A stretch of DNA of 64,000 nt from Rhodospirillaceae bacterium. GTDB taxonomy: Bacteria; Pseudomonadota; Alphaproteobacteria; Bin65. Position numbers and translations under genes: made by a program. The notes below the pieces were generated by a model. It saw only the letters and a program-made list of their open reading frames with translations. It was not told the origin of the DNA and did no database searches. Location: contig JAPPLJ010000025.1 of assembly GCA_028819475.1 (NCBI GenBank), forward strand, positions 1-64,000. The letters are read 5' to 3'. This document shows positions 1-64,000 of this stretch, piece after piece (within the stretch, counting starts at the first letter, position 1; every line of letters begins with the position of its first letter).

Positions 1-60
1 AACGCCAGATCCCTCCCTACCGGCCTTTTGCAGAGGAATCCTCTGAAGAGGGGGAGGTAA
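1..60. repeat. Partial copy of the CCCCTCTTCAGAGGGG-type intergenic repeat
   Basis: The stretch near positions 40-57 (CCTCTGAAGAGGGGGAGG) is the same GC-rich palindromic unit found at 2755-2911 and 32283-32409. It lies just past the 3' end of the hydrolase gene at 84-941, the usual place for REP-like elements. Only one arm is clear, and the rest may lie outside the window or have decayed. Confidence 0.55.
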
Positions 61-83
61 AGGAGCGCGCGTCCGCCTACGGA

Positions 84-941
84 CTATGCGTTACGCACCG
101 GCACGTCCATCGACCCGATCCCCTCGACCGTGCAGTGCATCGTGTCGCCGGCCTCGACCGGGCCGACGCCCTCCGGCGTGCCGGTCATGATGACGTCGCC
201 GGGATGCAGGGTGTAGAAGGCGGAGCAGAACTCGATCAGCCGCGCGACCGAAAAGATCATGTTCCGCGTGTTGGATTTCTGTCGGGTCTCGCCGTTCACC
301 CGGATTTCGAGATCGAGATTGTCGGGATCGGCGATCTCGTCCGCCGTCACCAGCCAGGGGCCGAGGACGGCGTAGCTGTCGATGCTCTTGCGCACCGAGC
401 GGTCCTCGCTGCCGCGCACCGTCATGTCGAGGCCGATGGCGTAGGCGGCGATATGGTCGAGCGCGCCCGCCATCGGCACCCGGTCGGCCGTCTTGCCGAC
501 GATCGCCGCCAGCTCGACCTCGTGATCGTTGCGCCGGTCGGCGAAGCGCAGCGCCACGCCCTCGGACGGGCCGACCAGCGCGGAGCAGGCCTTCAGGAAC
601 GGCCCGGCCTGTTCGATCTTGAGGATCCGGTTGCCGGCCGAGAGGCCCGTGTCCTCCATCGCCTCGTCGATATGGAGCTGGTAGTTGACCGGGATGCCGA
701 TCACCTTGGTCGGGTTGGCGACCGGGCTGAGGAACTTTGCGTCCGCGACGGCGATCCGCGCGGCGCCCGACGCAATCTCGCCGACCCGCGCCCGCACGGC
801 ATCCAGGTGCCGGATCAGCAGGTCGCCCGGCGGCAGCGGCCAGCCGTAGTCCGGTATCGCTTCGAGGGCGGCGGTGACGTCGGCGATCCGGCCGCCCTCG
901 ACCAGGCCGAGGCGGTTGTCGTTGTAGCGGCACAAACGCAT
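84..941 (-). CDS. Fumarylacetoacetate hydrolase (FAH) family protein
   Basis: A 285-residue protein of the FAH superfamily, cytosolic enzymes that cleave, hydrate or decarboxylate acylpyruvate-type intermediates of aromatic or sugar-acid breakdown with a divalent metal. Visible family marks are the acidic metal-binding pair in NDHEVELA (E141, E143), the aspartate in GLDMTVRG (about 172) and the C-terminal TGTPEGVG loop (about 255-262). Length is normal for the short single-domain class. It follows the MarR-type gene by two bases, so the regulator and enzyme are probably one transcript. The exact substrate cannot be read from the sequence. Confidence 0.9.
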   Translation of the reverse strand: MRLCRYNDNRLGLVEGGRIADVTAALEAIPDYGWPLPPGDLLIRHLDAVRARVGEIASGAARIAVADAKFLSPVANPTKVIGIPVNYQLHIDEAMEDTGLSAGNRILKIEQAGPFLKACSALVGPSEGVALRFADRRNDHEVELAAIVGKTADRVPMAGALDHIAAYAIGLDMTVRGSEDRSVRKSIDSYAVLGPWLVTADEIADPDNLDLEIRVNGETRQKSNTRNMIFSVARLIEFCSAFYTLHPGDVIMTGTPEGVGPVEAGDTMHCTVEGIGSMDVPVRNA

Positions 942-943
942 GG

Positions 944-1507
944 TCAGCCTCCTTCGCGATTCCGTTCTTTTGCGCTGCGCAAGCCGGCCGGCGAAACGGG
1001 CAGGTCGGCAATCCGCGCCAGGTTTTTGAGAAATTGCGCCCGCTGGCCCGCGGGAATCGGCGCGACGATGCGCTCCTGGGCGCGCTCGACCCGGTCCGCG
1101 GCAGCTTCGAGCGCCGCAACGCCTTCGGCCGTGACGCTGAGCCGGTTGGCGCGGCCGTCCGCTTCGGTGCGGACCCGGCGGATCAGGCCGCGGCCGGCCA
1201 GGCGCGTGATCATGTCGGCAGCCGTGCTGCGGTCGATCCCGGTGATGCGGACCAGTTCGCTCTGATTGGCCTCCGGATTCTGCCAGGCCGCCAGCAGCAG
1301 GGCGAATTGCGGCGGGCGCAGCCCCCGCTCACCGACCGCCTGGACGAACAGGTCGACGGCGCGCTGCTGCGCCCGGCGCAGCAGGTGGCCGGGCGTTTCA
1401 TGCAGGGCAATACCGTCGATGGGCCGCCCGGCGGCATTCGGCCCGGCGGTATTCGGCGCGGGGTCCTGCACGCCAGGGCCGTCGCCGGTCGGGTTCGGTC
1501 TGTCCAT
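944..1507 (-). CDS. MarR-family transcriptional regulator
   Basis: About 187 residues from the ATG at 1507. The C-terminal two thirds is a winged helix of MarR type: the recognition region reads NQSELVRITGIDRSTAADMITRL in two adjoining pieces, followed by the wing GLIRRVRTEADGRANRLSVT. MarR proteins are dimeric, usually ligand-responsive repressors of neighbouring catabolic or efflux genes. The reading frame is open upstream to 1705, but the extra residues do not look like MarR and would run through the repeated GTATAC boxes and the promoter of the divergent gene. The GGAGG at about 1531-1535 (minus strand) is rather far from this ATG, so the start is uncertain. Likely targets are its own operon with the FAH gene and the divergent monooxygenase. 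Confidence 0.85.
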   Translation of the reverse strand: MDRPNPTGDGPGVQDPAPNTAGPNAAGRPIDGIALHETPGHLLRRAQQRAVDLFVQAVGERGLRPPQFALLLAAWQNPEANQSELVRITGIDRSTAADMITRLAGRGLIRRVRTEADGRANRLSVTAEGVAALEAAADRVERAQERIVAPIPAGQRAQFLKNLARIADLPVSPAGLRSAKERNREGG

Positions 1508-1531
1508 GGGCCGATCATAGGCCCGAAGATT

Positions 1532-1585
1532 TCCTCCGTATACTGATAAAACCGATTGCCGGCGCACAACTCCTCTGTATACTGA
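1532..1585. promoter_or_regulatory. Twin GTATAC boxes between divergent genes (candidate MarR operators)
   Basis: The 15-base unit TCCTCYGTATACTGA occurs twice in direct orientation, at 1532-1546 and 1571-1585, differing at one base. Each copy centres on the palindrome GTATAC. They are 39 bp apart, about four helical turns, and lie between the MarR gene and the divergent luciferase-like gene. The downstream copy overlaps the predicted -10 hexamer of the latter. Operator function is inferred from position and duplication. Confidence 0.5.
1556..1583 (+). promoter_or_regulatory. Candidate sigma-70 promoter for the luciferase-like gene
   Basis: TTGCCG at 1556-1561 and TATACT at 1578-1583 are separated by 16 bp and point at the gene starting at 1650. 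The -10 element lies inside the second GTATAC box, so a bound repressor would block it. Confidence 0.5.
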
Positions 1586-1649
1586 CGATCGATCCGCCAA
1601 GACGATGGTGGGGGCGCCGGCGTGGATGTCCGGCCGGGGAGAGGCGTTC

Positions 1650-2714
1650 ATGGCTGGCAGAATCGATTTCGGGCTGCAGTTTTTCCCGGACGTCGGGCCG
1701 GACATCCTGTCGGCGCGCGACTATTGGGGCGAGGCGCTGCGCCTGGTCGACCATATGGACGCGCTCGGCTACACCAACCTGCGCACCGTCGAGCACTATT
1801 TCCTGCCCTATGGCGGCTATTCGCCCAACCCGCACCTCTTCCTGTCCGCGGCCTCGATGCGCACGCAGAAGGCGCGCTTCGTCACCGGCGCGGTCCTGCC
1901 GGCCTTCAACCATCCGCTCAAGATCGCCGGCGAGATCGGCATGATGGACGCGATCACCGGCGGGCGCATGGAATGCGGCTTCGCCCGCGCTTTCCTGCCC
2001 CACGAGTTCGAGAATTTCGGCGTGAGCCTGGACGAGAGCCGCGCCCGCTTCGAGGAAGGCATGGAGACGGTGCGCCGCCTGCTCGAGGAGGAGGACGTTT
2101 CCCTCGACGGGCGGTTCCACAGCTTCCAAAACGTCACCTCCCTGCCCCGGCCGACCCAGAAGCCGCGCCCGCCCTTCTGGATCGCCGCCTTCGCCACGCC
2201 GGAGAGCTTCGTCAACGCCGGGCGGAAGGGCTACAAGGTCATGGCGATCCCGCTGGCCGGCGGCAAGATGAAGGAATTGATCGGCCTGTATCGCGACGCC
2301 TGGCAGGAAGCCGGACACCCGGGCAGGGGCAAGGTCATGCTCGCCTTCCACATGTTCTGCCATGAAGACGGCGGCATGGCGGCGGAGATCGCCCGCCAGC
2401 CGCTCAACAACTATCTGAAATCCCTGGTCGATGCGGCGTCCCACTGGACCGGCGGCACGACCTCGAAGGACTATCCCGGCTACGACAAGATCATCGCCGG
2501 GCTGGCGAAGGATTCGTTCGAGAGCCAGGTGGAAAAGGGCGCGGCCTGGGTCGGCACGCCGGCGGATATCAGGCAGCGGATCGAGGATTACCGGGACTTT
2601 ACCGGCGGCTTCGAAATCGCGTCCCTGCAGGTCAATTTCAACACGATATCCTACGACGACGCGCTGGCCTCGATGCGCCTGTTCTCAAAGGAAGTGATGC
2701 CGCACTTCCGGTAG
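1650..2714 (+). CDS. LLM-class flavin-dependent oxidoreductase (luciferase-like monooxygenase)
   Basis: A 354-residue TIM-barrel protein of the bacterial luciferase superfamily. It opens with the typical first strand (IDFGLQFFPDV) and carries the family blocks ALGYTNLRTVEHYF, GGRMECGFARAFLPHEF and PRPTQKPRPPFWIA. Members use reduced FMN or F420 and oxygen to oxidise or desulfurise small organic substrates; the substrate here is unknown. The start at 1650 is chosen because GGGGAG lies about eight bases upstream and the homology begins there; upstream in-frame ATGs at 1605 and 1626 lack this. It is divergent from the MarR gene and is likely its target. Confidence 0.88.
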   Translation: MAGRIDFGLQFFPDVGPDILSARDYWGEALRLVDHMDALGYTNLRTVEHYFLPYGGYSPNPHLFLSAASMRTQKARFVTGAVLPAFNHPLKIAGEIGMMDAITGGRMECGFARAFLPHEFENFGVSLDESRARFEEGMETVRRLLEEEDVSLDGRFHSFQNVTSLPRPTQKPRPPFWIAAFATPESFVNAGRKGYKVMAIPLAGGKMKELIGLYRDAWQEAGHPGRGKVMLAFHMFCHEDGGMAAEIARQPLNNYLKSLVDAASHWTGGTTSKDYPGYDKIIAGLAKDSFESQVEKGAAWVGTPADIRQRIEDYRDFTGGFEIASLQVNFNTISYDDALASMRLFSKEVMPHFR

Positions 2715-2754
2715 GATTCTTCTGCGAAAAGCTGCGCGCCTCCGCGGCGCTATA

Positions 2755-2911
2755 CCTCCCCCTCTTCAGAGGGGGAGGCTCGGACAAGAATCGGGGTGGG
2801 GGTGGCGCGTCGAAAGACGCGCAGCGCCGAAAGGCGCTTCTTCCAGCCTCGACACGGCACCCCCATCGACCTCGCTGCGCTCGGCCACTTCCCCCTCTGA
2901 AGAGGGGGAAG
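2755..2911. repeat. REP/BIME-like intergenic repeat, copy 2
   Basis: Two GC-rich palindromes bracket a linker. The first (2755-2778) is a near-perfect inverted repeat around CTCTTCAGAG. The second (2888-2911) has 11-bp arms around GA. The stretch from about 2859 to 2911 matches 32355-32409 almost base for base. It sits between two convergent genes, as is common for REP-type elements that form transcript-end hairpins or bind gyrase or IHF. No coding content is seen in 2715-2966. Confidence 0.75.
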
Positions 2912-2966
2912 GATATCCGGCAGCGGCCGCGCTGGATTTTGCGGACGAATCCGTCCGCAACCGCCT

Positions 2967-4232
2967 TCACGCCGCCGCGCGGTGGGGCAGCCACAGCTTC
3001 ATGCCGCCGCCGCCCTTGATCCGGCCGGCGAAGAAAACGAGCACGACCAGGTTGGCGACGCCGGCCGCGACCGCCAGGGCGAAAGCCAGCCGGTAGTCGC
3101 CGGTCCAGTCGAAACCGGCGCCGCCGATGAAGCTGCCGAAGCCCATGCCGCCCCAGCCGAGCAGGCCGACGACCGCCATGCCCCGGCCGCCGATGCGCGG
3201 CGGGATGAATTCCCGGCAGCAGGTGATGAACGACACCATCACGCCGGCGAAAAACAGGCCGAACATGATCGCCAGCAGCCAGATCAGCGCCATGCTGTCG
3301 ACCACGACGAACCAGTAGATCACGGCCGTCTGCCCCACCGACATGGCGAAATAGGTCGGCAGGACGCCGAGCCTGTCCGCAACGGTGCCGCCGACCAGCC
3401 GGCCCCCGGCCCCGGCCAGCATCAGGGCCGACAGGATCTGAACGGCCGTCGAGGCATCCACGCCGCGGTCGGTCAGCAACGGCACGAGATGCACGATCAG
3501 CACCGACATGCAGGTGCAGCACAGGAAGACCGCGACCGAGAGCCAGGCAATGACTTCGTTCGCCGGCAGGCCGGTCTGGCTCCGGGTCAGGGCGCCGTCC
3601 GCGTCGCCGGCGGCAGCCCGCCGCGCCGCCAGGCGGACCGGCGCGTCGCGCACCATCAGCGCGAGGGGAATTCCGAGCGCGAGATAGATCAGCCCGAGGC
3701 TGAACAGCGCGTCGCGCCAGCCTCCGGACTCGATCAGCCAGTGATCGACGATCGGCATGAGGCCCTGCCCGACGCCGCCGCCGCACGCGACGATGCCGAT
3801 GGCCAGCCCCTTGTTGCGGCCGAACCAGTAGCCGATGCCGATCAGCATCGGGCCGCTGACCACGGCAAGGCCGGTCGCGCCGAACAGGAAATGGGCGAGG
3901 TAATATTCGGTGAGCGTCGACTGGCCGGACTGCAGCAGATAGGCGGCGCCCATGCCGACGACCGCGACCGCGGCGATGGCGCGGGTGCCGAACCGGTCGG
4001 CCAATATCCCGAAGCCCAGCCCGGCCACGGCCGCCGAGACCGCGATGGCGGTGTAGCCCAGGGACGTCTCGCCCCGGGTCCAGCCGAACTCCAGGGTCAG
4101 CGGCTTGATGAACACGGCCACCGCCGGCAGGCCGCCGAAGGTCAGGACCGACAGCAGGAAGGTGACCGCGACCATGATCCAGCCATAGGGCTGTTCCCTG
4201 ACGTCGAGGGCTGCCGGTGGGGTTCGCGCCAT
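2967..4232 (-). CDS. MFS transporter
   Basis: A 421-residue inner-membrane carrier with about twelve hydrophobic segments and the major-facilitator loop motif after helix 2 (GILADRFGTRA, residues near 74-85) with a related GGTVADRLGVL in the second half. Overall style resembles the oxalate/formate-antiporter and monocarboxylate-type carriers common in alphaproteobacteria, so an organic acid is a reasonable guess for cargo. It lies 46 bp downstream of the metallo-hydrolase gene at 4279-5148 on the same strand, suggesting co-transcription. Substrate and direction of transport cannot be told from sequence. Confidence 0.88.
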   Translation of the reverse strand: MARTPPAALDVREQPYGWIMVAVTFLLSVLTFGGLPAVAVFIKPLTLEFGWTRGETSLGYTAIAVSAAVAGLGFGILADRFGTRAIAAVAVVGMGAAYLLQSGQSTLTEYYLAHFLFGATGLAVVSGPMLIGIGYWFGRNKGLAIGIVACGGGVGQGLMPIVDHWLIESGGWRDALFSLGLIYLALGIPLALMVRDAPVRLAARRAAAGDADGALTRSQTGLPANEVIAWLSVAVFLCCTCMSVLIVHLVPLLTDRGVDASTAVQILSALMLAGAGGRLVGGTVADRLGVLPTYFAMSVGQTAVIYWFVVVDSMALIWLLAIMFGLFFAGVMVSFITCCREFIPPRIGGRGMAVVGLLGWGGMGFGSFIGGAGFDWTGDYRLAFALAVAAGVANLVVLVFFAGRIKGGGGMKLWLPHRAAA

Positions 4233-4278
4233 TGTCCTGTCGGAAAATCGAGGTTTGACCGCGGACGGAGCCTGCCGG

Positions 4279-5148
4279 CTACAGCCGGTTCAGCGGCACT
4301 TTCAGGTAGACCGCGCCGTTGTCTTCGGCCGGCGGCATATGGCCGGCGCGCATGTTGACCTGGATCGAGGGAATGATCAGCAGCGGCATGTCCAGTGTCC
4401 TGTCCCGGCTTGTGCGCATCTCGACGAATCCGGCCTCGCCGATCCCTTCGTGGATGTGGACGTTGCGCCGCCTCTGCTCGCCGATGGTGGTCTGCCAGGC
4501 GAACGCGTCCCGCCCCGGCGCCTTGTAGTCGTGACACAGGAAGACCCTGGTTTCGTCGGGCAGGGCGAACAATCGCTGCACGGAACGGTACAGCGTGCGC
4601 GCATCGCCGCCGGGAAAGTCGCAGCGGGCGCTGCCGTAATCCGGCATGAAAATGGTATCGCCGACGAACGCGGCATCGCCGATCACATAGCTGACGCAGG
4701 CCGGCGTATGCCCGGGCGTATGCAGCACCTCGACGGCCAGCCCGCCGAGCGCGAAGCTGTCGCCGTCGCCGAACAGGTCGTCGAACTGCGAACCGTCGGG
4801 CCCGAAATCCGGCCCGCTGTTGAACACGTCGGCGAAGGCGCGCTGCACTTCGACGATGCCGGCGCCGATGCCGATCCGGCCGCCGAGCGCCGCCTTCAGC
4901 CAGGGGGCGGCGCTCAGATGATCGGCATGGGCGTGGGTCTCCAGAATGCGCTCGACCGCGAGATCCCGGTCCCGGACGAAATCGGCGATCTCCTGTGCGG
5001 CCTCGGTCGTCAGCCGGCCGGAGCGGTGGCAGAAGTCGCGCACCGAATCGATGATGGCGGCCTTGCCGCTATCCGGGCACCAGACGACGTGGGTCGCGGT
5101 GTAGGTCGGCTCGTGAAAGAAGGTCTCGACTGCGGCGGGCCGGCTCAT
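4279..5148 (-). CDS. MBL-fold metallo-hydrolase, ETHE1/persulfide-dioxygenase-like
   Basis: A 289-residue protein with the complete metallo-beta-lactamase motif THAHADH (H72, H74, D76, H77), then HTPGHT and the metal-ligand aspartate in GDTIFMPD. The GSARCDFPGGD loop and the late CHDY histidine are typical of the ETHE1/Blh group, which oxidises glutathione persulfide to sulfite using one iron; glyoxalase II is the other close relative. The start at 5148 has AGGAGG about a dozen bases upstream. The frame remains open far upstream only because of high GC content. It precedes the MFS gene and is divergent from the MetE-like gene. Confidence 0.87.
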   Translation of the reverse strand: MSRPAAVETFFHEPTYTATHVVWCPDSGKAAIIDSVRDFCHRSGRLTTEAAQEIADFVRDRDLAVERILETHAHADHLSAAPWLKAALGGRIGIGAGIVEVQRAFADVFNSGPDFGPDGSQFDDLFGDGDSFALGGLAVEVLHTPGHTPACVSYVIGDAAFVGDTIFMPDYGSARCDFPGGDARTLYRSVQRLFALPDETRVFLCHDYKAPGRDAFAWQTTIGEQRRRNVHIHEGIGEAGFVEMRTSRDRTLDMPLLIIPSIQVNMRAGHMPPAEDNGAVYLKVPLNRL

Positions 5149-5271
5149 CTCGGGTCGCGTTCCTCCTTTTCCCGCACGGACTCTATCGCGCCGCGGCGGC
5201 GCGGCGAAGGCCATTGCCTCCGGCGCTGCACGTTGCGACAGTCGGGCCGTCCAGTCGAGAGGGCGTTCCGC

Positions 5272-6306
5272 ATGAACGATATTCCGTTTCCGGCGCTGCC
5301 GGCGTTGCCGACGATGGGCGTCGGGTCGATGGCGGCGCCCGGCTGGTTTATCGCCTCCTGGCGCGCCGCGCGAAAGGGCGAATGGGGCGCCCATGACGTC
5401 GAGGAGCTGTTCGAGGACGCGACGCGGATCGTCGTGGCCGACCAGTTCGACGCCGGCGTCGACATTATCGGCGACGGCGAATTGCGGCGCCAGCGTTTCG
5501 TCTACGAGATGTTCGACCGGCTGAGCGGCCTCGACCGCGTGGCGCCGCGCCGGCGCCTCGGCATCGCCGGCTACGACATGGCGCCGCATTTCACCCCCGC
5601 CGGCGGGATCGACGCGCCGGAGGGCCTCGGCGCAGTCGAGGAGTTCGCGCTGCTGAAGGCGCTGGCGCCGGACGCTCCGCTCAAGGTCGCCGTTCCCGGG
5701 CCGCTGACCTTTCTCCAGGCGATCGAACTGAACGGCAGTGACCGGGATGGCGTTCTCGACCGGCTGGTCGCCATCGTCCGGGCCGAACTGGTGGCGCTCG
5801 CCGAGGCCGGCGCCGATCTGGTCCAGGTCGACGAGCCCGGCCTGCCCCGGGCGCCGCACGGCCTTTCCTTCGCCGAGGGCGCGGATGTCATCGGCCGCTG
5901 CCTGGAGGGCGTCGCGGCGCGGACCGCGGTCCATGTCTGCTTCGGCAACAATGCCGGCCGGCCGTTCGCCGACCGCCGCATCGGGCCGATGATGGACGCG
6001 ATCCGGGCGCTGCCCTGCGAAATCCTGATGTTCGAGTTCGCCAACCGGGAAATGGCGGAACTGGAATTGATGGCGGCGCTGGCCGGCCGCTTCGCCATCG
6101 CGGCCGGCGTGGTCGACGTGAAGAACTTCCTGGTCGAGGACGCGGACACCGTCGCCCGGCGGATCGAGCTGTGCCTGGAGCACATTCCCGCCGGGGCGCT
6201 GTGGATCACCGCCGACTGCGGTTTCTCGGCCCTGCCGCGCTACATCGCGAAGCGCAAACTGGCCGCCATGACCGCCGGTGCCGCGCGGGTGCGGGACGGC
6301 CTATAG
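5272..6306 (+). CDS. Cobalamin-independent methionine synthase family protein (MetE C-terminal domain-like)
   Basis: A 344-residue single-barrel protein related to the catalytic half of MetE. All expected zinc ligands are present in order: H221 and C223 (VHVCFGN), E255 (FEFAN) and C316 (ADCGF), plus the VDEPGL block near 185. Full MetE is about 750 residues, so this is the short form lacking the N-terminal barrel. Such proteins transfer a methyl group to a thiol, but the donor is often not methyltetrahydrofolate polyglutamate, and several are linked to catabolic methyl or thioether chemistry. I would not assign it as metE. The start is the ATG at 5272, where homology begins. Confidence 0.85.
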   Translation: MNDIPFPALPALPTMGVGSMAAPGWFIASWRAARKGEWGAHDVEELFEDATRIVVADQFDAGVDIIGDGELRRQRFVYEMFDRLSGLDRVAPRRRLGIAGYDMAPHFTPAGGIDAPEGLGAVEEFALLKALAPDAPLKVAVPGPLTFLQAIELNGSDRDGVLDRLVAIVRAELVALAEAGADLVQVDEPGLPRAPHGLSFAEGADVIGRCLEGVAARTAVHVCFGNNAGRPFADRRIGPMMDAIRALPCEILMFEFANREMAELELMAALAGRFAIAAGVVDVKNFLVEDADTVARRIELCLEHIPAGALWITADCGFSALPRYIAKRKLAAMTAGAARVRDGL

Positions 6307-6329
6307 CCCTTGCGAACCCGCCGGCGGCG

Positions 6330-6545
6330 TCAGCCGCAGAAGGGGACGCCGCTCAGCAGCATCTCGAAAAAGGCCGGCACCATCCAGGCACTCCACACGC
6401 CGATAACGGCCAGGACGATCTCGGTCGCGAAGGCGGCCCCGAGCGCGCCGCCCGCCAGCGCCGCGCCGAACAGGACCGCCTGCTGGCGCGACAGGGGCCG
6501 CAGGACTGCGCGACCGGACAGTGTGGGGGCGGCGGACGAAGTCAT
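6330..6545 (-). CDS. Small hypothetical membrane protein
   Basis: A 71-residue product with two hydrophobic segments (about 23-44 and 46-65) separated by a short turn. Codon usage and GC content match the surroundings and the frame does not overlap another good gene. It lies between the end of the MetE-like gene and the toxin-antitoxin pair. No family is recognised. Confidence 0.5.
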   Translation of the reverse strand: MTSSAAPTLSGRAVLRPLSRQQAVLFGAALAGGALGAAFATEIVLAVIGVWSAWMVPAFFEMLLSGVPFCG

Positions 6546-6605
6546 GCCCGCATCATGGCCCGGCGGCGGCGGGAGGGCAAGGCGAGGCGGCAGATGCCGG
6601 CGGAC

Positions 6606-6986
6606 CTACGCGGCCTGGCGGGACGCCGATGTCAACGGCAGATCGAGGCGGACCCGGTCGAACCGCACCCGCGGGGTCACGGCGCCGCGCTGTCCACGCT
6701 TCAATTCGACGAGGCCGTATTGCGACATCGTCTTCAGGGTGCGCGAGAGGTTGGACTTGTTTCGCCCCGAGAGCGCCGCCAGTTCGGTAAGCGATGCCGG
6801 CCTTTCCCGGGCGATCAGCGCCAGAAGCTCGCGGTTGCGTTCGGACAGCACCTTCGCGAAGCTTTCGACCGACGTGAACCAGACCGAGGGATCGTCTTCG
6901 GCCGGCTTGTAGCGGCCCCCGGCAATTGCCAGGGTGCGCGCCTTCATCGACTCGTAGCTGGCGATACCGATTTTGAGAGTGTTCAC
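6606..6986 (-). CDS. TumA-like antitoxin, winged-helix DNA-binding protein (HVO_A0114 type)
   Basis: A 126-residue protein with a central helix-turn-helix (about 66-90: SLTELAALSGRNKSNLSRTL) followed by a wing (GLVELKRGQRG). This architecture is that of the HVO_A0114-type DNA-binding proteins that partner DUF6516/TumE toxins. Its start overlaps the toxin stop by four bases (6983-6986), the translational coupling typical of type II pairs, here with the toxin gene first. It is expected to neutralise the toxin and repress the promoter at the palindrome 7353-7373. Confidence 0.72.
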   Translation of the reverse strand: MNTLKIGIASYESMKARTLAIAGGRYKPAEDDPSVWFTSVESFAKVLSERNRELLALIARERPASLTELAALSGRNKSNLSRTLKTMSQYGLVELKRGQRGAVTPRVRFDRVRLDLPLTSASRQAA

Positions 6987-7354
6987 GGGATCGACCCTCT
7001 TTCCTGCAAAATACTGTCGACCTCGGCCCAGAAATCTTCGAGGAGAGTGACGGCATCTGCGTAATCGTAAGGCCGGACGACCCGCAGCCGGTGGCGGTGG
7101 TCGCTCTCCCTGCGCAATCCCGCGCCCGGCCTTCCCCGGTCACGAACCGGGTGTGCGTTATCGAACCCAACCAATCTTGTCCCGTCCGGTGCATGCAGAG
7201 TCAGCGAGTAGCGAAGACCGTGCGGCCGTGCCGCTGTGACTTCGGTCCGCCGTACGACGAATTTCACCCAGTGTCCGAACTCATCCACGAAGAATGTCTG
7301 GCCGTGCAGGTCCAGCAAGGTGTCGAGCCCATGATCCCGATCAGAGACCGACAT
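6983..7354 (-). CDS. TumE-family toxin (DUF6516)
   Basis: About 123 residues from the ATG at 7354. It contains the family core: an aromatic strand HWVKFVVRRTEV, then RPHGLRYSLTLHAPDGTRL and GFDNAHPV. Proteins with this core are annotated as TumE toxins of TumE/TumA toxin-antitoxin modules; the mechanism is less well settled than for other type II toxins. A TTG codon six bases further upstream (7360) extends the frame by two residues but lies in the operator palindrome. No convincing Shine-Dalgarno sequence precedes the ATG, and the predicted promoter would start transcription almost at it. Confidence 0.78.
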   Translation of the reverse strand: MSVSDRDHGLDTLLDLHGQTFFVDEFGHWVKFVVRRTEVTAARPHGLRYSLTLHAPDGTRLVGFDNAHPVRDRGRPGAGLRRESDHRHRLRVVRPYDYADAVTLLEDFWAEVDSILQERGSIP

Positions 7355-7373
7355 TCTCAATGATTATGAGTAT
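7353..7373. promoter_or_regulatory. Imperfect palindrome at the toxin-antitoxin start (candidate operator)
   Basis: ATTCTCA (7353-7359) and TGAGTAT (7367-7373) match in inverted orientation at six of seven positions around a 7-bp centre. The site covers the toxin start codon and the predicted -10 element, as expected for autorepression by an antitoxin. Function is inferred. Confidence 0.5.
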
Positions 7374-7390
7374 CTGATAACAAAAGACAA
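7363..7390 (-). promoter_or_regulatory. Candidate promoter of the TumE/TumA pair
   Basis: On the minus strand TTGTCT (7390-7385) and CATAAT (7368-7363) are spaced by 16 bp. Transcription would begin close to 7356, so the ATG at 7354 would be at or near the 5' end of a leaderless mRNA. Confidence 0.5.
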
Positions 7391-7414
7391 GCCTTCAGGC
7401 TACGCCGACGCCTG

Positions 7415-8053
7415 TCAGCTCTCGCGAGCCACCCACTTCTTCAGCGCCGCCGCCAGCTTGTCCGGCGCGATCCGGAAGGGGAAATGGGTGATGTAGCCGC
7501 CGTCCGGGCCCATCAGGTAGATCAGCGCCGTGTGGTTCACCATGTAGCTGCCGTCTTCCGCCGGCTTCATCCGGCTGTAGCCGACCTTGTAGGCCTTGGC
7601 GGCCCGGGCGACCGCCGCCTCGCTGCCGGTCAGCATCAGGATGCGCTCGTCGAAGGCTTCGCGGTAGGTTGTGAGGCGTTCGGGCGTATCGCGGTCCGGA
7701 TCGACGCTGACGAAGACCGGCCGGATGCGCTGCGCCGACGGCCCCATCAGTTCGAGAGCGTCCGAAATCGTCTGGAGGGTAGTCGGGCAGACGTCCGGGC
7801 AGTTCGTGAAGCCGAAATTGACGACGGCGAATTTGCCCAGCAGGTCCTTCTCCGTCCGGGCCGTGCCGGTGTGGTCGACCAGCGCGAACGGGCCGCCGAT
7901 CAGCGCCTTGCCCGCGCTGCGCGTTTCGGCCGTTTGCCTGACGTCGTCGCCGGCGCGCCACAGATAGACGCCGGCGGCAGCCGCAACAGCGGCAATCAGG
8001 GCGACGAGCAGAGCCTGTATCGCAGTTTTCGACATGCCGTTCGCTTTCGCCAT
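7415..8053 (-). CDS. SCO1/SenC-family copper chaperone or thiol oxidoreductase
   Basis: A 212-residue thioredoxin-fold protein anchored by one N-terminal membrane helix (about 11-32), with the fold facing the periplasm. The copper-binding motif is GFTNCPDVCP (C85 and C89) and the third ligand is the histidine in YMVNHTAL. SCO proteins deliver copper to the CuA site of cytochrome c oxidase subunit II or act as thiol reductants for it. Two starts are possible, 8053 and 8035; neither has a strong ribosome site. No oxidase genes lie beside it, so the partner is elsewhere. Confidence 0.92.
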   Translation of the reverse strand: MAKANGMSKTAIQALLVALIAAVAAAAGVYLWRAGDDVRQTAETRSAGKALIGGPFALVDHTGTARTEKDLLGKFAVVNFGFTNCPDVCPTTLQTISDALELMGPSAQRIRPVFVSVDPDRDTPERLTTYREAFDERILMLTGSEAAVARAAKAYKVGYSRMKPAEDGSYMVNHTALIYLMGPDGGYITHFPFRIAPDKLAAALKKWVARES

Positions 8054-8175
8054 GAATGGTGGGAGGCACGGGGCGCGTCGCCCGGAAATCTGGGCATTGC
8101 CGGCCGGATCGGAAAGACGGCGCGGTTGCGCTGCGCCACATTGCGCCGGGATGCTGCCGCGGGGGCAGGACGGCT

Positions 8176-8850
8176 TCAGGCGGCGAGCGGCTCCAGGATC
8201 GCCGGATCGTTGTTCTGCACCTTGTTGACCCGGTCGCTGACCCGGTAGGGGCGGAAACCCTCGATTTCACGCGGCGCCAGCAGGGCGTGCAGGTCCTCTT
8301 CCGGAGCCGGTTCGAGGCCCAGCCAGCGCCCGAATTCCGGCGGATCGATCACGACCGGCATCCGGTGGTGGATCGGCGCGAGCAGGGCATTGGCATCCGT
8401 CGTGATTATGGTGCAGGAGCGCACCGGCCCGTCCGGGCCGTCCCAGCGTTCCCAGAGGCCGGCGAAGGCGAAGGGCCGTTCGTCCTCGTAAGACACCCGG
8501 AAGGGGACTTTTGCCGCGCCGTCCGTCCGCCATTCGTAGAAGCCGTCGGCGGCGATCAGGCAGCGGCGCGCCTTCCAGGCGTTGCGGAAACTCGGCTTTT
8601 CGGCAATCGTCTCGGCCCGCGCCTGAACGAGCCTGGCGCCGATCTTCATGTCCTTCGCCCAGGGCGGGATGAGCCCCCAGCGCGCCTTGACCAGCGCACG
8701 CGGCCTGTCGCCGGAGCCCCTGACGACCGCCGGGACTTCCACCGTCGGCGCCACATTGTACATGGGCGGCCAGTTCAGGGCCGGGCCGTCATAACCGAAC
8801 AGCAGGCGGATCGCCTTGTCCGGATCGGTCAGCGTGTAGCGGCCGCACAT
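8176..8850 (-). CDS. yedK: SOS response-associated peptidase, YedK/HMCES family
   Basis: A 224-residue SRAP-domain protein. The catalytic cysteine is residue 2 (MCGRYT, exposed after Met removal), with N32 (YNVAPT), E106 (FYEWRTDG) and H161/H162 (IHHRMPVVI) completing the known active site. These proteins form a thiazolidine crosslink with abasic sites in single-stranded DNA and protect them during replication. Length is standard. The start is fixed because Cys2 must be exposed. The gene is unlinked to recA in this window, and no GAAC-N7-GAAC box was seen upstream. Confidence 0.92.
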   Translation of the reverse strand: MCGRYTLTDPDKAIRLLFGYDGPALNWPPMYNVAPTVEVPAVVRGSGDRPRALVKARWGLIPPWAKDMKIGARLVQARAETIAEKPSFRNAWKARRCLIAADGFYEWRTDGAAKVPFRVSYEDERPFAFAGLWERWDGPDGPVRSCTIITTDANALLAPIHHRMPVVIDPPEFGRWLGLEPAPEEDLHALLAPREIEGFRPYRVSDRVNKVQNNDPAILEPLAA

Positions 8851-9030
8851 CGATGAGCCCGTTTTGCCGGCGGGTCGCTCATCCCACGCATCTTTGATGC
8901 CGTCGGTTTCAGAACTAACAACTGTCTTGGATACAAAAATCCTTTTATTTTACAATGAGTTTTTGGATACCTGCGAACTACCTCTTCCTCCTCCTCACTA
9001 CGAACCCAATTCGTGCTCAGGACACGCAAT

Positions 9031-9063
9031 AACCGAGACCGACACAAAGTGACGGTCTCGGTT
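9031..9063. terminator. 11-bp stem-loop in a low-GC intergenic stretch
   Basis: AACCGAGACCG (9031-9041) pairs perfectly with CGGTCTCGGTT (9053-9063) across an 11-base loop. It lies between the 3' end of the DUF1330 gene (9134) and the start of the YedK-like gene (8850), both on the minus strand, so it could end the DUF1330 operon transcript. Read in that direction it is followed by a short TTATT, so termination is plausible but weak. The rest of 8851-9133 is unusually A+T-rich (8920-9030) and shows no gene. Confidence 0.45.
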
Positions 9064-9133
9064 TGAGTGTCTGCCGAGCCTCGCTCTGACGAATTCTGCA
9101 ACGCCTCCTGCCTCACCGGCGCCGCGGACATCG

Positions 9134-9502
9134 TCACTCCCCCGGCGGGGCGAGCTCTGGATTCTGCGTCAGCAGATCCTTCAGATCGAAGCCCTCCACC
9201 GCGAAGGTGAAGTTAGGCGGAATGACGTCGGTGCGCAGATGCTTTATCGCTTGGTACTCCGGCGAATGCCAGAACCCCTGCAGCGCCGCCATCGACGGGA
9301 ACCGGAAGATGGTGATGCGCGCATCCGTGGCCCAGTTTCCCTCGTAATGATCCATGAACTGGCCGACATGCCCCGCGACCAGAACCTCGCCCCCGGCCGC
9401 CTCGATCAGCGGATGCGAGGCAAGGGCATAGTCGTCGAGCGCGCCGTGACCCTCCGGCATGAACGAGCTCGCAATCAGATAGGCGGGCTTCCCCTCGGTC
9501 AT
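9134..9502 (-). CDS. DUF1330 domain-containing protein
   Basis: A 122-residue small alpha-beta barrel protein of the dimeric ferredoxin-like type. Family marks are AYLIASSFM at the start of strand 1, the glycine-rich GGEVLVAGH, and FPSMAALQGFWHSPEYQAIK. The biochemical role of the family is unknown. The ATG at 9502 is preceded at eight bases by GGAGGAA, which fixes the start. It is the last gene of a probable minus-strand operon with the metallo-hydrolase and the GST-like gene. Confidence 0.88.
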   Translation of the reverse strand: MTEGKPAYLIASSFMPEGHGALDDYALASHPLIEAAGGEVLVAGHVGQFMDHYEGNWATDARITIFRFPSMAALQGFWHSPEYQAIKHLRTDVIPPNFTFAVEGFDLKDLLTQNPELAPPGE

Positions 9503-9587
9503 CGTCGATTTCCTCCGACAGACAGGGCGGGTGGTCGTACCGTCGCGACGTGCCGGTCGCAGAGGCGACTTGGGGTTCCGCTTCGGC

Positions 9588-10226
9588 TCACGACGATCCG
9601 CCGAGGCGGGCAATGCGCTCGTCGAGCGCCGCCGTCCAGTCCTCGCGCGTGACTTCCCTGTACGCCACCTCGCCGACAAAGCCGCTGCTCAGCACGATGT
9701 CCGGGCTCCAGGCGCGCAATCTCGTCAGGCTCTCTGCAAGAGCCACCTTGCTGCCCCCGAAGCTGGAAAGCACGAAGGTCGACCATTTTCCGTTCCACTG
9801 GAAGATCGTGTCGCCGCTGAACAGATAGGATTGCCCGTGCGGGGAGCGGTAGAAGAAGCAGACGCTGCCGTCGGTGTGCCCCGGTGTGTGGACGATGTCG
9901 AAGTCCTCGATCCGGACGTCGTCCGCGCCGAATTCCAGATCGGGCTTGCCGTGCTTCGCCACGAACGGCGCCTCGATCGCGCTGCAGCCGAGCTTGCAGC
10001 CGAAGCGCTCCCGGATCCGCGCCTGGGACGGGCCGGCCTCGTCCCGGTGCGTCAGCAACTGGTAAACAACGCCGCCGTGGTCGGACATATGCTGGAGGTC
10101 GCCCTCGTCGCCGGTGTTGTAGAACAGCACGTTGCCCGACGGGCGCTCCAGGAAATAGGCGTGTGTGTTCAGTATGCCGCTGCTGTAGAGCGAGCTCTGC
10201 CACAGGTCGGGCGCGATCTGTTTCAC
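9588..10226 (-). CDS. MBL-fold metallo-hydrolase with non-standard metal motif
   Basis: A 212-residue metallo-beta-lactamase-fold protein: HTPGHTDGSV, FSGDTIF and the general strand order are clear. Where most members have HxHxDH, this one reads LTHRDEAGPSQ, so the second and last histidines are absent. It belongs to a compact bacterial subgroup with HRDE/HRDD at this place, so one metal site is probably reduced or differently built. Its start overlaps the GST stop by four bases, implying coupled translation. Substrate unknown; a thioester or lactone of a glutathione adduct would fit the neighbours but is a guess. Confidence 0.82.
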   Translation of the reverse strand: MKQIAPDLWQSSLYSSGILNTHAYFLERPSGNVLFYNTGDEGDLQHMSDHGGVVYQLLTHRDEAGPSQARIRERFGCKLGCSAIEAPFVAKHGKPDLEFGADDVRIEDFDIVHTPGHTDGSVCFFYRSPHGQSYLFSGDTIFQWNGKWSTFVLSSFGGSKVALAESLTRLRAWSPDIVLSSGFVGEVAYREVTREDWTAALDERIARLGGSS

Positions 10227-10840
10227 GCCCGAATTCCCTCTTCCTCCTCGGCGCGCACCACACCCGGTTCGTCGCGAAACCGCCCGAAATGCCGCTTCAG
10301 ATTCCGGAACTCGTCAATGCCGATCCCGCTGTAGGGCAGCCATCGGGTCATGACGCAGGCGAAGGCGTCGGCGCAGGTTCGTGCCTCGCCGACCATGAAG
10401 TCCCGCCCGTCGAGGTGACGGTCGAGGACCGAGTAAATGCCGCGCAGCCGAACGCCCGCCGCGGCCTTCACGTCGGCCAAGCTCGCCTCGTCCCGCTCGC
10501 CCGTGAAGCGTTCGGGCTTGAAGATCGGCATCCAGGCCGGATGCAGGTCGCCGTTCAGAAACGACAGCCACTGGTCGAAGGCCTGCTTCGCACGCGGCGT
10601 GTCCTCCCCGGCCAGCTTCTTCTCAGGGGATTTCGCCGCCACATAGTTGAGCAACGCGTGAGCCTGGGTCATCACGCCGCCGTCGCCGTCAACCAGCGCG
10701 GGGACCGCGCCCATAGGGTTGATCCGGCGGAACGCCGGATCGTCGAGATCGACCTTCTCCAATTCGTAGGGCTCCCCGGACCAGATGAGCGCGACATGAA
10801 CGGCCAAAGCGCAGGTGCCGGGCGCATAGTAGAGCTTCAT
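10223..10840 (-). CDS. Glutathione S-transferase family protein
   Basis: A 205-residue protein with an N-terminal thioredoxin-like domain (MKLYYAPGTCALAVHVAL; the cis-proline block is MGAVPALVDGDG near 54-65) and an all-helical C-terminal domain. The PGTCALAVH segment is the beta-class and related bacterial arrangement with cysteine or serine near residue 10. It conjugates or reduces electrophiles with glutathione in the cytosol. The ATG at 10840 is preferred over the TTG at 10852, which lies too close to the AGGTGG ribosome site. First gene of an operon with the metallo-hydrolase and DUF1330 genes. Confidence 0.88.
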   Translation of the reverse strand: MKLYYAPGTCALAVHVALIWSGEPYELEKVDLDDPAFRRINPMGAVPALVDGDGGVMTQAHALLNYVAAKSPEKKLAGEDTPRAKQAFDQWLSFLNGDLHPAWMPIFKPERFTGERDEASLADVKAAAGVRLRGIYSVLDRHLDGRDFMVGEARTCADAFACVMTRWLPYSGIGIDEFRNLKRHFGRFRDEPGVVRAEEEEGIRA

Positions 10841-10979
10841 GGTCGTATCCAATCCACCTACTTCTTGTATGTCGCTCTCTCGAACATCCGCATCGGCTTA
10901 TGACCGCTTGTATGTTGCCGGTCGGCAACCACGATGTCGCATCGAGCCTGCTTGAAGCCTTTGTCTGATGGCCGTTAAT

Positions 10980-11023
10980 CGGCGTTCAACTTTGACCCCC
11001 GAGCGGCGTGCAATGTTGACCCC
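10980..11023. mobile_element. Two tandem IS21-like end repeats
   Basis: CGGCGTTCAACTTTGACCCC (10980-10999) and CGGCGTGCAATGTTGACCCC (11004-11023) agree at 17 of 20 positions and are spaced 24 bp start to start. Multiple short direct repeats of this GTTGACCCC type near a terminus are characteristic of IS21-family insertion sequences. No istA or istB reading frame is present, so this looks like a left-over end. Confidence 0.45.
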
Positions 11024-11056
11024 TCCAAGGGGCTGGACGGAGGCTGTCCCGGTAGG

Positions 11057-11233
11057 TCAACAGGGCCCCTCGGCAATGTGCGCATGACTGGAGGTGGTCG
11101 CGATTCCGGCATGGCCGAGCAGCCCGGCGACGGCGCGTACGCTCTCGCCGCCGTTGACCGCGACCGCCGCGTGCGAGTGTTGGAAAACGTGAATGCGCCG
11201 CGTCGACAGTCCCGCCGCTTCGCGGATGCGTGG
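11057..11233 (-). pseudogene. Decayed C-terminal fragment of a tyrosine recombinase (phage-type integrase)
   Basis: The minus-strand frame encodes about 58 residues resembling the last part of integrases: HVFQHSHAAVAVNGG, then VAGLLGHAGIATTSSHAHIA. In intact enzymes the block is HxLRHTHA...LLGH...TxxYxH. Here the active-site arginine is replaced by glutamine (HVFQH) and the catalytic tyrosine by histidine (SSHAH), and the N-terminal three quarters are missing. The fragment abuts the 3' end of the flavoprotein gene at 11250. Confidence 0.68.
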
Positions 11234-11249
11234 GCGGACCAAGATTTCT

Positions 11250-12854
11250 CTACTTCGGAGGCGCTGTGAACTCACACCGCACGATCACGCCGGGGTTCAT
11301 GATGCCGGCCGGATCGAGCGCCCGTTTGGCCGCGTCGTAGGCCGCGCCGAACAGGTCCGGCCGCTGGCGTTCGTACCAGGGCTGGTGGTCGCGGCCGACG
11401 GCATGGTGGTGGGTGATCGTGCCGCCGTTGTCGATCACCGCATCGGACGCCGCCTGTTTGATGACGGTCCACTGCTCCATCATGCGCGCCCGGTCGCCCT
11501 TGCAGTGCAGGGTGAAATAGGGCGCCGGCCCGTCGGGATAGACATGGGTGAAGCGGCAGGTGACGATGCCGTCTCGCCCGGTCGCCGCGCGGATCGCCCG
11601 CTGCGTTGCCGCCATCACGTTGCGGTGGAAGTCGGGGAACCGGTCCCAGGTGATGCTGGTCTCGAAAGTATCGTTCAGCACCCCCCAGGGCGTGATGACC
11701 TCGCGGAAATAGGGCATGCGGATGAAGGCGGTGCGCCAGCGGCCGACCGCACCCTCGGCATGGCCGCTGTCGTCGACCTGCCCGCCGTGATCCTGCACCA
11801 GTTCCCGGGCCCGCGCCATCGCCGGCGCGACATCGGCATGGGCCGATTCGAAACCCAGAACCAGCAGATGCCGCCCGTCCTCGCTCACCCCGTTGATCCG
11901 GCATTCCTCGCCGTCGACCAGGCGGCAGTTGGCCGGGTTCAGGCCCGACTGCGCAACCGCCCGCACGGCTTCGGCCGCCGCGTGGAAATCGTCGAAGGCC
12001 GCCGCGGCGTTGGCGCGGTGGACCGGCTTGTCCTGCAGCCGCAGCCAGGCCTCGGTAATGACGCCGACCGAGCCTTCGGAGCCGATAACGAAGCGGTCCG
12101 GGCTCGGCCCCGCGCCGCTGCCCGGCAGGCGGCGGCTCTCCATGACGCCGGCCGGCGTCACCGTGCGCAGCGACTCCACGAAATCGTCGATATGGGTGTA
12201 GAGCATGGCGAAATGGCCGCCGGAGCGCGTCGCGATCATGCCGCCGACGGTCGCCATCGGGAAGCTCTGCGGAAAATGGCGCAGGGTGAGGCCGTGGGGC
12301 TTCAGCGCCGCTTCGAGATCCGGCACCCGCGTGCCGCCGCGGATGCGCGCCGCGCGGGAGGTCCGGTCGACCTCGGCCACGCCGGTCATGCGCACGGTGG
12401 AGAGCGTGATCGCCGCGGCGTAGCCGTCGTCGACCTTCGGCTCGACGCCGCCGACCACCGAACTGCCGCCGCCGAACGGGATCAGCGCCGCCCCGGCGTC
12501 CGCCGCCCAGTCCATGACCGCGAGCACCTGCTCTTCGGTCTCCGGGAAAGCGACGATGTCGGGAACATGGGGCGTCTGCCGGTCGAACATGCGCACGGCA
12601 TCGGGCAGCGACTTGCCCATGGCGTGGACCAGCCTGGTATGGGGATCGCGCGCGCAGATGGCTTCGAGGGCCGGCGGCGGCGACAGCCGGGGGGCGGGCA
12701 GGTCGAACTCGTCCTCCCGCGGCGGCGGCCCGTCCGGGAAACTGTCGATGCCCAGCGCCGCGCCGTAGGTGCGCTTCAGGTGCGCGACCTCCGCGTCCGT
12801 CGCGCCCTCGCCTTCCCAGCCCCAGCCCCAGAATTTCAGCCGTCCCTCGGTCAT
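11250..12854 (-). CDS. FAD-binding oxidase, alkylglycerone-phosphate-synthase-like
   Basis: A 534-residue flavoprotein with a PCMH/VAO-type FAD domain (about 95-275: PDIVAFPETEEQV, PFGGGSSVVGG, the cofactor-contacting FPQSFPMATVGGMIATRSGG, GSEGSVGVIT) and an FAD-oxidase C-terminal cap. The THHHAVGRDHQPWY block near 490 is the histidine-rich signature of alkyl-DHAP synthase and its bacterial relatives. The animal enzyme swaps acyl for alkyl on dihydroxyacetone phosphate in ether-lipid synthesis; bacterial homologues are commonly of unproven substrate, so either ether-lipid synthesis or oxidation of a 2-hydroxy acid is possible. A weak GGGCGG precedes the start. Confidence 0.85.
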   Translation of the reverse strand: MTEGRLKFWGWGWEGEGATDAEVAHLKRTYGAALGIDSFPDGPPPREDEFDLPAPRLSPPPALEAICARDPHTRLVHAMGKSLPDAVRMFDRQTPHVPDIVAFPETEEQVLAVMDWAADAGAALIPFGGGSSVVGGVEPKVDDGYAAAITLSTVRMTGVAEVDRTSRAARIRGGTRVPDLEAALKPHGLTLRHFPQSFPMATVGGMIATRSGGHFAMLYTHIDDFVESLRTVTPAGVMESRRLPGSGAGPSPDRFVIGSEGSVGVITEAWLRLQDKPVHRANAAAAFDDFHAAAEAVRAVAQSGLNPANCRLVDGEECRINGVSEDGRHLLVLGFESAHADVAPAMARARELVQDHGGQVDDSGHAEGAVGRWRTAFIRMPYFREVITPWGVLNDTFETSITWDRFPDFHRNVMAATQRAIRAATGRDGIVTCRFTHVYPDGPAPYFTLHCKGDRARMMEQWTVIKQAASDAVIDNGGTITHHHAVGRDHQPWYERQRPDLFGAAYDAAKRALDPAGIMNPGVIVRCEFTAPPK

Positions 12855-12998
12855 GCCGCCCTACCGTCTTCCGTGTCGTCGCGCCCGGTACATCGGTTCC
12901 GGCGGCATTCTTGCCCGAAGGGGCCGCGGAGTTCAAAGGAAAGGATATACGCAACTGAGAGCCGGCAATAATCTGGCGCTTTATGCTAAAGCATCGTC

Positions 12999-13027
12999 TT
13001 GACTGCGTTGTGTGACCACGCATTACC
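12999..13027 (+). promoter_or_regulatory. Candidate promoter of the orphan winged-helix gene
   Basis: TTGACT (12999-13004) and ATTACC (13022-13027) are spaced by 17 bp in a stretch lower in GC than the surroundings. The -35 is near consensus and the -10 is weak. Confidence 0.35.
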
Positions 13028-13065
13028 GATTCGGACAGCACATTTTGGCAAACAGGGAGACTGAC

Positions 13066-13326
13066 GTGAGCGATCTGCTGGAACGTTCCCGAGCAGCAAA
13101 AATAGAACTTGAGGAGTGCATTCTTGAGCTCCTTTGCACCTGCCCTAGCGGCCTTCGCAATGCCGAGATTGCGGAGGCTTTGGATCTGCGGTCGGATTTT
13201 AATGGAAGGCAGAAGGATTATTTGAGCTACTCGCTCCTTGGCGGGCTGCTAAAGGCTGGCAAGATAGACAGGGATCAGCGCACAAAGCTGTTCACTGTAT
13301 CGGGGAAGGCAAAAGTACCTGTCTAG
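13066..13326 (+). CDS. Orphan small winged-helix-like protein
   Basis: An 86-residue protein from the GTG at 13066, preceded by GGGAGA at about six bases; a GTG at 13012 gives a longer form without such a site. The chain looks like a small winged helix: a helical leader (RSRAAKIELEECILELL), a recognition helix region (GLRNAEIAEALDL), then a wing (LLKAGKIDRDQRTKLFTVS). Similar small proteins accompany restriction or methylation genes in other bacteria, but none is present here. Base composition (near 50% G+C) and codon use differ from the neighbours, suggesting recent transfer or a remnant of a larger island. Confidence 0.6.
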   Translation: MSDLLERSRAAKIELEECILELLCTCPSGLRNAEIAEALDLRSDFNGRQKDYLSYSLLGGLLKAGKIDRDQRTKLFTVSGKAKVPV

Positions 13327-13398
13327 ATTGCGTGCCTTTCTGCGCTACAGCCTAGCGGCCCGCGTGGACTACTTCGACGACGGAGAGCGTCAAGAGCC

Positions 13399-13426
13399 TT
13401 GCCAGATCGCGGCAAGTCCGTATATT
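13399..13426 (+). promoter_or_regulatory. Promoter of the rimP-nusA-infB operon
   Basis: TTGCCA (13399-13404) and TATATT (13421-13426) with a 16-bp spacer lie about 145 bp before rimP. Transcripts would start near 13433 and carry a leader containing the terminator hairpin at 13477-13502. Confidence 0.6.
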
Positions 13427-13476
13427 GCACGGTAGAACAAAAACCCGATGGGTCCTTGAGGGGCCCGGTGCAAAGG

Positions 13477-13502
13477 GTGGGCCCGGCGGCCCGCTCTTTT
13501 TT
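13477..13502 (+). terminator. Intrinsic terminator in the rimP leader (probable attenuator)
   Basis: GTGGGCC (13477-13483) pairs with GGCCCGC (13488-13494), with one U-G pair and a 4-base loop, followed by TCTTTTTT. It lies between the promoter and the first gene. GGGCCC at 13461-13466 is complementary to GGGCCC at 13479-13484, so an alternative upstream hairpin could form and prevent the terminator. Such a switch would suit autogenous control by NusA, whose gene is second in the operon. Confidence 0.62.
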
Positions 13503-13576
13503 GTTGGCGCGGCCGCGGCCCGCCGGCAGCGCCGCGCCCGCGGGCCCTGAAATCCCGCCGCCAGCCCCGGAGCGCC

Positions 13577-14068
13577 ATGCCCCTGTCCGACCGGATCGCC
13601 GCGATGACCGAACCCGCCCTGACGGCGATGGGCTATGAGATCGTGCGCGTGCAGCTTGGCGGCAGCCATAACCCGTCCGGCCGCAGCGCGACATTGCAGA
13701 TCATGTGCGACCGGCTGGACGGGCAGGCGCTCACGCTGGACGATTGCGCGGAGATCAGCCGGCTCGCCTCTGCGGTGCTCGATGTCGAGGACCCGATTGC
13801 CGGGGAATACACCCTGGAGGTCAGCTCCCCCGGTCTCGACCGGCCGCTCACCCGGCCGAAGGATTTCGAACGGTTCGCCGGCGCCGAGGCGCGCGTCGAA
13901 CTGAGCCTGCCGGTCGACGGCCGAAGGCGCTTCAAGGGCGTGCTGCGCGGCCTGGACGACGATGCGGTCGTCCTGGAAACCGGCGACGGCCGATGCCGCC
14001 TCGCGCTGGCCGACATCGAGAAGGCGAAGCTGGTCCCGGCCGGCCTGCCGGGCCGACCCAACGTGTGA
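13577..14068 (+). CDS. rimP: Ribosome maturation factor RimP
   Basis: A 163-residue cytosolic protein needed for 30S subunit maturation. The N-terminal alpha-beta domain (about 1-85) contains ALTAMGYEIVRVQ and CAEISRLASAVLDVEDPI, followed by the family hallmark EVSSPGLDRPL (about 81-91), then an SH3-like C-terminal domain (about 95-155). It is the first gene of the classical operon and is followed directly by nusA. Confidence 0.96.
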   Translation: MPLSDRIAAMTEPALTAMGYEIVRVQLGGSHNPSGRSATLQIMCDRLDGQALTLDDCAEISRLASAVLDVEDPIAGEYTLEVSSPGLDRPLTRPKDFERFAGAEARVELSLPVDGRRRFKGVLRGLDDDAVVLETGDGRCRLALADIEKAKLVPAGLPGRPNV

Positions 14069-14102
14069 GGAACCACGAGATGAATTCTGACGGTATTGCG
14101 TT

Positions 14103-15863
14103 ATGAACGTCGCAACGACATTGCACCGGCCGGAACTGATCCAGGTCGCCGACGCCGTGGCGCGCGAAAAAGGCATCGAGCGCGACGAGGTCCTGGACGC
14201 GATGGAACAGGCCATCCAGAAGGCCGGCCGCTCGAAATACGGCCACGATCTGGACATCCGCGCCACGATCAACCGCAACAACGGCGAGATCCTGCTGGCG
14301 CGCTATCGCGAGGTCGCCGAGGAAATCGAGGACGAGGGCGCGCAGATCACGCCGGAGCATGCCGCCCGGATCGATCCGGAAAAGAAGGTCGGCGATTTCA
14401 TCATCGATCCGCTGCCGCCGATCGATTTCGGCCGCATCGCGGCGCAGACCGCCAAGCAGGTCATCGTCCAGAAGGTGCGCGAGGCCGAGCGCGGCCGGCA
14501 ATACGAGGAATACAAGGACCGCGTCACCGAGGTCGTCCACGGCGTCGTCAAGCGGGTCGAGTTCGGCCATGTCATGGTCGATCTGGGCCGGGCCGAAGCG
14601 ATCGTCCGGCGCGACGAACTGATCCCGCGCGAGAATTTCCGCCAGGGCGACCGCATCCGCGCCTACATCTACGACGTGCGCCAGGAGCTGCGCGGGCCGC
14701 AGATCTTCCTGTCGCGCACGCATCCGCAATTCATGGCGAAGCTGTTCGCCCAGGAGGTGCCGGAAATCTACGACGGCATCATCGAGATCCGCGCCGTGGC
14801 GCGCGATCCCGGTTCGCGGGCGAAGATCGCCGTGATCTCCAACGACAGCTCGATCGACCCGGTCGGCGCCTGCGTCGGCATGCGCGGCAGCCGGGTCCAG
14901 GCCGTGGTGCAGGAGCTGCAGGGCGAGAAGATCGACATCATCCCCTGGTCGCGCGACCACGCCACCTTCGTCGTCAACGCCCTGGCGCCGGCCGAGGTCG
15001 CCAAGGTCGTGCTGGACGAGGACACCGGCACCATCGAGGTCGTCGTGCCCGACGAGCAGCAGAGCCTCGCCATCGGCCGGCGCGGCCAGAATGTGCGCCT
15101 GGCCTCGCAGCTTACCGGCTGGCACATCGACATCCTGACCGAACAGGCCGAATCCGAGCGCCGCCAGGAAGAGTTCCGCACCCGCAGCGCCATGTTCATC
15201 GAGGCGCTGGATGTCGACGACGTCATCGCCCACCTGCTGGTGACGGAGGGCTTCTCGACGATCGAGGAAGTCGCCTTCGTGCCGCTCGAAGACCTGATGG
15301 CCATCGAGGCCTTCGACGAGGATATCGCCGAGGCCCTGCGCGAGCGCGCCCGGGATTTCCTCGAGCGCCGCGACGCCGAACTGACCGAACGGCGACGGGC
15401 GCTGGGCGTCGAGGATGCGCTGGCGGAGATCGACGGGCTGACGCCGGCCATGCTGGTGCAGCTCGGCGAAGCCGAAGTCCGGCAGATGGACGATCTGGCG
15501 GATCTCAGTTCCGAGGAATTGCGCTTCATCGTGCTGACGAAGGACGCGCGCATTTCGGCGGACGATCTCGGCCATGTGAAGGAAAACCGGCGCGCCCGGC
15601 TGATGGCCGGCCAGACCCCGGACGAGGACAACAAGATCGACCTCACCCTCGACATGCTGAACTTCCTCAAGCCCTACAAGCTCGCCGCCATGGTGCAGCC
15701 GAGCCCGCTCGATACCGAGGAGGCCGAGGCCATTGTCATGGATGCCCGCAAGGCTGCCGGCTGGGTGACCGAGGAAGACCTGGCCGCCCTAGAGGCGGAA
15801 GCCGAAGCGGACGAAGCCGAAGCGGACGAAGCCTCCGGGGGCGAACCGGCGCCGGCGGCATAG
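14103..15863 (+). CDS. nusA: Transcription termination/antitermination factor NusA
   Basis: A 586-residue protein with the NusA N-terminal RNA-polymerase-binding domain (about 1-125), an S1 domain (about 130-200; VVHGVVKRVEFGHVMVDLG), two KH domains (about 205-350; GACVGMRGSRVQ and AIGRRGQNVRLASQL) and a C-terminal extension with helix-hairpin-helix-type repeats (about 360-500), ending in an acidic tail. It modulates pausing, intrinsic termination and Nus-dependent antitermination. The start at 14103 matches the family; an overlapping frame opening at 14096 encodes nothing recognisable. Confidence 0.97.
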   Translation: MNVATTLHRPELIQVADAVAREKGIERDEVLDAMEQAIQKAGRSKYGHDLDIRATINRNNGEILLARYREVAEEIEDEGAQITPEHAARIDPEKKVGDFIIDPLPPIDFGRIAAQTAKQVIVQKVREAERGRQYEEYKDRVTEVVHGVVKRVEFGHVMVDLGRAEAIVRRDELIPRENFRQGDRIRAYIYDVRQELRGPQIFLSRTHPQFMAKLFAQEVPEIYDGIIEIRAVARDPGSRAKIAVISNDSSIDPVGACVGMRGSRVQAVVQELQGEKIDIIPWSRDHATFVVNALAPAEVAKVVLDEDTGTIEVVVPDEQQSLAIGRRGQNVRLASQLTGWHIDILTEQAESERRQEEFRTRSAMFIEALDVDDVIAHLLVTEGFSTIEEVAFVPLEDLMAIEAFDEDIAEALRERARDFLERRDAELTERRRALGVEDALAEIDGLTPAMLVQLGEAEVRQMDDLADLSSEELRFIVLTKDARISADDLGHVKENRRARLMAGQTPDEDNKIDLTLDMLNFLKPYKLAAMVQPSPLDTEEAEAIVMDARKAAGWVTEEDLAALEAEAEADEAEADEASGGEPAPAA

Positions 15864-15942
15864 CCGGCGCGAACGGGAAGGAGACCAGCCGATCGATTCC
15901 GCAACGCCATCGCCGGCCCGCACCGCCGACACGGAAACTTCC

Positions 15943-16695
15943 GTGCCGGACGGCGTGTCTCCGGACATCGTTACTCCCGACATCGGCAGCCGGGACGAGG
16001 CAGGCCGGGCGTGTACCGCTGACGGCGGCAATCCGCGCCGCTGCGCGGTCACCCGCCGCGCCGGGCCGCGCGCGGGCCTGATCCGGTTCGTCGTGGCGCC
16101 GGACGGAACGCTGACGCCGGACCTCGCGGAAACGCTGCCCGGTCGCGGCCTGTGGGTTACCGCCTCCGGCGCGGCGCTGGCCGCGCCGGGTCTGGCGAAA
16201 GCGGCGGCGCGGTCGGCCCGCAAACGGGTGCGGGTGCCGGACGGGCTGCCCGATACGGTCGAGCGGCTGCTGGCGCAGCGCTGCCGGGCGACCCTCGGCC
16301 TGGCGCGCCGGGCGGGGCTGGTCGAGGCCGGCTACGAAAAGGTCAGGGCGGCGGTTGCGGACGGCAGGGCATCGCTGATGTTGACGGCGCGGGACAGTGC
16401 AGGCAGGGACAGCCGGGAACTCGCCCGGCGGGCTGCGGCCGGATCCCGGCCGGTCCGGATCGCCGCGACGCTGGATTCGGCCGAACTCGGCGCGGCCCTC
16501 GGCCGCGAACGGCTTGTCCATGTCGCGGTGGCGGGCGGTTCGCTCGCCGATCACCTGTATCGGGATGTGCAGCGGCTGGCCGGCGTGAGAGGCACGGACG
16601 TTTCGGACGGAATGGCGGGGACGGCTGACGCCGGCCCCGGGAAGGTCGAAGAAGCGGCGCACACAGCGGCGCGGGGACGGATAGGGCATGGCTGA
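15943..16695 (+). CDS. YlxR (DUF448) plus L7Ae-like RNA-binding fusion protein
   Basis: About 250 residues. The first domain (about 28-100) is YlxR-type: [18 protein letters not shown] and a GRGLWVTA loop. The second (about 105-195) resembles the YlxQ/L7Ae fold: [24 protein letters not shown], then [21 protein letters not shown]. Separate ylxR and ylxQ genes lie between nusA and infB in Firmicutes; alphaproteobacteria often carry this joined form. The role is probably RNA binding in ribosome assembly or transcription. The start is uncertain: GTG at 15943 has no good ribosome site, while a strong GGGAAGGAG at 15875-15883 points to about 15892, where the in-frame codon is ATC. It overlaps infB by eight bases. 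Confidence 0.85.
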
Positions 16696-19417
16696 GACCA
16701 AACAGGACGAAGAAAAGAAGCCGCTGACGCTGACACGGCCCGGCCGCCTCGAACTCAAGAAGACGGTCGAATCCGGCGTTGTGAAGCAAAGCTTCTCCCA
16801 CGGCCGGTCCAAGACCGTTGCCGTCGAGGTGAAGAAGAAGCGCACCTTCCGGCGCGGCGAAAGCGGCCGGATGGCCGAGGTCAAGGAAGAGGTGGCGCAA
16901 AGCGCGGAAGGCGCCTTCGCCGAGAAGAAGAGCAGCGCCGGCCCGATGCTGAGCCAGGCCGAGCGCGATGCCCGGCTGCGCGCCCTGAAACAGGCCGACG
17001 CCACGCATGGCATCCCGGAACGGCCGCTTCCCGCCGGCGAGGAGCAGCCCGCGATCGCTCCGCTGGACGCCGATACGGCGCCGGAAGCCGCGGACGCCCT
17101 GCCGGAAACGGTCGATCCCGGCGAGGCACCCCAGCCCGATCTGGATGTCGCCGCGGCGGATGCAGCGCCGCCCCAGGCGCTGCCGGCGGAAGACGGGGCC
17201 GAGGCCGACGCCGACGCCGGACCGCCCGTGGTGCAGCCGGAGGACGAGCAGCCCGATGCGTCGGACGCGGAAAGGACGCGCCGGTTCGCCGAAGAGCGCG
17301 CGAAAGCCGACGACCTCGCCCGGCGGCTGGCGTCGAAGGAGCTGGGTGTCGGCTTCACGCCGAGCTCGAAGGTGGCGCCCAAGCCGGCGGCCAGGACCGC
17401 CGCGCCGCAGACGGAGCGGGCCGCCGGCCCGGCCGAACCCGGGCGGGAGGAAGACCGCGACGAGCGGCGGCGGCGGTCCGAGCCCAAGCGGCCGGCGACC
17501 GGCAAGCGCGGCGAACCGCGCCGCCGGACGGGCCGCCTGACCATCGCCCAGGCCCTCGAGATCGGCGATGCCGGGATGGAGCGCAAGCGTTCGGAAGCGG
17601 CGGCGCGGCGGCGGCGGGAAAAGGAAAAGCAACGCGCCCTGAAGGGCCCGATCGAACACCGGAAACAGAGCCGCGAAGTCGTCGTCCCCGAAACCATCAC
17701 GGTGCAGGAACTCGCCAACCGGATGGCGGAGAAAGGCGCGGACCTGGTCAAGTCGCTGATGAAGATGGGCGTCATGGCGACGCTCAACCAGTCGATCGAC
17801 GCCGACACCGCCGAGCTGATCGTGGAGGAATTCGGCCACAAGATCCGCCGCGTGTCGGAAGCCGATGTGGAAATCGGCCTCGAAGGCGCGCCGGACGATG
17901 AAGAGACGCTGAAGCCCCGGGCGCCGGTGGTGACCGTCATGGGCCATGTCGACCACGGCAAGACATCGCTGCTCGACGCCCTGCGCGAAACCGATGTGGC
18001 CGGCCGCGAAGCCGGCGGCATCACCCAGCATATCGGCGCCTACCGGGTCACCCTGGCGAGCGGAGGCCAGATTACCTTCCTGGACACGCCCGGCCACGCG
18101 GCGTTCACCGAAATGCGGTCGCGGGGCGCTACGGTCACCGATATCGTGATCCTCGTCGTCGCGGCCGACGACGGCGTGCAGCCGCAGACCGTCGAGGCCA
18201 TCGCCCATGCCAAGGCGGCGGAGGTGCCGATCATCGTCGCCGTCAACAAGATCGACGCCAGGGGCGCGGACGCGAACCGGGTGATGACCGAACTGCTGCA
18301 GCACGACATCCAGGTCGAGCCGATGGGCGGCGACGTGCTGTGCATCGAGGTGTCGGCAACGGAAAAAACCAACCTCGACAAGCTGGAAGAGGCGATCCTG
18401 CTGCAGGCCGAACTGATGGACCTCGCCGCCAATCCGGACCGCGAGGCCCAGGGCGTTGTCGTCGAGGCGAAACTGGAGCGCGGGCGCGGCGCCGTCGCCA
18501 CCGTTCTGGTGCAGCGCGGCACGCTCGCGGTCGGCGACATTTTCGTGGTCGGCCGGGAATGGGGCCGGGTGCGCGCGCTGGTCGACGACCGGGGCGAGAC
18601 CGTCCAGACGGCCGGCCCGTCGGCGCCGGTCGAGGTTCTCGGCCTGAACGGAACCCCGGGCGCGGGCGACGATTTCCTGGTCGTCGACGACGAGGGCCGG
18701 GCGCGGGAGATCTCCGAATACCGCCAGCGCGTCGCCAAGAAGGACGCCGGCGTCCCGCGCAGCTCGATCGAACAGATGTTCTCGATGATCCAGGCCGGCG
18801 AGGCGCAGGAACTGCCTGTCCTGATCAAGACTGACGTTCACGGCTCGGCCGAGGCCATCGCCGGCATGCTCGACCGGCTGTCGACCGACGAGGTCAAGGT
18901 CCGCATCCTACACAGCGGCGTCGGCGCCATCAGCGAATCGGACATCACGCTCGCCAAGGCCTCCGGCGCGATGATCATTGCGTTCAACGTGCGGGCCAAC
19001 AATCAGGCGCGCGACCTGGCGGCGCGCGACGGCATCGACATCCGCTACTACTCGATCATCTACGACATCAACGACGACATCAAAGCGATGCTGTCGGGCA
19101 TGCTGGCGCCGGAAATCCGCGAGACCTTCCTGGGCTACGCCGAGATTCTCGAAGTCTTCAGGGTGTCCAAGGTCGGCAACGTCGCCGGCTGCCGGGTGAC
19201 CGAAGGGGTGGTCCGGCGCGGCTCCGGCGTGCGGCTGCTGCGCGACAGGGTGGTGATCCATGAAGGCAGGCTGGCGACCCTCAAGCGCTTCAAGGACGAA
19301 GTCCGCGAAGTGCATGGCGGCATGGAGTGCGGCATGTCCTTCGACCGGTACCAGGACATCCGCGTCGGCGACCAGATCGAGTGTTTCGAGGTCGAGGAGG
19401 TGCAGCGCGAACTGTAG
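16688..19417 (+). CDS. infB: Translation initiation factor IF-2
   Basis: A 909-residue GTPase that brings initiator tRNA to the 30S subunit. The N-terminus starts with the IF2-associated segment ([14 protein letters not shown]), then a long charged low-complexity linker (about 75-300) and the IF2_N domain (about 335-385). The G domain has G1 GHVDHGKT (419-426), G2 [11 protein letters not shown]3 DTPGH and G4 NKID, followed by domains II to IV with the fMet-tRNA-binding C-terminal barrel. Length is normal for alphaproteobacteria. Confidence 0.97.
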
Positions 19418-19457
19418 CCCGGTGCGGCCTGCGCCTGCGGCCTGAGAGGGACGACCG

Positions 19458-19895
19458 ATGGTTGCGGGCAAGCCCCCGACCCAGCGGCAATTGCGCGTCG
19501 GCGAAGAAATCCGCCATGCGCTGGCCCGGCTGCTGGCCGAGGAGAATTTTCGCGATCCGGTGCTCCGGGACGTGTCGATCACGGTCAGCGAAGTCGTGCC
19601 GGGCCGCGACCTGAAAACGGCCAAAGCCTTCGTCTACCCCCTGGGCGGCCGGTCGGCGGACGAGGTGACGGCAGCGCTGAACCGGGCCGCGCCCTTCCTG
19701 CGCGGGCGCCTCGGCCGGGAAGTCCGCCTGAAGTTCACGCCGCAGCTGGTCTTCCACGCCGACCGGTCCTACGACACCGCCAGCGCCGTCGACGCCCTGC
19801 TGACCGACGACCGGGTGGCGCGGGATCTGGCGGTCGGGGATCTGACGGCCGGGGATCTGACGGCCGGACCCGACGGAACGGGCGATGGCGCGTAA
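19458..19895 (+). CDS. rbfA: 30S ribosome-binding factor RbfA
   Basis: A 145-residue KH-fold protein needed for 16S rRNA 5'-end maturation. Family blocks are RQLRVGEEIRHALARLL, DVSITVSEVVPGRDLKTAKAFVYPLG and LRGRLGREVRLKFTPQLVFHAD. The C-terminal tail carries a short imperfect repeat (AVGDLTAGDLTAG) beyond the domain. The last four codons overlap the start of truB, consistent with coupled translation. Confidence 0.96.
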   Translation: MVAGKPPTQRQLRVGEEIRHALARLLAEENFRDPVLRDVSITVSEVVPGRDLKTAKAFVYPLGGRSADEVTAALNRAAPFLRGRLGREVRLKFTPQLVFHADRSYDTASAVDALLTDDRVARDLAVGDLTAGDLTAGPDGTGDGA

Positions 19896-20844
19896 GCGGC
19901 GCGGCCGGCCGGTTCACGGCTGGATCAACCTCGACAAGCCGGTCGGCATCGGTTCCACCCGGGCGGTCGCAATCGTGCGGCGCGCGTTCGACGCGCAGAA
20001 AGCCGGCCATGCCGGGACCCTCGATCCGCTGGCCTCCGGCGTCTTGCCGATCGCCCTGGGCGAAGCGACCAAGACCGTCCCCTTCGTCGTCGACGGCCCG
20101 AAATCCTATCGCTTTACCGTCCGCTGGGGCGAGGCGCGGGATACCGACGACAGCGACGGCGCGGTTGTCGCGACCAGCGGCCGGCGGCCCACCGAGGCCG
20201 AAATCGAGCGCGCCCTGCCCGCCTTCACCGGCGAGGTCGCACAGACGCCGCCGCAATTTTCCGCCGTCAAGGTGGGCGGCCGGCGCGCCTACGCCCTGGC
20301 GCGGTCCGGCGCACCGGTCGAGCTGGCCGCCCGGCAGGTCGTTATCGACCGGCTGGCGCTGGTCGAAACGATCGACGCCGACCGTACCGCCTTCGAAATG
20401 GATTGCCGCAAGGGCGCCTATGTCCGCAGCGTGGCCCGCGACCTTGCGGTTTCGCTCAGCACCGTGGGGCATGTCTGCGGCCTGCGGCGCACGCGCAGCG
20501 GCCCGTTTCGCGACTGCGACGCGATACCTCTGGAAAAACTGGCGGCGCCGGGCCATATGGGCGCGCAAGACGGCGGCGCGGAACCGCCCGCCGTTGACTG
20601 TGCAGCCCTGCTGCAACCGGTCGCCAGGGCGCTGGACGACATCCCGGCCCTTGACGTGACCGAAAGTGAGGCCGCCCGGATCCGCAACGGGCAACCGGTG
20701 CCGGTTCTTCGGACCGGCAACCGCCGACGGATCGACGGCCTCTCCGACAACGCCGCCCTGTGTGCGTTGCTGAACGGCGAGGCGATCGCGCTGATGCGAC
20801 TCGAGGGCCGTTCGGCTCAGCCGGTGCGGGTTTTCAATCTTTAG
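19885..20844 (+). CDS. truB: tRNA pseudouridine(55) synthase TruB
   Basis: A 319-residue enzyme that converts U55 of tRNAs to pseudouridine. The catalytic aspartate is D47 in GTLDPLASGVLP, the KPVG motif is near the N-terminus (INLDKPVGIGST) and the tyrosine-containing block is KSYRFTVRWG. The C-terminal part (about 235-319) is a PUA-like domain. It overlaps rbfA by 11 bp and precedes rpsO by 18 bp, as in the classical operon. Confidence 0.96.
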   Translation: MARKRRGRPVHGWINLDKPVGIGSTRAVAIVRRAFDAQKAGHAGTLDPLASGVLPIALGEATKTVPFVVDGPKSYRFTVRWGEARDTDDSDGAVVATSGRRPTEAEIERALPAFTGEVAQTPPQFSAVKVGGRRAYALARSGAPVELAARQVVIDRLALVETIDADRTAFEMDCRKGAYVRSVARDLAVSLSTVGHVCGLRRTRSGPFRDCDAIPLEKLAAPGHMGAQDGGAEPPAVDCAALLQPVARALDDIPALDVTESEAARIRNGQPVPVLRTGNRRRIDGLSDNAALCALLNGEAIALMRLEGRSAQPVRVFNL

Positions 20845-20862
20845 CCCCGAAGGAGGGTTACG

Positions 20863-21132
20863 ATGTCGATTACCGCCGAGCGGAAGCAGGCGCTCATCGA
20901 GGAATACGGCCGGCAAATGGGCGACACGGGGTCGCCGGAAGTCCAGGTCGCCATCCTGACCGAACGCATCCGCAACCTGACGGACCATCTGGGCGATCAC
21001 CGCAAGGATCACCATTCGCGCCGCGGCCTGCTGATCATGGTGGGCCAGCGCCGCCGGCTGCTCGACTATCTGAAAGGCAAGGACGAGAGCCGGTATGCAT
21101 CGCTGATCGAGAGCCTCGGAATCCGGCGATAG
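20863..21132 (+). CDS. rpsO: 30S ribosomal protein S15
   Basis: An 89-residue primary rRNA-binding protein of the 30S platform. Conserved blocks are [36 protein letters not shown] and [21 protein letters not shown] lies just before the start. The 147-bp gap to pnp is GC-rich with a possible hairpin (GGCCCG with CGGGCC), perhaps the site where rpsO and pnp messages are separated. Confidence 0.98.
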
Positions 21133-21279
21133 GATTTCCGGCGGCCCCGGTCCGAGGCGCATCGCCCGGCCCGGCCATCGGCGACATCGTGCGGCCCGTC
21201 CACACGCGGCGGGCCCTGGAAGGCCCCACCGGCAATCCGGCCGGCGGGTAACGCAAGGTATACAGGACAAACACCCTAC

Positions 21280-23472
21280 ATGTTCGACATCTGCAAACGC
21301 TCCATCGAGTGGGGCGGCCGTACGCTTACGCTCGAAACCGGCCGGATCGCCCGACAGGCGGACGGCGCCGTGTTCGCCACCTATGGCGAGACCACGGTCC
21401 TGGCGACGGTCGTCGCCGAACACAGTCCGCGCGAGGGCATCGATTTCTTTCCGCTCTCCGTTCACTACATGGAAAAAACCTACGCCGCCGGAAAGATTCC
21501 CGGCGGCTTTTTCAAGCGCGAAGGCCGGCCGAGCGAAAAGGAAACGCTGGTCTCGCGCCTGATCGACCGGCCGATCCGGCCCCTGTTCGCAAGCGGTTTC
21601 CGCAACGAGACCCAGGTGATGATCCAGGTCATGAGCTATGACATGGAGAACGACGCCGACATTCCGGCGATGATCGCCGCTTCGGCCGCCCTGACGATCT
21701 CCGGGATCCCCTTCATGGGCCCGATCGGCGGCGCCAAGGTCGGCTACATCGACGGCGAATACGTCCTCAACCCGACATTCGACCAGCTGGACGATTCGGA
21801 ACTGGAACTGGTCGTCGCCGGCACCCGCGACGGCGTGCTGATGGTCGAATCCGAAGCCCGGGAACTGAGCGAGGAAACCATGCTCGGCGCCGTGAGCTTC
21901 GGTCACGACGGTTTCCAGCCGGTAATCGACACGATCATCGACATGGCCGAAGCCTCGGCCAAGGAGCCCCGGGACGTGCCGGAGCCGCCGGCGGCGCTCG
22001 CGGAAGTCGACGGTGTCTGGCGCGACGCCGGGATCGACGGCGCCCTGCGCGAGGCTTATGCCGAAAAGATCAAGCAGGCGCGCCACGCCAGGATCGGCGC
22101 GGTGCGCGACCAGGCGTTCGCCGCCGTCGCGGAGGATGAAGACCGGCAGGCCGTCGCGCCGGAGGTCTTCAAGACGCTCGAAAAGGAGATCGTCCGCGGC
22201 GACATCCTCGATACCGGCGTTCGCATCGACGGGCGCGACACGAGCACGGTGCGCCAGATCGTTGCCGAAGTCGGCGTGCTGCCGCGCACCCACGGTTCGG
22301 CCCTGTTCACCCGAGGCGAAACCCAGGCCATGGTCACGGCCACCCTGGGCACCGGCCAGGACGAGCAGATCATCGACGCGATGGAAGGCGAGTACCGGGA
22401 GAACTTCCTGCTGCACTACAATTTCCCGCCCTTCTCGGTCGGCGAGACGGGCCGCGTCGGCTTCACCGGCCGGCGCGAGGTCGGCCATGGCAAGCTGGCC
22501 TGGCGGGCGGTCCGCCCGATGATGCCGGGCGAGGAGGATTTCCCCTACACCGTCCGGGTCGTCTCCGAGATCACGGAATCGAACGGATCGTCCTCGATGG
22601 CGACGGTCTGCGGCGCCTCTCTCGCCATGATGGACGGCGGCGTGCCGATCAAGCGGCCGATCGCCGGCATCGCCATGGGCCTGATCAAGGAAGGCGAACG
22701 GTTCGCCGTCCTGTCCGACATCCTGGGCGACGAGGACCATCTGGGCGACATGGACTTCAAGGTCGCCGGAACGGCCGAGGGCATCACCTCGCTCCAGATG
22801 GATATCAAGATCACCTCGATCACCCGGGAGATCATGCAGGTCGCGCTGGAGCAGGCGCGCGACGGCCGCCTGCACATCCTGGACGAGATGGGCAAGGCCA
22901 TCGCGGGCTCGCGCGAGAGTGTGAGCGCCCATGCGCCGCGGATCACCACGATCCAGATCAACAAGGACAAGATCCGCGACATCATCGGCACCGGCGGCAA
23001 GGTGATCCGCGAGATCACCGAGCAGACCGGCACCAAGATCGACATCGACGACGACGGCACGGTGAAGATCGCCGCGACCGACGAGGCGGCGACCCAGGCC
23101 GCCATCGACTGGATCAACGGCATCGTCGCCGAACCGGAGGCCGGCAAGATCTATACCGGCAAGGTCGTCAAGGTGATGGACTTCGGCGCCTTCGTGAACT
23201 TCCTGGGCGCGAAGGACGGGCTGGTCCATATCAGCGAACTGACCGACGGCCGGGTCGGCAAGGTGACCGACGTCGTCGACGAGGGCGACGAGGTGAAGGT
23301 CTACTGCATCGGCTTCGACGACCGCGGCAAGGTCAAGCTGTCCATGCGCAAGGTCGATCAGGAAACCGGCGAGGAGCGGATGGACGTCGAAGTCGCCGAA
23401 CCGCGCCGCGGCCCCCGGCGCGACCGGGACCGGGACCGCGACAGGGACCGGGGCCCGCGCCGGCGGGACTGA
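21280..23472 (+). CDS. pnp: Polyribonucleotide nucleotidyltransferase (PNPase)
   Basis: A 730-residue phosphorolytic 3'-5' exoribonuclease. It has two RNase PH domains (about 1-215 and 310-545), the second with the active-site blocks GRRE and [10 protein letters not shown], an all-helical linker, then KH (about 555-615; [11 protein letters not shown]) and S1 (about 622-690; [17 protein letters not shown]) domains. The tail is an arginine/aspartate repeat (RDRDRDRDR), a charged end common in alphaproteobacterial PNPase and a possible RNase E docking or RNA-binding tail. An intrinsic terminator follows at 23486-23505. Confidence 0.98.
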
Positions 23473-23485
23473 CCGGACGCTGCCG

Positions 23486-23505
23486 ACGCCTGCCCCGGCG
23501 TTTTT
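23486..23505 (+). terminator. Intrinsic terminator after pnp
   Basis: ACGCC (23486-23490) and GGCGT (23497-23501) form a short stem with a six-base loop, followed by TTTT. A longer competing hairpin pairs GCCTGCCCCGG (23488-23498) with CCGGGGCGGGC (23510-23520). Either would close the operon. Confidence 0.55.
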
Positions 23506-23544
23506 CGCTCCGGGGCGGGCGAAACGCGGGCCGGGCCGACGCCG

Positions 23545-24267
23545 ATGCTGCCCCGGATCATCGGTCATCGCGGCGCGGCCCTGCACGCGCCGGAAAACAC
23601 CCTGGCCGGGTTGCGCGAAGCCGCCCGGCAGGGCTGCCGCTGGGTCGAGATCGACGTGCGCCTGACCGCGGACGGCGGGCTGGTGCTGATGCACGACCCG
23701 ACCGTCGACCGGACGACGGCGGCGACCGGCAGGGTCCGCGAACTGGCGCTGGCCGAGATCGCCGGAATGGACGCCGGCGCCTGGTTCGGTGCGGCCTGGG
23801 CCGGCGAACCCGTCCCGGCACTGGCCGACGCCATCGCCGCGGCGCACGCGCTGGCGCTGCGCCTCAATATCGAACTGAAATGCGATCCCGGCGATTCCGC
23901 AGCGGCGGCCGCCGCGCTGGTGCGCGAGGTCGGGCGGGGCTGGAAGGCGGACGAGCCGCCGCTGGTTTCCAGCTTCGACCATGCCGCGCTGGCGGCGGTG
24001 CGCGCAGCGCGGGCCGACCTGCCGGTCGCCGTCGTGACGCCGGCCCTCTCGGACGCCTGGCGCGAACCCTTCGAGGCGCTCGGCGCGGCGAGCCTGCATG
24101 TCGGCGCGCGCGGCCTGACTCAAGAAGCGGTAAGCCCGCTCGTCGCCGAGGGGATCGAGATCGGCGTCTATACGGTCAACGATGCGGCGCGGGCGAAGGA
24201 ATTGCTGTCCTGGTGCGTCGCCGGGATATTCAGCGATTGTCCCGGCGCGATTGCCGCGGCGCTGTAA
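23545..24267 (+). CDS. Glycerophosphodiester phosphodiesterase
   Basis: A 240-residue UgpQ-like GDPD-family barrel that hydrolyses glycerophosphodiesters to glycerol 3-phosphate and an alcohol. Active-site marks run in order: IGHRGA (H8), the APENT block, VEIDVRLT, MHDPTVDRTT and the late ELK. The absence of a signal peptide suggests a cytosolic enzyme. The last block GVYTVND is also family-typical. It starts 72 bp after pnp, beyond its terminator. Confidence 0.93.
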   Translation: MLPRIIGHRGAALHAPENTLAGLREAARQGCRWVEIDVRLTADGGLVLMHDPTVDRTTAATGRVRELALAEIAGMDAGAWFGAAWAGEPVPALADAIAAAHALALRLNIELKCDPGDSAAAAAALVREVGRGWKADEPPLVSSFDHAALAAVRAARADLPVAVVTPALSDAWREPFEALGAASLHVGARGLTQEAVSPLVAEGIEIGVYTVNDAARAKELLSWCVAGIFSDCPGAIAAAL

Positions 24268-24273
24268 ATTTCC

Positions 24274-24303
24274 TTGGCGTTTTGCGGAACCGCTTCCTAT
24301 ATG
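24274..24303 (+). promoter_or_regulatory. Candidate promoter of fabA-fabB
   Basis: TTGGCG (24274-24279) and TATATG (24298-24303) are 18 bp apart and lie in an A+T-richer patch after the phosphodiesterase gene, about 140 bp before fabA. Confidence 0.42.
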
Positions 24304-24445
24304 CGTTTTTTCAGGAACAGGTTGACAGTTCCGGGCGCGTCAACGCCCCCTGCGGACTTGCGGTCGGCGTAACGGTGGACGGCGAGTGCGTAGGGTTTTG
24401 GCATGCCCGCCGACACCGATGACGCCAGAGCCCGCCGACGGCCCG

Positions 24446-24958
24446 ATGACGGATTTCCGCGACCGCAACGCCTTCGACTACGAAGACCTGATCGCCTGCG
24501 GCCACGGCGACCTGTTCGGCCCGGGCAACGCGCAGCTGCCCCTGCCGCCGATGCTGATGTTCGACCGGATCACCGAGATCGTCCGGGACGGCGGCGCCCA
24601 CGGCAAGGGCGCGGTGACCGCCGAACTCGATATCCGGCCGGACCTGTGGTTCTTCGGCTGCCATTTCGAGAACGATCCCGTAATGCCGGGCTGCCTGGGC
24701 GTCGACGCGCTGTGGCAGCTCGCCGGCTTTCATCTGGGCTGGCTCGGCCATCCCGGCCGCGGCCGGGCGCTCGGCGTCGGCGAGGTCAAGTTTTCCGATC
24801 AGGTGCTGCCGTCGGTCAATATGGTGACCTACCGGGTCGATTTCCGCCGGGTGATCGCCCGCAAGCTCGTGCTCGGCCAGGCCGACGGCCGGCTTCTGGC
24901 CGACGGCGCCGTCATCTACGAGGCCCGGGATCTCCGGGTCGGCCTGTTCACCGGCTGA
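24446..24958 (+). CDS. fabA: 3-hydroxyacyl-ACP dehydratase/isomerase FabA
   Basis: A 170-residue hot-dog-fold enzyme that dehydrates 3-hydroxydecanoyl-ACP and isomerises trans-2- to cis-3-decenoyl-ACP, the branch point of anaerobic unsaturated fatty acid synthesis. The catalytic pair is H73 ([14 protein letters not shown]) and D87 (LGVDALWQL), matching E. coli H70 and D84 in spacing. The start at 24446 gives the family length; in-frame starts at 24419 and 24386 would add 9 or 20 residues with no match. It is followed by fabB after 12 bp. Confidence 0.93.
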
Positions 24959-24970
24959 CGGGGGGGCGGG

Positions 24971-26203
24971 ATGCGGCGCGCGGTCGTCACCGGCATCGGC
25001 ATCGTCTCGGCGATCGGCAACAACCGGCGCGAGGTGACGGACTCCCTGCGCGACGGCGCCTCGGGCATCCGCTTCTGCGAGACCTACCGGGACATGGGCT
25101 TCCGCAGCCACATCCACGGCGCGATCCGCATGGACCCGGACAAGGCGGTCGACCGGCGGCTGCGCCGCTTCATGGGCGACGGCGCGGTCTACAACTATGT
25201 CGCGATGGAAGAGGCCATCGCCGACGCCGGGCTGGAGCCGCACGACGTTTCGAACGAGCGCACCGGCCTGATCATGGGGTCGGGCGGGCCCTCGACCCGG
25301 AACCAGGTGCTGGCCGCCGACCTGCTGCGCGACAAGGGCACGACGCGCAAGATCGGCCCGTTCATGGTGCCGCGCACCATGTCGAGCACCAATTCGGCGA
25401 CCCTGGCGACGCCGTTCGGCATAAAGGGCGTCAACTATTCGATCACCTCGGCCTGCTCGACCAGCGCCCATTGCATCGGCAACGCGCTGGAGCAGATCCA
25501 GCTCGGCAAGCAGGACATCGTGTTCGCCGGCGGCGGCGAGGAACTGCACTGGTCGCTGTCGATGCTGTTCGACGCCATGCCGGCGCTGTCCTCCGGCTTC
25601 AACGACACGCCGGAAAAGGCCTCGCGGCCGTTCGACGTCCGGCGCGACGGCTTCGTGATTTCCGGCGGCGGCGGCTGCGTCGTCGTCGAGGAACTGGAGC
25701 ACGCAAGAGCGCGCGGCGCGAAAATCTATGGCGAGATCGTCGGCTACGGCGCGACGTCCGACGGCTACGACATGGTCCAGCCGTCCGGCGACGGCGCGGT
25801 GCGCTGCATGACGATGGCGATGGACGGGCTCGACGCGCCGGTCGACTATATCAACACCCACGGCACCTCCACGCCGGTCGGCGACGCGACGGAACTGGAG
25901 GCGATCCGCGCCGTCTTCACCAACGGCAAGGGCAACCAGCAGCCCCACCTCGCATCGACCAAGTCCCTGACCGGCCACGCACTGGGCGCCGCCGGCGTGC
26001 ATGAGGCGATCTATTCGCTGATCATGCTGGACGAGGATTTCGTCGCCGCGTCGGCCAACCTGGACGAGCCGGACCCGGCGGCGGACGGCCTGTCGCTGGT
26101 GACCGAGCGGATCGACGACGCCGGCCTCCGCCAGGTGATGAGCAACAGTTTCGGCTTCGGCGGCACGAACTGCAGCCTGGTCTTCCGGCGCCACCAGACT
26201 TGA
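24971..26203 (+). CDS. fabB: 3-oxoacyl-ACP synthase I FabB
   Basis: A 410-residue condensing enzyme with the Cys-His-His triad: C162 (SACSTSAH), H297 (NTHGTSTP) and H336 ([10 protein letters not shown]), nearly identical in position to E. coli FabB. It elongates the cis-3-decenoyl-ACP made by FabA. GGGGGG precedes the ATG. The usual third gene of this operon in many alphaproteobacteria, fabI, is not here; recA follows instead. Confidence 0.96.
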
Positions 26204-26288
26204 ACTGCGCCTGACGCTTTTCTTCGCGTCCGTCTTTCTTGGCGTCCGTTCCCCGATCTTGCGGAAAGAACAAAATCAGACACAACAT

Positions 26289-26303
26289 GAACACTTGCGG
26301 AAC
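26289..26303 (+). promoter_or_regulatory. LexA SOS box of recA
   Basis: GAAC (26289-26292), seven bases (ACTTGCG) and GAAC (26300-26303) form an exact alphaproteobacterial LexA site. It lies about 96 bp before recA and overlaps a possible -35 (TTGCGG, 26295-26300) with -10 near ATACAT (26317-26322), so LexA would occlude the promoter. Confidence 0.85.
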
Positions 26304-26398
26304 TTGAACAAACGGGATACATTCCACGTTCGCAAGGTTTCGGAGCCGCCGCGACCCCCTCGTCAGGCCGCGGCGGATATGAAATAAGGGAGCGTTCA

Positions 26399-27481
26399 AT
26401 GTCTCAGGTTGCCCTCCGGATTGTCGAATCGGACGATATGGACCGCCAGAAAGCCCTCGAATCCGCCCTCAGCCAGATCGAACGCGCCTTCGGCAAGGGC
26501 TCGATCATGAAGATGGGCGAGACCGACCGCCAGGTGGAGGTCGAGACCGTGTCCACCGGGTCGCTCTCCCTCGATATCGCGCTCGGCATCGGCGGCCTGC
26601 CCAAGGGCCGGGTCGTCGAGATCTACGGCCCGGAAAGCTCGGGCAAGACGACGCTCGCCCTGCACCTGATCGCCGAAGCGCAGAAGGCCGGCGGCACCTG
26701 CGCCTTCGTCGACGCCGAACATGCGCTGGACCCGACCTATGCCGAGAAGCTGGGCGTCGACCTGGACGAACTGCTGATTTCCCAGCCGGATGCGGGCGAA
26801 CAGGCGCTGGAAATCGCCGATACGCTGGTGCGCTCCGGCGCCATCGACGTGCTGGTGGTCGATTCGGTGGCCGCGCTGGTGCCGCGGGCAGAGCTGGAAG
26901 GCGAGATGGGCGACACCCATGTCGGCCTGCAGGCGCGGCTGATGAGCCAGGCCCTGCGCAAGCTGACCAGTTCGATCTCCCGGTCGAACTGCCTGGTCGT
27001 CTTCATCAACCAGATCCGCATGAAGATTGGCGTGATGTTCGGCAGCCCGGAAACCACGACCGGCGGCAACGCGCTGAAATTCTATTCCTCGGTAAGGCTC
27101 GATATCCGGCGCATCGGCCAGATCAAGAACCGGGACGTGGTCGTCGGCAACCAGACCAAGGTGAAGGTGGTCAAGAACAAGATGGCGCCGCCGTTCCGCG
27201 TCGTCGAGTTCGACATCATGTATGGCGAGGGCATTTCCAAGACCGGCGAGTTGATCGACATGGGCGTCGCCGCCGGCATCGTCGAGAAATCCGGCACCTG
27301 GTTCTCCTTCGGCAACCAGCGCATCGGCCAGGGCCGGGAGAACGCCAAGGCCTTCCTGCGCGACAACCCGGACATTGCCGGGCAGATCAAGGACCGCATC
27401 CTCGAAAGCGCCGGCCTGCTGGCCTCGAAGCTCGAGATCAGCGCCGCTAGCGATTCGCCGGCGGAAGAACTCGCCGGATGA
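26399..27481 (+). CDS. recA: Recombinase RecA
   Basis: A 360-residue strand-exchange ATPase and LexA coprotease. Walker A is GPESSGKTT (77-85), Walker B is the [10 protein letters not shown] segment, the L1 and L2 DNA-binding loops are readable ([21 protein letters not shown] in two parts, and [21 protein letters not shown] in two parts) and the C-terminal domain ends in an acidic tail. GGGAG sits seven bases before the ATG. Regulation by the SOS box at 26289-26303 is expected. Confidence 0.98.
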
Positions 27482-27506
27482 TCGCGCCGGGCGGACGGAC
27501 GCCATA

Positions 27507-27971
27507 ATGGCAACCGGCGGTTCCGGCGATCCGGAAGAAAAGGGCGCGGAAGCGGGGCAGCGCGGCTCCTGCCTGTGCGGCGGCGTGGTCTACCGGATAC
27601 GCGGCCCGATGCGCGACGTGATCGAGTGCCATTGCACGGCCTGCCGCAAGACCACGGGCCACTATCTGGCGGCGACCCAGGCCTGGACCGACGATTTCGA
27701 GCTGGAGGCGGCCGGCGGCCTGCGCTGGTACGCCTCCGGGCCGCACAGCCGGCGCGGCTTCTGCGACCGCTGCGGTGCGACCCTGTTCTTCGAGTTCACC
27801 GGCTCCGGCAAGATTTCGATCGCCGCCGGAACGCTCGACGGCAGGACCGGCCTCAAGACCGCCTTCGGCATCTACGCCGACGACAAGGGCGACTATTACG
27901 ACCTGCCCGACCGGCTCCATTTCCCCGCCGAATCCGACAACCGCGCACCCCTGCCGCCGCGGGAGGGTTGA
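27507..27971 (+). CDS. GFA-family protein (glutathione-dependent formaldehyde-activating enzyme-like)
   Basis: A 154-residue CENP-V/GFA-domain protein. The zinc-binding cysteines are clear: GSCLCGGV (about 24-27), CHCTACRKTTG (about 45-52) and FCDRCGATLF (about 92-96). Homologues named Gfa promote adduct formation between glutathione and formaldehyde, but most family members have no tested activity. It follows recA by 25 bp. Confidence 0.88.
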   Translation: MATGGSGDPEEKGAEAGQRGSCLCGGVVYRIRGPMRDVIECHCTACRKTTGHYLAATQAWTDDFELEAAGGLRWYASGPHSRRGFCDRCGATLFFEFTGSGKISIAAGTLDGRTGLKTAFGIYADDKGDYYDLPDRLHFPAESDNRAPLPPREG

Positions 27972-27987
27972 AACCGGCCCGCGGCGC

Positions 27988-28185
27988 GTCCCCTTCGGCA
28001 GGCTCAGGGCAGACTCTCGATACGGCCCCCTCGATACGGCGCTGACGCGCCTACTCGGGATGAGGGTGTGTAATGCGTTCACCCCCCTTCACCCTCACCC
28101 TGAGTAGCCCCGGCCCCCGGCCGGGGCGTATCGAAGGGCCTGCCCTGAGCGAAGTCGAAGGGCCGGGGCGTATCGAAGGGTCGGG
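27988..28185. repeat. Mosaic REP-like repeat cluster (CTTCG/GGCGTATCGAAGGG type)
   Basis: An 18-base inverted pair (28051-28068 with 28090-28107, 16 of 18 matching) surrounds a 21-base loop. A 20-base direct repeat (GGCCGGGGCGTATCGAAGGG) occurs at 28119-28138 and 28161-28180, and CCCTTCGGCAGGCTCAGGGC at 27991-28010 resembles the complement of GCCCTGAGCGAAGTCGAAGGG-like sequence at 28142-28162. It fills the space between two convergent genes and has no coding content. It belongs to a different family from the repeat at 2755-2911. Confidence 0.7.
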
Positions 28186-28210
28186 CGGGTGCATCCGCAA
28201 AATCCGGCGC

Positions 28211-28693
28211 TTACGCTGCCGTCCCGCCGTCCGGGCGTTTGCGGATCAGGTAGCGGTGGCGGCCTTCGAAGACCAGGGCATCGTCCTGGTTGTGGACCGT
28301 GGCGCGCATCTCGACGACGCCGGTGGTTTTCTGCGGCTCCAAGCCGACGATTTCAAGCTGCGGATAGAGCGTGTCCTCCCGGTAGACCGGCTTGAGGAAG
28401 GAACCGCTGACGTCGAGCATCGCGATCAGCGAGTCGGCGACCTCGGACGGGAAGGTTCCGGCGCCGGCCGCCGACTGGATCATCACCTGCATGCCGTGGG
28501 CGAGCATGTCGCGATGGCCGCGCGCCCGGCAATATTCCGCGTCGTAGTGGATCGGGTCGTTGTCGCCGGAGGCGGCCTGGAACATGGCGAACAGGCCGCC
28601 GGTCTGGGTCCGCGACGGCAGGGTATAGACCTCGCCCAGGCTGAAATCCTCGAACCAGCGCGACGGGCTTGCGTTCCGGTTGCGGTCGTTCAT
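28211..28693 (-). CDS. MaoC-family dehydratase (hot-dog fold)
   Basis: A 160-residue protein of the (R)-specific enoyl-CoA hydratase group. The catalytic dyad of the hydratase-2 motif is visible as SGDNDPIHYDAEY (D and H near 44-48) followed by LAHGMQV. Members hydrate enoyl-CoA or act in acyl-CoA side pathways. The ATG at 28693 is preceded by GGGAG at nine bases. It is divergent from alaS. Confidence 0.88.
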   Translation of the reverse strand: MNDRNRNASPSRWFEDFSLGEVYTLPSRTQTGGLFAMFQAASGDNDPIHYDAEYCRARGHRDMLAHGMQVMIQSAAGAGTFPSEVADSLIAMLDVSGSFLKPVYREDTLYPQLEIVGLEPQKTTGVVEMRATVHNQDDALVFEGRHRYLIRKRPDGGTAA

Positions 28694-28785
28694 CAATCCA
28701 CACTCCCGGGCTGTGCGGCGATTGGGCGTGGCGCCGCCGCGGCTGCCGCCTTTTTCCTCTGCGCCCCCAGCCATAGATTGTCGCC

Positions 28786-31467
<2,682 letters not shown>

Positions 31468-31507
31468 AGCGACAAGCGCGGCGGCTGCGCGGCGCTGGAA
31501 CGGAGCG

Positions 31508-32260
31508 ATGGCCCGACCGGACTGGACGCGAAGGATCGAAGGCCCGCTCGCCGGCAGCGGCCTGTTCCTGCGCGGCGCGTTCCATCCGACGCCCGAAGAC
31601 GCGGTGCCGCCGCTCCCGGACGGCCGGGCGACAGGGACGGTCGTGCTGATCGGCAACGCCGGCAACGACCTGTGGCGGGCGTTCCGGGCCAGCGATCCGG
31701 ACATGGCGGCGCGCCATCCGCTGGATCGCTGGGTCGCCGGGTACCTGCAGGCTGCGGCCGAAGCGCTGGGCGCCGAGCTTGTCGATGCCATGCGGCCGCC
31801 CTGGCCGCCGATCCAGCAATGGGCCGCGCGCGCCGGCGCCGGTTACCGCTCGCCGATCAATCTGGTCATCCACCCGGAATACGGCCTGTGGCACACCTTC
31901 CGCGGCGCCCTGCTGACCGCGCAAAGACTGCCCCTGCCCGACGCGCCGGCGCTGGACAACCCCTGCGATACCTGCGCCGGCAAGCCCTGCCTGACGACCT
32001 GCCCGGCGGATGCCTTCGCCCTGCCCGAGAAAGAGACCGGGAACGGGCCGGAGGGCGGCCGTTTCGCCGAATTCGATTCGCCGGCCTGTGTCGACCATGT
32101 CGAGAGCCCGGCGGGACGCGGCTGCCGGACCGTCGGCTGCCTGGCGCGCCGCGCCTGCCCGGTCGGCCGCCCCTGGGCCTACGACCGCGAACCGGCGGCC
32201 TATCACATGGCCGCGGTGGTCAGGACGGTCCGCCGCTGGCAGGCCAAGCGCGCCGGATAG
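31508..32260 (+). CDS. 4Fe-4S ferredoxin-domain protein, QueG-like C-terminal part
   Basis: A 250-residue protein with two cysteine clusters: NPCDTCAGKPCLTTCP (C153, C156, C161, C165) and the later C194, C206, C211 and C217, enough for one or two iron-sulfur centres. The arrangement resembles the ferredoxin part of epoxyqueuosine reductase but the protein lacks the cobalamin-binding first half and is about 130 residues shorter. GGAGCG precedes the ATG. Function beyond electron transfer is unknown. Confidence 0.75.
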   Translation: MARPDWTRRIEGPLAGSGLFLRGAFHPTPEDAVPPLPDGRATGTVVLIGNAGNDLWRAFRASDPDMAARHPLDRWVAGYLQAAAEALGAELVDAMRPPWPPIQQWAARAGAGYRSPINLVIHPEYGLWHTFRGALLTAQRLPLPDAPALDNPCDTCAGKPCLTTCPADAFALPEKETGNGPEGGRFAEFDSPACVDHVESPAGRGCRTVGCLARRACPVGRPWAYDREPAAYHMAAVVRTVRRWQAKRAG

Positions 32261-32282
32261 CCGGGACGGGCGCTTTCCGATT

Positions 32283-32409
32283 CCTCCCCCTCTTCAGAGG
32301 GGGAGGCCAGGTGGGGGTGCCGTAACACTTGGCACGGCCCTACAGGCGCACGGACACCCCCATCGACCTCGCTGCGCTCGGCCACCTCCCCCACTGAAGA
32401 GGGGGAAGG
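32283..32409. repeat. REP/BIME-like intergenic repeat, copy 3
   Basis: Starts with the palindrome around CTCTTCAGAG (about 32283-32306) and ends with a copy of the 2859-2911 segment (32355-32409), which shares a run of about 30 identical bases with copy 2. The linker between the palindromes differs from copy 2, showing that the two ends are the conserved units. Confidence 0.75.
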
Positions 32410-32412
32410 ACA

Positions 32413-32860
32413 AGGTGGGGGTGGGCATGCGCCAGCCTCTTGGCAGAGCGACCAGTATGGACGTTGAGATTTTTCAGAAAAAATACGCCATTTTGATATT
32501 TTTTCTTGATTCTTTAGAATTTAGTGCCTATGTTCCTTTCATCAACGCCACAAATGCGCCCGCAACCCGTCTGGCCGGAGGGACGCGCCGCCCGTCGGAC
32601 GGCCGGCAGGGCGCTCCCGATGGGCCCGCAGCCGGGCCGGCCGACTAAGGAATTAATCCTACGACGAACGCTTTTGTGTCACCGGGGGCGGCCAAAACGG
32701 CGCATTTCCGCCGTTTTTCGATTCGGCGTAGAAAAATTTTTCAAAAAAACATACCGGTCTGTCCAATTTCGCGGCCCGGCTTTGCATCCCGGCCTTGCAT
32801 CTTGTCCGCGGCGGGTCAATGTAAGCCGGAGCAACCCCCGCGAGCCGACGCTGCGAGCCG
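32413..32860. other. Intergenic region with two A+T-rich patches and no gene
   Basis: No credible coding frame is seen. Positions 32460-32530 and 32725-32755 are strikingly A+T-rich for this genome. The first contains TTGATA (about 32492-32497) and TAGAAT with a 16-bp gap, a possible promoter pointing right. A hairpin with a T-run lies at 32695-32718. A short unannotated RNA between these elements is possible but unproven. Confidence 0.4.
32695..32718 (+). terminator. Terminator-like hairpin
   Basis: AAACGGCG (32695-32702) pairs with CGCCGTTT (32709-32716) across a six-base loop, and the T-run continues to 32718. It lies about 200 bp downstream of the possible promoter near 32492 and 140 bp before the LON-domain gene. 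Confidence 0.5.
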
Positions 32861-33532
32861 ATGCCCCGCCCCTCGACGTCCCGACCCTCTTCCGTCGCCG
32901 ACATGCCCGCGCCGATCCCGGTGTTCCCGCTTCAGGGGGCGCTGCTGCTGCCCGGCGCCCGCCTGCCGCTCAACATATTCGAACCGCGCTACCTGGCGAT
33001 GGTCGACGACGCCCTGGCGGGCCACCGGACGATCGGCATGATCCAGCCGAAGGTGCCGGAGCAGACGGCGCCGGACGACCGGCCGCCGCTGTACGATCTG
33101 GGCTGCGCCGGCCGCATCGTATCGTTCGAGGAAACCCACGACGGGCGCTACCTGATCGGCCTGCGCGGCCTGTGCCGGTTCGGCGTTGCCGGGGAACTGG
33201 ACCTGCACAACGGCTACCGCCGGGTCCGGCCGGACTACGGCGCGTGGGCGGTCGATTTCGAGCGCCGGGACGACGCCGGCATCGACCGGGACACGCTGGC
33301 CGGCGCGCTGAAATCCTATCTGGCCGCCCGGCAGCTGGGCGCCGACTGGGATACGATAGAGAAGACGCCCACCGCAGAACTGATCTCGATCGTCGCGATG
33401 GTCTGCCCTTTCTCGCCGCCCGAGAAACAGGCGCTGCTGGAGAGCCGCACATTGACCGGGCGGGCCGAGCTGATCATTTCCATGCTGACCATTGACAGCG
33501 CCGCGACGCCGGCGCCGGACCGGGTGAACTAG
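32861..33532 (+). CDS. LON peptidase substrate-binding-domain protein
   Basis: A 223-residue stand-alone version of the N-terminal domain of Lon protease. The family opening IPVFPLQGALLLPGARLPLNIFEPRY is clear in sections (about 19-44), as is RTIGMIQPK. It has no ATPase or protease domain. Such proteins are common in proteobacteria and of unknown role. A second in-frame ATG at 32903 lies just before the homology and may be the real start. It begins a short cluster with the Trm112 and DUF971 genes. Confidence 0.88.
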   Translation: MPRPSTSRPSSVADMPAPIPVFPLQGALLLPGARLPLNIFEPRYLAMVDDALAGHRTIGMIQPKVPEQTAPDDRPPLYDLGCAGRIVSFEETHDGRYLIGLRGLCRFGVAGELDLHNGYRRVRPDYGAWAVDFERRDDAGIDRDTLAGALKSYLAARQLGADWDTIEKTPTAELISIVAMVCPFSPPEKQALLESRTLTGRAELIISMLTIDSAATPAPDRVN

Positions 33533-33565
33533 GCGGGTGAACCGGACGCAGGGGGAATGAAGAAG

Positions 33566-33772
33566 ATGACCGAACCGGCCCCGGCGGACAGCCCGAAGGT
33601 GGATCCGAAACTGCTGGAAATCCTGGTCTGTCCGGTGACCCGCCAGCCGCTGCAATACGACGCCGGGGCGCAGGAGCTGATTTCCGAAGCGGCCGGCCTC
33701 GCCTATCCGATTCGCGACGGCATTCCGATCATGCTGCAGGACGAGGCTCGCGCCCTGTCGGTCGACGAATGA
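33566..33772 (+). CDS. Trm112-family protein
   Basis: A 68-residue Trm112-like protein with the block [16 protein letters not shown], a central [16 protein letters not shown] and a short end. In yeast Trm112 activates several methyltransferases; the bacterial forms are small and mostly uncharacterised. The ATG at 33566 is preferred since AGGGGGA is nine bases upstream; the ATG at 33557 is too close to it. It overlaps the next gene by four bases. Confidence 0.88.
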
Positions 33773-34149
33773 GCGAAGCGCCGACCTTCGGAACCCGGGT
33801 CTGGCCGACCGAGATCGATCTCGACCGGGCGGCGAAGCGGCTGACCGTCACCTTCGAGGACGGCGAAACCTTCAGCTATCCGGCCGAACTGCTGCGGGTC
33901 GAGAGCCCGTCGGCTGAGGTCCGGGGCCATGGCGCCGACGAGAAGAAGATCGTCGCCGGGCGCCGGCATGTCGGCATCCTGAATGTCGAGGCGGTCGGCA
34001 ACTACGCGATCCGGATCGCGTTCGACGACCTGCACGATACCGGCATCTACAGCTGGAGCTACCTGTACGGCCTGGGCCGGAACAGGGACGCGATCTGGCA
34101 GCGCTATCTCGACGCGCTGGAAGAACGGGGCCTGAGCCGCGAGCCGTAG
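33769..34149 (+). CDS. DUF971 protein (gamma-butyrobetaine hydroxylase-like N-terminal domain)
   Basis: A 126-residue protein carrying only the small N-terminal domain found at the front of gamma-butyrobetaine hydroxylases: [40 protein letters not shown] and [21 protein letters not shown], each in sections. Free-standing DUF971 proteins are linked to iron-sulfur cluster handling in several genomes. The start overlaps the Trm112 stop, so the two are probably translated together. Confidence 0.9.
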
Positions 34150-34193
34150 CGCGTGTCCGTTTCAGGCGGACCGGGGCCGGACCGGGAGTGCCG

Positions 34194-35456
34194 TCAGAGG
34201 GCCTCGCCGCGCAGCAGCCGGGGCAGCGCGCCGACCGTGCCCATGGCGTGCTGCATGAACAGGCGTTTCAGGCCCGGCATGCGGTCGACCGCCGCCATGC
34301 CGAGATCCCGCGCCAGCCGCACCGGACCGACATCGTTGGAGAACAGGCGGTTCAGCCCGTCGGTCACGGCCATCAGCGTGGCGTTGTCCGGCCGCCGCCA
34401 GCGCTCGTAGCGCTCCAGGGTCGCGAGACCGCCATGGTCGAGGCCGAGCCGCCGGTCGTCGACGATGACCTCGGCCAGCGCCGCGACATCGCGCAGCCCG
34501 AGATTGAGGCCCTGGCCCGCGATCGGGTGAATCGTGTGAGCGGCGTCGCCGATCAGGGCGAGGCGCGGGCCGACATAGCGCTCGGCATGAAGCATCCGCA
34601 GCGGATAACGCCAGCGCCCGCCCAGCACGCGCAGGGCGCCGTACCAGTCGCCGAACCGGCGCTGCATCTCGCTGCCGAACGCGGCGTCGGACAGCTTCAT
34701 CATGGCCGGCGTGCGCGGCGCCCGCTCGGTCCAGACGATCGAGGAGCGGTGGGTGCCGTCCGGCGCGTCGGTCATCGGCAGGACGGCGAACGGGCCGGCG
34801 GCGAGAAACCGCTCGTGGGCGATGCCGTCGTGGGGTTCGTCATGGCCGATGGTGCAGACGATCCCGTCCTGGGGATAGCGCCATTGCGCGGCGGCGATGC
34901 GGGCCTGGCCGCGCAACAGGGAGTCGGTCCCGTCCGCGGCGACGATCAACGGCGCTGCCAGAACGGCGCCGTCGGCGAGGGCCAGTTCGGCAACCGGGTC
35001 TCCCGGCTCCAGGCGCTCGGCCCGGGCCGGCGCCACGACCTGCACATTCGGCGCCGCTTCGAGCAGGGCGGCCAGGCCCCGGCGGATCGCGCCGTTCTCG
35101 ACGATCCAGCCGAACGGCGCGCCCTCCAGCGTGCCGCCGAGCTCCCGGTGGTCGTAATGCAGGAACAGCGACGAGGCGCCGTCGGAAACGCGGATATCGA
35201 GGATCGGCTCGGCGGCATGCTCGACCTCCCGCCACAGGCCGATCTGCGCCAGCAGCCGCTGCGACGCGTAGGCGACCGCCGAGGCCCGGCCGTCATAGGC
35301 TGCGGCGGCCATCGCCGGCAGCGGCGTCCGGTCGACCAGGGCGACGGCGAGCCCGCCGGCCGCCAGCGCCAGCGCCAGCGTGCCGCCGACCATGCCCCCG
35401 CCGACCACGATCGCATCGGCAGTGTCCGACCGTCCGTTCGAGCCGCGCGCCGCCAT
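34194..35456 (-). CDS. UbiH/UbiF-family FAD-dependent hydroxylase
   Basis: A 420-residue class A flavin monooxygenase. The dinucleotide-binding motif is at the N-terminus (AIVVGGGMVGGTLALAL, about 15-31), the second FAD motif is ALIGDAAHTIHPIAGQGLNLG (about 295-315, in two parts) and the DG motif lies near 165. Members insert hydroxyl groups into the ring of ubiquinone precursors at C1, C5 or C6; which position this one acts on cannot be told. It is convergent with the DUF971 gene and divergent from glnK. Confidence 0.92.
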   Translation of the reverse strand: MAARGSNGRSDTADAIVVGGGMVGGTLALALAAGGLAVALVDRTPLPAMAAAAYDGRASAVAYASQRLLAQIGLWREVEHAAEPILDIRVSDGASSLFLHYDHRELGGTLEGAPFGWIVENGAIRRGLAALLEAAPNVQVVAPARAERLEPGDPVAELALADGAVLAAPLIVAADGTDSLLRGQARIAAAQWRYPQDGIVCTIGHDEPHDGIAHERFLAAGPFAVLPMTDAPDGTHRSSIVWTERAPRTPAMMKLSDAAFGSEMQRRFGDWYGALRVLGGRWRYPLRMLHAERYVGPRLALIGDAAHTIHPIAGQGLNLGLRDVAALAEVIVDDRRLGLDHGGLATLERYERWRRPDNATLMAVTDGLNRLFSNDVGPVRLARDLGMAAVDRMPGLKRLFMQHAMGTVGALPRLLRGEAL

Positions 35457-35515
35457 GGGGCGAGAAGTGGCGCTTCGGCCGCGGCGGGTCCACAGCCAAA
35501 TCGTCCGCGGCGTAG

Positions 35516-36067
<552 letters not shown>

Positions 36068-36081
36068 AGGGGGCCCAGAAC

Positions 36082-37386
36082 ATGCAATCCTTTCGCAACC
36101 TGAAACGGCTTCCGGCGCTTCTCGCAGGCCTCGCCCTGTGCCTTGTGCCCGGGGCCGCCCGCGCCGCCGACAAGCTCGACTCGGGCGATACCGCCTGGAT
36201 GCTGACCGCGACGGCGCTCGTTCTGCTGATGACGATTCCCGGCCTCGCCCTCTTCTACGGCGGCATGGTGCGCAAGAAGAACGTGCTGAGCGTTCTGATG
36301 CAGGTGTTCGCCGTCTGCTGCGTCGCGTCCATCGTCTGGGTCGTCATCGGATATTCCATCGCATTCGGCGGCGACGGCCCGTATATCGGCGGCTTTTCGC
36401 AGCTGTTCCTGGCCGGCATCGCGCCGGAATCCATGTCCGGCTCGATCCCCGAGAGCGTCTTCGCGATGTTCCAGATGACCTTTGCGATCATCACGCCGGC
36501 GCTCATCGTCGGCGCCTTCGTCGACCGGATGAAATTCTCGGCCATGCTGCTCTTCACCGTGATCTGGCTGATCGTCGTCTACGCGCCGATCTGCCACTGG
36601 GTGTGGGGATCGGGCGGCTGGATCGGCGGGCTCGGCGCGCTGGACTTCGCCGGCGGCACCGTCGTGCACATCAATTCCGGCGTCGCCGCGCTGGTCGCGG
36701 CGATCGTCGTCGGCAAGCGGCTGAATTACGGCCGCGAGAACATGGCGCCGCACAACCTCACGCTCAGCGTCATCGGGGCGTCGCTGCTGTGGGTGGGCTG
36801 GTTCGGATTCAACGCCGGGTCCGCCCTCGCCGCCGGCACCGGCGCCGGTTTCGCCATGCTGGTCACCCAGCTGGCCACCGCAGTCGCCGCACTGGCGTGG
36901 ACTTTCGCGGAGTGGATGCAGCGGGGCAAGCCGAGCGTTCTGGGTATCGTCTCCGGCGCGGTCGCCGGGCTGGTCGCGATCACGCCGGCGTCCGGTTTCG
37001 TCGGCGTCCTGGGCGCGATCGTCATCGGCCTCGCCGCCGGCCTGGTCTGCTACTGGGCCTCCACCAGCCTCAAGCACAAGCTGGGGTACGACGACTCGCT
37101 GGACGTCTTCGGCATTCACGGCGTCGGCGGCATCGTCGGCGCGCTGCTGACCGGCGTCTTCGCCACCCGGTTCGTCACCGGCGGCGAGGATGCGGTCGGC
37201 TGGGTCGACGGCAACTTCGCCCAGATCCTGCCGCAGATCTACGGCGTCCTCGCGACGATCGTGTGGACCGGCGTCCTGACCGTCGTCATTCTGGTCGTCG
37301 TCAGGGCGATCACCGGGCTTCGCGTGAGCGAAGAGATCGAGCGCGGCAGCCTCGACCTCGAACTCCACGGCGAAACGGTGCAGTAG
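36082..37386 (+). CDS. amtB: Ammonium transporter AmtB
   Basis: A 434-residue membrane protein: an N-terminal signal peptide (cleavage near ARAADK, about 28-29) and eleven membrane helices. The conserved twin histidines are H196 (GGTVVHINSG) and the later FGIHGVGG; the aromatic gate and the DFAGG motif are present. It conducts ammonia or ammonium into the cell and is controlled by GlnK. It starts 14 bp after glnK, in the same transcript. Confidence 0.96.
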   Translation: MQSFRNLKRLPALLAGLALCLVPGAARAADKLDSGDTAWMLTATALVLLMTIPGLALFYGGMVRKKNVLSVLMQVFAVCCVASIVWVVIGYSIAFGGDGPYIGGFSQLFLAGIAPESMSGSIPESVFAMFQMTFAIITPALIVGAFVDRMKFSAMLLFTVIWLIVVYAPICHWVWGSGGWIGGLGALDFAGGTVVHINSGVAALVAAIVVGKRLNYGRENMAPHNLTLSVIGASLLWVGWFGFNAGSALAAGTGAGFAMLVTQLATAVAALAWTFAEWMQRGKPSVLGIVSGAVAGLVAITPASGFVGVLGAIVIGLAAGLVCYWASTSLKHKLGYDDSLDVFGIHGVGGIVGALLTGVFATRFVTGGEDAVGWVDGNFAQILPQIYGVLATIVWTGVLTVVILVVVRAITGLRVSEEIERGSLDLELHGETVQ

Positions 37387-37441
37387 TCCTTCGGCTGCGC
37401 CGGGGTTCCGGACCCGGCCAGCAGCCGGCTGCCTCGAACCG

Positions 37442-37483
37442 AAAATGGCCCGGATCCCCGGTCCTGGGGGTCCGGGCCATTTT
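37442..37483 (+). terminator. Strong intrinsic terminator after amtB
   Basis: A perfect 13-bp stem (AAAATGGCCCGGA, 37442-37454, with TCCGGGCCATTTT, 37471-37483) encloses an inner CCCC/GGGG pairing, and ends in TTTT on either strand. It separates amtB from the second transporter gene. Confidence 0.88.
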
Positions 37484-37649
37484 GTCGATTGCGCCGAGGC
37501 GGGATTGCCGTACTCGATCCGGACCGGCCGAAGCGGATCCGCCTCGGCGAAGCCGGCGCCGGAGCATCGTCGAAACTGCCGTCCCGCGGCGCGCCATCCC
37601 AGCGCGCCCGCCGGGCCGGCAGCGCGTTCAGACAGGAAAGGTTGATCCC

Positions 37650-38879
37650 ATGGAGGCATTCAAATCGGGCGGCGACGTCCTGTTCGTCCTGATGGGCGCG
37701 GTCATGGTGCTCGCCATGCATGCGGGTTTTGCCTTTCTCGAGGTCGGCACGGTGCGGCGAAAGAACCAGGTTAACGCGCTGGTCAAGCTGTTCGCCGACT
37801 TTTGCGTGTCGACCGTCGTGTATTTCTTTATCGGCTACATGGTCGCCTACGGCGTGACCTTCCTGGCCGACGCCGCGATGCTGACCGGCGCCGCCGAGGG
37901 CAGCCCCTTCGCCAAAAGCGGCTACGACCTGGTGAAGTTCTTCTTCCTGCTGACCTTCGCCGCCGCCATCCCGGCCATCATTTCCGGCGGCATCGCCGAA
38001 CGGGCGCGCTTCTGGCCGCAGGTGCTGGCCTCCGCGATCCTGGTCGGCCTGTTCTATCCGCTGTTCGAAGGCGTCGTCTGGAACGGCAATTTCGGCATCC
38101 AGGGCTGGCTGGAAAGCAGCTTCGGGGCGCCGTTCAACGATTTCGCCGGCTCGATCGTCGTCCACGCCGTCGGCGGCTGGATGGCGCTCTCGGCGGTCCT
38201 GCTGCTCGGCGCGCGCCGGGGCCGCTACCGCAAGGACGGCAGCGCGGTCCCGATTCCGCCGTCCAACATTCCGTTCCTGGCGCTGGGCAGCTGGATCCTG
38301 TCCGTCGGCTGGTTCGGCTTCAACGTGATGAGCGCCCAGAAGCTCGCCGACGTGACCGGCCTGGTCGCGCTCAACTCGGTGATGGCGATGGCGGGCGGGC
38401 TGCTCGCCGCAACGGTGGTCGGGCGGCGCGATCCGGGATTCGTCCATAACGGCGCGCTCGCCGGGCTGGTGGCGGTCTGCGCCGGCTCGAACCTGATGCA
38501 CCCGATCGGCGCGCTGGCGACCGGCGCGGTTGCCGGTGTGCTGTTCGTCGTCACCTTCATGCTGTGCCAGAACCGCTGGAAGATCGACGACGTGCTCGGC
38601 GTCTGGCCGCTGCACGGCCTGTGCGGCCTGTGGGGCGGCATCGCCTGCGGCATCTTCGGGCTGACGGCATTCGGCGGACTGGGCGGCGTTACCTTCCTGT
38701 CCCAGTTGGTCGGCTCGCTCGCCGGCGCCGGCTATGCGCTCGCCGCGGGTGCAATCGCCTATGGCGCGGTCAAATTGACAATAGGAATTCGCCTGACCGA
38801 AGAAGAGGAAGAAAGAGGAGCCGACCTTGCGATACACAATATCGGTGCATATCCCGAAGAAGAATTTGTAAGACGATAA
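37650..38879 (+). CDS. Second ammonium-transporter-family protein
   Basis: A 409-residue Amt-family protein only distantly similar to the AmtB beside it. It has no cleavable signal peptide, begins directly with a membrane helix ([30 protein letters not shown] in sections) and has about eleven helices. Both pore histidines are retained ([12 protein letters not shown] and [12 protein letters not shown]). The cytosolic tail ends in an acidic run ([13 protein letters not shown]), a region that in AmtB touches GlnK. AGGAAAG precedes the ATG. It has its own unit between two terminators, so it could be regulated apart from glnK-amtB. Confidence 0.9.
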
Positions 38880-38901
38880 GGTTCAATTCGATAAGGATTC
38901 A

Positions 38902-38926
38902 GGGGCGCTTCAAGCGCCCCTTTTTT
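38902..38926 (+). terminator. Intrinsic terminator after the second ammonium transporter
   Basis: GGGGCGCTT (38902-38910) and AAGCGCCCC (38912-38920) form a near-perfect stem followed by TTTTTT. Confidence 0.92.
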
Positions 38927-39067
38927 ATTTGTTGCGATTTATTGTATACTTGCGCCGATTCAATATGTCCCGATTCCGCGTGGGCATGGGCTCACGCCGC
39001 GAATCGGATGCAACGGCATGCCGTTCGGCGCGACGCACGCCGCCGTCCGGCACCATCGGGAGCAGCC

Positions 39068-41632
39068 ATGGCGCGCGCCGCCGCCCTGTCCGGCAAAAGC
39101 AGAGCCTCGTCCCGGCAGGCGAAGAAACGGCCTGTCCGCGCACCGGCCGGCACACAGGCCCGGCGCGGAACCAGATCGGCTTTCCTGCCGCCGGAAATGA
39201 AGGATCTGCTAAAGCGCAGCTGGCGGCGCGCCTGCGGATTTGCGCTGGCGCTGATTGCCGGCGCGTTCCTGTTAGCGCTGTTGTCCTACGCGCCGTCCGA
39301 TTCTTCCTGGAACACGCAGTCCGGCGCACCGGTCAGGAACGTCATGGGGATTGGCGGCGCCTGGGTCGCCGACGCGGTGCTGCAGGCGATCGGGCTGGGC
39401 GGCTACGTTCTTGCGCTGGCGGTCGCCGCCTGGTCGGGCCGGCTGGCGAGCGGCGTGCGCCTGGACGCCTTCGGCTGGCGGCTGCTGCTGCTGCCCGTGG
39501 CCCTTTTGCTTCTGGTTGCGGCCTTTGCCGGCATTCCGGGGGCACAGGGATGGCCGGTCCATGCCGGGCCGGGCGGCGCGGTCGGACGGGCGCTGGCGCT
39601 TGCCGCGCGCGACATGTTCGGCGCCATGGCGCAGGGCTGGCCGGCCGTCCTTGCCGTTCTCGGGCTGGGTATCGTCGTTCTGTTGCCGATTCTGGGGCTG
39701 ACGCTGCGCGAATGGCGCCGGGTCGGCGCGGCGTTGTTCTGGCCCTTCCGCCTTCTGCTCCGGCGGCGGGCCCGCACCGAATCCCGGATCGTGCGCCCTG
39801 CGCGGGCGGAGCCCGATTTCGTGCCGCCCGACGAGCGGCCCGATGAGCGGGACATCAGCCCCGCGGCCGAAGTCGCCGCGCGGCCCCTCGCGTCCAAGGT
39901 CAAGCGCGAACAGGCCAGGGCCGGCGACCGGAAACGCGGCGAACGGGGCCGCGGCAAGCGCGAACCGGCATCGGAGTCCGGAGAAAAGAAGGCTGCCAGC
40001 GCCGCGCGCGGCGCGAAACGGGCGGGCGCACGCGCGGCGCCGTTCCTCAAGAAGGGCGCCAGGCTCATCGCGGACAAGGCCAAGCCGCCGGCCCCGGGGG
40101 ACCGGGCGCGCGAAGCCCGCGAACCGAAACTGGACCTGGACCCGGGCCGGTACAAGACTCCGGCGCTCAGCCTGTTGCAGGAACCGCCGCCGGGCGCCGG
40201 CGACCATCTCGACACGACGGCGCTGGAGCAGAATGCCCGCTACCTGGAGACCGTCCTGGCGGACTTCGGCATCAAGGGGCGGATCGTCAAGGTCAGGCCG
40301 GGGCCGGTCGTCACCCTGTACGAGCTGGAGCCGGCGCCGGGCGTGAAGTCGTCCCGGGTGATCAACCTCGCCGACGATATCGCCCGGTCGATGAGTGCCC
40401 TGTCCGTCCGGGTCGCCGTGGTGCCGGGCCGCAACGTGATCGGCATAGAACTGCCGAACCAGAACCGGGAAACGGTCTATCTGCGCGAGATGATGGCGGC
40501 GCGCAGCTTCGAGCGGTCGGCGCACAAGCTGGCGCTGGCGCTGGGCAAGGATATTGGCGGCGCGCCGGTTCTGGCCGACCTGGCCAGGATGCCCCACCTG
40601 CTGATCGCCGGCACCACCGGTTCCGGCAAGTCGGTGGCGGTCAACACCATGATCCTGTCGCTGCTCTACCGGCTGCCGCCCGACCGGTGCAAGTTCATCA
40701 TGATCGACCCCAAAATGCTGGAACTGTCGATCTACGACGACATTCCCCAGCTGCTGACGCCGGTGGTGACCGACCCGAAAAAGGCCGTCGTCGCCCTGCG
40801 CTGGGCGGTCCGGGAGATGGAAAACCGCTACCGCGCCATGTCCAAAATGGGCGTGCGCAACATCGATAGTTACAACCAGCGCCTCGCCGAAGCGCGCAAG
40901 AACGGGGAGACCGTTACCGAGACCGTCCGCACCGGAACCGACGATAGCGGGCAGCCGGTCGTGGAAGCGCGGGAGATGCCCCTCGACCCGCTGCCCTATA
41001 TCGTCGTGATCGTTGACGAGATGGCCGACCTCATGCTCGTCGCCGGCAAGGACATCGAGGGCGCGGTCCAGCGCCTCGCCCAGATGGCGCGCGCCGCCGG
41101 AATCCACCTCATCATGGCGACCCAGCGCCCGTCGGTTGATGTCATCACGGGGACGATCAAGGCGAACTTCCCGACGCGCGTCTCCTTCCAGGTCACGACC
41201 AAGATCGACAGCCGCACCATTCTGGGCGAACAGGGTGCCGAGCAGCTGCTGGGCCAGGGCGACATGCTCTACATGGCGGGCGGCGGGCGCATCACCCGCG
41301 TGCACGGCCCCTTCGTCAGCGACGAGGAGGTCGAGGATGTGGTGGCCTACCTGCGCACGCAGGGCGAGCCGATCTATCTCGACCAGATTACCGAGGAAGA
41401 GGAAGAGGACGGACTACCTGGAGCGGCCGGCGCCGAGAGTGGCGGCGACGACCTCTACAACAAGGCCGTGGACATCGTCATGACGGAGGGGAAATGCTCC
41501 ACCTCCTTCATTCAGCGCCGTCTTCAGATCGGGTATAACCGGGCGGCGCGGCTCGTCGAACAGATGGAGCAGCGCGGCGTCGTGAGCCCGGCCAATCACG
41601 CCGGCAAGCGCGAAGTCCTGATCGGCGCCTGA
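39068..41632 (+). CDS. ftsK: DNA translocase FtsK
   Basis: An 854-residue divisome protein. Four N-terminal membrane helices (about 50-215) anchor it at the septum, followed by a charged linker (about 225-345), the alpha/beta motor domain with Walker A GTTGSGKS (515-522) and Walker [11 protein letters not shown], and the gamma DNA-reading domain at the C-terminus (about 790-854; [20 protein letters not shown] in sections). It pumps chromosome ends apart and activates XerCD at dif by reading KOPS. GGGAGC precedes the ATG at 39068; the frame is open upstream only by chance. Confidence 0.96.
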
Positions 41633-41689
41633 CGCGTCCCCGCCGCCCGGATACCCGGCCCTCCCTTCCCGGCCGCATTCGAGGTCGAC

Positions 41690-42343
41690 ATGACATTGCC
41701 ACGCGCGATTCCGGGTCTCGCCGGCGCCGGCCTCGCCGCGCTCCTCCTGACGGCCGGCGCAGGCGCGCAGACACCGGACCCGGGACCGCTGAGCGCGCGG
41801 GACCGCGCCGACCTCAAGCGGATCGAAGCGAAGGTCAACAGTTTCCGCACGCTGCGCACCCGGTTCAGGCAGATTTCGCCCGGCGGCCGGATCAGCCGGG
41901 GCGACATCTTCATCCAGCGGCCGGGACAGATGCGGATTCAGTTCGACCGGCGGGATCTGGTGCTTCTCACGTCCCGGCTGTGGCTTATCGTGATTCAGGG
42001 CAAGCATGGCGAACCGCAGCATTTCCCGCTGAACGCGACGCCCGCCGGCATTCTCGTCCGCAGCGAGATACGCTTCGACCGGGACATCCGGGTCATTCGG
42101 GTTCACCGGACCGCAGGAGAGATTCTGGTCACGGTCGTTCGGCGGGATTCGTCGCGCCAAGGCCGGATGACCCTGGCCTTCGACCGCGACACGCTCGACC
42201 TGTCCGGCTGGACCGTTCTCGATGCCCAGGGCGAGCTCACGCAGGTTTTCCTGTCGGAAACGCAACTCGACGTCGCGCTCGATCCGTCGCTGTTTGCGTT
42301 GCCCGCGGGGCGCCTGCCGGCGCCTCACGGTAGCGACCGGTAG
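41690..42343 (+). CDS. lolA: Outer-membrane lipoprotein carrier LolA-like protein
   Basis: A 217-residue periplasmic protein with a signal peptide (about 1-26, cut near GAGAQTPD) and the LolA-type half-barrel: LKRIEAKVNSFRTLRTRFRQ, GDIFIQRPGQMRIQFDRR, then a long strand-rich part. In the Lol pathway LolA takes lipoproteins from the inner-membrane LolCDE complex to the outer membrane. Position right after ftsK is the usual one for lolA, which supports the call even though similarity is moderate. Confidence 0.87.
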   Translation: MTLPRAIPGLAGAGLAALLLTAGAGAQTPDPGPLSARDRADLKRIEAKVNSFRTLRTRFRQISPGGRISRGDIFIQRPGQMRIQFDRRDLVLLTSRLWLIVIQGKHGEPQHFPLNATPAGILVRSEIRFDRDIRVIRVHRTAGEILVTVVRRDSSRQGRMTLAFDRDTLDLSGWTVLDAQGELTQVFLSETQLDVALDPSLFALPAGRLPAPHGSDR

Positions 42344-42360
42344 CCCGGATCGAAGAACCA

Positions 42361-42389
42361 TTTTACGCGGCGGCGCGGATGCCTATAGT
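42361..42389 (+). promoter_or_regulatory. Candidate promoter giving a leaderless message
   Basis: TTTTAC (42361-42366), a 17-bp spacer and TATAGT (42384-42389) would start transcription at or next to the ATG at 42397. No Shine-Dalgarno sequence is present before that ATG. Confidence 0.5.
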
Positions 42390-42396
42390 GCGCGCC

Positions 42397-43209
42397 ATGA
42401 CCGTCCCCGTTCCTCCGTCCGCACTTGTCCCGATCGTCGGGGTTTCCGCCTGCCGCCGCACTTGGGAGGATACCTTCGTCGTCCACTGGGTGATGCAGCG
42501 CAATCTGGAAGCGATCCTCGAGGCGTCCGGCTGCGTGCCGCTGGCGGTGCCCGCCATGGCGCGGCATTTCCCGGACGGCGCGATCGACAGCATCCTCGAC
42601 CGTCTTGACGGCCTGCTGCTGACCGGCAGCCCGTCGAACGTCGAACCCCATCATTATGGCGCCGAGCCCTTTGAGGGCGATCTGAACGATCCGGACCGGG
42701 ACGCGACGACCCTGCCGCTGATCCGCGGTGCCGTCCGCCGCGGCATTCCGGTCCTCGCGATCTGCCGCGGCATACAGGAACTGAACGTCGCCATGGGCGG
42801 CAGCCTTTACGGCAAACTGCACGAAGCGCCCGGCCACCGGGATCACCGGTCGGACAAGACTCGGCCGAGGGGCGTGCGGTCGGCGCGCGAGCACCCGGTG
42901 GCCATTTCGGGGCAGGGTCTGCTGCGCCGGATTATCGATGCCGACAGGATCGTCGTGAACACGCTGCATGCGCAGGGGATCCGGGAGCCGGCGCCGGGCG
43001 CACGGATCAACGCCGTGGCGGACGACGGAGTGATCGAAGCGATCGAATTTCCGGAAAGCACCGGTTTCGTTCTCGGCGTGCAGTGGCATCCCGAAATCAC
43101 CCACGACACGGACGATAACAGCCGTGCCCTGTTCGAGGCGTTCGGCGCTGCGGTTCGGGCCTATGCCGGCGCGGATGCGGCCGGCGGCCTGCTGACCGCG
43201 GCCGAATAG
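42397..43209 (+). CDS. Class I glutamine amidotransferase, gamma-glutamyl-GABA hydrolase (PuuD)-like
   Basis: A 270-residue peptidase C26-type protein. The nucleophile is C123 (AICRGIQELNVAMGG) and the partners are the histidine in GVQWHPEI and the glutamate two residues on. The block TGSPSNVEPHHYG is typical of the PuuD group, which hydrolyses gamma-glutamyl-GABA in putrescine breakdown; other members act on gamma-glutamyl amines. The start at 42397 suits both homology and the leaderless promoter; an ATG at 42379 is in frame. Neighbouring genes give no pathway hint. Confidence 0.9.
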   Translation: MTVPVPPSALVPIVGVSACRRTWEDTFVVHWVMQRNLEAILEASGCVPLAVPAMARHFPDGAIDSILDRLDGLLLTGSPSNVEPHHYGAEPFEGDLNDPDRDATTLPLIRGAVRRGIPVLAICRGIQELNVAMGGSLYGKLHEAPGHRDHRSDKTRPRGVRSAREHPVAISGQGLLRRIIDADRIVVNTLHAQGIREPAPGARINAVADDGVIEAIEFPESTGFVLGVQWHPEITHDTDDNSRALFEAFGAAVRAYAGADAAGGLLTAAE

Positions 43210-43242
43210 GCGCCCCATCGCTTTCTGGCCGACCTTGCGGGC

Positions 43243-44031
43243 ATGAAACTCGTCACCTGGAACATCAATTCCATCCGCCCCCGCCTTCACCTGATCGAAC
43301 GGCTGGTCGCGGCCGATGACCCCGACGTGGTCTGCCTGCAGGAAACCAAGGTCGAGGACGGCAAGTTTCCGCTGGAGGCCTTGCGCGCTATGGGCTTCGC
43401 GCATATCGAAATCTTCGGCATGAAGGCCTATCACGGCGTGGCGATCCTTTCGCGCGTACCCTTGGCCGGCCACGCCCGGCATAACTGGTGCGAGATCGAC
43501 GATGCGCGCCACCAGTCAGTGACGCTGCCCGGCGGCATCGAGCTGCATAATGTCTATCTGCCGTCGGGCGGGGACGAGCCGGACCCGGAGATCAACCCGA
43601 AATTCGCCCACAAATTACGGTTCATGACCGAACAGGCCAGCTGGTGGGCGGCACAGGACCCGTCGAAGCCGCGCATCCTGGTCGGCGACCTGAACGTCGC
43701 GCCGCTGGAAACCGACGTGTGGTCCCACAAACAGCTTCTGAAGGTGGTGAGTCACACGCCCGTCGAGGTCGAGCATTTCGGGCGGATGCAGGCGGCCCAC
43801 GAATGGGTCGATGCCGTGCGCGCCAAAATCGACCCGGCCGAACCGCTGTTTACCTGGTGGAGCTACCGCGCCCGGGACTGGCGCGCCTCGAACCGGGGCC
43901 GGCGCCTCGACCATATCTGGGTGACGCCGCCGCTGGCGCCGAAAGTCGCCGACGCCAGGGTAATCGCCGATGCGCGGGATTGGGAAAAGGCGTCCGACCA
44001 CGCGCCGGTGCTGGTGGAATTGGACGCCTGA
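43243..44031 (+). CDS. xth: Exodeoxyribonuclease III
   Basis: A 262-residue AP endonuclease and 3'-5' exonuclease of base-excision repair. Characteristic blocks are WNINSIRPRL, CLQETKVEDGKFP (catalytic glutamate), GDLNVAPLETDVW, and the final SDHAPVLVELD with the catalytic D-H pair. The length matches ExoIII. It lies 33 bp after the amidotransferase gene. Confidence 0.95.
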   Translation: MKLVTWNINSIRPRLHLIERLVAADDPDVVCLQETKVEDGKFPLEALRAMGFAHIEIFGMKAYHGVAILSRVPLAGHARHNWCEIDDARHQSVTLPGGIELHNVYLPSGGDEPDPEINPKFAHKLRFMTEQASWWAAQDPSKPRILVGDLNVAPLETDVWSHKQLLKVVSHTPVEVEHFGRMQAAHEWVDAVRAKIDPAEPLFTWWSYRARDWRASNRGRRLDHIWVTPPLAPKVADARVIADARDWEKASDHAPVLVELDA

Positions 44032-44127
44032 CCGTCCGACCGCGGCGCGGCAGCCTTGCGGCGGCCCTGCCTCCCTCCCATATGCCGCCGGACGGCCGCC
44101 GCAGCGGCTACTGCACCGGGAACCCGT

Positions 44128-45306
44128 ATGGCGCGCAACTCAAGAGCATTCTCGGTCGCCTCGGCAATCATCTTCGCCGCCTTTGGCGCCGCAGAGGCCC
44201 AAGAGACGCCGCGCTCCGGAACGGACCGCGCTACCGCCCCGGAAATCCGCCGATCAGGCTGGGATGCGGCCGGCCTCGCCGAGGTCGTCGCGTATGCGAA
44301 AACCCTGAGCACCGATACGCTTCTGATCGTTTCGCACGGCAAGGCGGTAGCGTCGCTGGGCAATGCCTCGCAACGATACAATGTGCACTCGATTCGCAAG
44401 GCGCTGCTGAGCGCGCTTGTCGGACAACATGCCGGCAAAGGCCCGAAACGGATCGATCTCGACGCGACCCTGGCGCAACTCGGCATCGACGATTCGCCGG
44501 ATCCCCTCTCGCCGCGGCAAAAGCAGGCGACCGTCCGGCATCTCATCCGGAGCGTTTCGGGCATAAATCACCGGGCCGCCGCCGAGCAGGGGCAGCGCGA
44601 AGAGAGGACACGCCGCCTCGGCATCGGCGAAAACGAACCGGGATCGAAATGGGCGTATAACAACTGGGACTACAACGTCCTGACGACGATTTTCGAGGGG
44701 CGCACGGGATTGTCGATCGGAGCCGCGTTCACGGCCGGCGTCGCCATTCCGGCCGGAATGGCGGATTACGCGGCGTCGGACGTTTCGTATGTCGCTTCGC
44801 CGCGGGTCTCGAGACATCGGGCAGCCATGTTCCGCATGTCCGGGCGCGACCTTGCCCTGTTCGGGCAGCTTTTTCTCGACGGCGGTGTCGTCAACGGCAA
44901 GCGCCTTCTGCCCCGTTCCTGGATCGACCGTATCGCGGCGGAAGCGACCGGGACCGGCATGGGCGGCTTGCGGGCCGGCCACAGTTACCTGTGGTGGGTG
45001 CCATCGCCGGATACCGGGCTGCCGGCCGGCAGCTTCTGGGCGCTCGGCCTAGGCCATCAGGCCGTTATCGTGGTGCCGGCATGGCACACGGTCATCGTCC
45101 ATCAGGCGGACATGACCGTTTTCATGCGGCGCTTCCTGGGCCTGATCGGCGAACGGGGCATGGCCCCGCAGGCGGCGCTGGAATCCCTTGCCCTCTCGTG
45201 TCTTGGCGACGCCGGGCGAACGTCCGATTTCTGCCGGAACGACAGGTTCGTCCTGCGCCGGGAATTCAGGCGGCTCATTTCCCTGATCGTCGCTGCACGC
45301 CGTTGA
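44128..45306 (+). CDS. Serine hydrolase, beta-lactamase/penicillin-binding-protein fold
   Basis: A 392-residue exported protein with a signal peptide (about 1-24, cut near AEAQET). The catalytic SxxK motif is SIRKALLSAL (about 94-97), the YxN-type second motif is YNNWDYN, and the family hydrophobic and glycine-rich segments follow. Class C-type serine hydrolases include beta-lactamases, D-aminopeptidases and esterases; the standard KTG triad is replaced by LGHQ-like sequence, so an esterase or amidase is as likely as resistance. The start at 44128 gives the signal peptide; a longer frame starts at 44056. Confidence 0.82.
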   Translation: MARNSRAFSVASAIIFAAFGAAEAQETPRSGTDRATAPEIRRSGWDAAGLAEVVAYAKTLSTDTLLIVSHGKAVASLGNASQRYNVHSIRKALLSALVGQHAGKGPKRIDLDATLAQLGIDDSPDPLSPRQKQATVRHLIRSVSGINHRAAAEQGQREERTRRLGIGENEPGSKWAYNNWDYNVLTTIFEGRTGLSIGAAFTAGVAIPAGMADYAASDVSYVASPRVSRHRAAMFRMSGRDLALFGQLFLDGGVVNGKRLLPRSWIDRIAAEATGTGMGGLRAGHSYLWWVPSPDTGLPAGSFWALGLGHQAVIVVPAWHTVIVHQADMTVFMRRFLGLIGERGMAPQAALESLALSCLGDAGRTSDFCRNDRFVLRREFRRLISLIVAARR

Positions 45307-45319
45307 GCCGGTGTCGCGG

Positions 45320-45838
45320 TTACCGCCGGTACACGCAATAGGGCCAGGCCGAGACCCCTTCGGGGAGCGCCACGGCCGGGGGGTCCAGCGAGACAAGGCC
45401 GGGACTGCTCATATCCCGGTCGCCCAGCAGAATGCCACCCGGCGCCAGCCGCTGCGCCATGATGCTGCCGACGAACCGGGCGAGCGCGGCATCGGCCCGG
45501 CGGCTCTCGGTGCCGATATCGGCATGGGCAAGCGCCGGCGGCGCCTCGATTTCGGCCCAGCAGGCCGGCAGCGTCTCGCGAAAATCGCCGAGCAGGATCC
45601 GCTCCGGCGCCGGCCGGCTGTGCGCCGGCGCGTGGACCTCGTAATCGAACGCCCAGATGTCCCGGCCGGGAAACAGGCGCCGCAAATGGCTATAGGTCCG
45701 GCCCTTGCCGAGGCCGATTTCGAGAACCGGGCCGTCGATGCCGGAAACCCGTTCGGCGGCCCAGTCCAGCAGCACCCGCTGCGTAGCCAGCCGGGCGATC
45801 ATGCGCTCGAGCCGGCTTTCCGTCGCCGCTTGGCTCAT
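45320..45838 (-). CDS. Class I SAM-dependent methyltransferase
   Basis: A 172-residue Rossmann-fold methyltransferase. Motif I is VLEIGLGKGRTYSHL (about 39-53) and the acidic residue of motif II is in WAFDYEV. It is short for the fold and lacks a long substrate domain. It lies 19 bp downstream of the cyclic-nucleotide-binding gene and reads in the same direction, so it probably belongs to the same operon as the ABC protein. Methylation of a sugar or lipid head would suit the context, but this is inference. Confidence 0.83.
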   Translation of the reverse strand: MSQAATESRLERMIARLATQRVLLDWAAERVSGIDGPVLEIGLGKGRTYSHLRRLFPGRDIWAFDYEVHAPAHSRPAPERILLGDFRETLPACWAEIEAPPALAHADIGTESRRADAALARFVGSIMAQRLAPGGILLGDRDMSSPGLVSLDPPAVALPEGVSAWPYCVYRR

Positions 45839-45857
45839 CGGCCGCCGCCGCCTTCTG

Positions 45858-46304
45858 TCAGGCAGCGCTCAGCTCCCGGATCCGGGCGTTGGTCGCCTCC
45901 AGACGCTTGGCCAGTTCGCGCATGATTTCCACCGCGATCTGCGGAAACTCCATGACGAGGCGGAAAAACAGCTCTTTTGAGATCACCATCGCGTCGAGCC
46001 GGGTCGTCGCCTTCACCGTCGCCGTGCGCGGCACGTCGGTCAGGATGGCGATTTCGCCGATCAGCGCGTTCTTGCGGAAATGCGCCACGGTCAGCGGGCC
46101 GTCGTCGGTCTCGATGATCACGTCGGCCTCGCCCTCCACGATGATGTAGGCGCTGTCGCCTTCGTCGCCCTCGTGGAACAGGTATTCGCCTTCGTTGTAG
46201 GCGTGACGCTCGCTCGTGAAGGCCAGGAGCTTCAGTTTGGACGATTCGATATTGGCGAACATCGGAATGTTGCGCAGAATCTCGACTTCTTCGTTCAGGC
46301 TCAC
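45858..46304 (-). CDS. Stand-alone cyclic-nucleotide-binding domain protein
   Basis: A 148-residue Crp/cNMP-binding domain without any DNA-binding or catalytic domain. The phosphate-binding cassette is intact: GEIAILTDVPRTATV (about 85-99), where the arginine grips the cyclic phosphate and the glutamate the ribose. The last 30 residues (EIMRELAKRLEATNARIRELS) look like a coiled coil for self-association or docking. The GTG start at 46304 is fixed by GGAGG seven bases upstream. It follows the ABC gene by 62 bp and may regulate it, as cNMP domains do in other transporters. Confidence 0.86.
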   Translation of the reverse strand: MSLNEEVEILRNIPMFANIESSKLKLLAFTSERHAYNEGEYLFHEGDEGDSAYIIVEGEADVIIETDDGPLTVAHFRKNALIGEIAILTDVPRTATVKATTRLDAMVISKELFFRLVMEFPQIAVEIMRELAKRLEATNARIRELSAA

Positions 46305-46366
46305 GTTACGTCCTCCGGGCCCTCTGTCGGGCGCACTTTTCGCGGCCGGCCGGCCGTCGCTGCATT

Positions 46367-49096
46367 CTATTCCGATTCCAGCAGTTCCCGCAGCGTCGAA
46401 CCCTCCCTGTCGAGCTCGGCGAAACTGCCCTGCTCGACGACCCGGCCGCTCTTCATCACGATGACATGGTCGAAGTTTCGCGCGAAGCCGGGCCTGTGCA
46501 GCGACCAGATCACACCACGGCCCTTCATCTCGCCGAGAACGGCGTCGAGCACGCGGCGCTGGGCGGCGCCGTCGAGATTGCTGATGCCTTCGTTGACGAC
46601 GAAAAGGTCGGGCCGCTTGATCAGGCCGCGAGCCATATTGACCTTCTGCCGCTGGGCCGCCGACAGCCGGGCGCCGGCTACGCCCACGGAGTGGGCCAGC
46701 CCCGCCACCATCACGGCGTCGCGGAGCGACAGGGAATCGAGCACCTCCCCGATCATGGCGCTCAGCTTGCCGGCGGCGTTGGCTTCGCCGTAGGACACCT
46801 TGCCGAACAGGATGTTGTCCTGCAGGGTCGCCGCCCGGTTGTACCGGTCGGGGTCGAAGAACTCGACTTCGCCGCGCAGCGTGTCCGGCAGGGTCGCGGC
46901 GAAGATTTCCCGCGCTTTCAGTGCCTTGGCCTGGATTTCGTCGTTCAGCAGACCCAGGCGATGACGGGCGGGAATCAGCTTGAACGGCAGCGAACGCAGG
47001 CGGAACCGGTCTTCCTCGCGCATGTCCGCCGCGGTTTGCCCGGCCGTTCTGGCGAGGAGCTGCTGGTATTCCGGCATCTCTTCGGAGCCGAAGAAGCTGA
47101 ACTGGTCGAAGAAGGCGTGGCCCGGCGGCAGGTCGGCAAAAATCTCCACCATGGTTTCGGTGAGCTGCCGGCCGACCTCGAGCAGCGTGTCGGCAAGATC
47201 CGCTTCGTGGATCACCTGCCGGACAAACGGATGCTCGGCCAGCCGCTCGATATCGAAAACCGCGCCCGCCGGTGTGCCGAACAGCAGGTTTTCCGCAAGG
47301 GTTGCATTGGTGTTGTAGCGTGTCCGGTCGAACGGCTCGACCAGAGCCGACTGTTGCGTCTCGTCCAGTCTGGCACGCAGGGCCGCCCGGGCCGCAAGCA
47401 TCGCTTCGGCCAGATCGGGCCGCTCCGACGGATCGATCGTCCCGCGCAGGCCGAACTGGTACAGGTCGTCGCCCAGATCGACCAATCGCAGCATGTCCAC
47501 GCATTTCCGGTCCAGCGTCTCGCGATCGGAAACGCCGGCGGCGGCGTAGTCCACCCAGTCCGCCTCGGGATCGGCATCGATGTTCGCTGCCGCATGCGCA
47601 TCGCGGACATAGCGGTTGCGCTGCGAACGGGCGGACTCCGTCTCGGCCGTCGGCCGGAGCGGCCTGTAGCGCAGGCCATAGTCGAGATTTGCGCGCAGGT
47701 CGGTCGAGAACAGATAGGGCACCGGTCCGGCGAACGACATCCTCCGGCCGGTAAAGGGCTCGGGCAGATCGTCCAGGTGCCGGCCGGCCAGATCGACGCG
47801 ACCGCCCGTTCCTTTCACCAGCCGGGCGAGCAGCAACACCAGTTCGTCCCGGCCGCTGCTGCCGCTGCCGACGATCGCCGTATGCTTGCCGAGATCGACC
47901 GAGAAGGTGACGCCGTCGACGGTTTTCGACTGGCCGTCTTCGGAATAAGCAAGGCCGGCAGCCTCGAGGGTCCGGCCCATCGCCTCCGGGCCGGCTTCGT
48001 CGGTCAGCTGCAGGGACTCGTCGAACAGGCCGGGCGGATCGAACTGCTCGACCACCGCTTCATACTTCACCTTGATGTCGGCCTGGAGCTGGTAATAGTT
48101 CAGCAGTTCCTTCCACGGCGAACTGAGGTCCTTGTACGCCGCCAGCACGGCGGTCAGCGCGCCGATGGTCATGTCGCCGGCTATCACCAGGTAGCCGCCG
48201 ATCGCATAGAAGAAGAACGGCGTGAGTTGCGCCATGAAGCTGTTCAGGAACTTGATGGCGAACTTGCGGCGGAAAATTTCGTACCGGATTGTGTAGATGC
48301 GATCGAGCCGGCGGGCGATGCCGGCGCGCTCGAAGAGCGAGGCGTCGTTGGCATGGATTTCGGCAATGCCGGCGATCGATTCGCCGATATTGTCGGCAAG
48401 GCCGCGCACTTCCCGCACCCGCGCCTTGCCGAGCGCGATGACCCGCTTCTGCAGCTTTGGAACGATGTAGATCTGGAGCGGATAGAGCGCCGTCGCGGCG
48501 AGGCCGAGAAAGACGTCCTGGGCAAAGATGAATCCCAGATAGACCAGCAGCAGGCCGCCAAAATACAGCGGCGTCGACGTCGCCGTGCCGACATAGCCGC
48601 CGACGGGCTCCACCTCGGCGGTGATCATCGGAATGATCTCGCCCTGGGAAACTTTCTTGAAATGGGGCAGCGGAAACCGAAGGATGCGCGAGTACAGCAT
48701 GTAGCGCAGGCGGCGGAGCATCTGCTCGCCCAGCCGGCCGGCGTAGACGTTCAGCACGTATTTCACGCCGCCGCTGAGGATGACGAAGAACAGGAAGCCG
48801 AAGCTGAGCGCCATCAGGAAGGTGATCTGCTCCATTTCGGCGCCCAGAACGTCGCGCGCCCAGCCTCCTTTCGCCCCGATCGCCTGGTCGATGATCGCTT
48901 TCGGCAACTCCAGTGTCAGATAGATGATCGGCCAGGAAACGACGGTCAGGGCAAGCACAACAAGCTGCTGCCGCTTGCTGTACTTCATGATGAAGCGGAA
49001 GATGCTCGGCTCCAGCGGCACGTTCGGCTGATAGCCGGGGGTCTCGCGCCCCGGTAGCCGGCCGGCGCCAGCGCCTGCGGTCGCAGAATCCGCCAT
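46367..49096 (-). CDS. ABC exporter-like protein with degenerate, expanded ATPase domain
   Basis: A 909-residue protein. Residues about 40-340 form a six-helix type-1 ABC exporter transmembrane domain. The ATPase part (about 385-909) is roughly 520 residues, against about 240 usually. Walker A reads GSGSSGRD (410-417), losing both the lysine and the serine/threonine; the signature is LSAAQ (811-815); Walker B is FVVNE (832-836), with Asn for Asp; the switch histidine is kept (H867). About 350 extra residues sit between the Q-loop region and the signature, including two near-copies of FDxxRYNxxATLxxNxLFG at 589-607 and 747-765. It is divergent from the glycosyltransferase operon and heads one with the cNMP-binding and methyltransferase genes. 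Cargo is probably the product of that cluster. Confidence 0.85.
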   Translation of the reverse strand: MADSATAGAGAGRLPGRETPGYQPNVPLEPSIFRFIMKYSKRQQLVVLALTVVSWPIIYLTLELPKAIIDQAIGAKGGWARDVLGAEMEQITFLMALSFGFLFFVILSGGVKYVLNVYAGRLGEQMLRRLRYMLYSRILRFPLPHFKKVSQGEIIPMITAEVEPVGGYVGTATSTPLYFGGLLLVYLGFIFAQDVFLGLAATALYPLQIYIVPKLQKRVIALGKARVREVRGLADNIGESIAGIAEIHANDASLFERAGIARRLDRIYTIRYEIFRRKFAIKFLNSFMAQLTPFFFYAIGGYLVIAGDMTIGALTAVLAAYKDLSSPWKELLNYYQLQADIKVKYEAVVEQFDPPGLFDESLQLTDEAGPEAMGRTLEAAGLAYSEDGQSKTVDGVTFSVDLGKHTAIVGSGSSGRDELVLLLARLVKGTGGRVDLAGRHLDDLPEPFTGRRMSFAGPVPYLFSTDLRANLDYGLRYRPLRPTAETESARSQRNRYVRDAHAAANIDADPEADWVDYAAAGVSDRETLDRKCVDMLRLVDLGDDLYQFGLRGTIDPSERPDLAEAMLAARAALRARLDETQQSALVEPFDRTRYNTNATLAENLLFGTPAGAVFDIERLAEHPFVRQVIHEADLADTLLEVGRQLTETMVEIFADLPPGHAFFDQFSFFGSEEMPEYQQLLARTAGQTAADMREEDRFRLRSLPFKLIPARHRLGLLNDEIQAKALKAREIFAATLPDTLRGEVEFFDPDRYNRAATLQDNILFGKVSYGEANAAGKLSAMIGEVLDSLSLRDAVMVAGLAHSVGVAGARLSAAQRQKVNMARGLIKRPDLFVVNEGISNLDGAAQRRVLDAVLGEMKGRGVIWSLHRPGFARNFDHVIVMKSGRVVEQGSFAELDREGSTLRELLESE

Positions 49097-49292
49097 CAGG
49101 CCGGAAGAACCGCGGCGAAAGCCGCGTCAGGACTGGCAAAAATGCGCATGGATACCGACATTGAACCTAGCGTCCGGTTCTGACACCATAATTCAGGGCA
49201 AGGCGGACTGGCGATACGGAATCCGTGGCGCCGGGACGAATGGCGGGAATGCGGCCGCCACTGCCCAGGGGGTCCAGCCGATCGGAGCGGCG

Positions 49293-50585
49293 ATGGCGGC
49301 AGACAAGACAGCGCGAGCCGAGTGCAGTCCGGCCCTCCGGGAGGCCGGGGCTTCCGAAAGCCTGCCGGCGGACGCGCTCGGAGACGGTTTCCGCATCCTG
49401 ATCTACAGCCATGACAGTTTCGGCCTCGGGCATCTGCGCCGCTGCCGCGCCATCGCCCACGCGCTGGTCGAGCATCGCAGCAACCTTTCGGTCCTGATCC
49501 TATCCGGATCGCCGATCATCGGCAGTTTCGATTTCCGTTCGCGCGTCGATTTCGTGCGGGTTCCCGGCGTCATCAAGCTGCGCAACGGCGAATATACCGC
49601 GCTGAACCTCCATATCGGCCTGCAGCAGACCCTGGCGATCCGCGAGTCGATCATCCGGCACACCGCCGAAGTTTTCGCACCGCACATGTTTCTGGTCGAC
49701 AAGGAGCCGCTGGGCCTGCGCGGCGAGATCGAGGAAACGCTGGCCTTTCTCAAGGAACGCCGCACGCCCCTGGTCCTCGGACTGCGCGACGTTATCGACG
49801 AACCGGAACTGCTGCAGCCGGAATGGGAACGCAAGAACGCCGTCCCCGCCCTCTCGAAATACTACGATTCGATCTGGGTTTACGGCCTGCCGCAGATCTG
49901 CGACCCGCTCGCCGGGCTGCGGGTGCCGAAATCCGTTCGGCGCAAGATGGTCTATACCGGCTATCTGCATCGGGACCTTCCGACCGGCGGACCCGCAGAC
50001 CCGTCGCAACTCGAAGATCCGTACATCCTGGTGACGCCCGGTGGCGGCGGCGACGGCGAAGCGCTGGTCGATTGGGTGCTGCGCGTCTACGAACAGCGCC
50101 GGACCATGCCGTTGCGCGCCGTCATCGTGACCGGTCCGTTCATGCAAGCCGACAAGCAGGCCGAATTCCAGCAGCGCGCCGCCGCCCTGCACGATGTCAG
50201 CGTCACGACCTTCGATGCGGCGTTCGAGCATCTCATTTCGGGCGCCGAAGCGGTTGTTGCGATGGGCGGCTACAACACTTTTTGCGAGGTTCTGTCGTTC
50301 GACAAGCGGGCCTTGCTGGTGCCGCGGACCGTGCCGCGCCGCGAACAGTTCATTCGCGCCTGCCAGGCCCAGGAGGCCGGCCTCCTGACCATGCTGGAAG
50401 ACGACGGGGTCCGCGACGTTGACCGGATGGCGACGGCGTTACGGCAACTGCCGCAGCAGAACCGGCCCTCGGATGTGATCGTCCCGGGGCTGCTGGACGG
50501 TCTTGACAATGTCAACCGGCTGGTCGGGCGGATCATGGACACCGGGCCCCGCCACGTCCTGCCGGGCGCCGTGAAGGCCGCCTGA
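49293..50585 (+). CDS. Glycosyltransferase, COG4671/MurG-like (GT-B)
   Basis: A 430-residue predicted glycosyltransferase. The N-terminal half has a glycine-rich start GFRILIYSHDSFGLGHLRRC (in two parts; H near 43) as in MurG-type GT-B enzymes, and the C-terminal half has ILVTPGGGGDG and the donor-binding AVVAMGGYNTFCEVLS. The start at 49293 is preceded by GGAGCG. It is the first gene of the rightward operon. The donor is probably a UDP- or dTDP-sugar; acceptor unknown. Confidence 0.85.
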   Translation: MAADKTARAECSPALREAGASESLPADALGDGFRILIYSHDSFGLGHLRRCRAIAHALVEHRSNLSVLILSGSPIIGSFDFRSRVDFVRVPGVIKLRNGEYTALNLHIGLQQTLAIRESIIRHTAEVFAPHMFLVDKEPLGLRGEIEETLAFLKERRTPLVLGLRDVIDEPELLQPEWERKNAVPALSKYYDSIWVYGLPQICDPLAGLRVPKSVRRKMVYTGYLHRDLPTGGPADPSQLEDPYILVTPGGGGDGEALVDWVLRVYEQRRTMPLRAVIVTGPFMQADKQAEFQQRAAALHDVSVTTFDAAFEHLISGAEAVVAMGGYNTFCEVLSFDKRALLVPRTVPRREQFIRACQAQEAGLLTMLEDDGVRDVDRMATALRQLPQQNRPSDVIVPGLLDGLDNVNRLVGRIMDTGPRHVLPGAVKAA

Positions 50586-50589
50586 GGCG

Positions 50590-51879
50590 TTGACGGCAAC
50601 GACGAGACCGCCAGGCGCACCCGGTCCGACCGGGCCGATTGTTTTCGTCCTCAAGGGCTATCCGCGCCTGTCGGAAACCTTTATTGCCCAGGAAATCCTT
50701 GCGCTGGAAAGGCTTGGGCTGGATATCCGCCTGTTTTCGCTGCGCTATCCGACCGAGACGCGGCGCCATCCGGTTCATGACGAGATTGCCGCGCCGGTCA
50801 CCTATCTGCCGGAATACCTGCATCGGGAACCGCGCCGGGTTATGGCCGCCTGGCGCCGCGCACGACGCCTGCCGGGCTATGACCGGGCCGTTCGCGTGTG
50901 GCGGCGCGATCTTTGGCGCGACCGGACGCGCAACCGGGTGCGCCGCTTCGGGCAGGCTGTGGTCTTGGCGGCCGAACTGCCGGACGACGTCAGGCGGCTG
51001 CACGCCCATTTCCTGCATACGCCGTCGTCGGTCGCCCGCTATGCCGCCACCATGACCGGCCTGCCGTGGAGCGCCGCGGCGCACGCCAAGGACATCTGGA
51101 CGATCCCGGACTGGGAAAAGCGGGAAAAACTGGCCGACCTGGACTGGCTGGTGACCTGCACCCGGTACGGCTGGGCGCATTTGCGCGACCTCGCCCCCCA
51201 TCCGGACAAGGTCAGCCTCGTCTACCACGGCCTCGATCTGCGACGGTTTTCGCCCGGCGGCGGAACGCCTTCGAACCGGGACGGCTCGGACCCGAACGAT
51301 CCGGTCCGGCTCCTGTCGGTCGGGCGCGCTGTCGAGAAAAAGGGGTTTCCGGTCCTGATCGAAGCCCTGGCCTCGCTGCCCCGGACGCTCCACTGGCGCT
51401 GGACGCTGATCGGCGACGGCCCGCTGCTTGCCGGCCTTCGGAAGCTGGCGGCGCAGCAGGGCATCGCCGACCGGATCGACTGGCGCGGCGCCCTTGACCA
51501 GCAGGCCGTGCTGGAGGCCTACCGCTCGGCGGACCTGTTCGTGCTGCCCAGCCGGATCGGCAGCGACGGCGACCGGGACGGGCTGCCCAACGTGCTGCTG
51601 GAAGCGCAGAGCCAGGGCCTGTGTTGCCTGTCAACGAGCCTGTCGGGCATTGGAGAATTGATCGATCATTTAAAAACAGGATATCTGGTCGAGCCGGGCA
51701 AGGCCTCAGCGCTGCGTGATGCCTTGCCGGACCTGATCCGCGATCCGGAACGCCGCCGTCGTTATGGCGCGGGGGGCGAAGAGCGGGTCCGGTCCGGATT
51801 CGATGCTGAACTGACCGTCCGGGCGCTGCATGACCGGTTCATCGGACGCAGCACGCAGCCGGCGAAAGACGGCCGGTGA
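50590..51879 (+). CDS. Glycosyltransferase family 4-type protein
   Basis: A 429-residue GT-B enzyme. It opens with VFVLKGYPRLSETFIAQEI, typical of GT4 exopolysaccharide enzymes, and has VYHGLDLRRFSPGG, the beta-strand LLSVGRAVEKKGFPVL, and the EX7E-like donor block at about residues 328-345 (DRDGLPNVLLEAQSQGL). The start is a TTG at 50590, four bases after the previous stop, with GAGGCG just upstream; no ATG is available nearby. It overlaps the next gene by four bases. Confidence 0.87.
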   Translation: MTATTRPPGAPGPTGPIVFVLKGYPRLSETFIAQEILALERLGLDIRLFSLRYPTETRRHPVHDEIAAPVTYLPEYLHREPRRVMAAWRRARRLPGYDRAVRVWRRDLWRDRTRNRVRRFGQAVVLAAELPDDVRRLHAHFLHTPSSVARYAATMTGLPWSAAAHAKDIWTIPDWEKREKLADLDWLVTCTRYGWAHLRDLAPHPDKVSLVYHGLDLRRFSPGGGTPSNRDGSDPNDPVRLLSVGRAVEKKGFPVLIEALASLPRTLHWRWTLIGDGPLLAGLRKLAAQQGIADRIDWRGALDQQAVLEAYRSADLFVLPSRIGSDGDRDGLPNVLLEAQSQGLCCLSTSLSGIGELIDHLKTGYLVEPGKASALRDALPDLIRDPERRRRYGAGGEERVRSGFDAELTVRALHDRFIGRSTQPAKDGR

Positions 51880-53006
51880 ATATCGCCTTCTATGCGCCGA
51901 TGAAGCCGCCCGACGCGGCCCGCCCCTCCGGCGACCGCACGATCGCCCGCATGCTGTTGCGGGCCTTGGCGGAAGCGGGTCACGATGCGACGGTCGCCTC
52001 CAGAGTGCGCAGCTATATTGCGGAGCCGCCGGACCGGAAGCGCTTCAGGACTCTCCAGCGGCAGGCCGACGACGAAGTTCGGCGGCTGATCGACGAATGG
52101 GGGCGCAATCCGCCCGATCTCTGGTTCACTTATCACCTGTTCCACAAGGCGCCGGATCTGATCGGCCCACCGGCCTGCCGGGCAGCCGGCCTGCCCTATG
52201 TCGTCGCCGAGGCCAGCTTTGCGCCGAAGCGGGCAACCGGGCCTTGGGCCGGCGGCCATGAGCGCGTGCGCGACGCGATCGGGCAGGCCGACCATGTGTT
52301 CTTTCTCAATCCGGATGACGAAGCGTGCGTTCTGCCGCTCTTGAAGCCCCGGGCAACCAGTTCCCGCTTGCCGCCGGTGGTTTGTATACAGGAAACGCTT
52401 GAACCGGACCGGCGCCGCGAAGAGCGCCGCCGCCTGGCGGCCGAATGGACTCTTCCGCCGGAGGCGGTCTGGGCCGTTGCGGTCGGCATGATGCGGCCGG
52501 GCGACAAACTCGTTTCCTACAGACGTTTGGCGCAGGCTTGGGCGAACCTGGCGGAAGACGGCGCGCATCTCCTGGTCGTCGGCGACGGCGAGTCAGACAC
52601 CGAAGTTCGACACTTGTTTTCCGACTGCGCGGCCCAGGTCAGCTTCCTCGGCATGTTGCAACCGGCCAATCTGAATTCTGTATACAGAGCAGCCGATCTC
52701 TTCGTTTGGCCGGGTATACAAGAGGCAGTCGGCATGGCGACGCTGGAAGCCATGGCCGCCGGACTGCCGGTGGCGGTCGGCCCCTGGGGATCGGTGGCGC
52801 AGGAAATCGAGCCGGGCGTGACAGGGCTCGTCGCGCGGACCGGCGACGAGCTCGCGCAAGCGGCGCGGCGCCTGATCGCGAGCCCGGAGCTGCGCCGGAA
52901 CCTGGGCGCGGCGGCGCGGGCCCACGTTCTTCGCCGGCACAGTCTGCCGCTGGCGGCGAAGACGCTGACCGCGGTGTTCGAGGACGTGGCGGGCCGCACC
53001 CGATGA
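51876..53006 (+). CDS. Glycosyltransferase family 1/4-type protein
   Basis: A 376-residue GT-B protein from the GTG at 51876. Its first block is NIAFYAPMKPPDAARPSGDRTIARML, readable in sections; the donor-side block is FVWPGIQEAVGMATLEAMAAGLPV, the usual EX7E region (about 285-310). Overlaps of four bases with the genes on both sides indicate coupled translation. The central region is more divergent than in well-known GT4 members. Confidence 0.83.
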   Translation: MNIAFYAPMKPPDAARPSGDRTIARMLLRALAEAGHDATVASRVRSYIAEPPDRKRFRTLQRQADDEVRRLIDEWGRNPPDLWFTYHLFHKAPDLIGPPACRAAGLPYVVAEASFAPKRATGPWAGGHERVRDAIGQADHVFFLNPDDEACVLPLLKPRATSSRLPPVVCIQETLEPDRRREERRRLAAEWTLPPEAVWAVAVGMMRPGDKLVSYRRLAQAWANLAEDGAHLLVVGDGESDTEVRHLFSDCAAQVSFLGMLQPANLNSVYRAADLFVWPGIQEAVGMATLEAMAAGLPVAVGPWGSVAQEIEPGVTGLVARTGDELAQAARRLIASPELRRNLGAAARAHVLRRHSLPLAAKTLTAVFEDVAGRTR

Positions 53007-53623
53007 CAAGAATTCTGTTCCTGCGGCACGGGCCGACCGACTGGAACACCGAAGGACGGGTCCAGGGACAAACCGACGTGCCCCTGAGCGACGCCGGCCG
53101 GAAGTCCGTGCAGGGCTGGCGGCTGCCGCCCTTTGCGGTGAACTGGGAGTGGTACGCCAGCCCGCTGCGCCGGGCGGTCGAGACGGCGACGCTGTTGGGC
53201 GCCGATCCCGCGCGCCTGCATCTCGACAACCGCCTCAAGGAAATCGACTGGGGCGATTGGGAAGGAGCGATCCTTCAAGAACTGAGGGCCGAACAGGGCG
53301 AGGCCATGCGGCGGATTGAGGCGCGCGGCCTCGACATGGCGCCGCCCAACGGCGAATCGCCCCGCCAGTTGACCAAACGGCTGGCCGAATGGCTGGTGGA
53401 AGCGGCGGCGCGGCGGCGGGATATCTGTGCCGTCTGCCACGCCGGTGTCCTGCGCGGCGCCTATACGCTGGCGACCGGCTGGGACATGCGCCGCGCCGCG
53501 CCGCTCGAAAGGGGTCACGCCTGGGCCCATCTCTACGGCCTGGGGCCGGACGGCGCGCTGACGCCCGAGACGCTCAATATCCGCCTTGCCGATCGGGAAC
53601 CGCCGTCCGGCTATGACCGCTGA
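53003..53623 (+). CDS. Histidine phosphatase family protein
   Basis: A 206-residue phosphoglycerate-mutase-like enzyme. The nucleophile is H9 in LRHGPTDWN, the second arginine region is SPLRRAVETA, and the second histidine is in CHAGVLRGAY. Such enzymes are broad phosphatases (alpha-ribazole phosphate, phosphosugars). Its place inside a glycosyltransferase operon suggests a phosphosugar or lipid-phosphate substrate. Four bases overlap the preceding gene and eleven the next. Confidence 0.9.
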   Translation: MTRILFLRHGPTDWNTEGRVQGQTDVPLSDAGRKSVQGWRLPPFAVNWEWYASPLRRAVETATLLGADPARLHLDNRLKEIDWGDWEGAILQELRAEQGEAMRRIEARGLDMAPPNGESPRQLTKRLAEWLVEAAARRRDICAVCHAGVLRGAYTLATGWDMRRAAPLERGHAWAHLYGLGPDGALTPETLNIRLADREPPSGYDR

Positions 53624-54755
53624 AGCGCCGCCCGCCATCCTGTTCTGGGTCCAGCATCTGCTCGGCGTCGGCCACTTCGCGCGGACTGCGGCGCTGGCCG
53701 GAAGCGCCGCTGCCAACGGCTACGCCGCCCATATTGCGAGCGGCGGCGCAAGCGTTCCGGAAGCGCGGACAGGCGGCGCAGAGCTTCATCCGCTTGCGGC
53801 GCTGCGCGCCGGCGATGAATCGTTCGGCCGCCTAGTCAACGCGCGGGGCGACCCGGCCGGCGATGCGGACTGGCGGGAACGCAGCGACCGGCTCGCGGCC
53901 ATTGTCTCAAAAATCCGGCCGCAGCTTATCGTCCTGGAGCACTATCCCTTCGGGCGCCGCGCCTTCGGGCGGGAAATTGCAGCCCTGCTTGACCGCGCGC
54001 GGGCGCAGGGCGCCGTCAGGGTCGCGGTCTCCGTGCGGGATATCCTGGTCGGCCGCAAGGCGGAACGGTGGGTCGAGGCCGCCGAATTCATCGAGCGCCA
54101 CGTCGACCGCGTGTTCGTCCATGGCGACCCGGCCTTCGTCGCGTTCGACGAGACCTTCCCCCTGGCGCGCCGGATCGAGCCGAAACTTCACTATACCGGC
54201 TATGTCGATCCGCACCCGGCGGAAGCGGCAGCCCCGGCGGAACCGGAGATCCTGGTGAGCAGCGGCGGCGGTCGCGTCGGCTCCGCCCTGCGCCGCGCGG
54301 CGCTGGCCCTCGGCGGCGGGCCGGACGGCGAACCGATCCGGATCCGGGCGGGGCCGTCCGTTCCGGCGCATGCCCTCGCTGCGCTAACGGCCTCGGCCGG
54401 ACCGCGGATAACGGTGGAGCGCAACAGGCCCGATTTCCGCGCGCGCCTGGCCGGTTGCGCCTGTTCGGTCTCCCAGGCGGGATACAATACCGTTGTCGAC
54501 ATCCTGAAGACCGGCGCTCCCTCGGTCCTGGTGCCGTTCGACGCGAGCGGCGAAACCGAACAGATGCGCCGCGCCCGCCGGCTCGAGGAAATCGGCCGGG
54601 CGGTCGTCGTGCCGGAAGCCGAACTGACACCGGCGCGATTGCGGATCGCGATCGCCGCCGCGCGGGCACTGCCGCGCAGGCCCGTCGAAATCCGGCTGGA
54701 CGGCGCGGAAGCGTTTGCGCGCGCGCTCTCTGGCCTGCTTGCGGGTTCCGCATGA
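53613..54755 (+). CDS. Glycosyltransferase, second COG4671/MurG-like protein
   Basis: A 380-residue GT-B protein that resembles the first gene of the operon: ILFWVQHLLGVGHFARTAAL at the N-terminus, VSSGGGRVGSALRRAAL in the middle and CACSVSQAGYNTVVDILK near the donor site. Having two members of this uncommon group in one operon suggests they add different sugars to one carrier. It starts at the ATG at 53613 inside the previous gene and overlaps the next by four bases. Confidence 0.84.
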   Translation: MTAEAPPAILFWVQHLLGVGHFARTAALAGSAAANGYAAHIASGGASVPEARTGGAELHPLAALRAGDESFGRLVNARGDPAGDADWRERSDRLAAIVSKIRPQLIVLEHYPFGRRAFGREIAALLDRARAQGAVRVAVSVRDILVGRKAERWVEAAEFIERHVDRVFVHGDPAFVAFDETFPLARRIEPKLHYTGYVDPHPAEAAAPAEPEILVSSGGGRVGSALRRAALALGGGPDGEPIRIRAGPSVPAHALAALTASAGPRITVERNRPDFRARLAGCACSVSQAGYNTVVDILKTGAPSVLVPFDASGETEQMRRARRLEEIGRAVVVPEAELTPARLRIAIAAARALPRRPVEIRLDGAEAFARALSGLLAGSA

Positions 54756-55495
54756 CCGGCTGGGACGCGCTCCGCCGCGAACTCGACCTGTGGGCCGCGC
54801 GCGGCGAGGCGCCGGCGCTGTGGTGGCGCGACGACGATGCGGTCGAGCCGTCGGCGGCCCTTGAGCGGACGATGGCGCTCGCCGAGGCAGTTGCGGTGCC
54901 GCTCGCGCTGGCAGTCATACCCGCGGCAAACCGGCTTACCGCGGCGGATCTGAGCGGCCCGGTCACGGCGGTGCAGCACGGCTATGCGCACCGGAACCAT
55001 GCCGGGCCGAAGGCGAAGAAGTGCGAACTGGGCGCCGAACGCCGCGCCGATCATGTGATCGCCGAACTGATGACCGGAAGGTATGTGCTGGAACAATCCT
55101 TCGGAGATTCCTTCCGGCCGGTCCTTGTGCCGCCCTGGAACCGGCTTGGCGCCCACCTGCCCGCAATGCTGCCGGAACTGGGTTACATCGGCCTCAGCCG
55201 GTTCGGCACGCGCGACCGGCCGGCGATCGGCGCCATGCGGATCGTCAACGCCCATGTCGACATCATCGACTGGCAGGGAAGCCGCGGTTTCGTCGGCACC
55301 GAAACTGCGCTCGCCCGGACTGTCGGCCACCTGCGGGCGCGCCGCGAAAGCGCGGCCGACCCGGCGGAAGCGACCGGCCTGCTGACCCACCACCGGGTGC
55401 ACGACGCAGGCTGCTGGGACTTCCTCGAAAACCTGTTCGCAGTAACGGCCGGTAGCGGCCTCGCCAAGTGGCGCAGCGCTACGTCGTTGTTCTAG
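54752..55495 (+). CDS. Polysaccharide-deacetylase-like protein
   Basis: A 247-residue NodB-type barrel. The metal site seems intact: adjoining aspartates in LWWRDDDAVEP (about 23-31), and histidines in QHGYAHRNH (about 73-81). A late histidine pair in LTHHRVHD would be the catalytic base area. No signal peptide or membrane helix is seen, so it would act on a cytosolic glycan or glycolipid precursor before export, unlike most secreted deacetylases. It ends the overlapping gene series. Confidence 0.8.
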   Translation: MTGWDALRRELDLWAARGEAPALWWRDDDAVEPSAALERTMALAEAVAVPLALAVIPAANRLTAADLSGPVTAVQHGYAHRNHAGPKAKKCELGAERRADHVIAELMTGRYVLEQSFGDSFRPVLVPPWNRLGAHLPAMLPELGYIGLSRFGTRDRPAIGAMRIVNAHVDIIDWQGSRGFVGTETALARTVGHLRARRESAADPAEATGLLTHHRVHDAGCWDFLENLFAVTAGSGLAKWRSATSLF

Positions 55496-55562
55496 CCCGG
55501 AAACAGCGCGGAATGCGACGCCGGCCGTGACCCGGGCGCGAAATCCGGGCTAGGCTTGCGCC

Positions 55563-56075
55563 ATGACCGTACTGCGCTATCCGCGGGCGACCTTGCGCAA
55601 CGACTATATCCGCGCCGGCATCGGGGTGGCCCTGTGCGTGCCGCTGGCCGTGATTTCCCGGGGCAGTTCGTTCGGATTCTGGTTATTCGTCGCCCTGATC
55701 GTGCTCTTCGCGGCCTTTGGCGCACGGACCTGGCTGCGCGCGCAGGCCGAATACAGATTGACCGAAGCCGGGCTCCTGCGCACAAATGCCGCGTTCAGTA
55801 GGAAGGTGGCGACCGGGGTTGCCTGGGCCGAACTGTCCGGCCTGACGCTGCGCTTCTATCCTCTGCGCCGCGACAGGTCCGATGGGTGGATGCAACTGAC
55901 CGTCCGGGCAGCCGGGGCGCGCCTGTCCATCGATTCGACGCTCGAGAATTTCGACGCGATCGCCGAAGCGGCGCTGGCTGCCGGATTGCGCAACGACCTG
56001 CCGATGACCCAGACGACCTTGGCGAACTTTCAGGCCCTGGGATTTTCGCCCGAAAAGCTTTCGGACTCCAACTGA
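55563..56075 (+). CDS. Hypothetical membrane protein, possible PH-like domain
   Basis: A 170-residue protein with two hydrophobic segments (about 17-33 and 35-54) followed by a soluble strand-rich part (YRLTEAGLLRTNAAF, then WAELSGLTLRFYPLRR), the layout of bacterial PH-domain membrane proteins. The ATG is preceded by TAGGCT ending six bases upstream and no ribosome site, again a possible leaderless start. No family is firmly recognised. Confidence 0.7.
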   Translation: MTVLRYPRATLRNDYIRAGIGVALCVPLAVISRGSSFGFWLFVALIVLFAAFGARTWLRAQAEYRLTEAGLLRTNAAFSRKVATGVAWAELSGLTLRFYPLRRDRSDGWMQLTVRAAGARLSIDSTLENFDAIAEAALAAGLRNDLPMTQTTLANFQALGFSPEKLSDSN

Positions 56076-56093
56076 CCGTCAGGCGGGAAGAAC

Positions 56094-57988
<1,895 letters not shown>

Positions 57989-57992
<4 letters not shown>

Positions 57993-59923
57993 CGCTGTAT
58001 CAGCGATGGATTGCCGGTGCGGCGCTGGCGGCGACAAGCCTGGCCGGCGCCGGCAGCGCGGCCCGGGCACAGCCCTATATCGAGCCGCCCTGGCTCAAGC
58101 CAAAAATTGCAACAGGCGTCCTAGCGCCGATCGCGCTGCGATTGCCGGCGACGCCGTCGGTCGTATCCTATGCCGGCACGGCGAAAGAGCCGGGCCGTTA
58201 CGGCGGCTCGCTGACCATGCTGATGGCACGGGCCAAGGATACCCGGATGGCTGTGGTCTATGGTTACGCCCGTCTGGTGGCCTATGACGCCGAATACCGG
58301 CTGAAGCCCGATATCCTGGAGCGGTTCGAGGTGAAGGACGGCCGGACCTTCACCTTCACCCTGCGCAAGGGCCATCGCTGGTCGGACGGCGCGCCCTTCA
58401 CCACCGACGACTTCCGCTATTGGTGGGAAGATGTCGTTCACAACAGGGTGCTGTCGCGATTCGGCGTGCCCCAGGCCTTGCTGGTCGACGGCCGGAAGCC
58501 GAAGGTCGAGTTTCCCGACCGTTACACCGTTCGCTACAGCTGGACGAAGCCGAACCCCTATTTCCTGCCCGCGCTGGCCGGGCCGCGGCCGCTCTATCTG
58601 TACATGCCGCGCCACTATATGCAGCGCTTCCACATCGATTACGCAGAGAAGAAATTTCTCCGCAAAATGACGAGGAACGGCCTGAAGCCGGACGGCTGGG
58701 CCAAGTTCCACCGCAAGCGCGGCCGGATGTACCGGTTCCAGAACCCGGCGCTGCCGACATTGCAGCCCTGGATCCCGACCACCGCGCCGCCGGCGGACCG
58801 TTATGTCTTCGTCCGCAATCCCTATTTCCACCGGATCGACCGCAATGGCCGCCAGCTGCCCTATATTGACCGGCTGGTCTTCATCATCGCCGACAGCAAG
58901 ATCGTCGCCGCCAAGGCCGGGGTCGGCGAGACCGACCTGCAGGGCCGCTATCTGCGCTTTACCGACTTCACCTTCCTCAAGCGCGGCGAAGCGCGGGGCA
59001 AGCACAGGGTCTATCAATGGCAGACCGCCGTCGGCGCCCAGATTGCGCTCTATCCGAACCTGAACCACAAGGATCCGGTGTGGCGCGGATTGTTCGGCGA
59101 TGTCCGCTTCCGCCGTGCGCTTTCCCTCGGCATCGACCGGCGGGAGATCAACAGGGTGATGTATTACGGGCTCGCCGCCGAGGGCGGCGATACCGTGTTG
59201 CCGAGCAGTCCGCTGTTCCGGCCGGAATACCGCAACGCCTGGGCACGCTTCGATCCCGACCGGGCGAATGCCCTGCTGGACGAGATCGGCCTGATCCATC
59301 GCGACGGCGAGGGCTATCGCCTGCTGCCCGACGGACGGCCGCTCGAAATCATCGTCGAGGCGGCTTCGGAGGGCAGCGAATATACCGACGCGATGCGCCT
59401 GATACAGGATTCCTGGCGCCGTATCGGCGTCCGCCTGTTCCAGAAAAACACGCGGCGCGAAATGTTCCGCCGCCGCGTCTACGCGGGCCTGACCCATATC
59501 GCGATGTGGACGGGGATGGATTACGCCGACGTCCGGGCAGACACGCCGCCGCTGGCGTTGGCGCCGACTGACCAGGTCCAGCTCCAGTGGTCTCAATGGG
59601 GCCTCCATTATGCGAGCAAGGGCCGGTCGGGGCAGAAGCCGACCGATCCCGGCGCACTCCGGCTGATCGAGCTGCTGCGCCGGTGGGAGGCCGCCGGCTC
59701 GATGGCGCAACGGCGCAGTATCTGGCACCGGATGCTGAAGATTTCCGCGGACCGGGTCTATTCGATCGGCCTGGTCGGCGGCGTGATCCAGCCGGTCGTC
59801 GTGAACGTAAGCCTGCGCAACGTGCCGAAAACCGGGGTCTGGGCCTGGAACCCCGGGGCCCATCTGGGCATCTATCGGCCCGATACGTTCTGGTTCGCCA
59901 AGCCGTCCGGGGCGACCCGCTGA
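57989..59923 (+). CDS. Peptide-type ABC transporter substrate-binding protein
   Basis: A 644-residue periplasmic protein of the SBP_bac_5 family with a signal peptide (about 1-29, cut near ARAQPY). The core includes the family lines FTFTLRKGHRWSDGAPFTTDDF and RRALSLGIDRREINRVMYYG, in sections. It is about 100 residues longer than OppA/DppA, as in the YejA-like and related groups that carry larger or unusual peptides. It follows the ATPase by a start-stop overlap. Cargo is unknown. Confidence 0.92.
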
Positions 59924-59970
59924 CGATGCCGCACCGTCGCTCCGCCCGCCCGCGCTGACCGGCAAGGCCG

Positions 59971-60969
59971 ATGCTCCGCTATATCGCCCATCGCCTGCTG
60001 ATCATGGTGCCGACCCTGATCGCGATCAGCTTCATCGTGTTCGTCGTCATCCAGCTTCCGCCCGGCGACTATCTGACGACACTGATCGAAGAGCTCCGGG
60101 AACTGGGCGAGCCGGCCGACCTGAAACAGATCGAGGCGCTGCGCGAGGAATACGGCCTCGACCAGCCCTTCCTGGTCCAGTATGTCCAGTGGGTCTTCGG
60201 GCTGGTCCAGGGCGATCTCGGTTATTCCTTCGAATACGAGCAGCCGGTGGCCGACGTGGTGGGCGACCGGTTGTGGCTCTCCTTTATCGTCTCGGTCGCG
60301 ACCATCATTTTCACCTGGATCGTCGCCTTCCCGATCGGCGTCTACTCGGCGACCCACCAGTACAGCTGGGCCGACAATTCCCTCACCTTCATCGGCTTCC
60401 TGGGGCTGGCGACGCCGAATTTCCTGCTCGCCCTAGTCATGGTCTATTTCGCCAACGTCTGGTTCGGAACCGAGATCGGCGGCCTGATGGACGAGCGGTA
60501 TATCGGCCAGCCGTGGGGTTGGGGGAAGATCGTCTCGGTCCTCGAGCATCTGTGGATCCCGGTCATCGTGATCGGCACGTCCGGCACCGCCGGTATGATC
60601 CGCCGCCTGCGCGCCAACCTGCTGGACGAGCTTCAGAAGCAGTATGTCGTGACCGGCCGGGCCAAGGGCCTGCCGCCGTTCCGGCTACTGGTCAAATATC
60701 CGCTGCGCATGTCGCTCAACCCGTTCATCTCGGATATCGGCGACCTGCTGCCCCAGGTGATTTCGGGCGCCGTCATCGTGTCGGTGGTGCTCAACCTGCC
60801 GACCACCGGCAAGATGCTCTATGAAGCGCTGCTCAGCCAGGACATGTATCTGGCCGGCTCCTTCCTGATGTTCCTCGCCCTGCTGACCGTGCTCGGCGTG
60901 CTGGTCTCCGATCTGGCGCTGGCCCTGCTCGATCCACGGATCCGGCTCCAGGGCCGGGCGGAAAAATGA
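59971..60969 (+). CDS. Peptide-type ABC transporter permease, subunit B type
   Basis: A 332-residue inner-membrane permease with six helices. It starts LRYIAHRLLIMVPTLIAISF, typical of DppB/OppB/YejB, and has the cytoplasmic EAA loop near VVTGRAKGLPPFRLL (about 225-240). It overlaps the next permease by four bases, forming a heterodimeric channel with it. Confidence 0.94.
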   Translation: MLRYIAHRLLIMVPTLIAISFIVFVVIQLPPGDYLTTLIEELRELGEPADLKQIEALREEYGLDQPFLVQYVQWVFGLVQGDLGYSFEYEQPVADVVGDRLWLSFIVSVATIIFTWIVAFPIGVYSATHQYSWADNSLTFIGFLGLATPNFLLALVMVYFANVWFGTEIGGLMDERYIGQPWGWGKIVSVLEHLWIPVIVIGTSGTAGMIRRLRANLLDELQKQYVVTGRAKGLPPFRLLVKYPLRMSLNPFISDIGDLLPQVISGAVIVSVVLNLPTTGKMLYEALLSQDMYLAGSFLMFLALLTVLGVLVSDLALALLDPRIRLQGRAEK

Positions 60970-62144
60970 CCGGGCGCACCGCCTCGTCGCCGGGCCCGGC
61001 CAACGAACGGTTCGTTTCCGAAGCGCCGTTCAATCCGCATTCCATCGAGGCCCTGACCCCGGAACAGGAGCGCTATTACCTGGCGGGCCAGTGGAAGCTG
61101 ATGTGGTGGAAGCTGCGCCGCCACAAGATCGCGGTGTTCTGCGGCGGTCTTCTGCTGTTCATGTATGTGTGCGCCATGGTTGCCGAACTGCTGGTCCCCT
61201 ACAACATGGCGGCGCGGCACACCGGTTTCATCTATGCGCCGCCGCAGGCCGTGCGGCTGTTCCACGAAGGACGATTCGTCGGGCCGTTTGTCTACGGGCT
61301 GAACTACCAGCTCGATCGCGACACGCTGCAGCGGATTTATACGGTCGATCATTCAAAAATATATCCGATCCGCTTCCTGTGCCGCAGCGAGGCCTACCGG
61401 TTCTGGGGCCTGATCGAGATGGATGTCCGCCTGTTCTGCGCCGCGAGGGGCGGCACCCTGTTCCTGCTCGGAACGGACCGGATGGGGCGCGACATGTTCT
61501 CCCGCCTAGCGATCGGTTCGCGAATATCGCTAACCATCGGCTTTGTCGGCGTCGCGATCAGCTTTCTCCTCGGCATCGTCATCGGCGGGCTGGCCGGATA
61601 TTACGGCGGTTGGGTCGATTCGATCGTCCAGCGCGTCATCGAGGTGCTGCGGTCCTTCCCGGTGCTGCCGCTGTGGATGGCGTTGTCCGCCGCGCTGCCA
61701 GTCACCTGGTCGCCCCTGTGGATCTATTTCGGTATTACCCTGATCCTCGGCCTGCTGGACTGGACCGGCCTGGCCCGCGCCGTGCGGTCCAAGCTGTTCG
61801 CCCTGCGGGAAGAGGACTTCGCGACGGCTGCGCAATTGATGGGCGCCAGCCCGAGCCGGATCATCGGGCGGCATCTGCTGCCCAGCTTCACCAGCCACCT
61901 GATTGCCTCTGCAACCCTCTCAATCCCGGCGATGATCCTCGGCGAAACGGCGTTGAGTTTCCTGGGCCTCGGCCTGAAGCCGCCGATCACAAGCTGGGGC
62001 GTGCTATTGTCGGAGGCGCAGAATATCAACGTTGTCGCGCTTTACCCCTGGTTGATGCTTCCGGTGGTGCCGGTCATCGTCACGGTGCTGACGTTCAATT
62101 TCCTCGGCGACGGCTTGCGGGACGCCGCCGACCCCTACAAGTGA
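60966..62144 (+). CDS. Peptide-type ABC transporter permease, subunit C/E type
   Basis: A 392-residue permease. After the first helix (about 52-73) there is an extra periplasmic region of about 90 residues (about 75-165) not found in the short DppC, then the normal GTDRMGRDMFSRL and five helices with the EAA loop FATAAQLMGASPSRII. YejE-like permeases also carry such an insertion, pointing to a transporter group different from DppC. Confidence 0.93.
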   Translation: MTGRTASSPGPANERFVSEAPFNPHSIEALTPEQERYYLAGQWKLMWWKLRRHKIAVFCGGLLLFMYVCAMVAELLVPYNMAARHTGFIYAPPQAVRLFHEGRFVGPFVYGLNYQLDRDTLQRIYTVDHSKIYPIRFLCRSEAYRFWGLIEMDVRLFCAARGGTLFLLGTDRMGRDMFSRLAIGSRISLTIGFVGVAISFLLGIVIGGLAGYYGGWVDSIVQRVIEVLRSFPVLPLWMALSAALPVTWSPLWIYFGITLILGLLDWTGLARAVRSKLFALREEDFATAAQLMGASPSRIIGRHLLPSFTSHLIASATLSIPAMILGETALSFLGLGLKPPITSWGVLLSEAQNINVVALYPWLMLPVVPVIVTVLTFNFLGDGLRDAADPYK

Positions 62145-62160
62145 CGCCGGCCGGCCGGAA

Positions 62161-63615
62161 TCAGTCGGCGGTGAGGTAGAGTAGATCGACCGGCCCGGAA
62201 ACGCCGGCAACATCGGAAGCCGCGGCACGCCGGTATCGCCGGGATGTCCGGAAGCCCTGGCGGACCGCGCAATCCATGGTCTCCACCGTCATAACGATAC
62301 TGGCATTCAGGCTCTTGCCATGCTTGTCAAGCTTGGCCGCCAGGTTCACGGGATCGCCGATCACCGTGTATTCAAGGCGGCTCGCGTCGCCGACCGCACC
62401 GAAGACGACAGGCCCCGCGGTCACCGCGACAGCCACCGGCAGCGCCGGTTTGCCCGCCGCCCGGCGCGCCGCGGTCCACTGAACGGCAGCGTCGGCAACG
62501 GCTTCGGCGGCCCACAGAGCATCGGCCGCGTAGGTCGCCGCCGGCAGCGCGGCGCCGAAGGTTGCGAGAATTCCGTCGCCCATGAATTTGTCGATCGACC
62601 CGTGGTGTCTCTGGATCTCCGGCACCAGACGGGACTGGTACTCGGTCAGAATCTCGATCACCTCGTTGGCCGGCAACGTCGCCGCCCGGTCTGTGAATCC
62701 GCGGATATCGGTTGTCAGGATGGCGGCGTCGCGCTGCTGGCCCTCGCCGGCACGAATTTCTTCCTGTGCCTGGACGATCTGGTCCGCGATTTCGGGGCTG
62801 AAGAAGCGCGCCAGCGACGCGGCCGCCGCATGCTCCTCCGCGCCGCGTACCAGAGTCCGGCGGGCGCGCATGATGGCGACCGCCAGAATCGCGGTGACCA
62901 GCGCGATGGTGATGATCTTGTCGAATTCGGCGCCCAGCAAAATCCGGTTCGTCGTCAGGTATTCGACGTAGTCCCGGGTAACGGCGGACATGCCGCCGGT
63001 ATAGAAAATCGCGTAACCGATCATGAACATCCAGCCTGCGGCTGCCGCGCAGCCGGCCAGCAAGACGTAGCGCGAATCGAACCGGAGCGCGCGGATCGAG
63101 ATGAACAGGAACACATAGAGCAGCGTTGGCGCCTTCAGATAGAAGGCGGGCGGCTGGTTATAGTCGATGTGAAACGACCAGATGATACCCAGCAGCAACA
63201 GCATATCCGCCACGACGGAGAGGGCGAGGAACCAGGCGGGGAGCCTGATCCGGTAGGACAGGGTGAGTCGCAGAAGGGTAAACAGGAAATAGGCCAGCAG
63301 CGCCCAGCCGATCGGTCGTTCAAAAACTGCGGTTTCGTGGGTTTTCGGCGACAACAGGAACAGCACGCCCAGGCCGACGATCACGGAGAGCTGGATCCAG
63401 CCGATCAGGCGCTCGCTGGCGTCGCGCTGGCGATCGATCGCTTCGCGGATGCGCGGAGCGACGTCGGCTTCGCCGCGGCCCCTCAGTTGCGCAGTTGCCG
63501 ATCGGACCGCGGCAACGGCCCGCGATATCGGGCTCTGCGGCGCTTCCTGTCGATCCCATGAATGCTGCATACGCATTGAATCCAGTATGCTCTCTGAATT
63601 GGACGAGGGATACAT
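62161..63615 (-). CDS. Membrane-bound class III adenylate/guanylate cyclase
   Basis: About 484 residues from the ATG at 63615 (a second ATG at 63576). An N-terminal soluble part is followed by about six membrane helices (about 75-255) and a C-terminal cyclase domain (about 300-465). Metal aspartates are in TTDIRGFTD and MGDGILATFG, and the substrate-selecting lysine and aspartate in IDKFMGD and VIGDPVNLAAKL favour ATP. The usual transition-state arginine after PVNLAA is lysine. It makes cAMP or a related nucleotide; the cNMP-binding protein at 45858-46304 is a possible reader. Confidence 0.88.
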   Translation of the reverse strand: MYPSSNSESILDSMRMQHSWDRQEAPQSPISRAVAAVRSATAQLRGRGEADVAPRIREAIDRQRDASERLIGWIQLSVIVGLGVLFLLSPKTHETAVFERPIGWALLAYFLFTLLRLTLSYRIRLPAWFLALSVVADMLLLLGIIWSFHIDYNQPPAFYLKAPTLLYVFLFISIRALRFDSRYVLLAGCAAAAGWMFMIGYAIFYTGGMSAVTRDYVEYLTTNRILLGAEFDKIITIALVTAILAVAIMRARRTLVRGAEEHAAAASLARFFSPEIADQIVQAQEEIRAGEGQQRDAAILTTDIRGFTDRAATLPANEVIEILTEYQSRLVPEIQRHHGSIDKFMGDGILATFGAALPAATYAADALWAAEAVADAAVQWTAARRAAGKPALPVAVAVTAGPVVFGAVGDASRLEYTVIGDPVNLAAKLDKHGKSLNASIVMTVETMDCAVRQGFRTSRRYRRAAASDVAGVSGPVDLLYLTAD

Positions 63616-63725
63616 CCCGGATTCCGTCCGGGCGGTACGCGCCAAGGGGTCGATTCCCGCCTCTGTTTCTCGTCTCCCCTGGGGAATTCGATCCCGACAC
63701 TCTCCCCCGGCGCAGCACCGTCGCG

Positions 63726-64000
63726 CTACGGGTGCAGCACCAGTCCTTCGCGGGCGACGACCGTCGACGCAAAGACACCCTGCGCCTCGTCTGCTATCCG
63801 GTCCATATCGTCGTCGGTATGTTCCGGCGCATGGTGAAATATGACGTAGCGGCCGACACCGCCGCGCCGGGCGAGCGCAGCGCCGGCCTCCCATGTCGAA
63901 TGGCCCCACCCCTTGAAGGCCGGGTATTCCGCCGCCGTGTAGGTCGCGTCGTAGACGAAGAGGTCGGTGCCTTCGATCAGGCCGAGAATGTTGGTGTCGA
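63726..64000 (-). CDS. MBL-fold metallo-hydrolase, 3' part (truncated by window end)
   Basis: The last 90 codons of a minus-strand gene end at the TAG at 63726-63728. They contain FVYDATYTAAEYPAF, GWGHSTWEAG and RYVIFHHAPEHTDDDM, the C-terminal metal-binding half of RNase Z/PhnP-type metallo-hydrolases (aspartate and two histidines as ligands). The N-terminal HxHxDH lies outside the window. It shares its orientation with the cyclase gene, 110 bp upstream of it. Confidence 0.8.
   Translation of the reverse strand, partial: DTNILGLIEGTDLFVYDATYTAAEYPAFKGWGHSTWEAGAALARRGGVGRYVIFHHAPEHTDDDMDRIADEAQGVFASTVVAREGLVLHP

Follow-up and report, generated by a model that had tools for sequence, protein, structure and literature searches.

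Results

Gene content and layout of the locus

The window analysed here is a 64,000-nt stretch of contig JAPPLJ010000025.1 from a Rhodospirillaceae bacterium (GCA_028819475.1). On its minus strand lie a SAM methyltransferase (172 aa; 45320..45838; Pfam Methyltransf_17, E 7e-42), a stand-alone cNMP-binding protein with a GTG start (148 aa; 45858..46304; Pfam, E 9e-20) and an ABC-exporter-like protein (909 aa; 46367..49096; Pfam ABC_membrane and ABC_tran). The divergent, plus-strand operon opens with GTa, a GT28-type (MurG/MJ1255-like, COG4671-type) glycosyltransferase (49293..50585; Pfam Glyco_tran_28_C, E 4.5e-8) whose start is probably the ATG at 49293 rather than a TTG further upstream. It continues with two GT4 glycosyltransferases, GT4a (50590..51879; EpsE-like by profile) and GT4b (51876..53006; Pfam), a branch 1 histidine phosphatase (53003..53623; Pfam His_Phos_1, E 2e-39), a second GT28/COG4671-type glycosyltransferase, GTb (53613..54755; Pfam), and a predicted NodB/CE4-fold deacetylase (54752..55495), assigned from an AF2 model and conserved metal-site residues. 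All nine genes listed in the initial annotation were found in place, and the overlaps that it described are present at the last four junctions of the right operon (4, 4, 11 and 4 bases); the GTa/GT4a junction is a 4-base gap, not an overlap.

The unit had been taken to end at 55495, which proved too short, as same-strand genes run on, with gaps of at most 67 bp, into an Opp-type importer reaching 62144. These comprise a small membrane protein (170 aa; 55563..56075; no Pfam or NCBIfam family above cut-off), the importer ATPase with two complete nucleotide-binding domains (56094..57992; Pfam and motifs), a family 5 (Opp-type) solute-binding protein (57989..59923; Pfam SBP_bac_5, E 1e-52), and permeases B (59971..60969; Pfam BPD_transp_1; Opp4B-like) and C (60966..62144; Pfam BPD_transp_1 and OppC_N; Opp4C-like). 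A membrane class III adenylate/guanylate cyclase of uncertain start follows on the minus strand (62161..63561; Pfam Guanylate_cyc, E 7.5e-12). A single conserved locus spans 45320-62144 and probably extends on to 63561. Promoter and terminator scans gave scores no better than those of shuffled sequence.

Conservation and co-occurrence

Across 80 related loci, found in alpha-, beta- and gammaproteobacterial records, the neighbourhood is conserved, and the distant ones have a rearranged gene order. Homologues near the ABC gene were seen for the cNMP-binding protein in 73 of the 80 loci, GT4a in 60, GT4b in 55 and GTb in 53, and the methyltransferase lies near the ABC/cNMP pair in 35; the small membrane protein, fast-evolving yet syntenic, is present in 44. 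Rhizobial loci also carry a methyltransferase, together with a different cyclase, and the rhizobial and Sulfitobacter versions of the locus include a nucleotide-sugar dehydrogenase. A polysaccharide lyase adjoins the S. meliloti locus. Its recurrence across dozens of divergent genomes shows that the neighbourhood is not a product of chance. The two operons, proposed earlier to be neighbours in related genomes, indeed are, with no more than 10 kb separating GTa from the ABC gene in 31 of the 40 loci with full flanks.

Presence and absence were scored in a sample of 241 alphaproteobacterial genomes, 90 of which encode the ABC protein. GTa was found in 86 genomes and the importer binding protein in 82, all of them ABC-positive, so that neither occurred once without the ABC protein. 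Of the 86 genomes with both, 59 had GTa no further than 15 kb from the ABC gene; in the other 27 it was more than 15 kb off or on another contig, and the co-occurrence still held. The binding protein was similarly distant (more than 15 kb, or another contig) in 40 of its 82 genomes. An unrelated gene of the window, taken as a control, turned up in 80 of the 90 genomes that have the ABC protein and in 65 of the 151 that lack it. The unit is thus strongly supported by conserved association and co-occurrence, and we regard it as nearly certain that the genes form one functional system.

We weighed this system against those already described. A standard capsule, O-antigen or exopolysaccharide operon is very improbable: GT4a does resemble EpsE by profile, but Wzx, Wzy, Wzc, KpsMT, Wzm/Wzt and a polyprenyl-phosphate sugar transferase are absent from the locus and from its recurrent neighbours, in agreement with what the initial annotation had said of the hallmark genes. 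SMb20804/SMb20805 have been tied to capsular polysaccharide (PMC5539429). The S. meliloti msbA2 operon (PMC3687685, PMC12239276) likewise holds glycosyltransferases and an exporter, with a polysaccharide product of unknown kind. The chance that our locus is this msbA2 pathway (SMb21188-SMb21191), already known for its symbiosis effect, is close to nil. Glycosyltransferases are paired with an exporter there too (PMC3687685), but that operon is a different locus, at ~938 kb of pSymB, with a normal-sized exporter of 597 aa against the 909-aa protein here, and the window-related locus is found at 822-845 kb of pSymB, ~100 kb off; the identity was rejected on these differences in coordinates and protein size. 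Anti-phage defence was also rejected, as PADLOC matched only generic NBD and cNMP domains, none specific over a whole protein. We found no description of the locus in the literature searched by rhizobial locus tags or gene content, where subscription papers fall mostly outside coverage, nor any biochemical work on a member of the system or a homologue assigned to a known pathway. The earlier reading thus holds in part: the glycan-related system is real and conserved and, by the literature covered, uncharacterised, but it also includes an importer and a cyclase that the reading had omitted.

An ABC-exporter-like protein with degenerate ATPase motifs

In the ABC protein, the exporter transmembrane domain is present (Pfam ABC_membrane, E 2e-16; fold search) and conserved, and the nucleotide-binding domain has degenerate Walker A, Walker B and H-loop motifs. 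The window protein reads GSGSSGRD at Walker A, as against the canonical GxxGxGK[ST], and has Asn in place of the Walker B Asp, with the catalytic Glu and the H-loop His kept. Among 81 homologues, the Walker A GK[ST] is intact in 7, the Walker B Asp in 12, the catalytic Glu in 53 and the H-loop His in 31, and only one homologue combines all four motifs. At the site of the Walker A lysine, 71 of the 81 nevertheless have Lys or Arg; given also the retained Glu, nucleotide binding may persist. The domain is moreover enlarged by ~280 residues, and the insert carries two extra N-x-L-F-G type motifs. The protein shares its transmembrane and overall NBD fold with type IV, ABCB-type exporters and flippases (MsbA, PglK, TM287/288, ChvA/NdvA), but differs from them in this enlargement with its two motifs and in the degeneracy of Walker A, Walker B and H-loop in nearly all family members. 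Of the ABC exporter-like protein first proposed, the exporter-like fold is borne out and the ATPase motifs are missing; because the Walker A/B residues are lost family-wide, ATP-driven export by this protein cannot be taken for granted.

Gene decay does not account for this loss. The pN/pS of the ABC protein (0.05-0.24) indicates purifying selection and rules out a pseudogene, as does the same motif loss across divergent branches. The ABC gene of S. meliloti 1021 and ml47 runs over two reading frames and may be broken there, and the rest of the locus persists.

Two other roles were considered for the protein. It could be the degenerate half of a heterodimer whose working ATPase site comes from a half-transporter encoded elsewhere (cf. 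TM287/288, BmrCD, CydDC), which we judge fairly unlikely. A single degenerate site is a common feature of heterodimers (e.g. PMC12038006, PMC4046567), and the fold matches of our AF2 model (pLDDT 83) include TmrAB and TM287/288. Against this, a second exporter gene does not recur at the loci in the recurrent-neighbour survey, and the 280-residue insert is peculiar to the present family. The degenerate halves of known ABC heterodimers retain, to our knowledge, an intact Walker A, unlike the great majority of homologues here. Alternatively, following the logic of SUR, a membrane receptor or scaffold could use its NBD and the cNMP-binding protein to control the glycosyltransferases or the importer. 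The family-wide loss of ATPase motifs on a preserved fold and the tight partnership with the cNMP-binding protein would suit such a role, but constraint on the protein is strongest in its transmembrane domain (pN/pS 0.05-0.11), where basic residues such as K112, R271, K278 and K282, invariant or nearly so, fit substrate handling, and the product would be left without an encoded exit route; we consider this role unlikely.

The cNMP-binding protein and the cyclase

The cNMP-binding protein has a canonical phosphate-binding cassette, GEIAILTDVPRTAT, and no DNA-binding domain. Its cassette follows the pattern GE-x7-PR-x-A (GEIAILTDVPRTA), the residues of which (G83, E84, P92, R93 and A95) show at least 90% conservation across 72 sequences. 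In five loci the cNMP domain is fused to the C-terminus of the ABC protein; Sulfitobacter dubius has a fused protein of this kind. A cNMP-type domain is likewise tied to an exporter in HetC of Nostoc (PMC10986499), where it binds ppGpp; by analogy, the ligand here could be a nucleotide other than a cyclic one. HetC differs in that it carries a peptidase domain, that its ATPase is essential and that its cNMP domain is N-terminal (PMC10986499); the domain here stands alone or is fused C-terminally. A homologue of the cyclase adjoins the locus in three further genomes, and the cyclase is a possible signalling partner of the cNMP-binding protein.

Processing enzymes and the Opp-type importer

The catalytic residues of the phosphatase (R8-H9, R57, E80 and H146) are conserved. 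The deacetylase-like protein has no Pfam match; its AF2 model (pLDDT 97) matches CE4/NodB deacetylases in the PDB, and residues D27-D29, H76, H80 and P128-W129-N130-R131 are conserved. The deacetylase first suggested accordingly gains a modelled NodB fold with an Asp-His-His metal site, and its activity is predicted on this basis. Fold and metal-site residues are common to the CE4/NodB carbohydrate deacetylases, from which the protein is set apart by the missing Pfam match and by an export signal that was not apparent by eye; it would thus be cytosolic.

The importer is a complete Opp-type system of two permeases, a family 5 binding protein and an ATPase whose Walker A, signature and Walker B motifs are intact; the NCBIfam Opp models all stay below cut-off. 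A family 5 binding protein is shared with Opp4-type oligopeptide importers and with the pectin-binding SPH1118 (PMC9314435), and ours is a relative of the latter (PDB 7ver, E 4e-67). It keeps the equivalents of the stacking Trp594 and of Arg466 only, and the uronate-site residues Arg57, Arg438 and Arg496 of SPH1118 (PMC9314435) are not conserved. A pectin or uronate importer was rejected on these grounds, despite the strong relation. The ligand is possibly an oligosaccharide, judging from sequence; as Arg57 and Arg438 are not conserved, it may also be a peptide.

The kinship with SPH1118 and the lyase beside the S. meliloti locus would agree with a scavenging pathway, in which the importer takes in an environmental oligosaccharide that cytosolic enzymes remodel. 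We think this quite improbable, since the locus has four glycosyltransferases and no glycoside hydrolase, the uronate contacts are not conserved, and four genomes that have both the ABC protein and GTa lack a close importer binding protein.

Discussion

The reading that we favour, at somewhat less than even confidence, is that an oligosaccharide or glycolipid, made and de-acetylated in the cytosol, is moved by the ABC-type protein, ATPase-deficient and cNMP-regulated, and then recovered through the importer. For the chemistry, the direction of transport and the source of energy we infer the following. The four cytosolic GT-B glycosyltransferases would assemble a short glycan, either soluble or built directly on a membrane lipid, given that the locus lacks a polyprenyl-phosphate sugar transferase, a flippase and a polymerase; a soluble oligosaccharide fits as well as the glycolipid, trimmed before export, of the earlier reading. 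The phosphatase and the deacetylase would process it in the cytosol. The ABC-derived membrane protein, itself hydrolysing no ATP, would carry the product across the inner membrane, and the cNMP-binding protein would gate this step through cAMP or another nucleotide from the neighbouring cyclase. The ATP-driven importer would then take the oligosaccharide back from the periplasm, the outcome being a regulated circuit of glycan export and recovery. That we are dealing with an ABC-exporter-derived family which transports glycans without hydrolysing ATP, is gated by a cNMP partner and works in circuit with an ATP-driven recovery importer is possible, if on the unlikely side.

About a third of the alphaproteobacteria sampled, nitrogen-fixing symbionts and marine roseobacters among them, carry the gene set, a multi-gene glycan system that appears to lack both a name and an assigned product. 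Its ABC protein keeps an exporter fold and has lost the residues of ATP-driven transport across a divergent family under selection, which makes its power source directly testable; such an ABC transporter should not run by the usual ATP-driven mechanism. The partnership of cNMP-binding protein and cyclase points to second-messenger control of glycan traffic.

Gene content and extent of the locus

All nine genes proposed in the initial annotation were found, with the order, strands and overlaps that it had claimed, but the conserved unit is larger, spanning positions 45320-62144 and probably reaching 63561. Pfam and NCBIfam families identify the left operon as ABC-exporter-like, cyclic-nucleotide-binding (cNMP) and Methyltransf_17 genes, and the right operon as encoding two GT28/COG4671-type (GTa, GTb) and two GT4-type (GT4a, GT4b) glycosyltransferases and a histidine phosphatase. 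The protein earlier called deacetylase-like had no match in a Pfam search; its high-confidence model displays a CE4/NodB deacetylase fold with conserved metal-site residues, bearing out that call. Located 3' of its gene, with gaps of at most 67 bp, are genes for a small membrane protein and an importer (a double-NBD ATPase, a family 5 solute-binding protein and two permeases), followed by a convergent class III cyclase gene (62161-63561). This importer, together with GTa, GT4a, GTb, the ABC protein and the cNMP domain, also forms a cluster on rhizobial plasmids, on S. meliloti pSymB and in Sulfitobacter, with a nucleotide-sugar dehydrogenase nearby and, in the rhizobial versions, cyclases close by.

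The upstream FtsK, LolA, GATase and exonuclease III genes (38564-44031) are recurrent neighbours in many closer relatives, which suggests an old chromosomal position. Two Methyltransf_17 copies flank the cNMP gene in L047 (12703-14200), L085 (12676-14200), G008, G009 and G011. Among the loci examined, only S. meliloti has a polysaccharide lyase gene between cyclase and importer (L034, strain ml47, 7656-8624). A large mechanosensitive-channel gene adjoins the locus in Sulfitobacter (L036, 11169-13424) and S. meliloti (L043, pSymB of strain 1021, 6562), hinting at an osmotic link.

Linkage and co-occurrence

In 80 related loci from public genomes, picked by similarity to the ABC protein and including L044 and L045, both closely related to the window, the cNMP gene lies near the ABC gene in 73, GT4a in 60, GTa, GT4b and the importer ATPase in 55 each, and GTb in 53, even though a large share of the contigs are short; the 40 loci having full 10-kb flanks contain a median of 8 of 9 core partners. 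Records labelled beta- or gammaproteobacteria (e.g. L080, L086, L110) show other gene orders, which means that the association outlives rearrangement.

Because these loci were selected by ABC similarity, we also counted 241 genomes drawn evenly from the class. The ABC protein occurs in 90, GTa in 86 and the importer binding protein in 82 (leaving out G067 and G214, which have only paralogue-level matches), and none of the 241 harbors GTa or the binding protein without the ABC protein. Fisher p-values (3e-61 and 1e-55) take no account of shared ancestry and serve as a rough guide only; an unrelated control gene of the window (42379-43206) is present in 80/90 ABC-positive and 65/151 ABC-negative genomes. 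GTa is more than 15 kb from the ABC gene or on another contig in 27/86 genomes; in some of these the two genes lie 39 kb to 3 Mb apart on a single contig, and in others contig breaks may be the sole reason; the binding protein is not near it in 40/82.

In four genomes (G054, G163, G198, G243) no close GTa accompanies the ABC protein; in G054 the ABC gene is still beside the cNMP and methyltransferase genes. The ABC-cNMP pair may therefore have a function independent of the glycosyltransferases, or these genomes may be incomplete. G152 carries three divergent ABC copies in three places.

A degenerate ABC protein under selection

Of 81 aligned homologues of the ABC protein (46367-49096, minus strand; 909 aa), 7 retain the Walker A GK[ST], 12 the Walker B Asp, 53 the catalytic Glu and 31 the H-loop His; a single homologue has all four motifs and 14 have none, while five ordinary exporters from the sampled genomes have them intact. 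The window protein reads GSGSSGRD at Walker A and LFVVNEG at Walker B, and the most divergent members (L023, L024, L036) are likewise degenerate. The family conserves three N-x-x-[FYL]-G type motifs, one (470-474) at the usual site after the Q-loop and two (603-607, 761-765) inside an insert of about 280 residues, which the structure model, with its retained NBD core, renders mostly as helices. Low pN/pS against congeneric relatives (transmembrane domain 0.05-0.11, NBD 0.14-0.24) rules out a pseudogene and marks a selected protein. In two S. meliloti strains the homologue is split between two reading frames at the same position (L043, 26724-29373; L034, 19556-22203), either a broken gene or recoding; the remainder of the locus appears complete.

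Possible nucleotide control, and the importer

A canonical phosphate-binding cassette is present in the cNMP protein, which lacks a DNA-binding domain and is fused to the ABC C-terminus in five loci. Homologues of the cyclase adjoin the locus in G011, G044 and G051. Its ligand may be cAMP; the comparable domain of HetC binds ppGpp (PMC10986499). The ligand in question is that of the cNMP protein. Just beyond the cyclase follows an MBL-fold hydrolase (L156, 3735 onwards), of which the rhizobial, G011, G039 and G044 loci have a homologue.

Unlike the ABC protein, both NBDs of the importer ATPase carry intact motifs. Among solved structures, the binding protein is closest to 5ipw and to the pectin binder SPH1118 (PMC9314435); of the SPH1118 ligand site, the Trp594 and Arg466 equivalents are kept, whereas those of Asn53, Arg57, Arg438 and Arg496 are not. 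An oligosaccharide is a plausible ligand; pectin is not indicated.

Proposed function

The initial annotation had spoken of a possible uncharacterised glycoconjugate system, and our literature search found no description of the locus among the papers searched; the S. meliloti msbA2 operon is a different locus (PMC3687685), which excludes it as the identity of this one. Every component belongs to a known superfamily. The analysis establishes the unit and the sequence features described above, whereas its product, the direction of transport and the source of energy are inferred. On the most economical reading, a short de-acetylated glycan or glycolipid would be put together in the cytosol, then moved by a nucleotide-controlled ABC-derived protein and finally taken back up by the importer.

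Follow-up and report, generated by a model that had tools for sequence, protein, structure and literature searches.

A degenerate type IV ABC exporter family of alphaproteobacteria with three Q-loop/helix units and a cNMP-binding partner

The ABC protein P0001 is encoded in a stretch of 64,000 nucleotides from a Rhodospirillaceae bacterium (contig JAPPLJ010000025.1; hereafter the window). It belongs to a family in which catalytic residues of the ATPase domain are recurrently missing, the segment linking ATPase and membrane domain occurs as three Q-loop/helix units, and a cNMP-binding domain is almost always adjacent or fused. We read P0001 as a non-hydrolysing, ABC-derived membrane protein that would be controlled by the cNMP domain and would serve an envelope-glycan pathway. 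Taken as a whole, we consider the chances of this reading to be evenly balanced; what drives the protein and what it handles are the most doubtful points. Coordinates of all features are listed in Table 1.

Table 1. Position of P0001, its motifs and units, and the neighbouring genes in the window.
Feature	Position	Strand	Basis
cNMP-binding domain protein, phosphate-binding cassette GEIAILTDVPRTATV, likely GTG start	45858..46304	minus	Pfam cNMP_binding 1e-19
P0001 (909 aa), half-transporter of the type IV ABC exporter kind, degenerate	46367..49096	minus	translation, Pfam, AlphaFold, Foldseek
Transmembrane domain, residues 30-350; most conserved part	48047..49009	minus	conservation of 90% or more in 85 columns
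Degenerate Walker A GSGSSGRD, residues 410-417; Arg for Lys, Asp for Ser/Thr	47846..47869	minus	translation and family alignment
Unit 1 Q-loop half, residues 446-484, with Pro458 in place of the Q-loop Gln	47645..47761	minus	hhalign
Unit 1 helix half, residues 526-554	47435..47521	minus	hhalign
Inserted helical domain modelled alone, residues 474-772	46781..47677	minus	pLDDT 91.2
Unit 2 Q-loop half, residues 583-610, FDRTRYNTNATLAENLLFG	47267..47350	minus	hhalign
Unit 2 helix half, residues 623-644	47165..47230	minus	hhalign
Unit 3 Q-loop half, residues 741-768, FDPDRYNRAATLQDNILFG; runs into signature motif	46793..46876	minus	hhalign; aligns to ABCB19
Unit 3 helix half, residues 776-804	46685..46771	minus	hhalign
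Signature motif LSAAQ, residues 811-815	46652..46666	minus	translation and family alignment
Walker B VVNE, residues 833-836; Asp replaced by Asn, Glu836 kept	46589..46600	minus	translation and family alignment
Switch histidine His867	46496..46498	minus	translation and family alignment
Glycosyltransferase, GT28-like	49161..50585	plus	16/20 genomes
Glycosyltransferase family 4	50590..51879	plus	16/20 genomes
Glycosyltransferase family 4	51876..53006	plus	16/20 genomes
Histidine phosphatase, branch 1	52958..53623	plus	Pfam 2.7e-39; 16/20 genomes
MurG/GT28-like glycosyltransferase	53586..54755	plus	16/20 genomes
Conserved protein, polysaccharide-deacetylase-like by eye only	54752..55495	plus	15/20 genomes; no Pfam/NCBIfam match
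Small conserved membrane protein	55563..56075	plus	14/20 genomes; no Pfam/NCBIfam match
Opp/Dpp-type importer, four genes: double ATPase, SBP family 5, two permeases	56094..62144	plus	Pfam/NCBIfam; 14-16/20 genomes
Class III adenylate/guanylate cyclase, N-terminal membrane helices	62161..63909	minus	Pfam Guanylate_cyc 1.2e-11

The P0001 gene lies on the minus strand, and the plus-strand reading of its interval is not the gene. Pfam placed an ABC_membrane domain (2e-16) over residues 88-318 and an ABC_tran domain (3e-8) over residues 394-465, which together in one polypeptide make up the type IV ABC exporter fold. The sequence relatives of P0001 in the PDB are ABCB-type exporters, and its AlphaFold model (mean pLDDT 83.9, most blocks of the ATPase domain above 90) was matched to ABC exporters by Foldseek. 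Among NCBIfam models the best match was MsbA_lipidA (159 bits against a cut-off of 602), and no equivalog cut-off was reached among the matches listed. The family shares with MsbA/ABCB type IV exporters the six-helix membrane domain and NBD in one chain and the fold match, but it has lost the catalytic motifs and gained a 265-residue insert between Q-loop and signature as well as the cNMP partner. No curated family covering P0001 was found, and a search of the open-access literature for the combination of cNMP domain, degenerate ABC protein and cluster yielded no paper describing it.

The first-pass annotation had reported a Walker A motif without its lysine (GSGSSGRD), LSAAQ in place of LSGGQ, VVNE with Asn for the Walker B Asp, and a retained catalytic glutamate and switch histidine. 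All of this is exact in the translation, where the latter two are Glu836 and His867. The Q-loop Gln is lost as well, its position being taken by Pro458, and P0001 thus keeps three of the eight catalytic residues scored, the third being signature Ser812. The full set of motifs of an ATP-hydrolysing ABC exporter (GxxGxGK[ST], Q-loop Gln, LSGGQ, Walker B Asp-Glu and switch His) is not present. P0001 is an ABC exporter in fold but, by these catalytic features, not an ATP-hydrolysing one.

Residues were counted in 72 family sequences of less than 90% identity. None of them carries all eight catalytic residues; one member (L091) has seven and six others have five or six. The Walker A Lys is kept in 29/72 (Arg in 40/72; Arg, Ala or Gly together in 43/72) and the Mg2+-binding Ser/Thr in 6/72 (Asp or Glu in 46/72). 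The Q-loop Gln is kept in 10/72, the Walker B Asp in 15/72 (Asn in 36/72), the Walker B Glu in 30/72, the switch His in 23/72, and the signature Ser and Gly in 31/72 and 10/72, respectively. Nearly all catalytic residues are lost in a Shimia/Roseobacter clade. On a tree calculated from the membrane domain alone the catalytic residues show 5-15 state changes, a count that is blind to the direction of gain or loss. Since regain of a catalytic residue is the less likely direction, the residues were probably lost in parallel across the family tree. As to whether orthologues share the lost residues and the extra units, a question raised by the first-pass annotation, the insert is conserved and loss recurs, but no single replacement became fixed, as the Lys/Arg and Asp/Asn counts show. 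Judged from these residues, loss of ATP hydrolysis is very likely, and some members, such as L091, may hydrolyse ATP.

An exporter that binds ATP at atypical sites and perhaps hydrolyses it slowly, the insert being no more than regulatory, is possible, and we allow this explanation a minor share of probability. The NBD fold is kept with pLDDT mostly above 90, Ser812, Glu836 and His867 are in place, and seven of the 72 members retain five or more of the residues. However, a homodimer would have two defective composite sites. Substitution of the Walker A Lys or Ser/Thr weakens nucleotide and Mg2+ binding in ABC enzymes, and the observed exchanges of Lys for Arg, Ala or Gly and of Ser/Thr for acidic residues would do the same here. 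Degenerate Walker B or switch residues are also found in the exporters TAP, TmrAB, TM287/288 and MsRv1273c/72c, but the known exporters of this degenerate-site type are heterodimers that retain one canonical site (PMC7756269, PMC12038006), whereas P0001 is degenerate at every site and has no conserved partner gene nearby.

The near-copies FDRTRYNTNATLAENLLFG (residues 589-607) and FDPDRYNRAATLQDNILFG (residues 747-765) pointed out by the first-pass annotation are both present, and profile-profile comparison showed that they repeat beyond chance. For this comparison a family alignment of 41 sequences (A1) was cut into pieces, which were compared as profiles with hhalign. Unit 2 matched unit 3 with a probability of 97.8% (E 7e-13 over 63 columns). 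Six pairings were made, of Q-loop halves with one another and of helix halves with one another; each scored above all 60 column shuffles, and they share one register, q1-h1-q2-h2-q3-h3, followed by LSxxQ. Chance repeats as the origin of the units were ruled out by the shuffles and the profile comparison. Helix-half matches were singly weak (7-50% probability), and homology of the helix halves is accepted because of the common register and the shuffle control, not because of single matches. Unit 1 is placed after the Walker A half of the ATPase domain, and unit 3 (AATLQDNILFGK) aligns with the canonical ATTILENILYGK of the plant exporter ABCB19. PDB alignments served as the canonical reference; a profile of canonical exporters from the same genome caught mostly importers. 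With a canonical segment on either side and a third copy between them, tandem duplication of the Q-loop/helix linker would be the simplest history. The three ordered, homologous units and the ABCB19 alignment support the earlier proposal that the piece linking ATPase and membrane domain was duplicated internally.

In the family alignment the extra stretch between units 1 and 3 comprises 238-266 residues (median 264), and P0001 exceeds a canonical NBD by ~290 residues. The expansion thus amounts to about 265-300 residues, less than the ~350 first estimated. Structure prediction, proposed in the same annotation, gave a confident model of the insert alone. This model had no fold match in the PDB (best E 1.5), and searches of Pfam, PHROGs and PDB sequences yielded no credible sequence relative of the insert; matches to vimentin (E 0.03) were taken as chance coiled-coil similarity. 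Of 240 genomes sampled from the class, 79 contained a match to a profile of the insert, always in ORFs of P0001 architecture. At three further loci (L100:3540-6128, L101:3066-6113 and L102:4917-7763) a triple-unit ATPase domain with insert is attached to a membrane domain without a match to the family profile, and the cluster neighbours are absent nearby. These loci may represent either a domain swap or a second family.

Two features had been overlooked by the first-pass annotation, a cNMP partner and a conserved gene cluster. The cNMP gene starts ~62 bases downstream of the ABC stop codon, and its product has the PF00027 domain with an intact phosphate-binding cassette. The ABC protein has such a domain next to it or fused on at 61/61 loci and in 92/93 family sequences. 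The exception, L059, is a protein of 1047 aa with a C-terminal extension in which that search gave no cNMP match. In other species the domain is fused to the ABC C-terminus, and the tree implies at least two fusion events. One orthologue of 1196 aa (L026:2862-6450) carries, besides the fused cNMP domain, a further C-terminal stretch that is GGDEF-like by eye. The PKA/HCN-like cassette GEIAILxxxPRTAT is intact in many copies; it reads GELALLRKEKRALD in the Roseobacter clade, and in a Rhodobacterales clade both the ATPase motifs and the cNMP cassette are eroded. A Thr in the PRTAT cassette is common to cGMP kinases and cAMP-binding HCN channels, and therefore we do not assign cAMP or cGMP from it. 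In the window, a plus-strand ORF (45311-45925) overlaps the end of the cNMP gene; it is weakly conserved in 12 loci and has no family match.

A cNMP domain on an ABC exporter is also known from HetC of Nostoc, a PCAT exporter in which this domain is essential in vivo and binds ppGpp in vitro (PMC10986499), so that the ligand of the P0001 partner should not be assumed to be cAMP. HetC differs from the P0001 family in its C39 peptidase, its essential catalytic Glu and the N-terminal location of the cNMP domain. We know of no insert of the P0001 type in HetC.

Conservation of the neighbouring genes was assessed in 20 diverse genomes. The cluster is transcribed divergently from the ABC gene, and each of the eleven genes between ABC gene and cyclase gene recurs in 14-16 of the 20. 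The cyclase neighbours the ABC gene in 4/20 of these genomes and additionally in Rhizobium hidalgonense and S. meliloti; it was found in the cluster of the window and of six other records examined and is missing beside most copies. In Azospirillum B510 a fused ABC-cNMP gene, AZL_RS29885, heads most of the cluster genes, in rearranged order. The near-obligate cNMP partner together with the conserved cluster points to signal control more than to ATP sensing, and guilt by association with the cluster suggests a glycan as substrate.

S. meliloti has a polysaccharide exporter, MsbA2 (SMb21191), that is likewise linked to glycosyltransferase genes. The S. meliloti copy of the family is not MsbA2, as judged by the positions on pSymB (~938 kb for the MsbA2 operon versus 842 kb; PMC3687685). 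In strain 1021 this copy (L141:13001-15713; pSymB 841723-844435) has one base more than in most other strains, which breaks the frame near the 5' end. Since most other strains lack the extra base, and the copy of strain 2011 has 2712 bases, the split may be a sequencing error.

The non-canonical NBD, the near-obligate cNMP partner and the cyclase in the cluster would also fit a receptor or a ligand-gated channel of ABC fold, similar to CFTR or SUR, that signals the cyclic nucleotide or substrate state to the cluster enzymes and transports nothing. We regard this as unlikely: no other part is nearly as conserved as the membrane domain, as would suit a path for a substrate, and the cluster looks biosynthetic.

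Relatives of the membrane domain without an ATPase domain were found as open frames of ~330-490 aa (L095:4926-6200, L096:4986-6068, L097:4983-6200, L098:4926-5933, L099:1-1146, L108:7812-9116 and L142-L144). They score 195-360 bits with the family membrane-domain profile, and no adjacent ABC exporter ATPase was seen where the neighbours could be inspected. Several of them lie in roseobacter copper-oxidase/cytochrome c operons and are sometimes annotated as ABC transporter ATP-binding protein. The tree joining them to the ABC family, of which they could be descendants or sisters, has long branches. Membrane domains of the family type can thus do without an NBD; SbmA, which is related to ABC membrane domains and driven by protons, is a precedent (PMC13316013). 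With the SLiPTs (SbmA/BacA) P0001 would share an ABC-type membrane domain working without ATP hydrolysis, and its family likewise includes NBD-free members. SLiPTs, however, have lost the NBD and the coupling helices; they possess a glutamate ladder and eight TM helices (PMC13316013). In P0001, by contrast, the NBD is kept and enlarged. P0001 is therefore not a SLiPT, which by definition lacks the NBD. In its model short helices stand at the places of coupling helices (H143-148 and H244-249), as far as is apparent from secondary structure only.

Many exporters are heterodimers with one degenerate site (PMC7756269), and the genome of P0001 encodes an MsbA-like half-exporter. P0001 could thus be the inactive half of a heterodimer that obtains its working ATP site from a canonical ABC exporter encoded elsewhere. 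The MsbA-like half-exporter is distant, however, with 48 bits to the membrane-domain profile with which the ATPase-free relatives score 195 or more. Moreover, no ABC exporter, and so no second half-transporter with a canonical site, is encoded among the conserved neighbours in the 20 genomes, and damage to both signature and Walker A would leave neither composite site clean. Such a heterodimer appears quite improbable to us.

A scan of the contigs yielded 61 loci, which are full length wherever the contig allows and contain the insert in all cases. Of 289 genomes sampled from the class, 98 matched the family profile, in a few cases with a partial or ATPase-free sequence, and in a sample of the phylum the family was present in 26 of 299 genomes, 25 of them from the same class. 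Full-length orthologues with the insert occur in about one third of the sampled genomes of the class and in many families. One genome (G154) has three full-length copies, one of them beside a second ABC exporter (L103:1514-3340). In comparison with six close relatives dN/dS stayed below 0.25 in every region tested: the insert gave 0.11-0.23, the C-terminal part of the ATPase domain 0.03-0.10 and the membrane domain 0.03-0.07. That P0001 is a decaying pseudogene, as motif loss alone might suggest and as orthologues with intact motifs and no insert would have indicated according to the first-pass annotation, is hardly conceivable, because selection is purifying throughout, full-length orthologues in many families carry the insert with an intact motif set in 0/72, and the cluster is conserved.

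We therefore return to the reading of P0001 as a non-hydrolysing, cNMP-controlled protein. It would be a homodimeric membrane protein derived from an ABC exporter, in which the ATPase domain, having no hydrolysis cycle, would act as a regulatory and scaffolding domain. The tandemly duplicated linker, with its three Q-loop/helix units, would form a new helical domain near the coupling surface. Binding of a nucleotide signal by the adjacent or fused cNMP protein may set the association or state of the degenerate ATPase dimer, and the enlarged linker would relay this state to the membrane domain. The latter may flip, gate or pass an intermediate, glycan or glycolipid, that the neighbouring glycosyltransferases would make, presumably driven by a gradient or by product flux and not by ATP. 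Several observations speak against this reading: L091 has seven of the eight residues, P0001 itself retains Ser812, Glu836 and His867, most copies lack a cyclase beside them, motifs and cassette are eroded together in the Rhodobacterales clade, and the model, unlike SLiPTs, seems to have short helices where coupling helices would be.

ABC exporters are defined by ATP hydrolysis. Tentatively, and with a rather low expectation of being right, we suggest that the family might constitute a widespread group of transporters, derived from ABC exporters, whose ATP engine was replaced by a cyclic-nucleotide-switched pseudo-ATPase; by way of the duplicated Q-loop domain, the cNMP domain would open and close a gradient-driven path for a glycan or glycolipid. 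If true, the family would offer a natural experiment, showing how membrane domains are driven by NBD motions and whether another signal can take the place of ATP. As it is common in alphaproteobacteria, including genetically tractable rhizobia, the question is testable.
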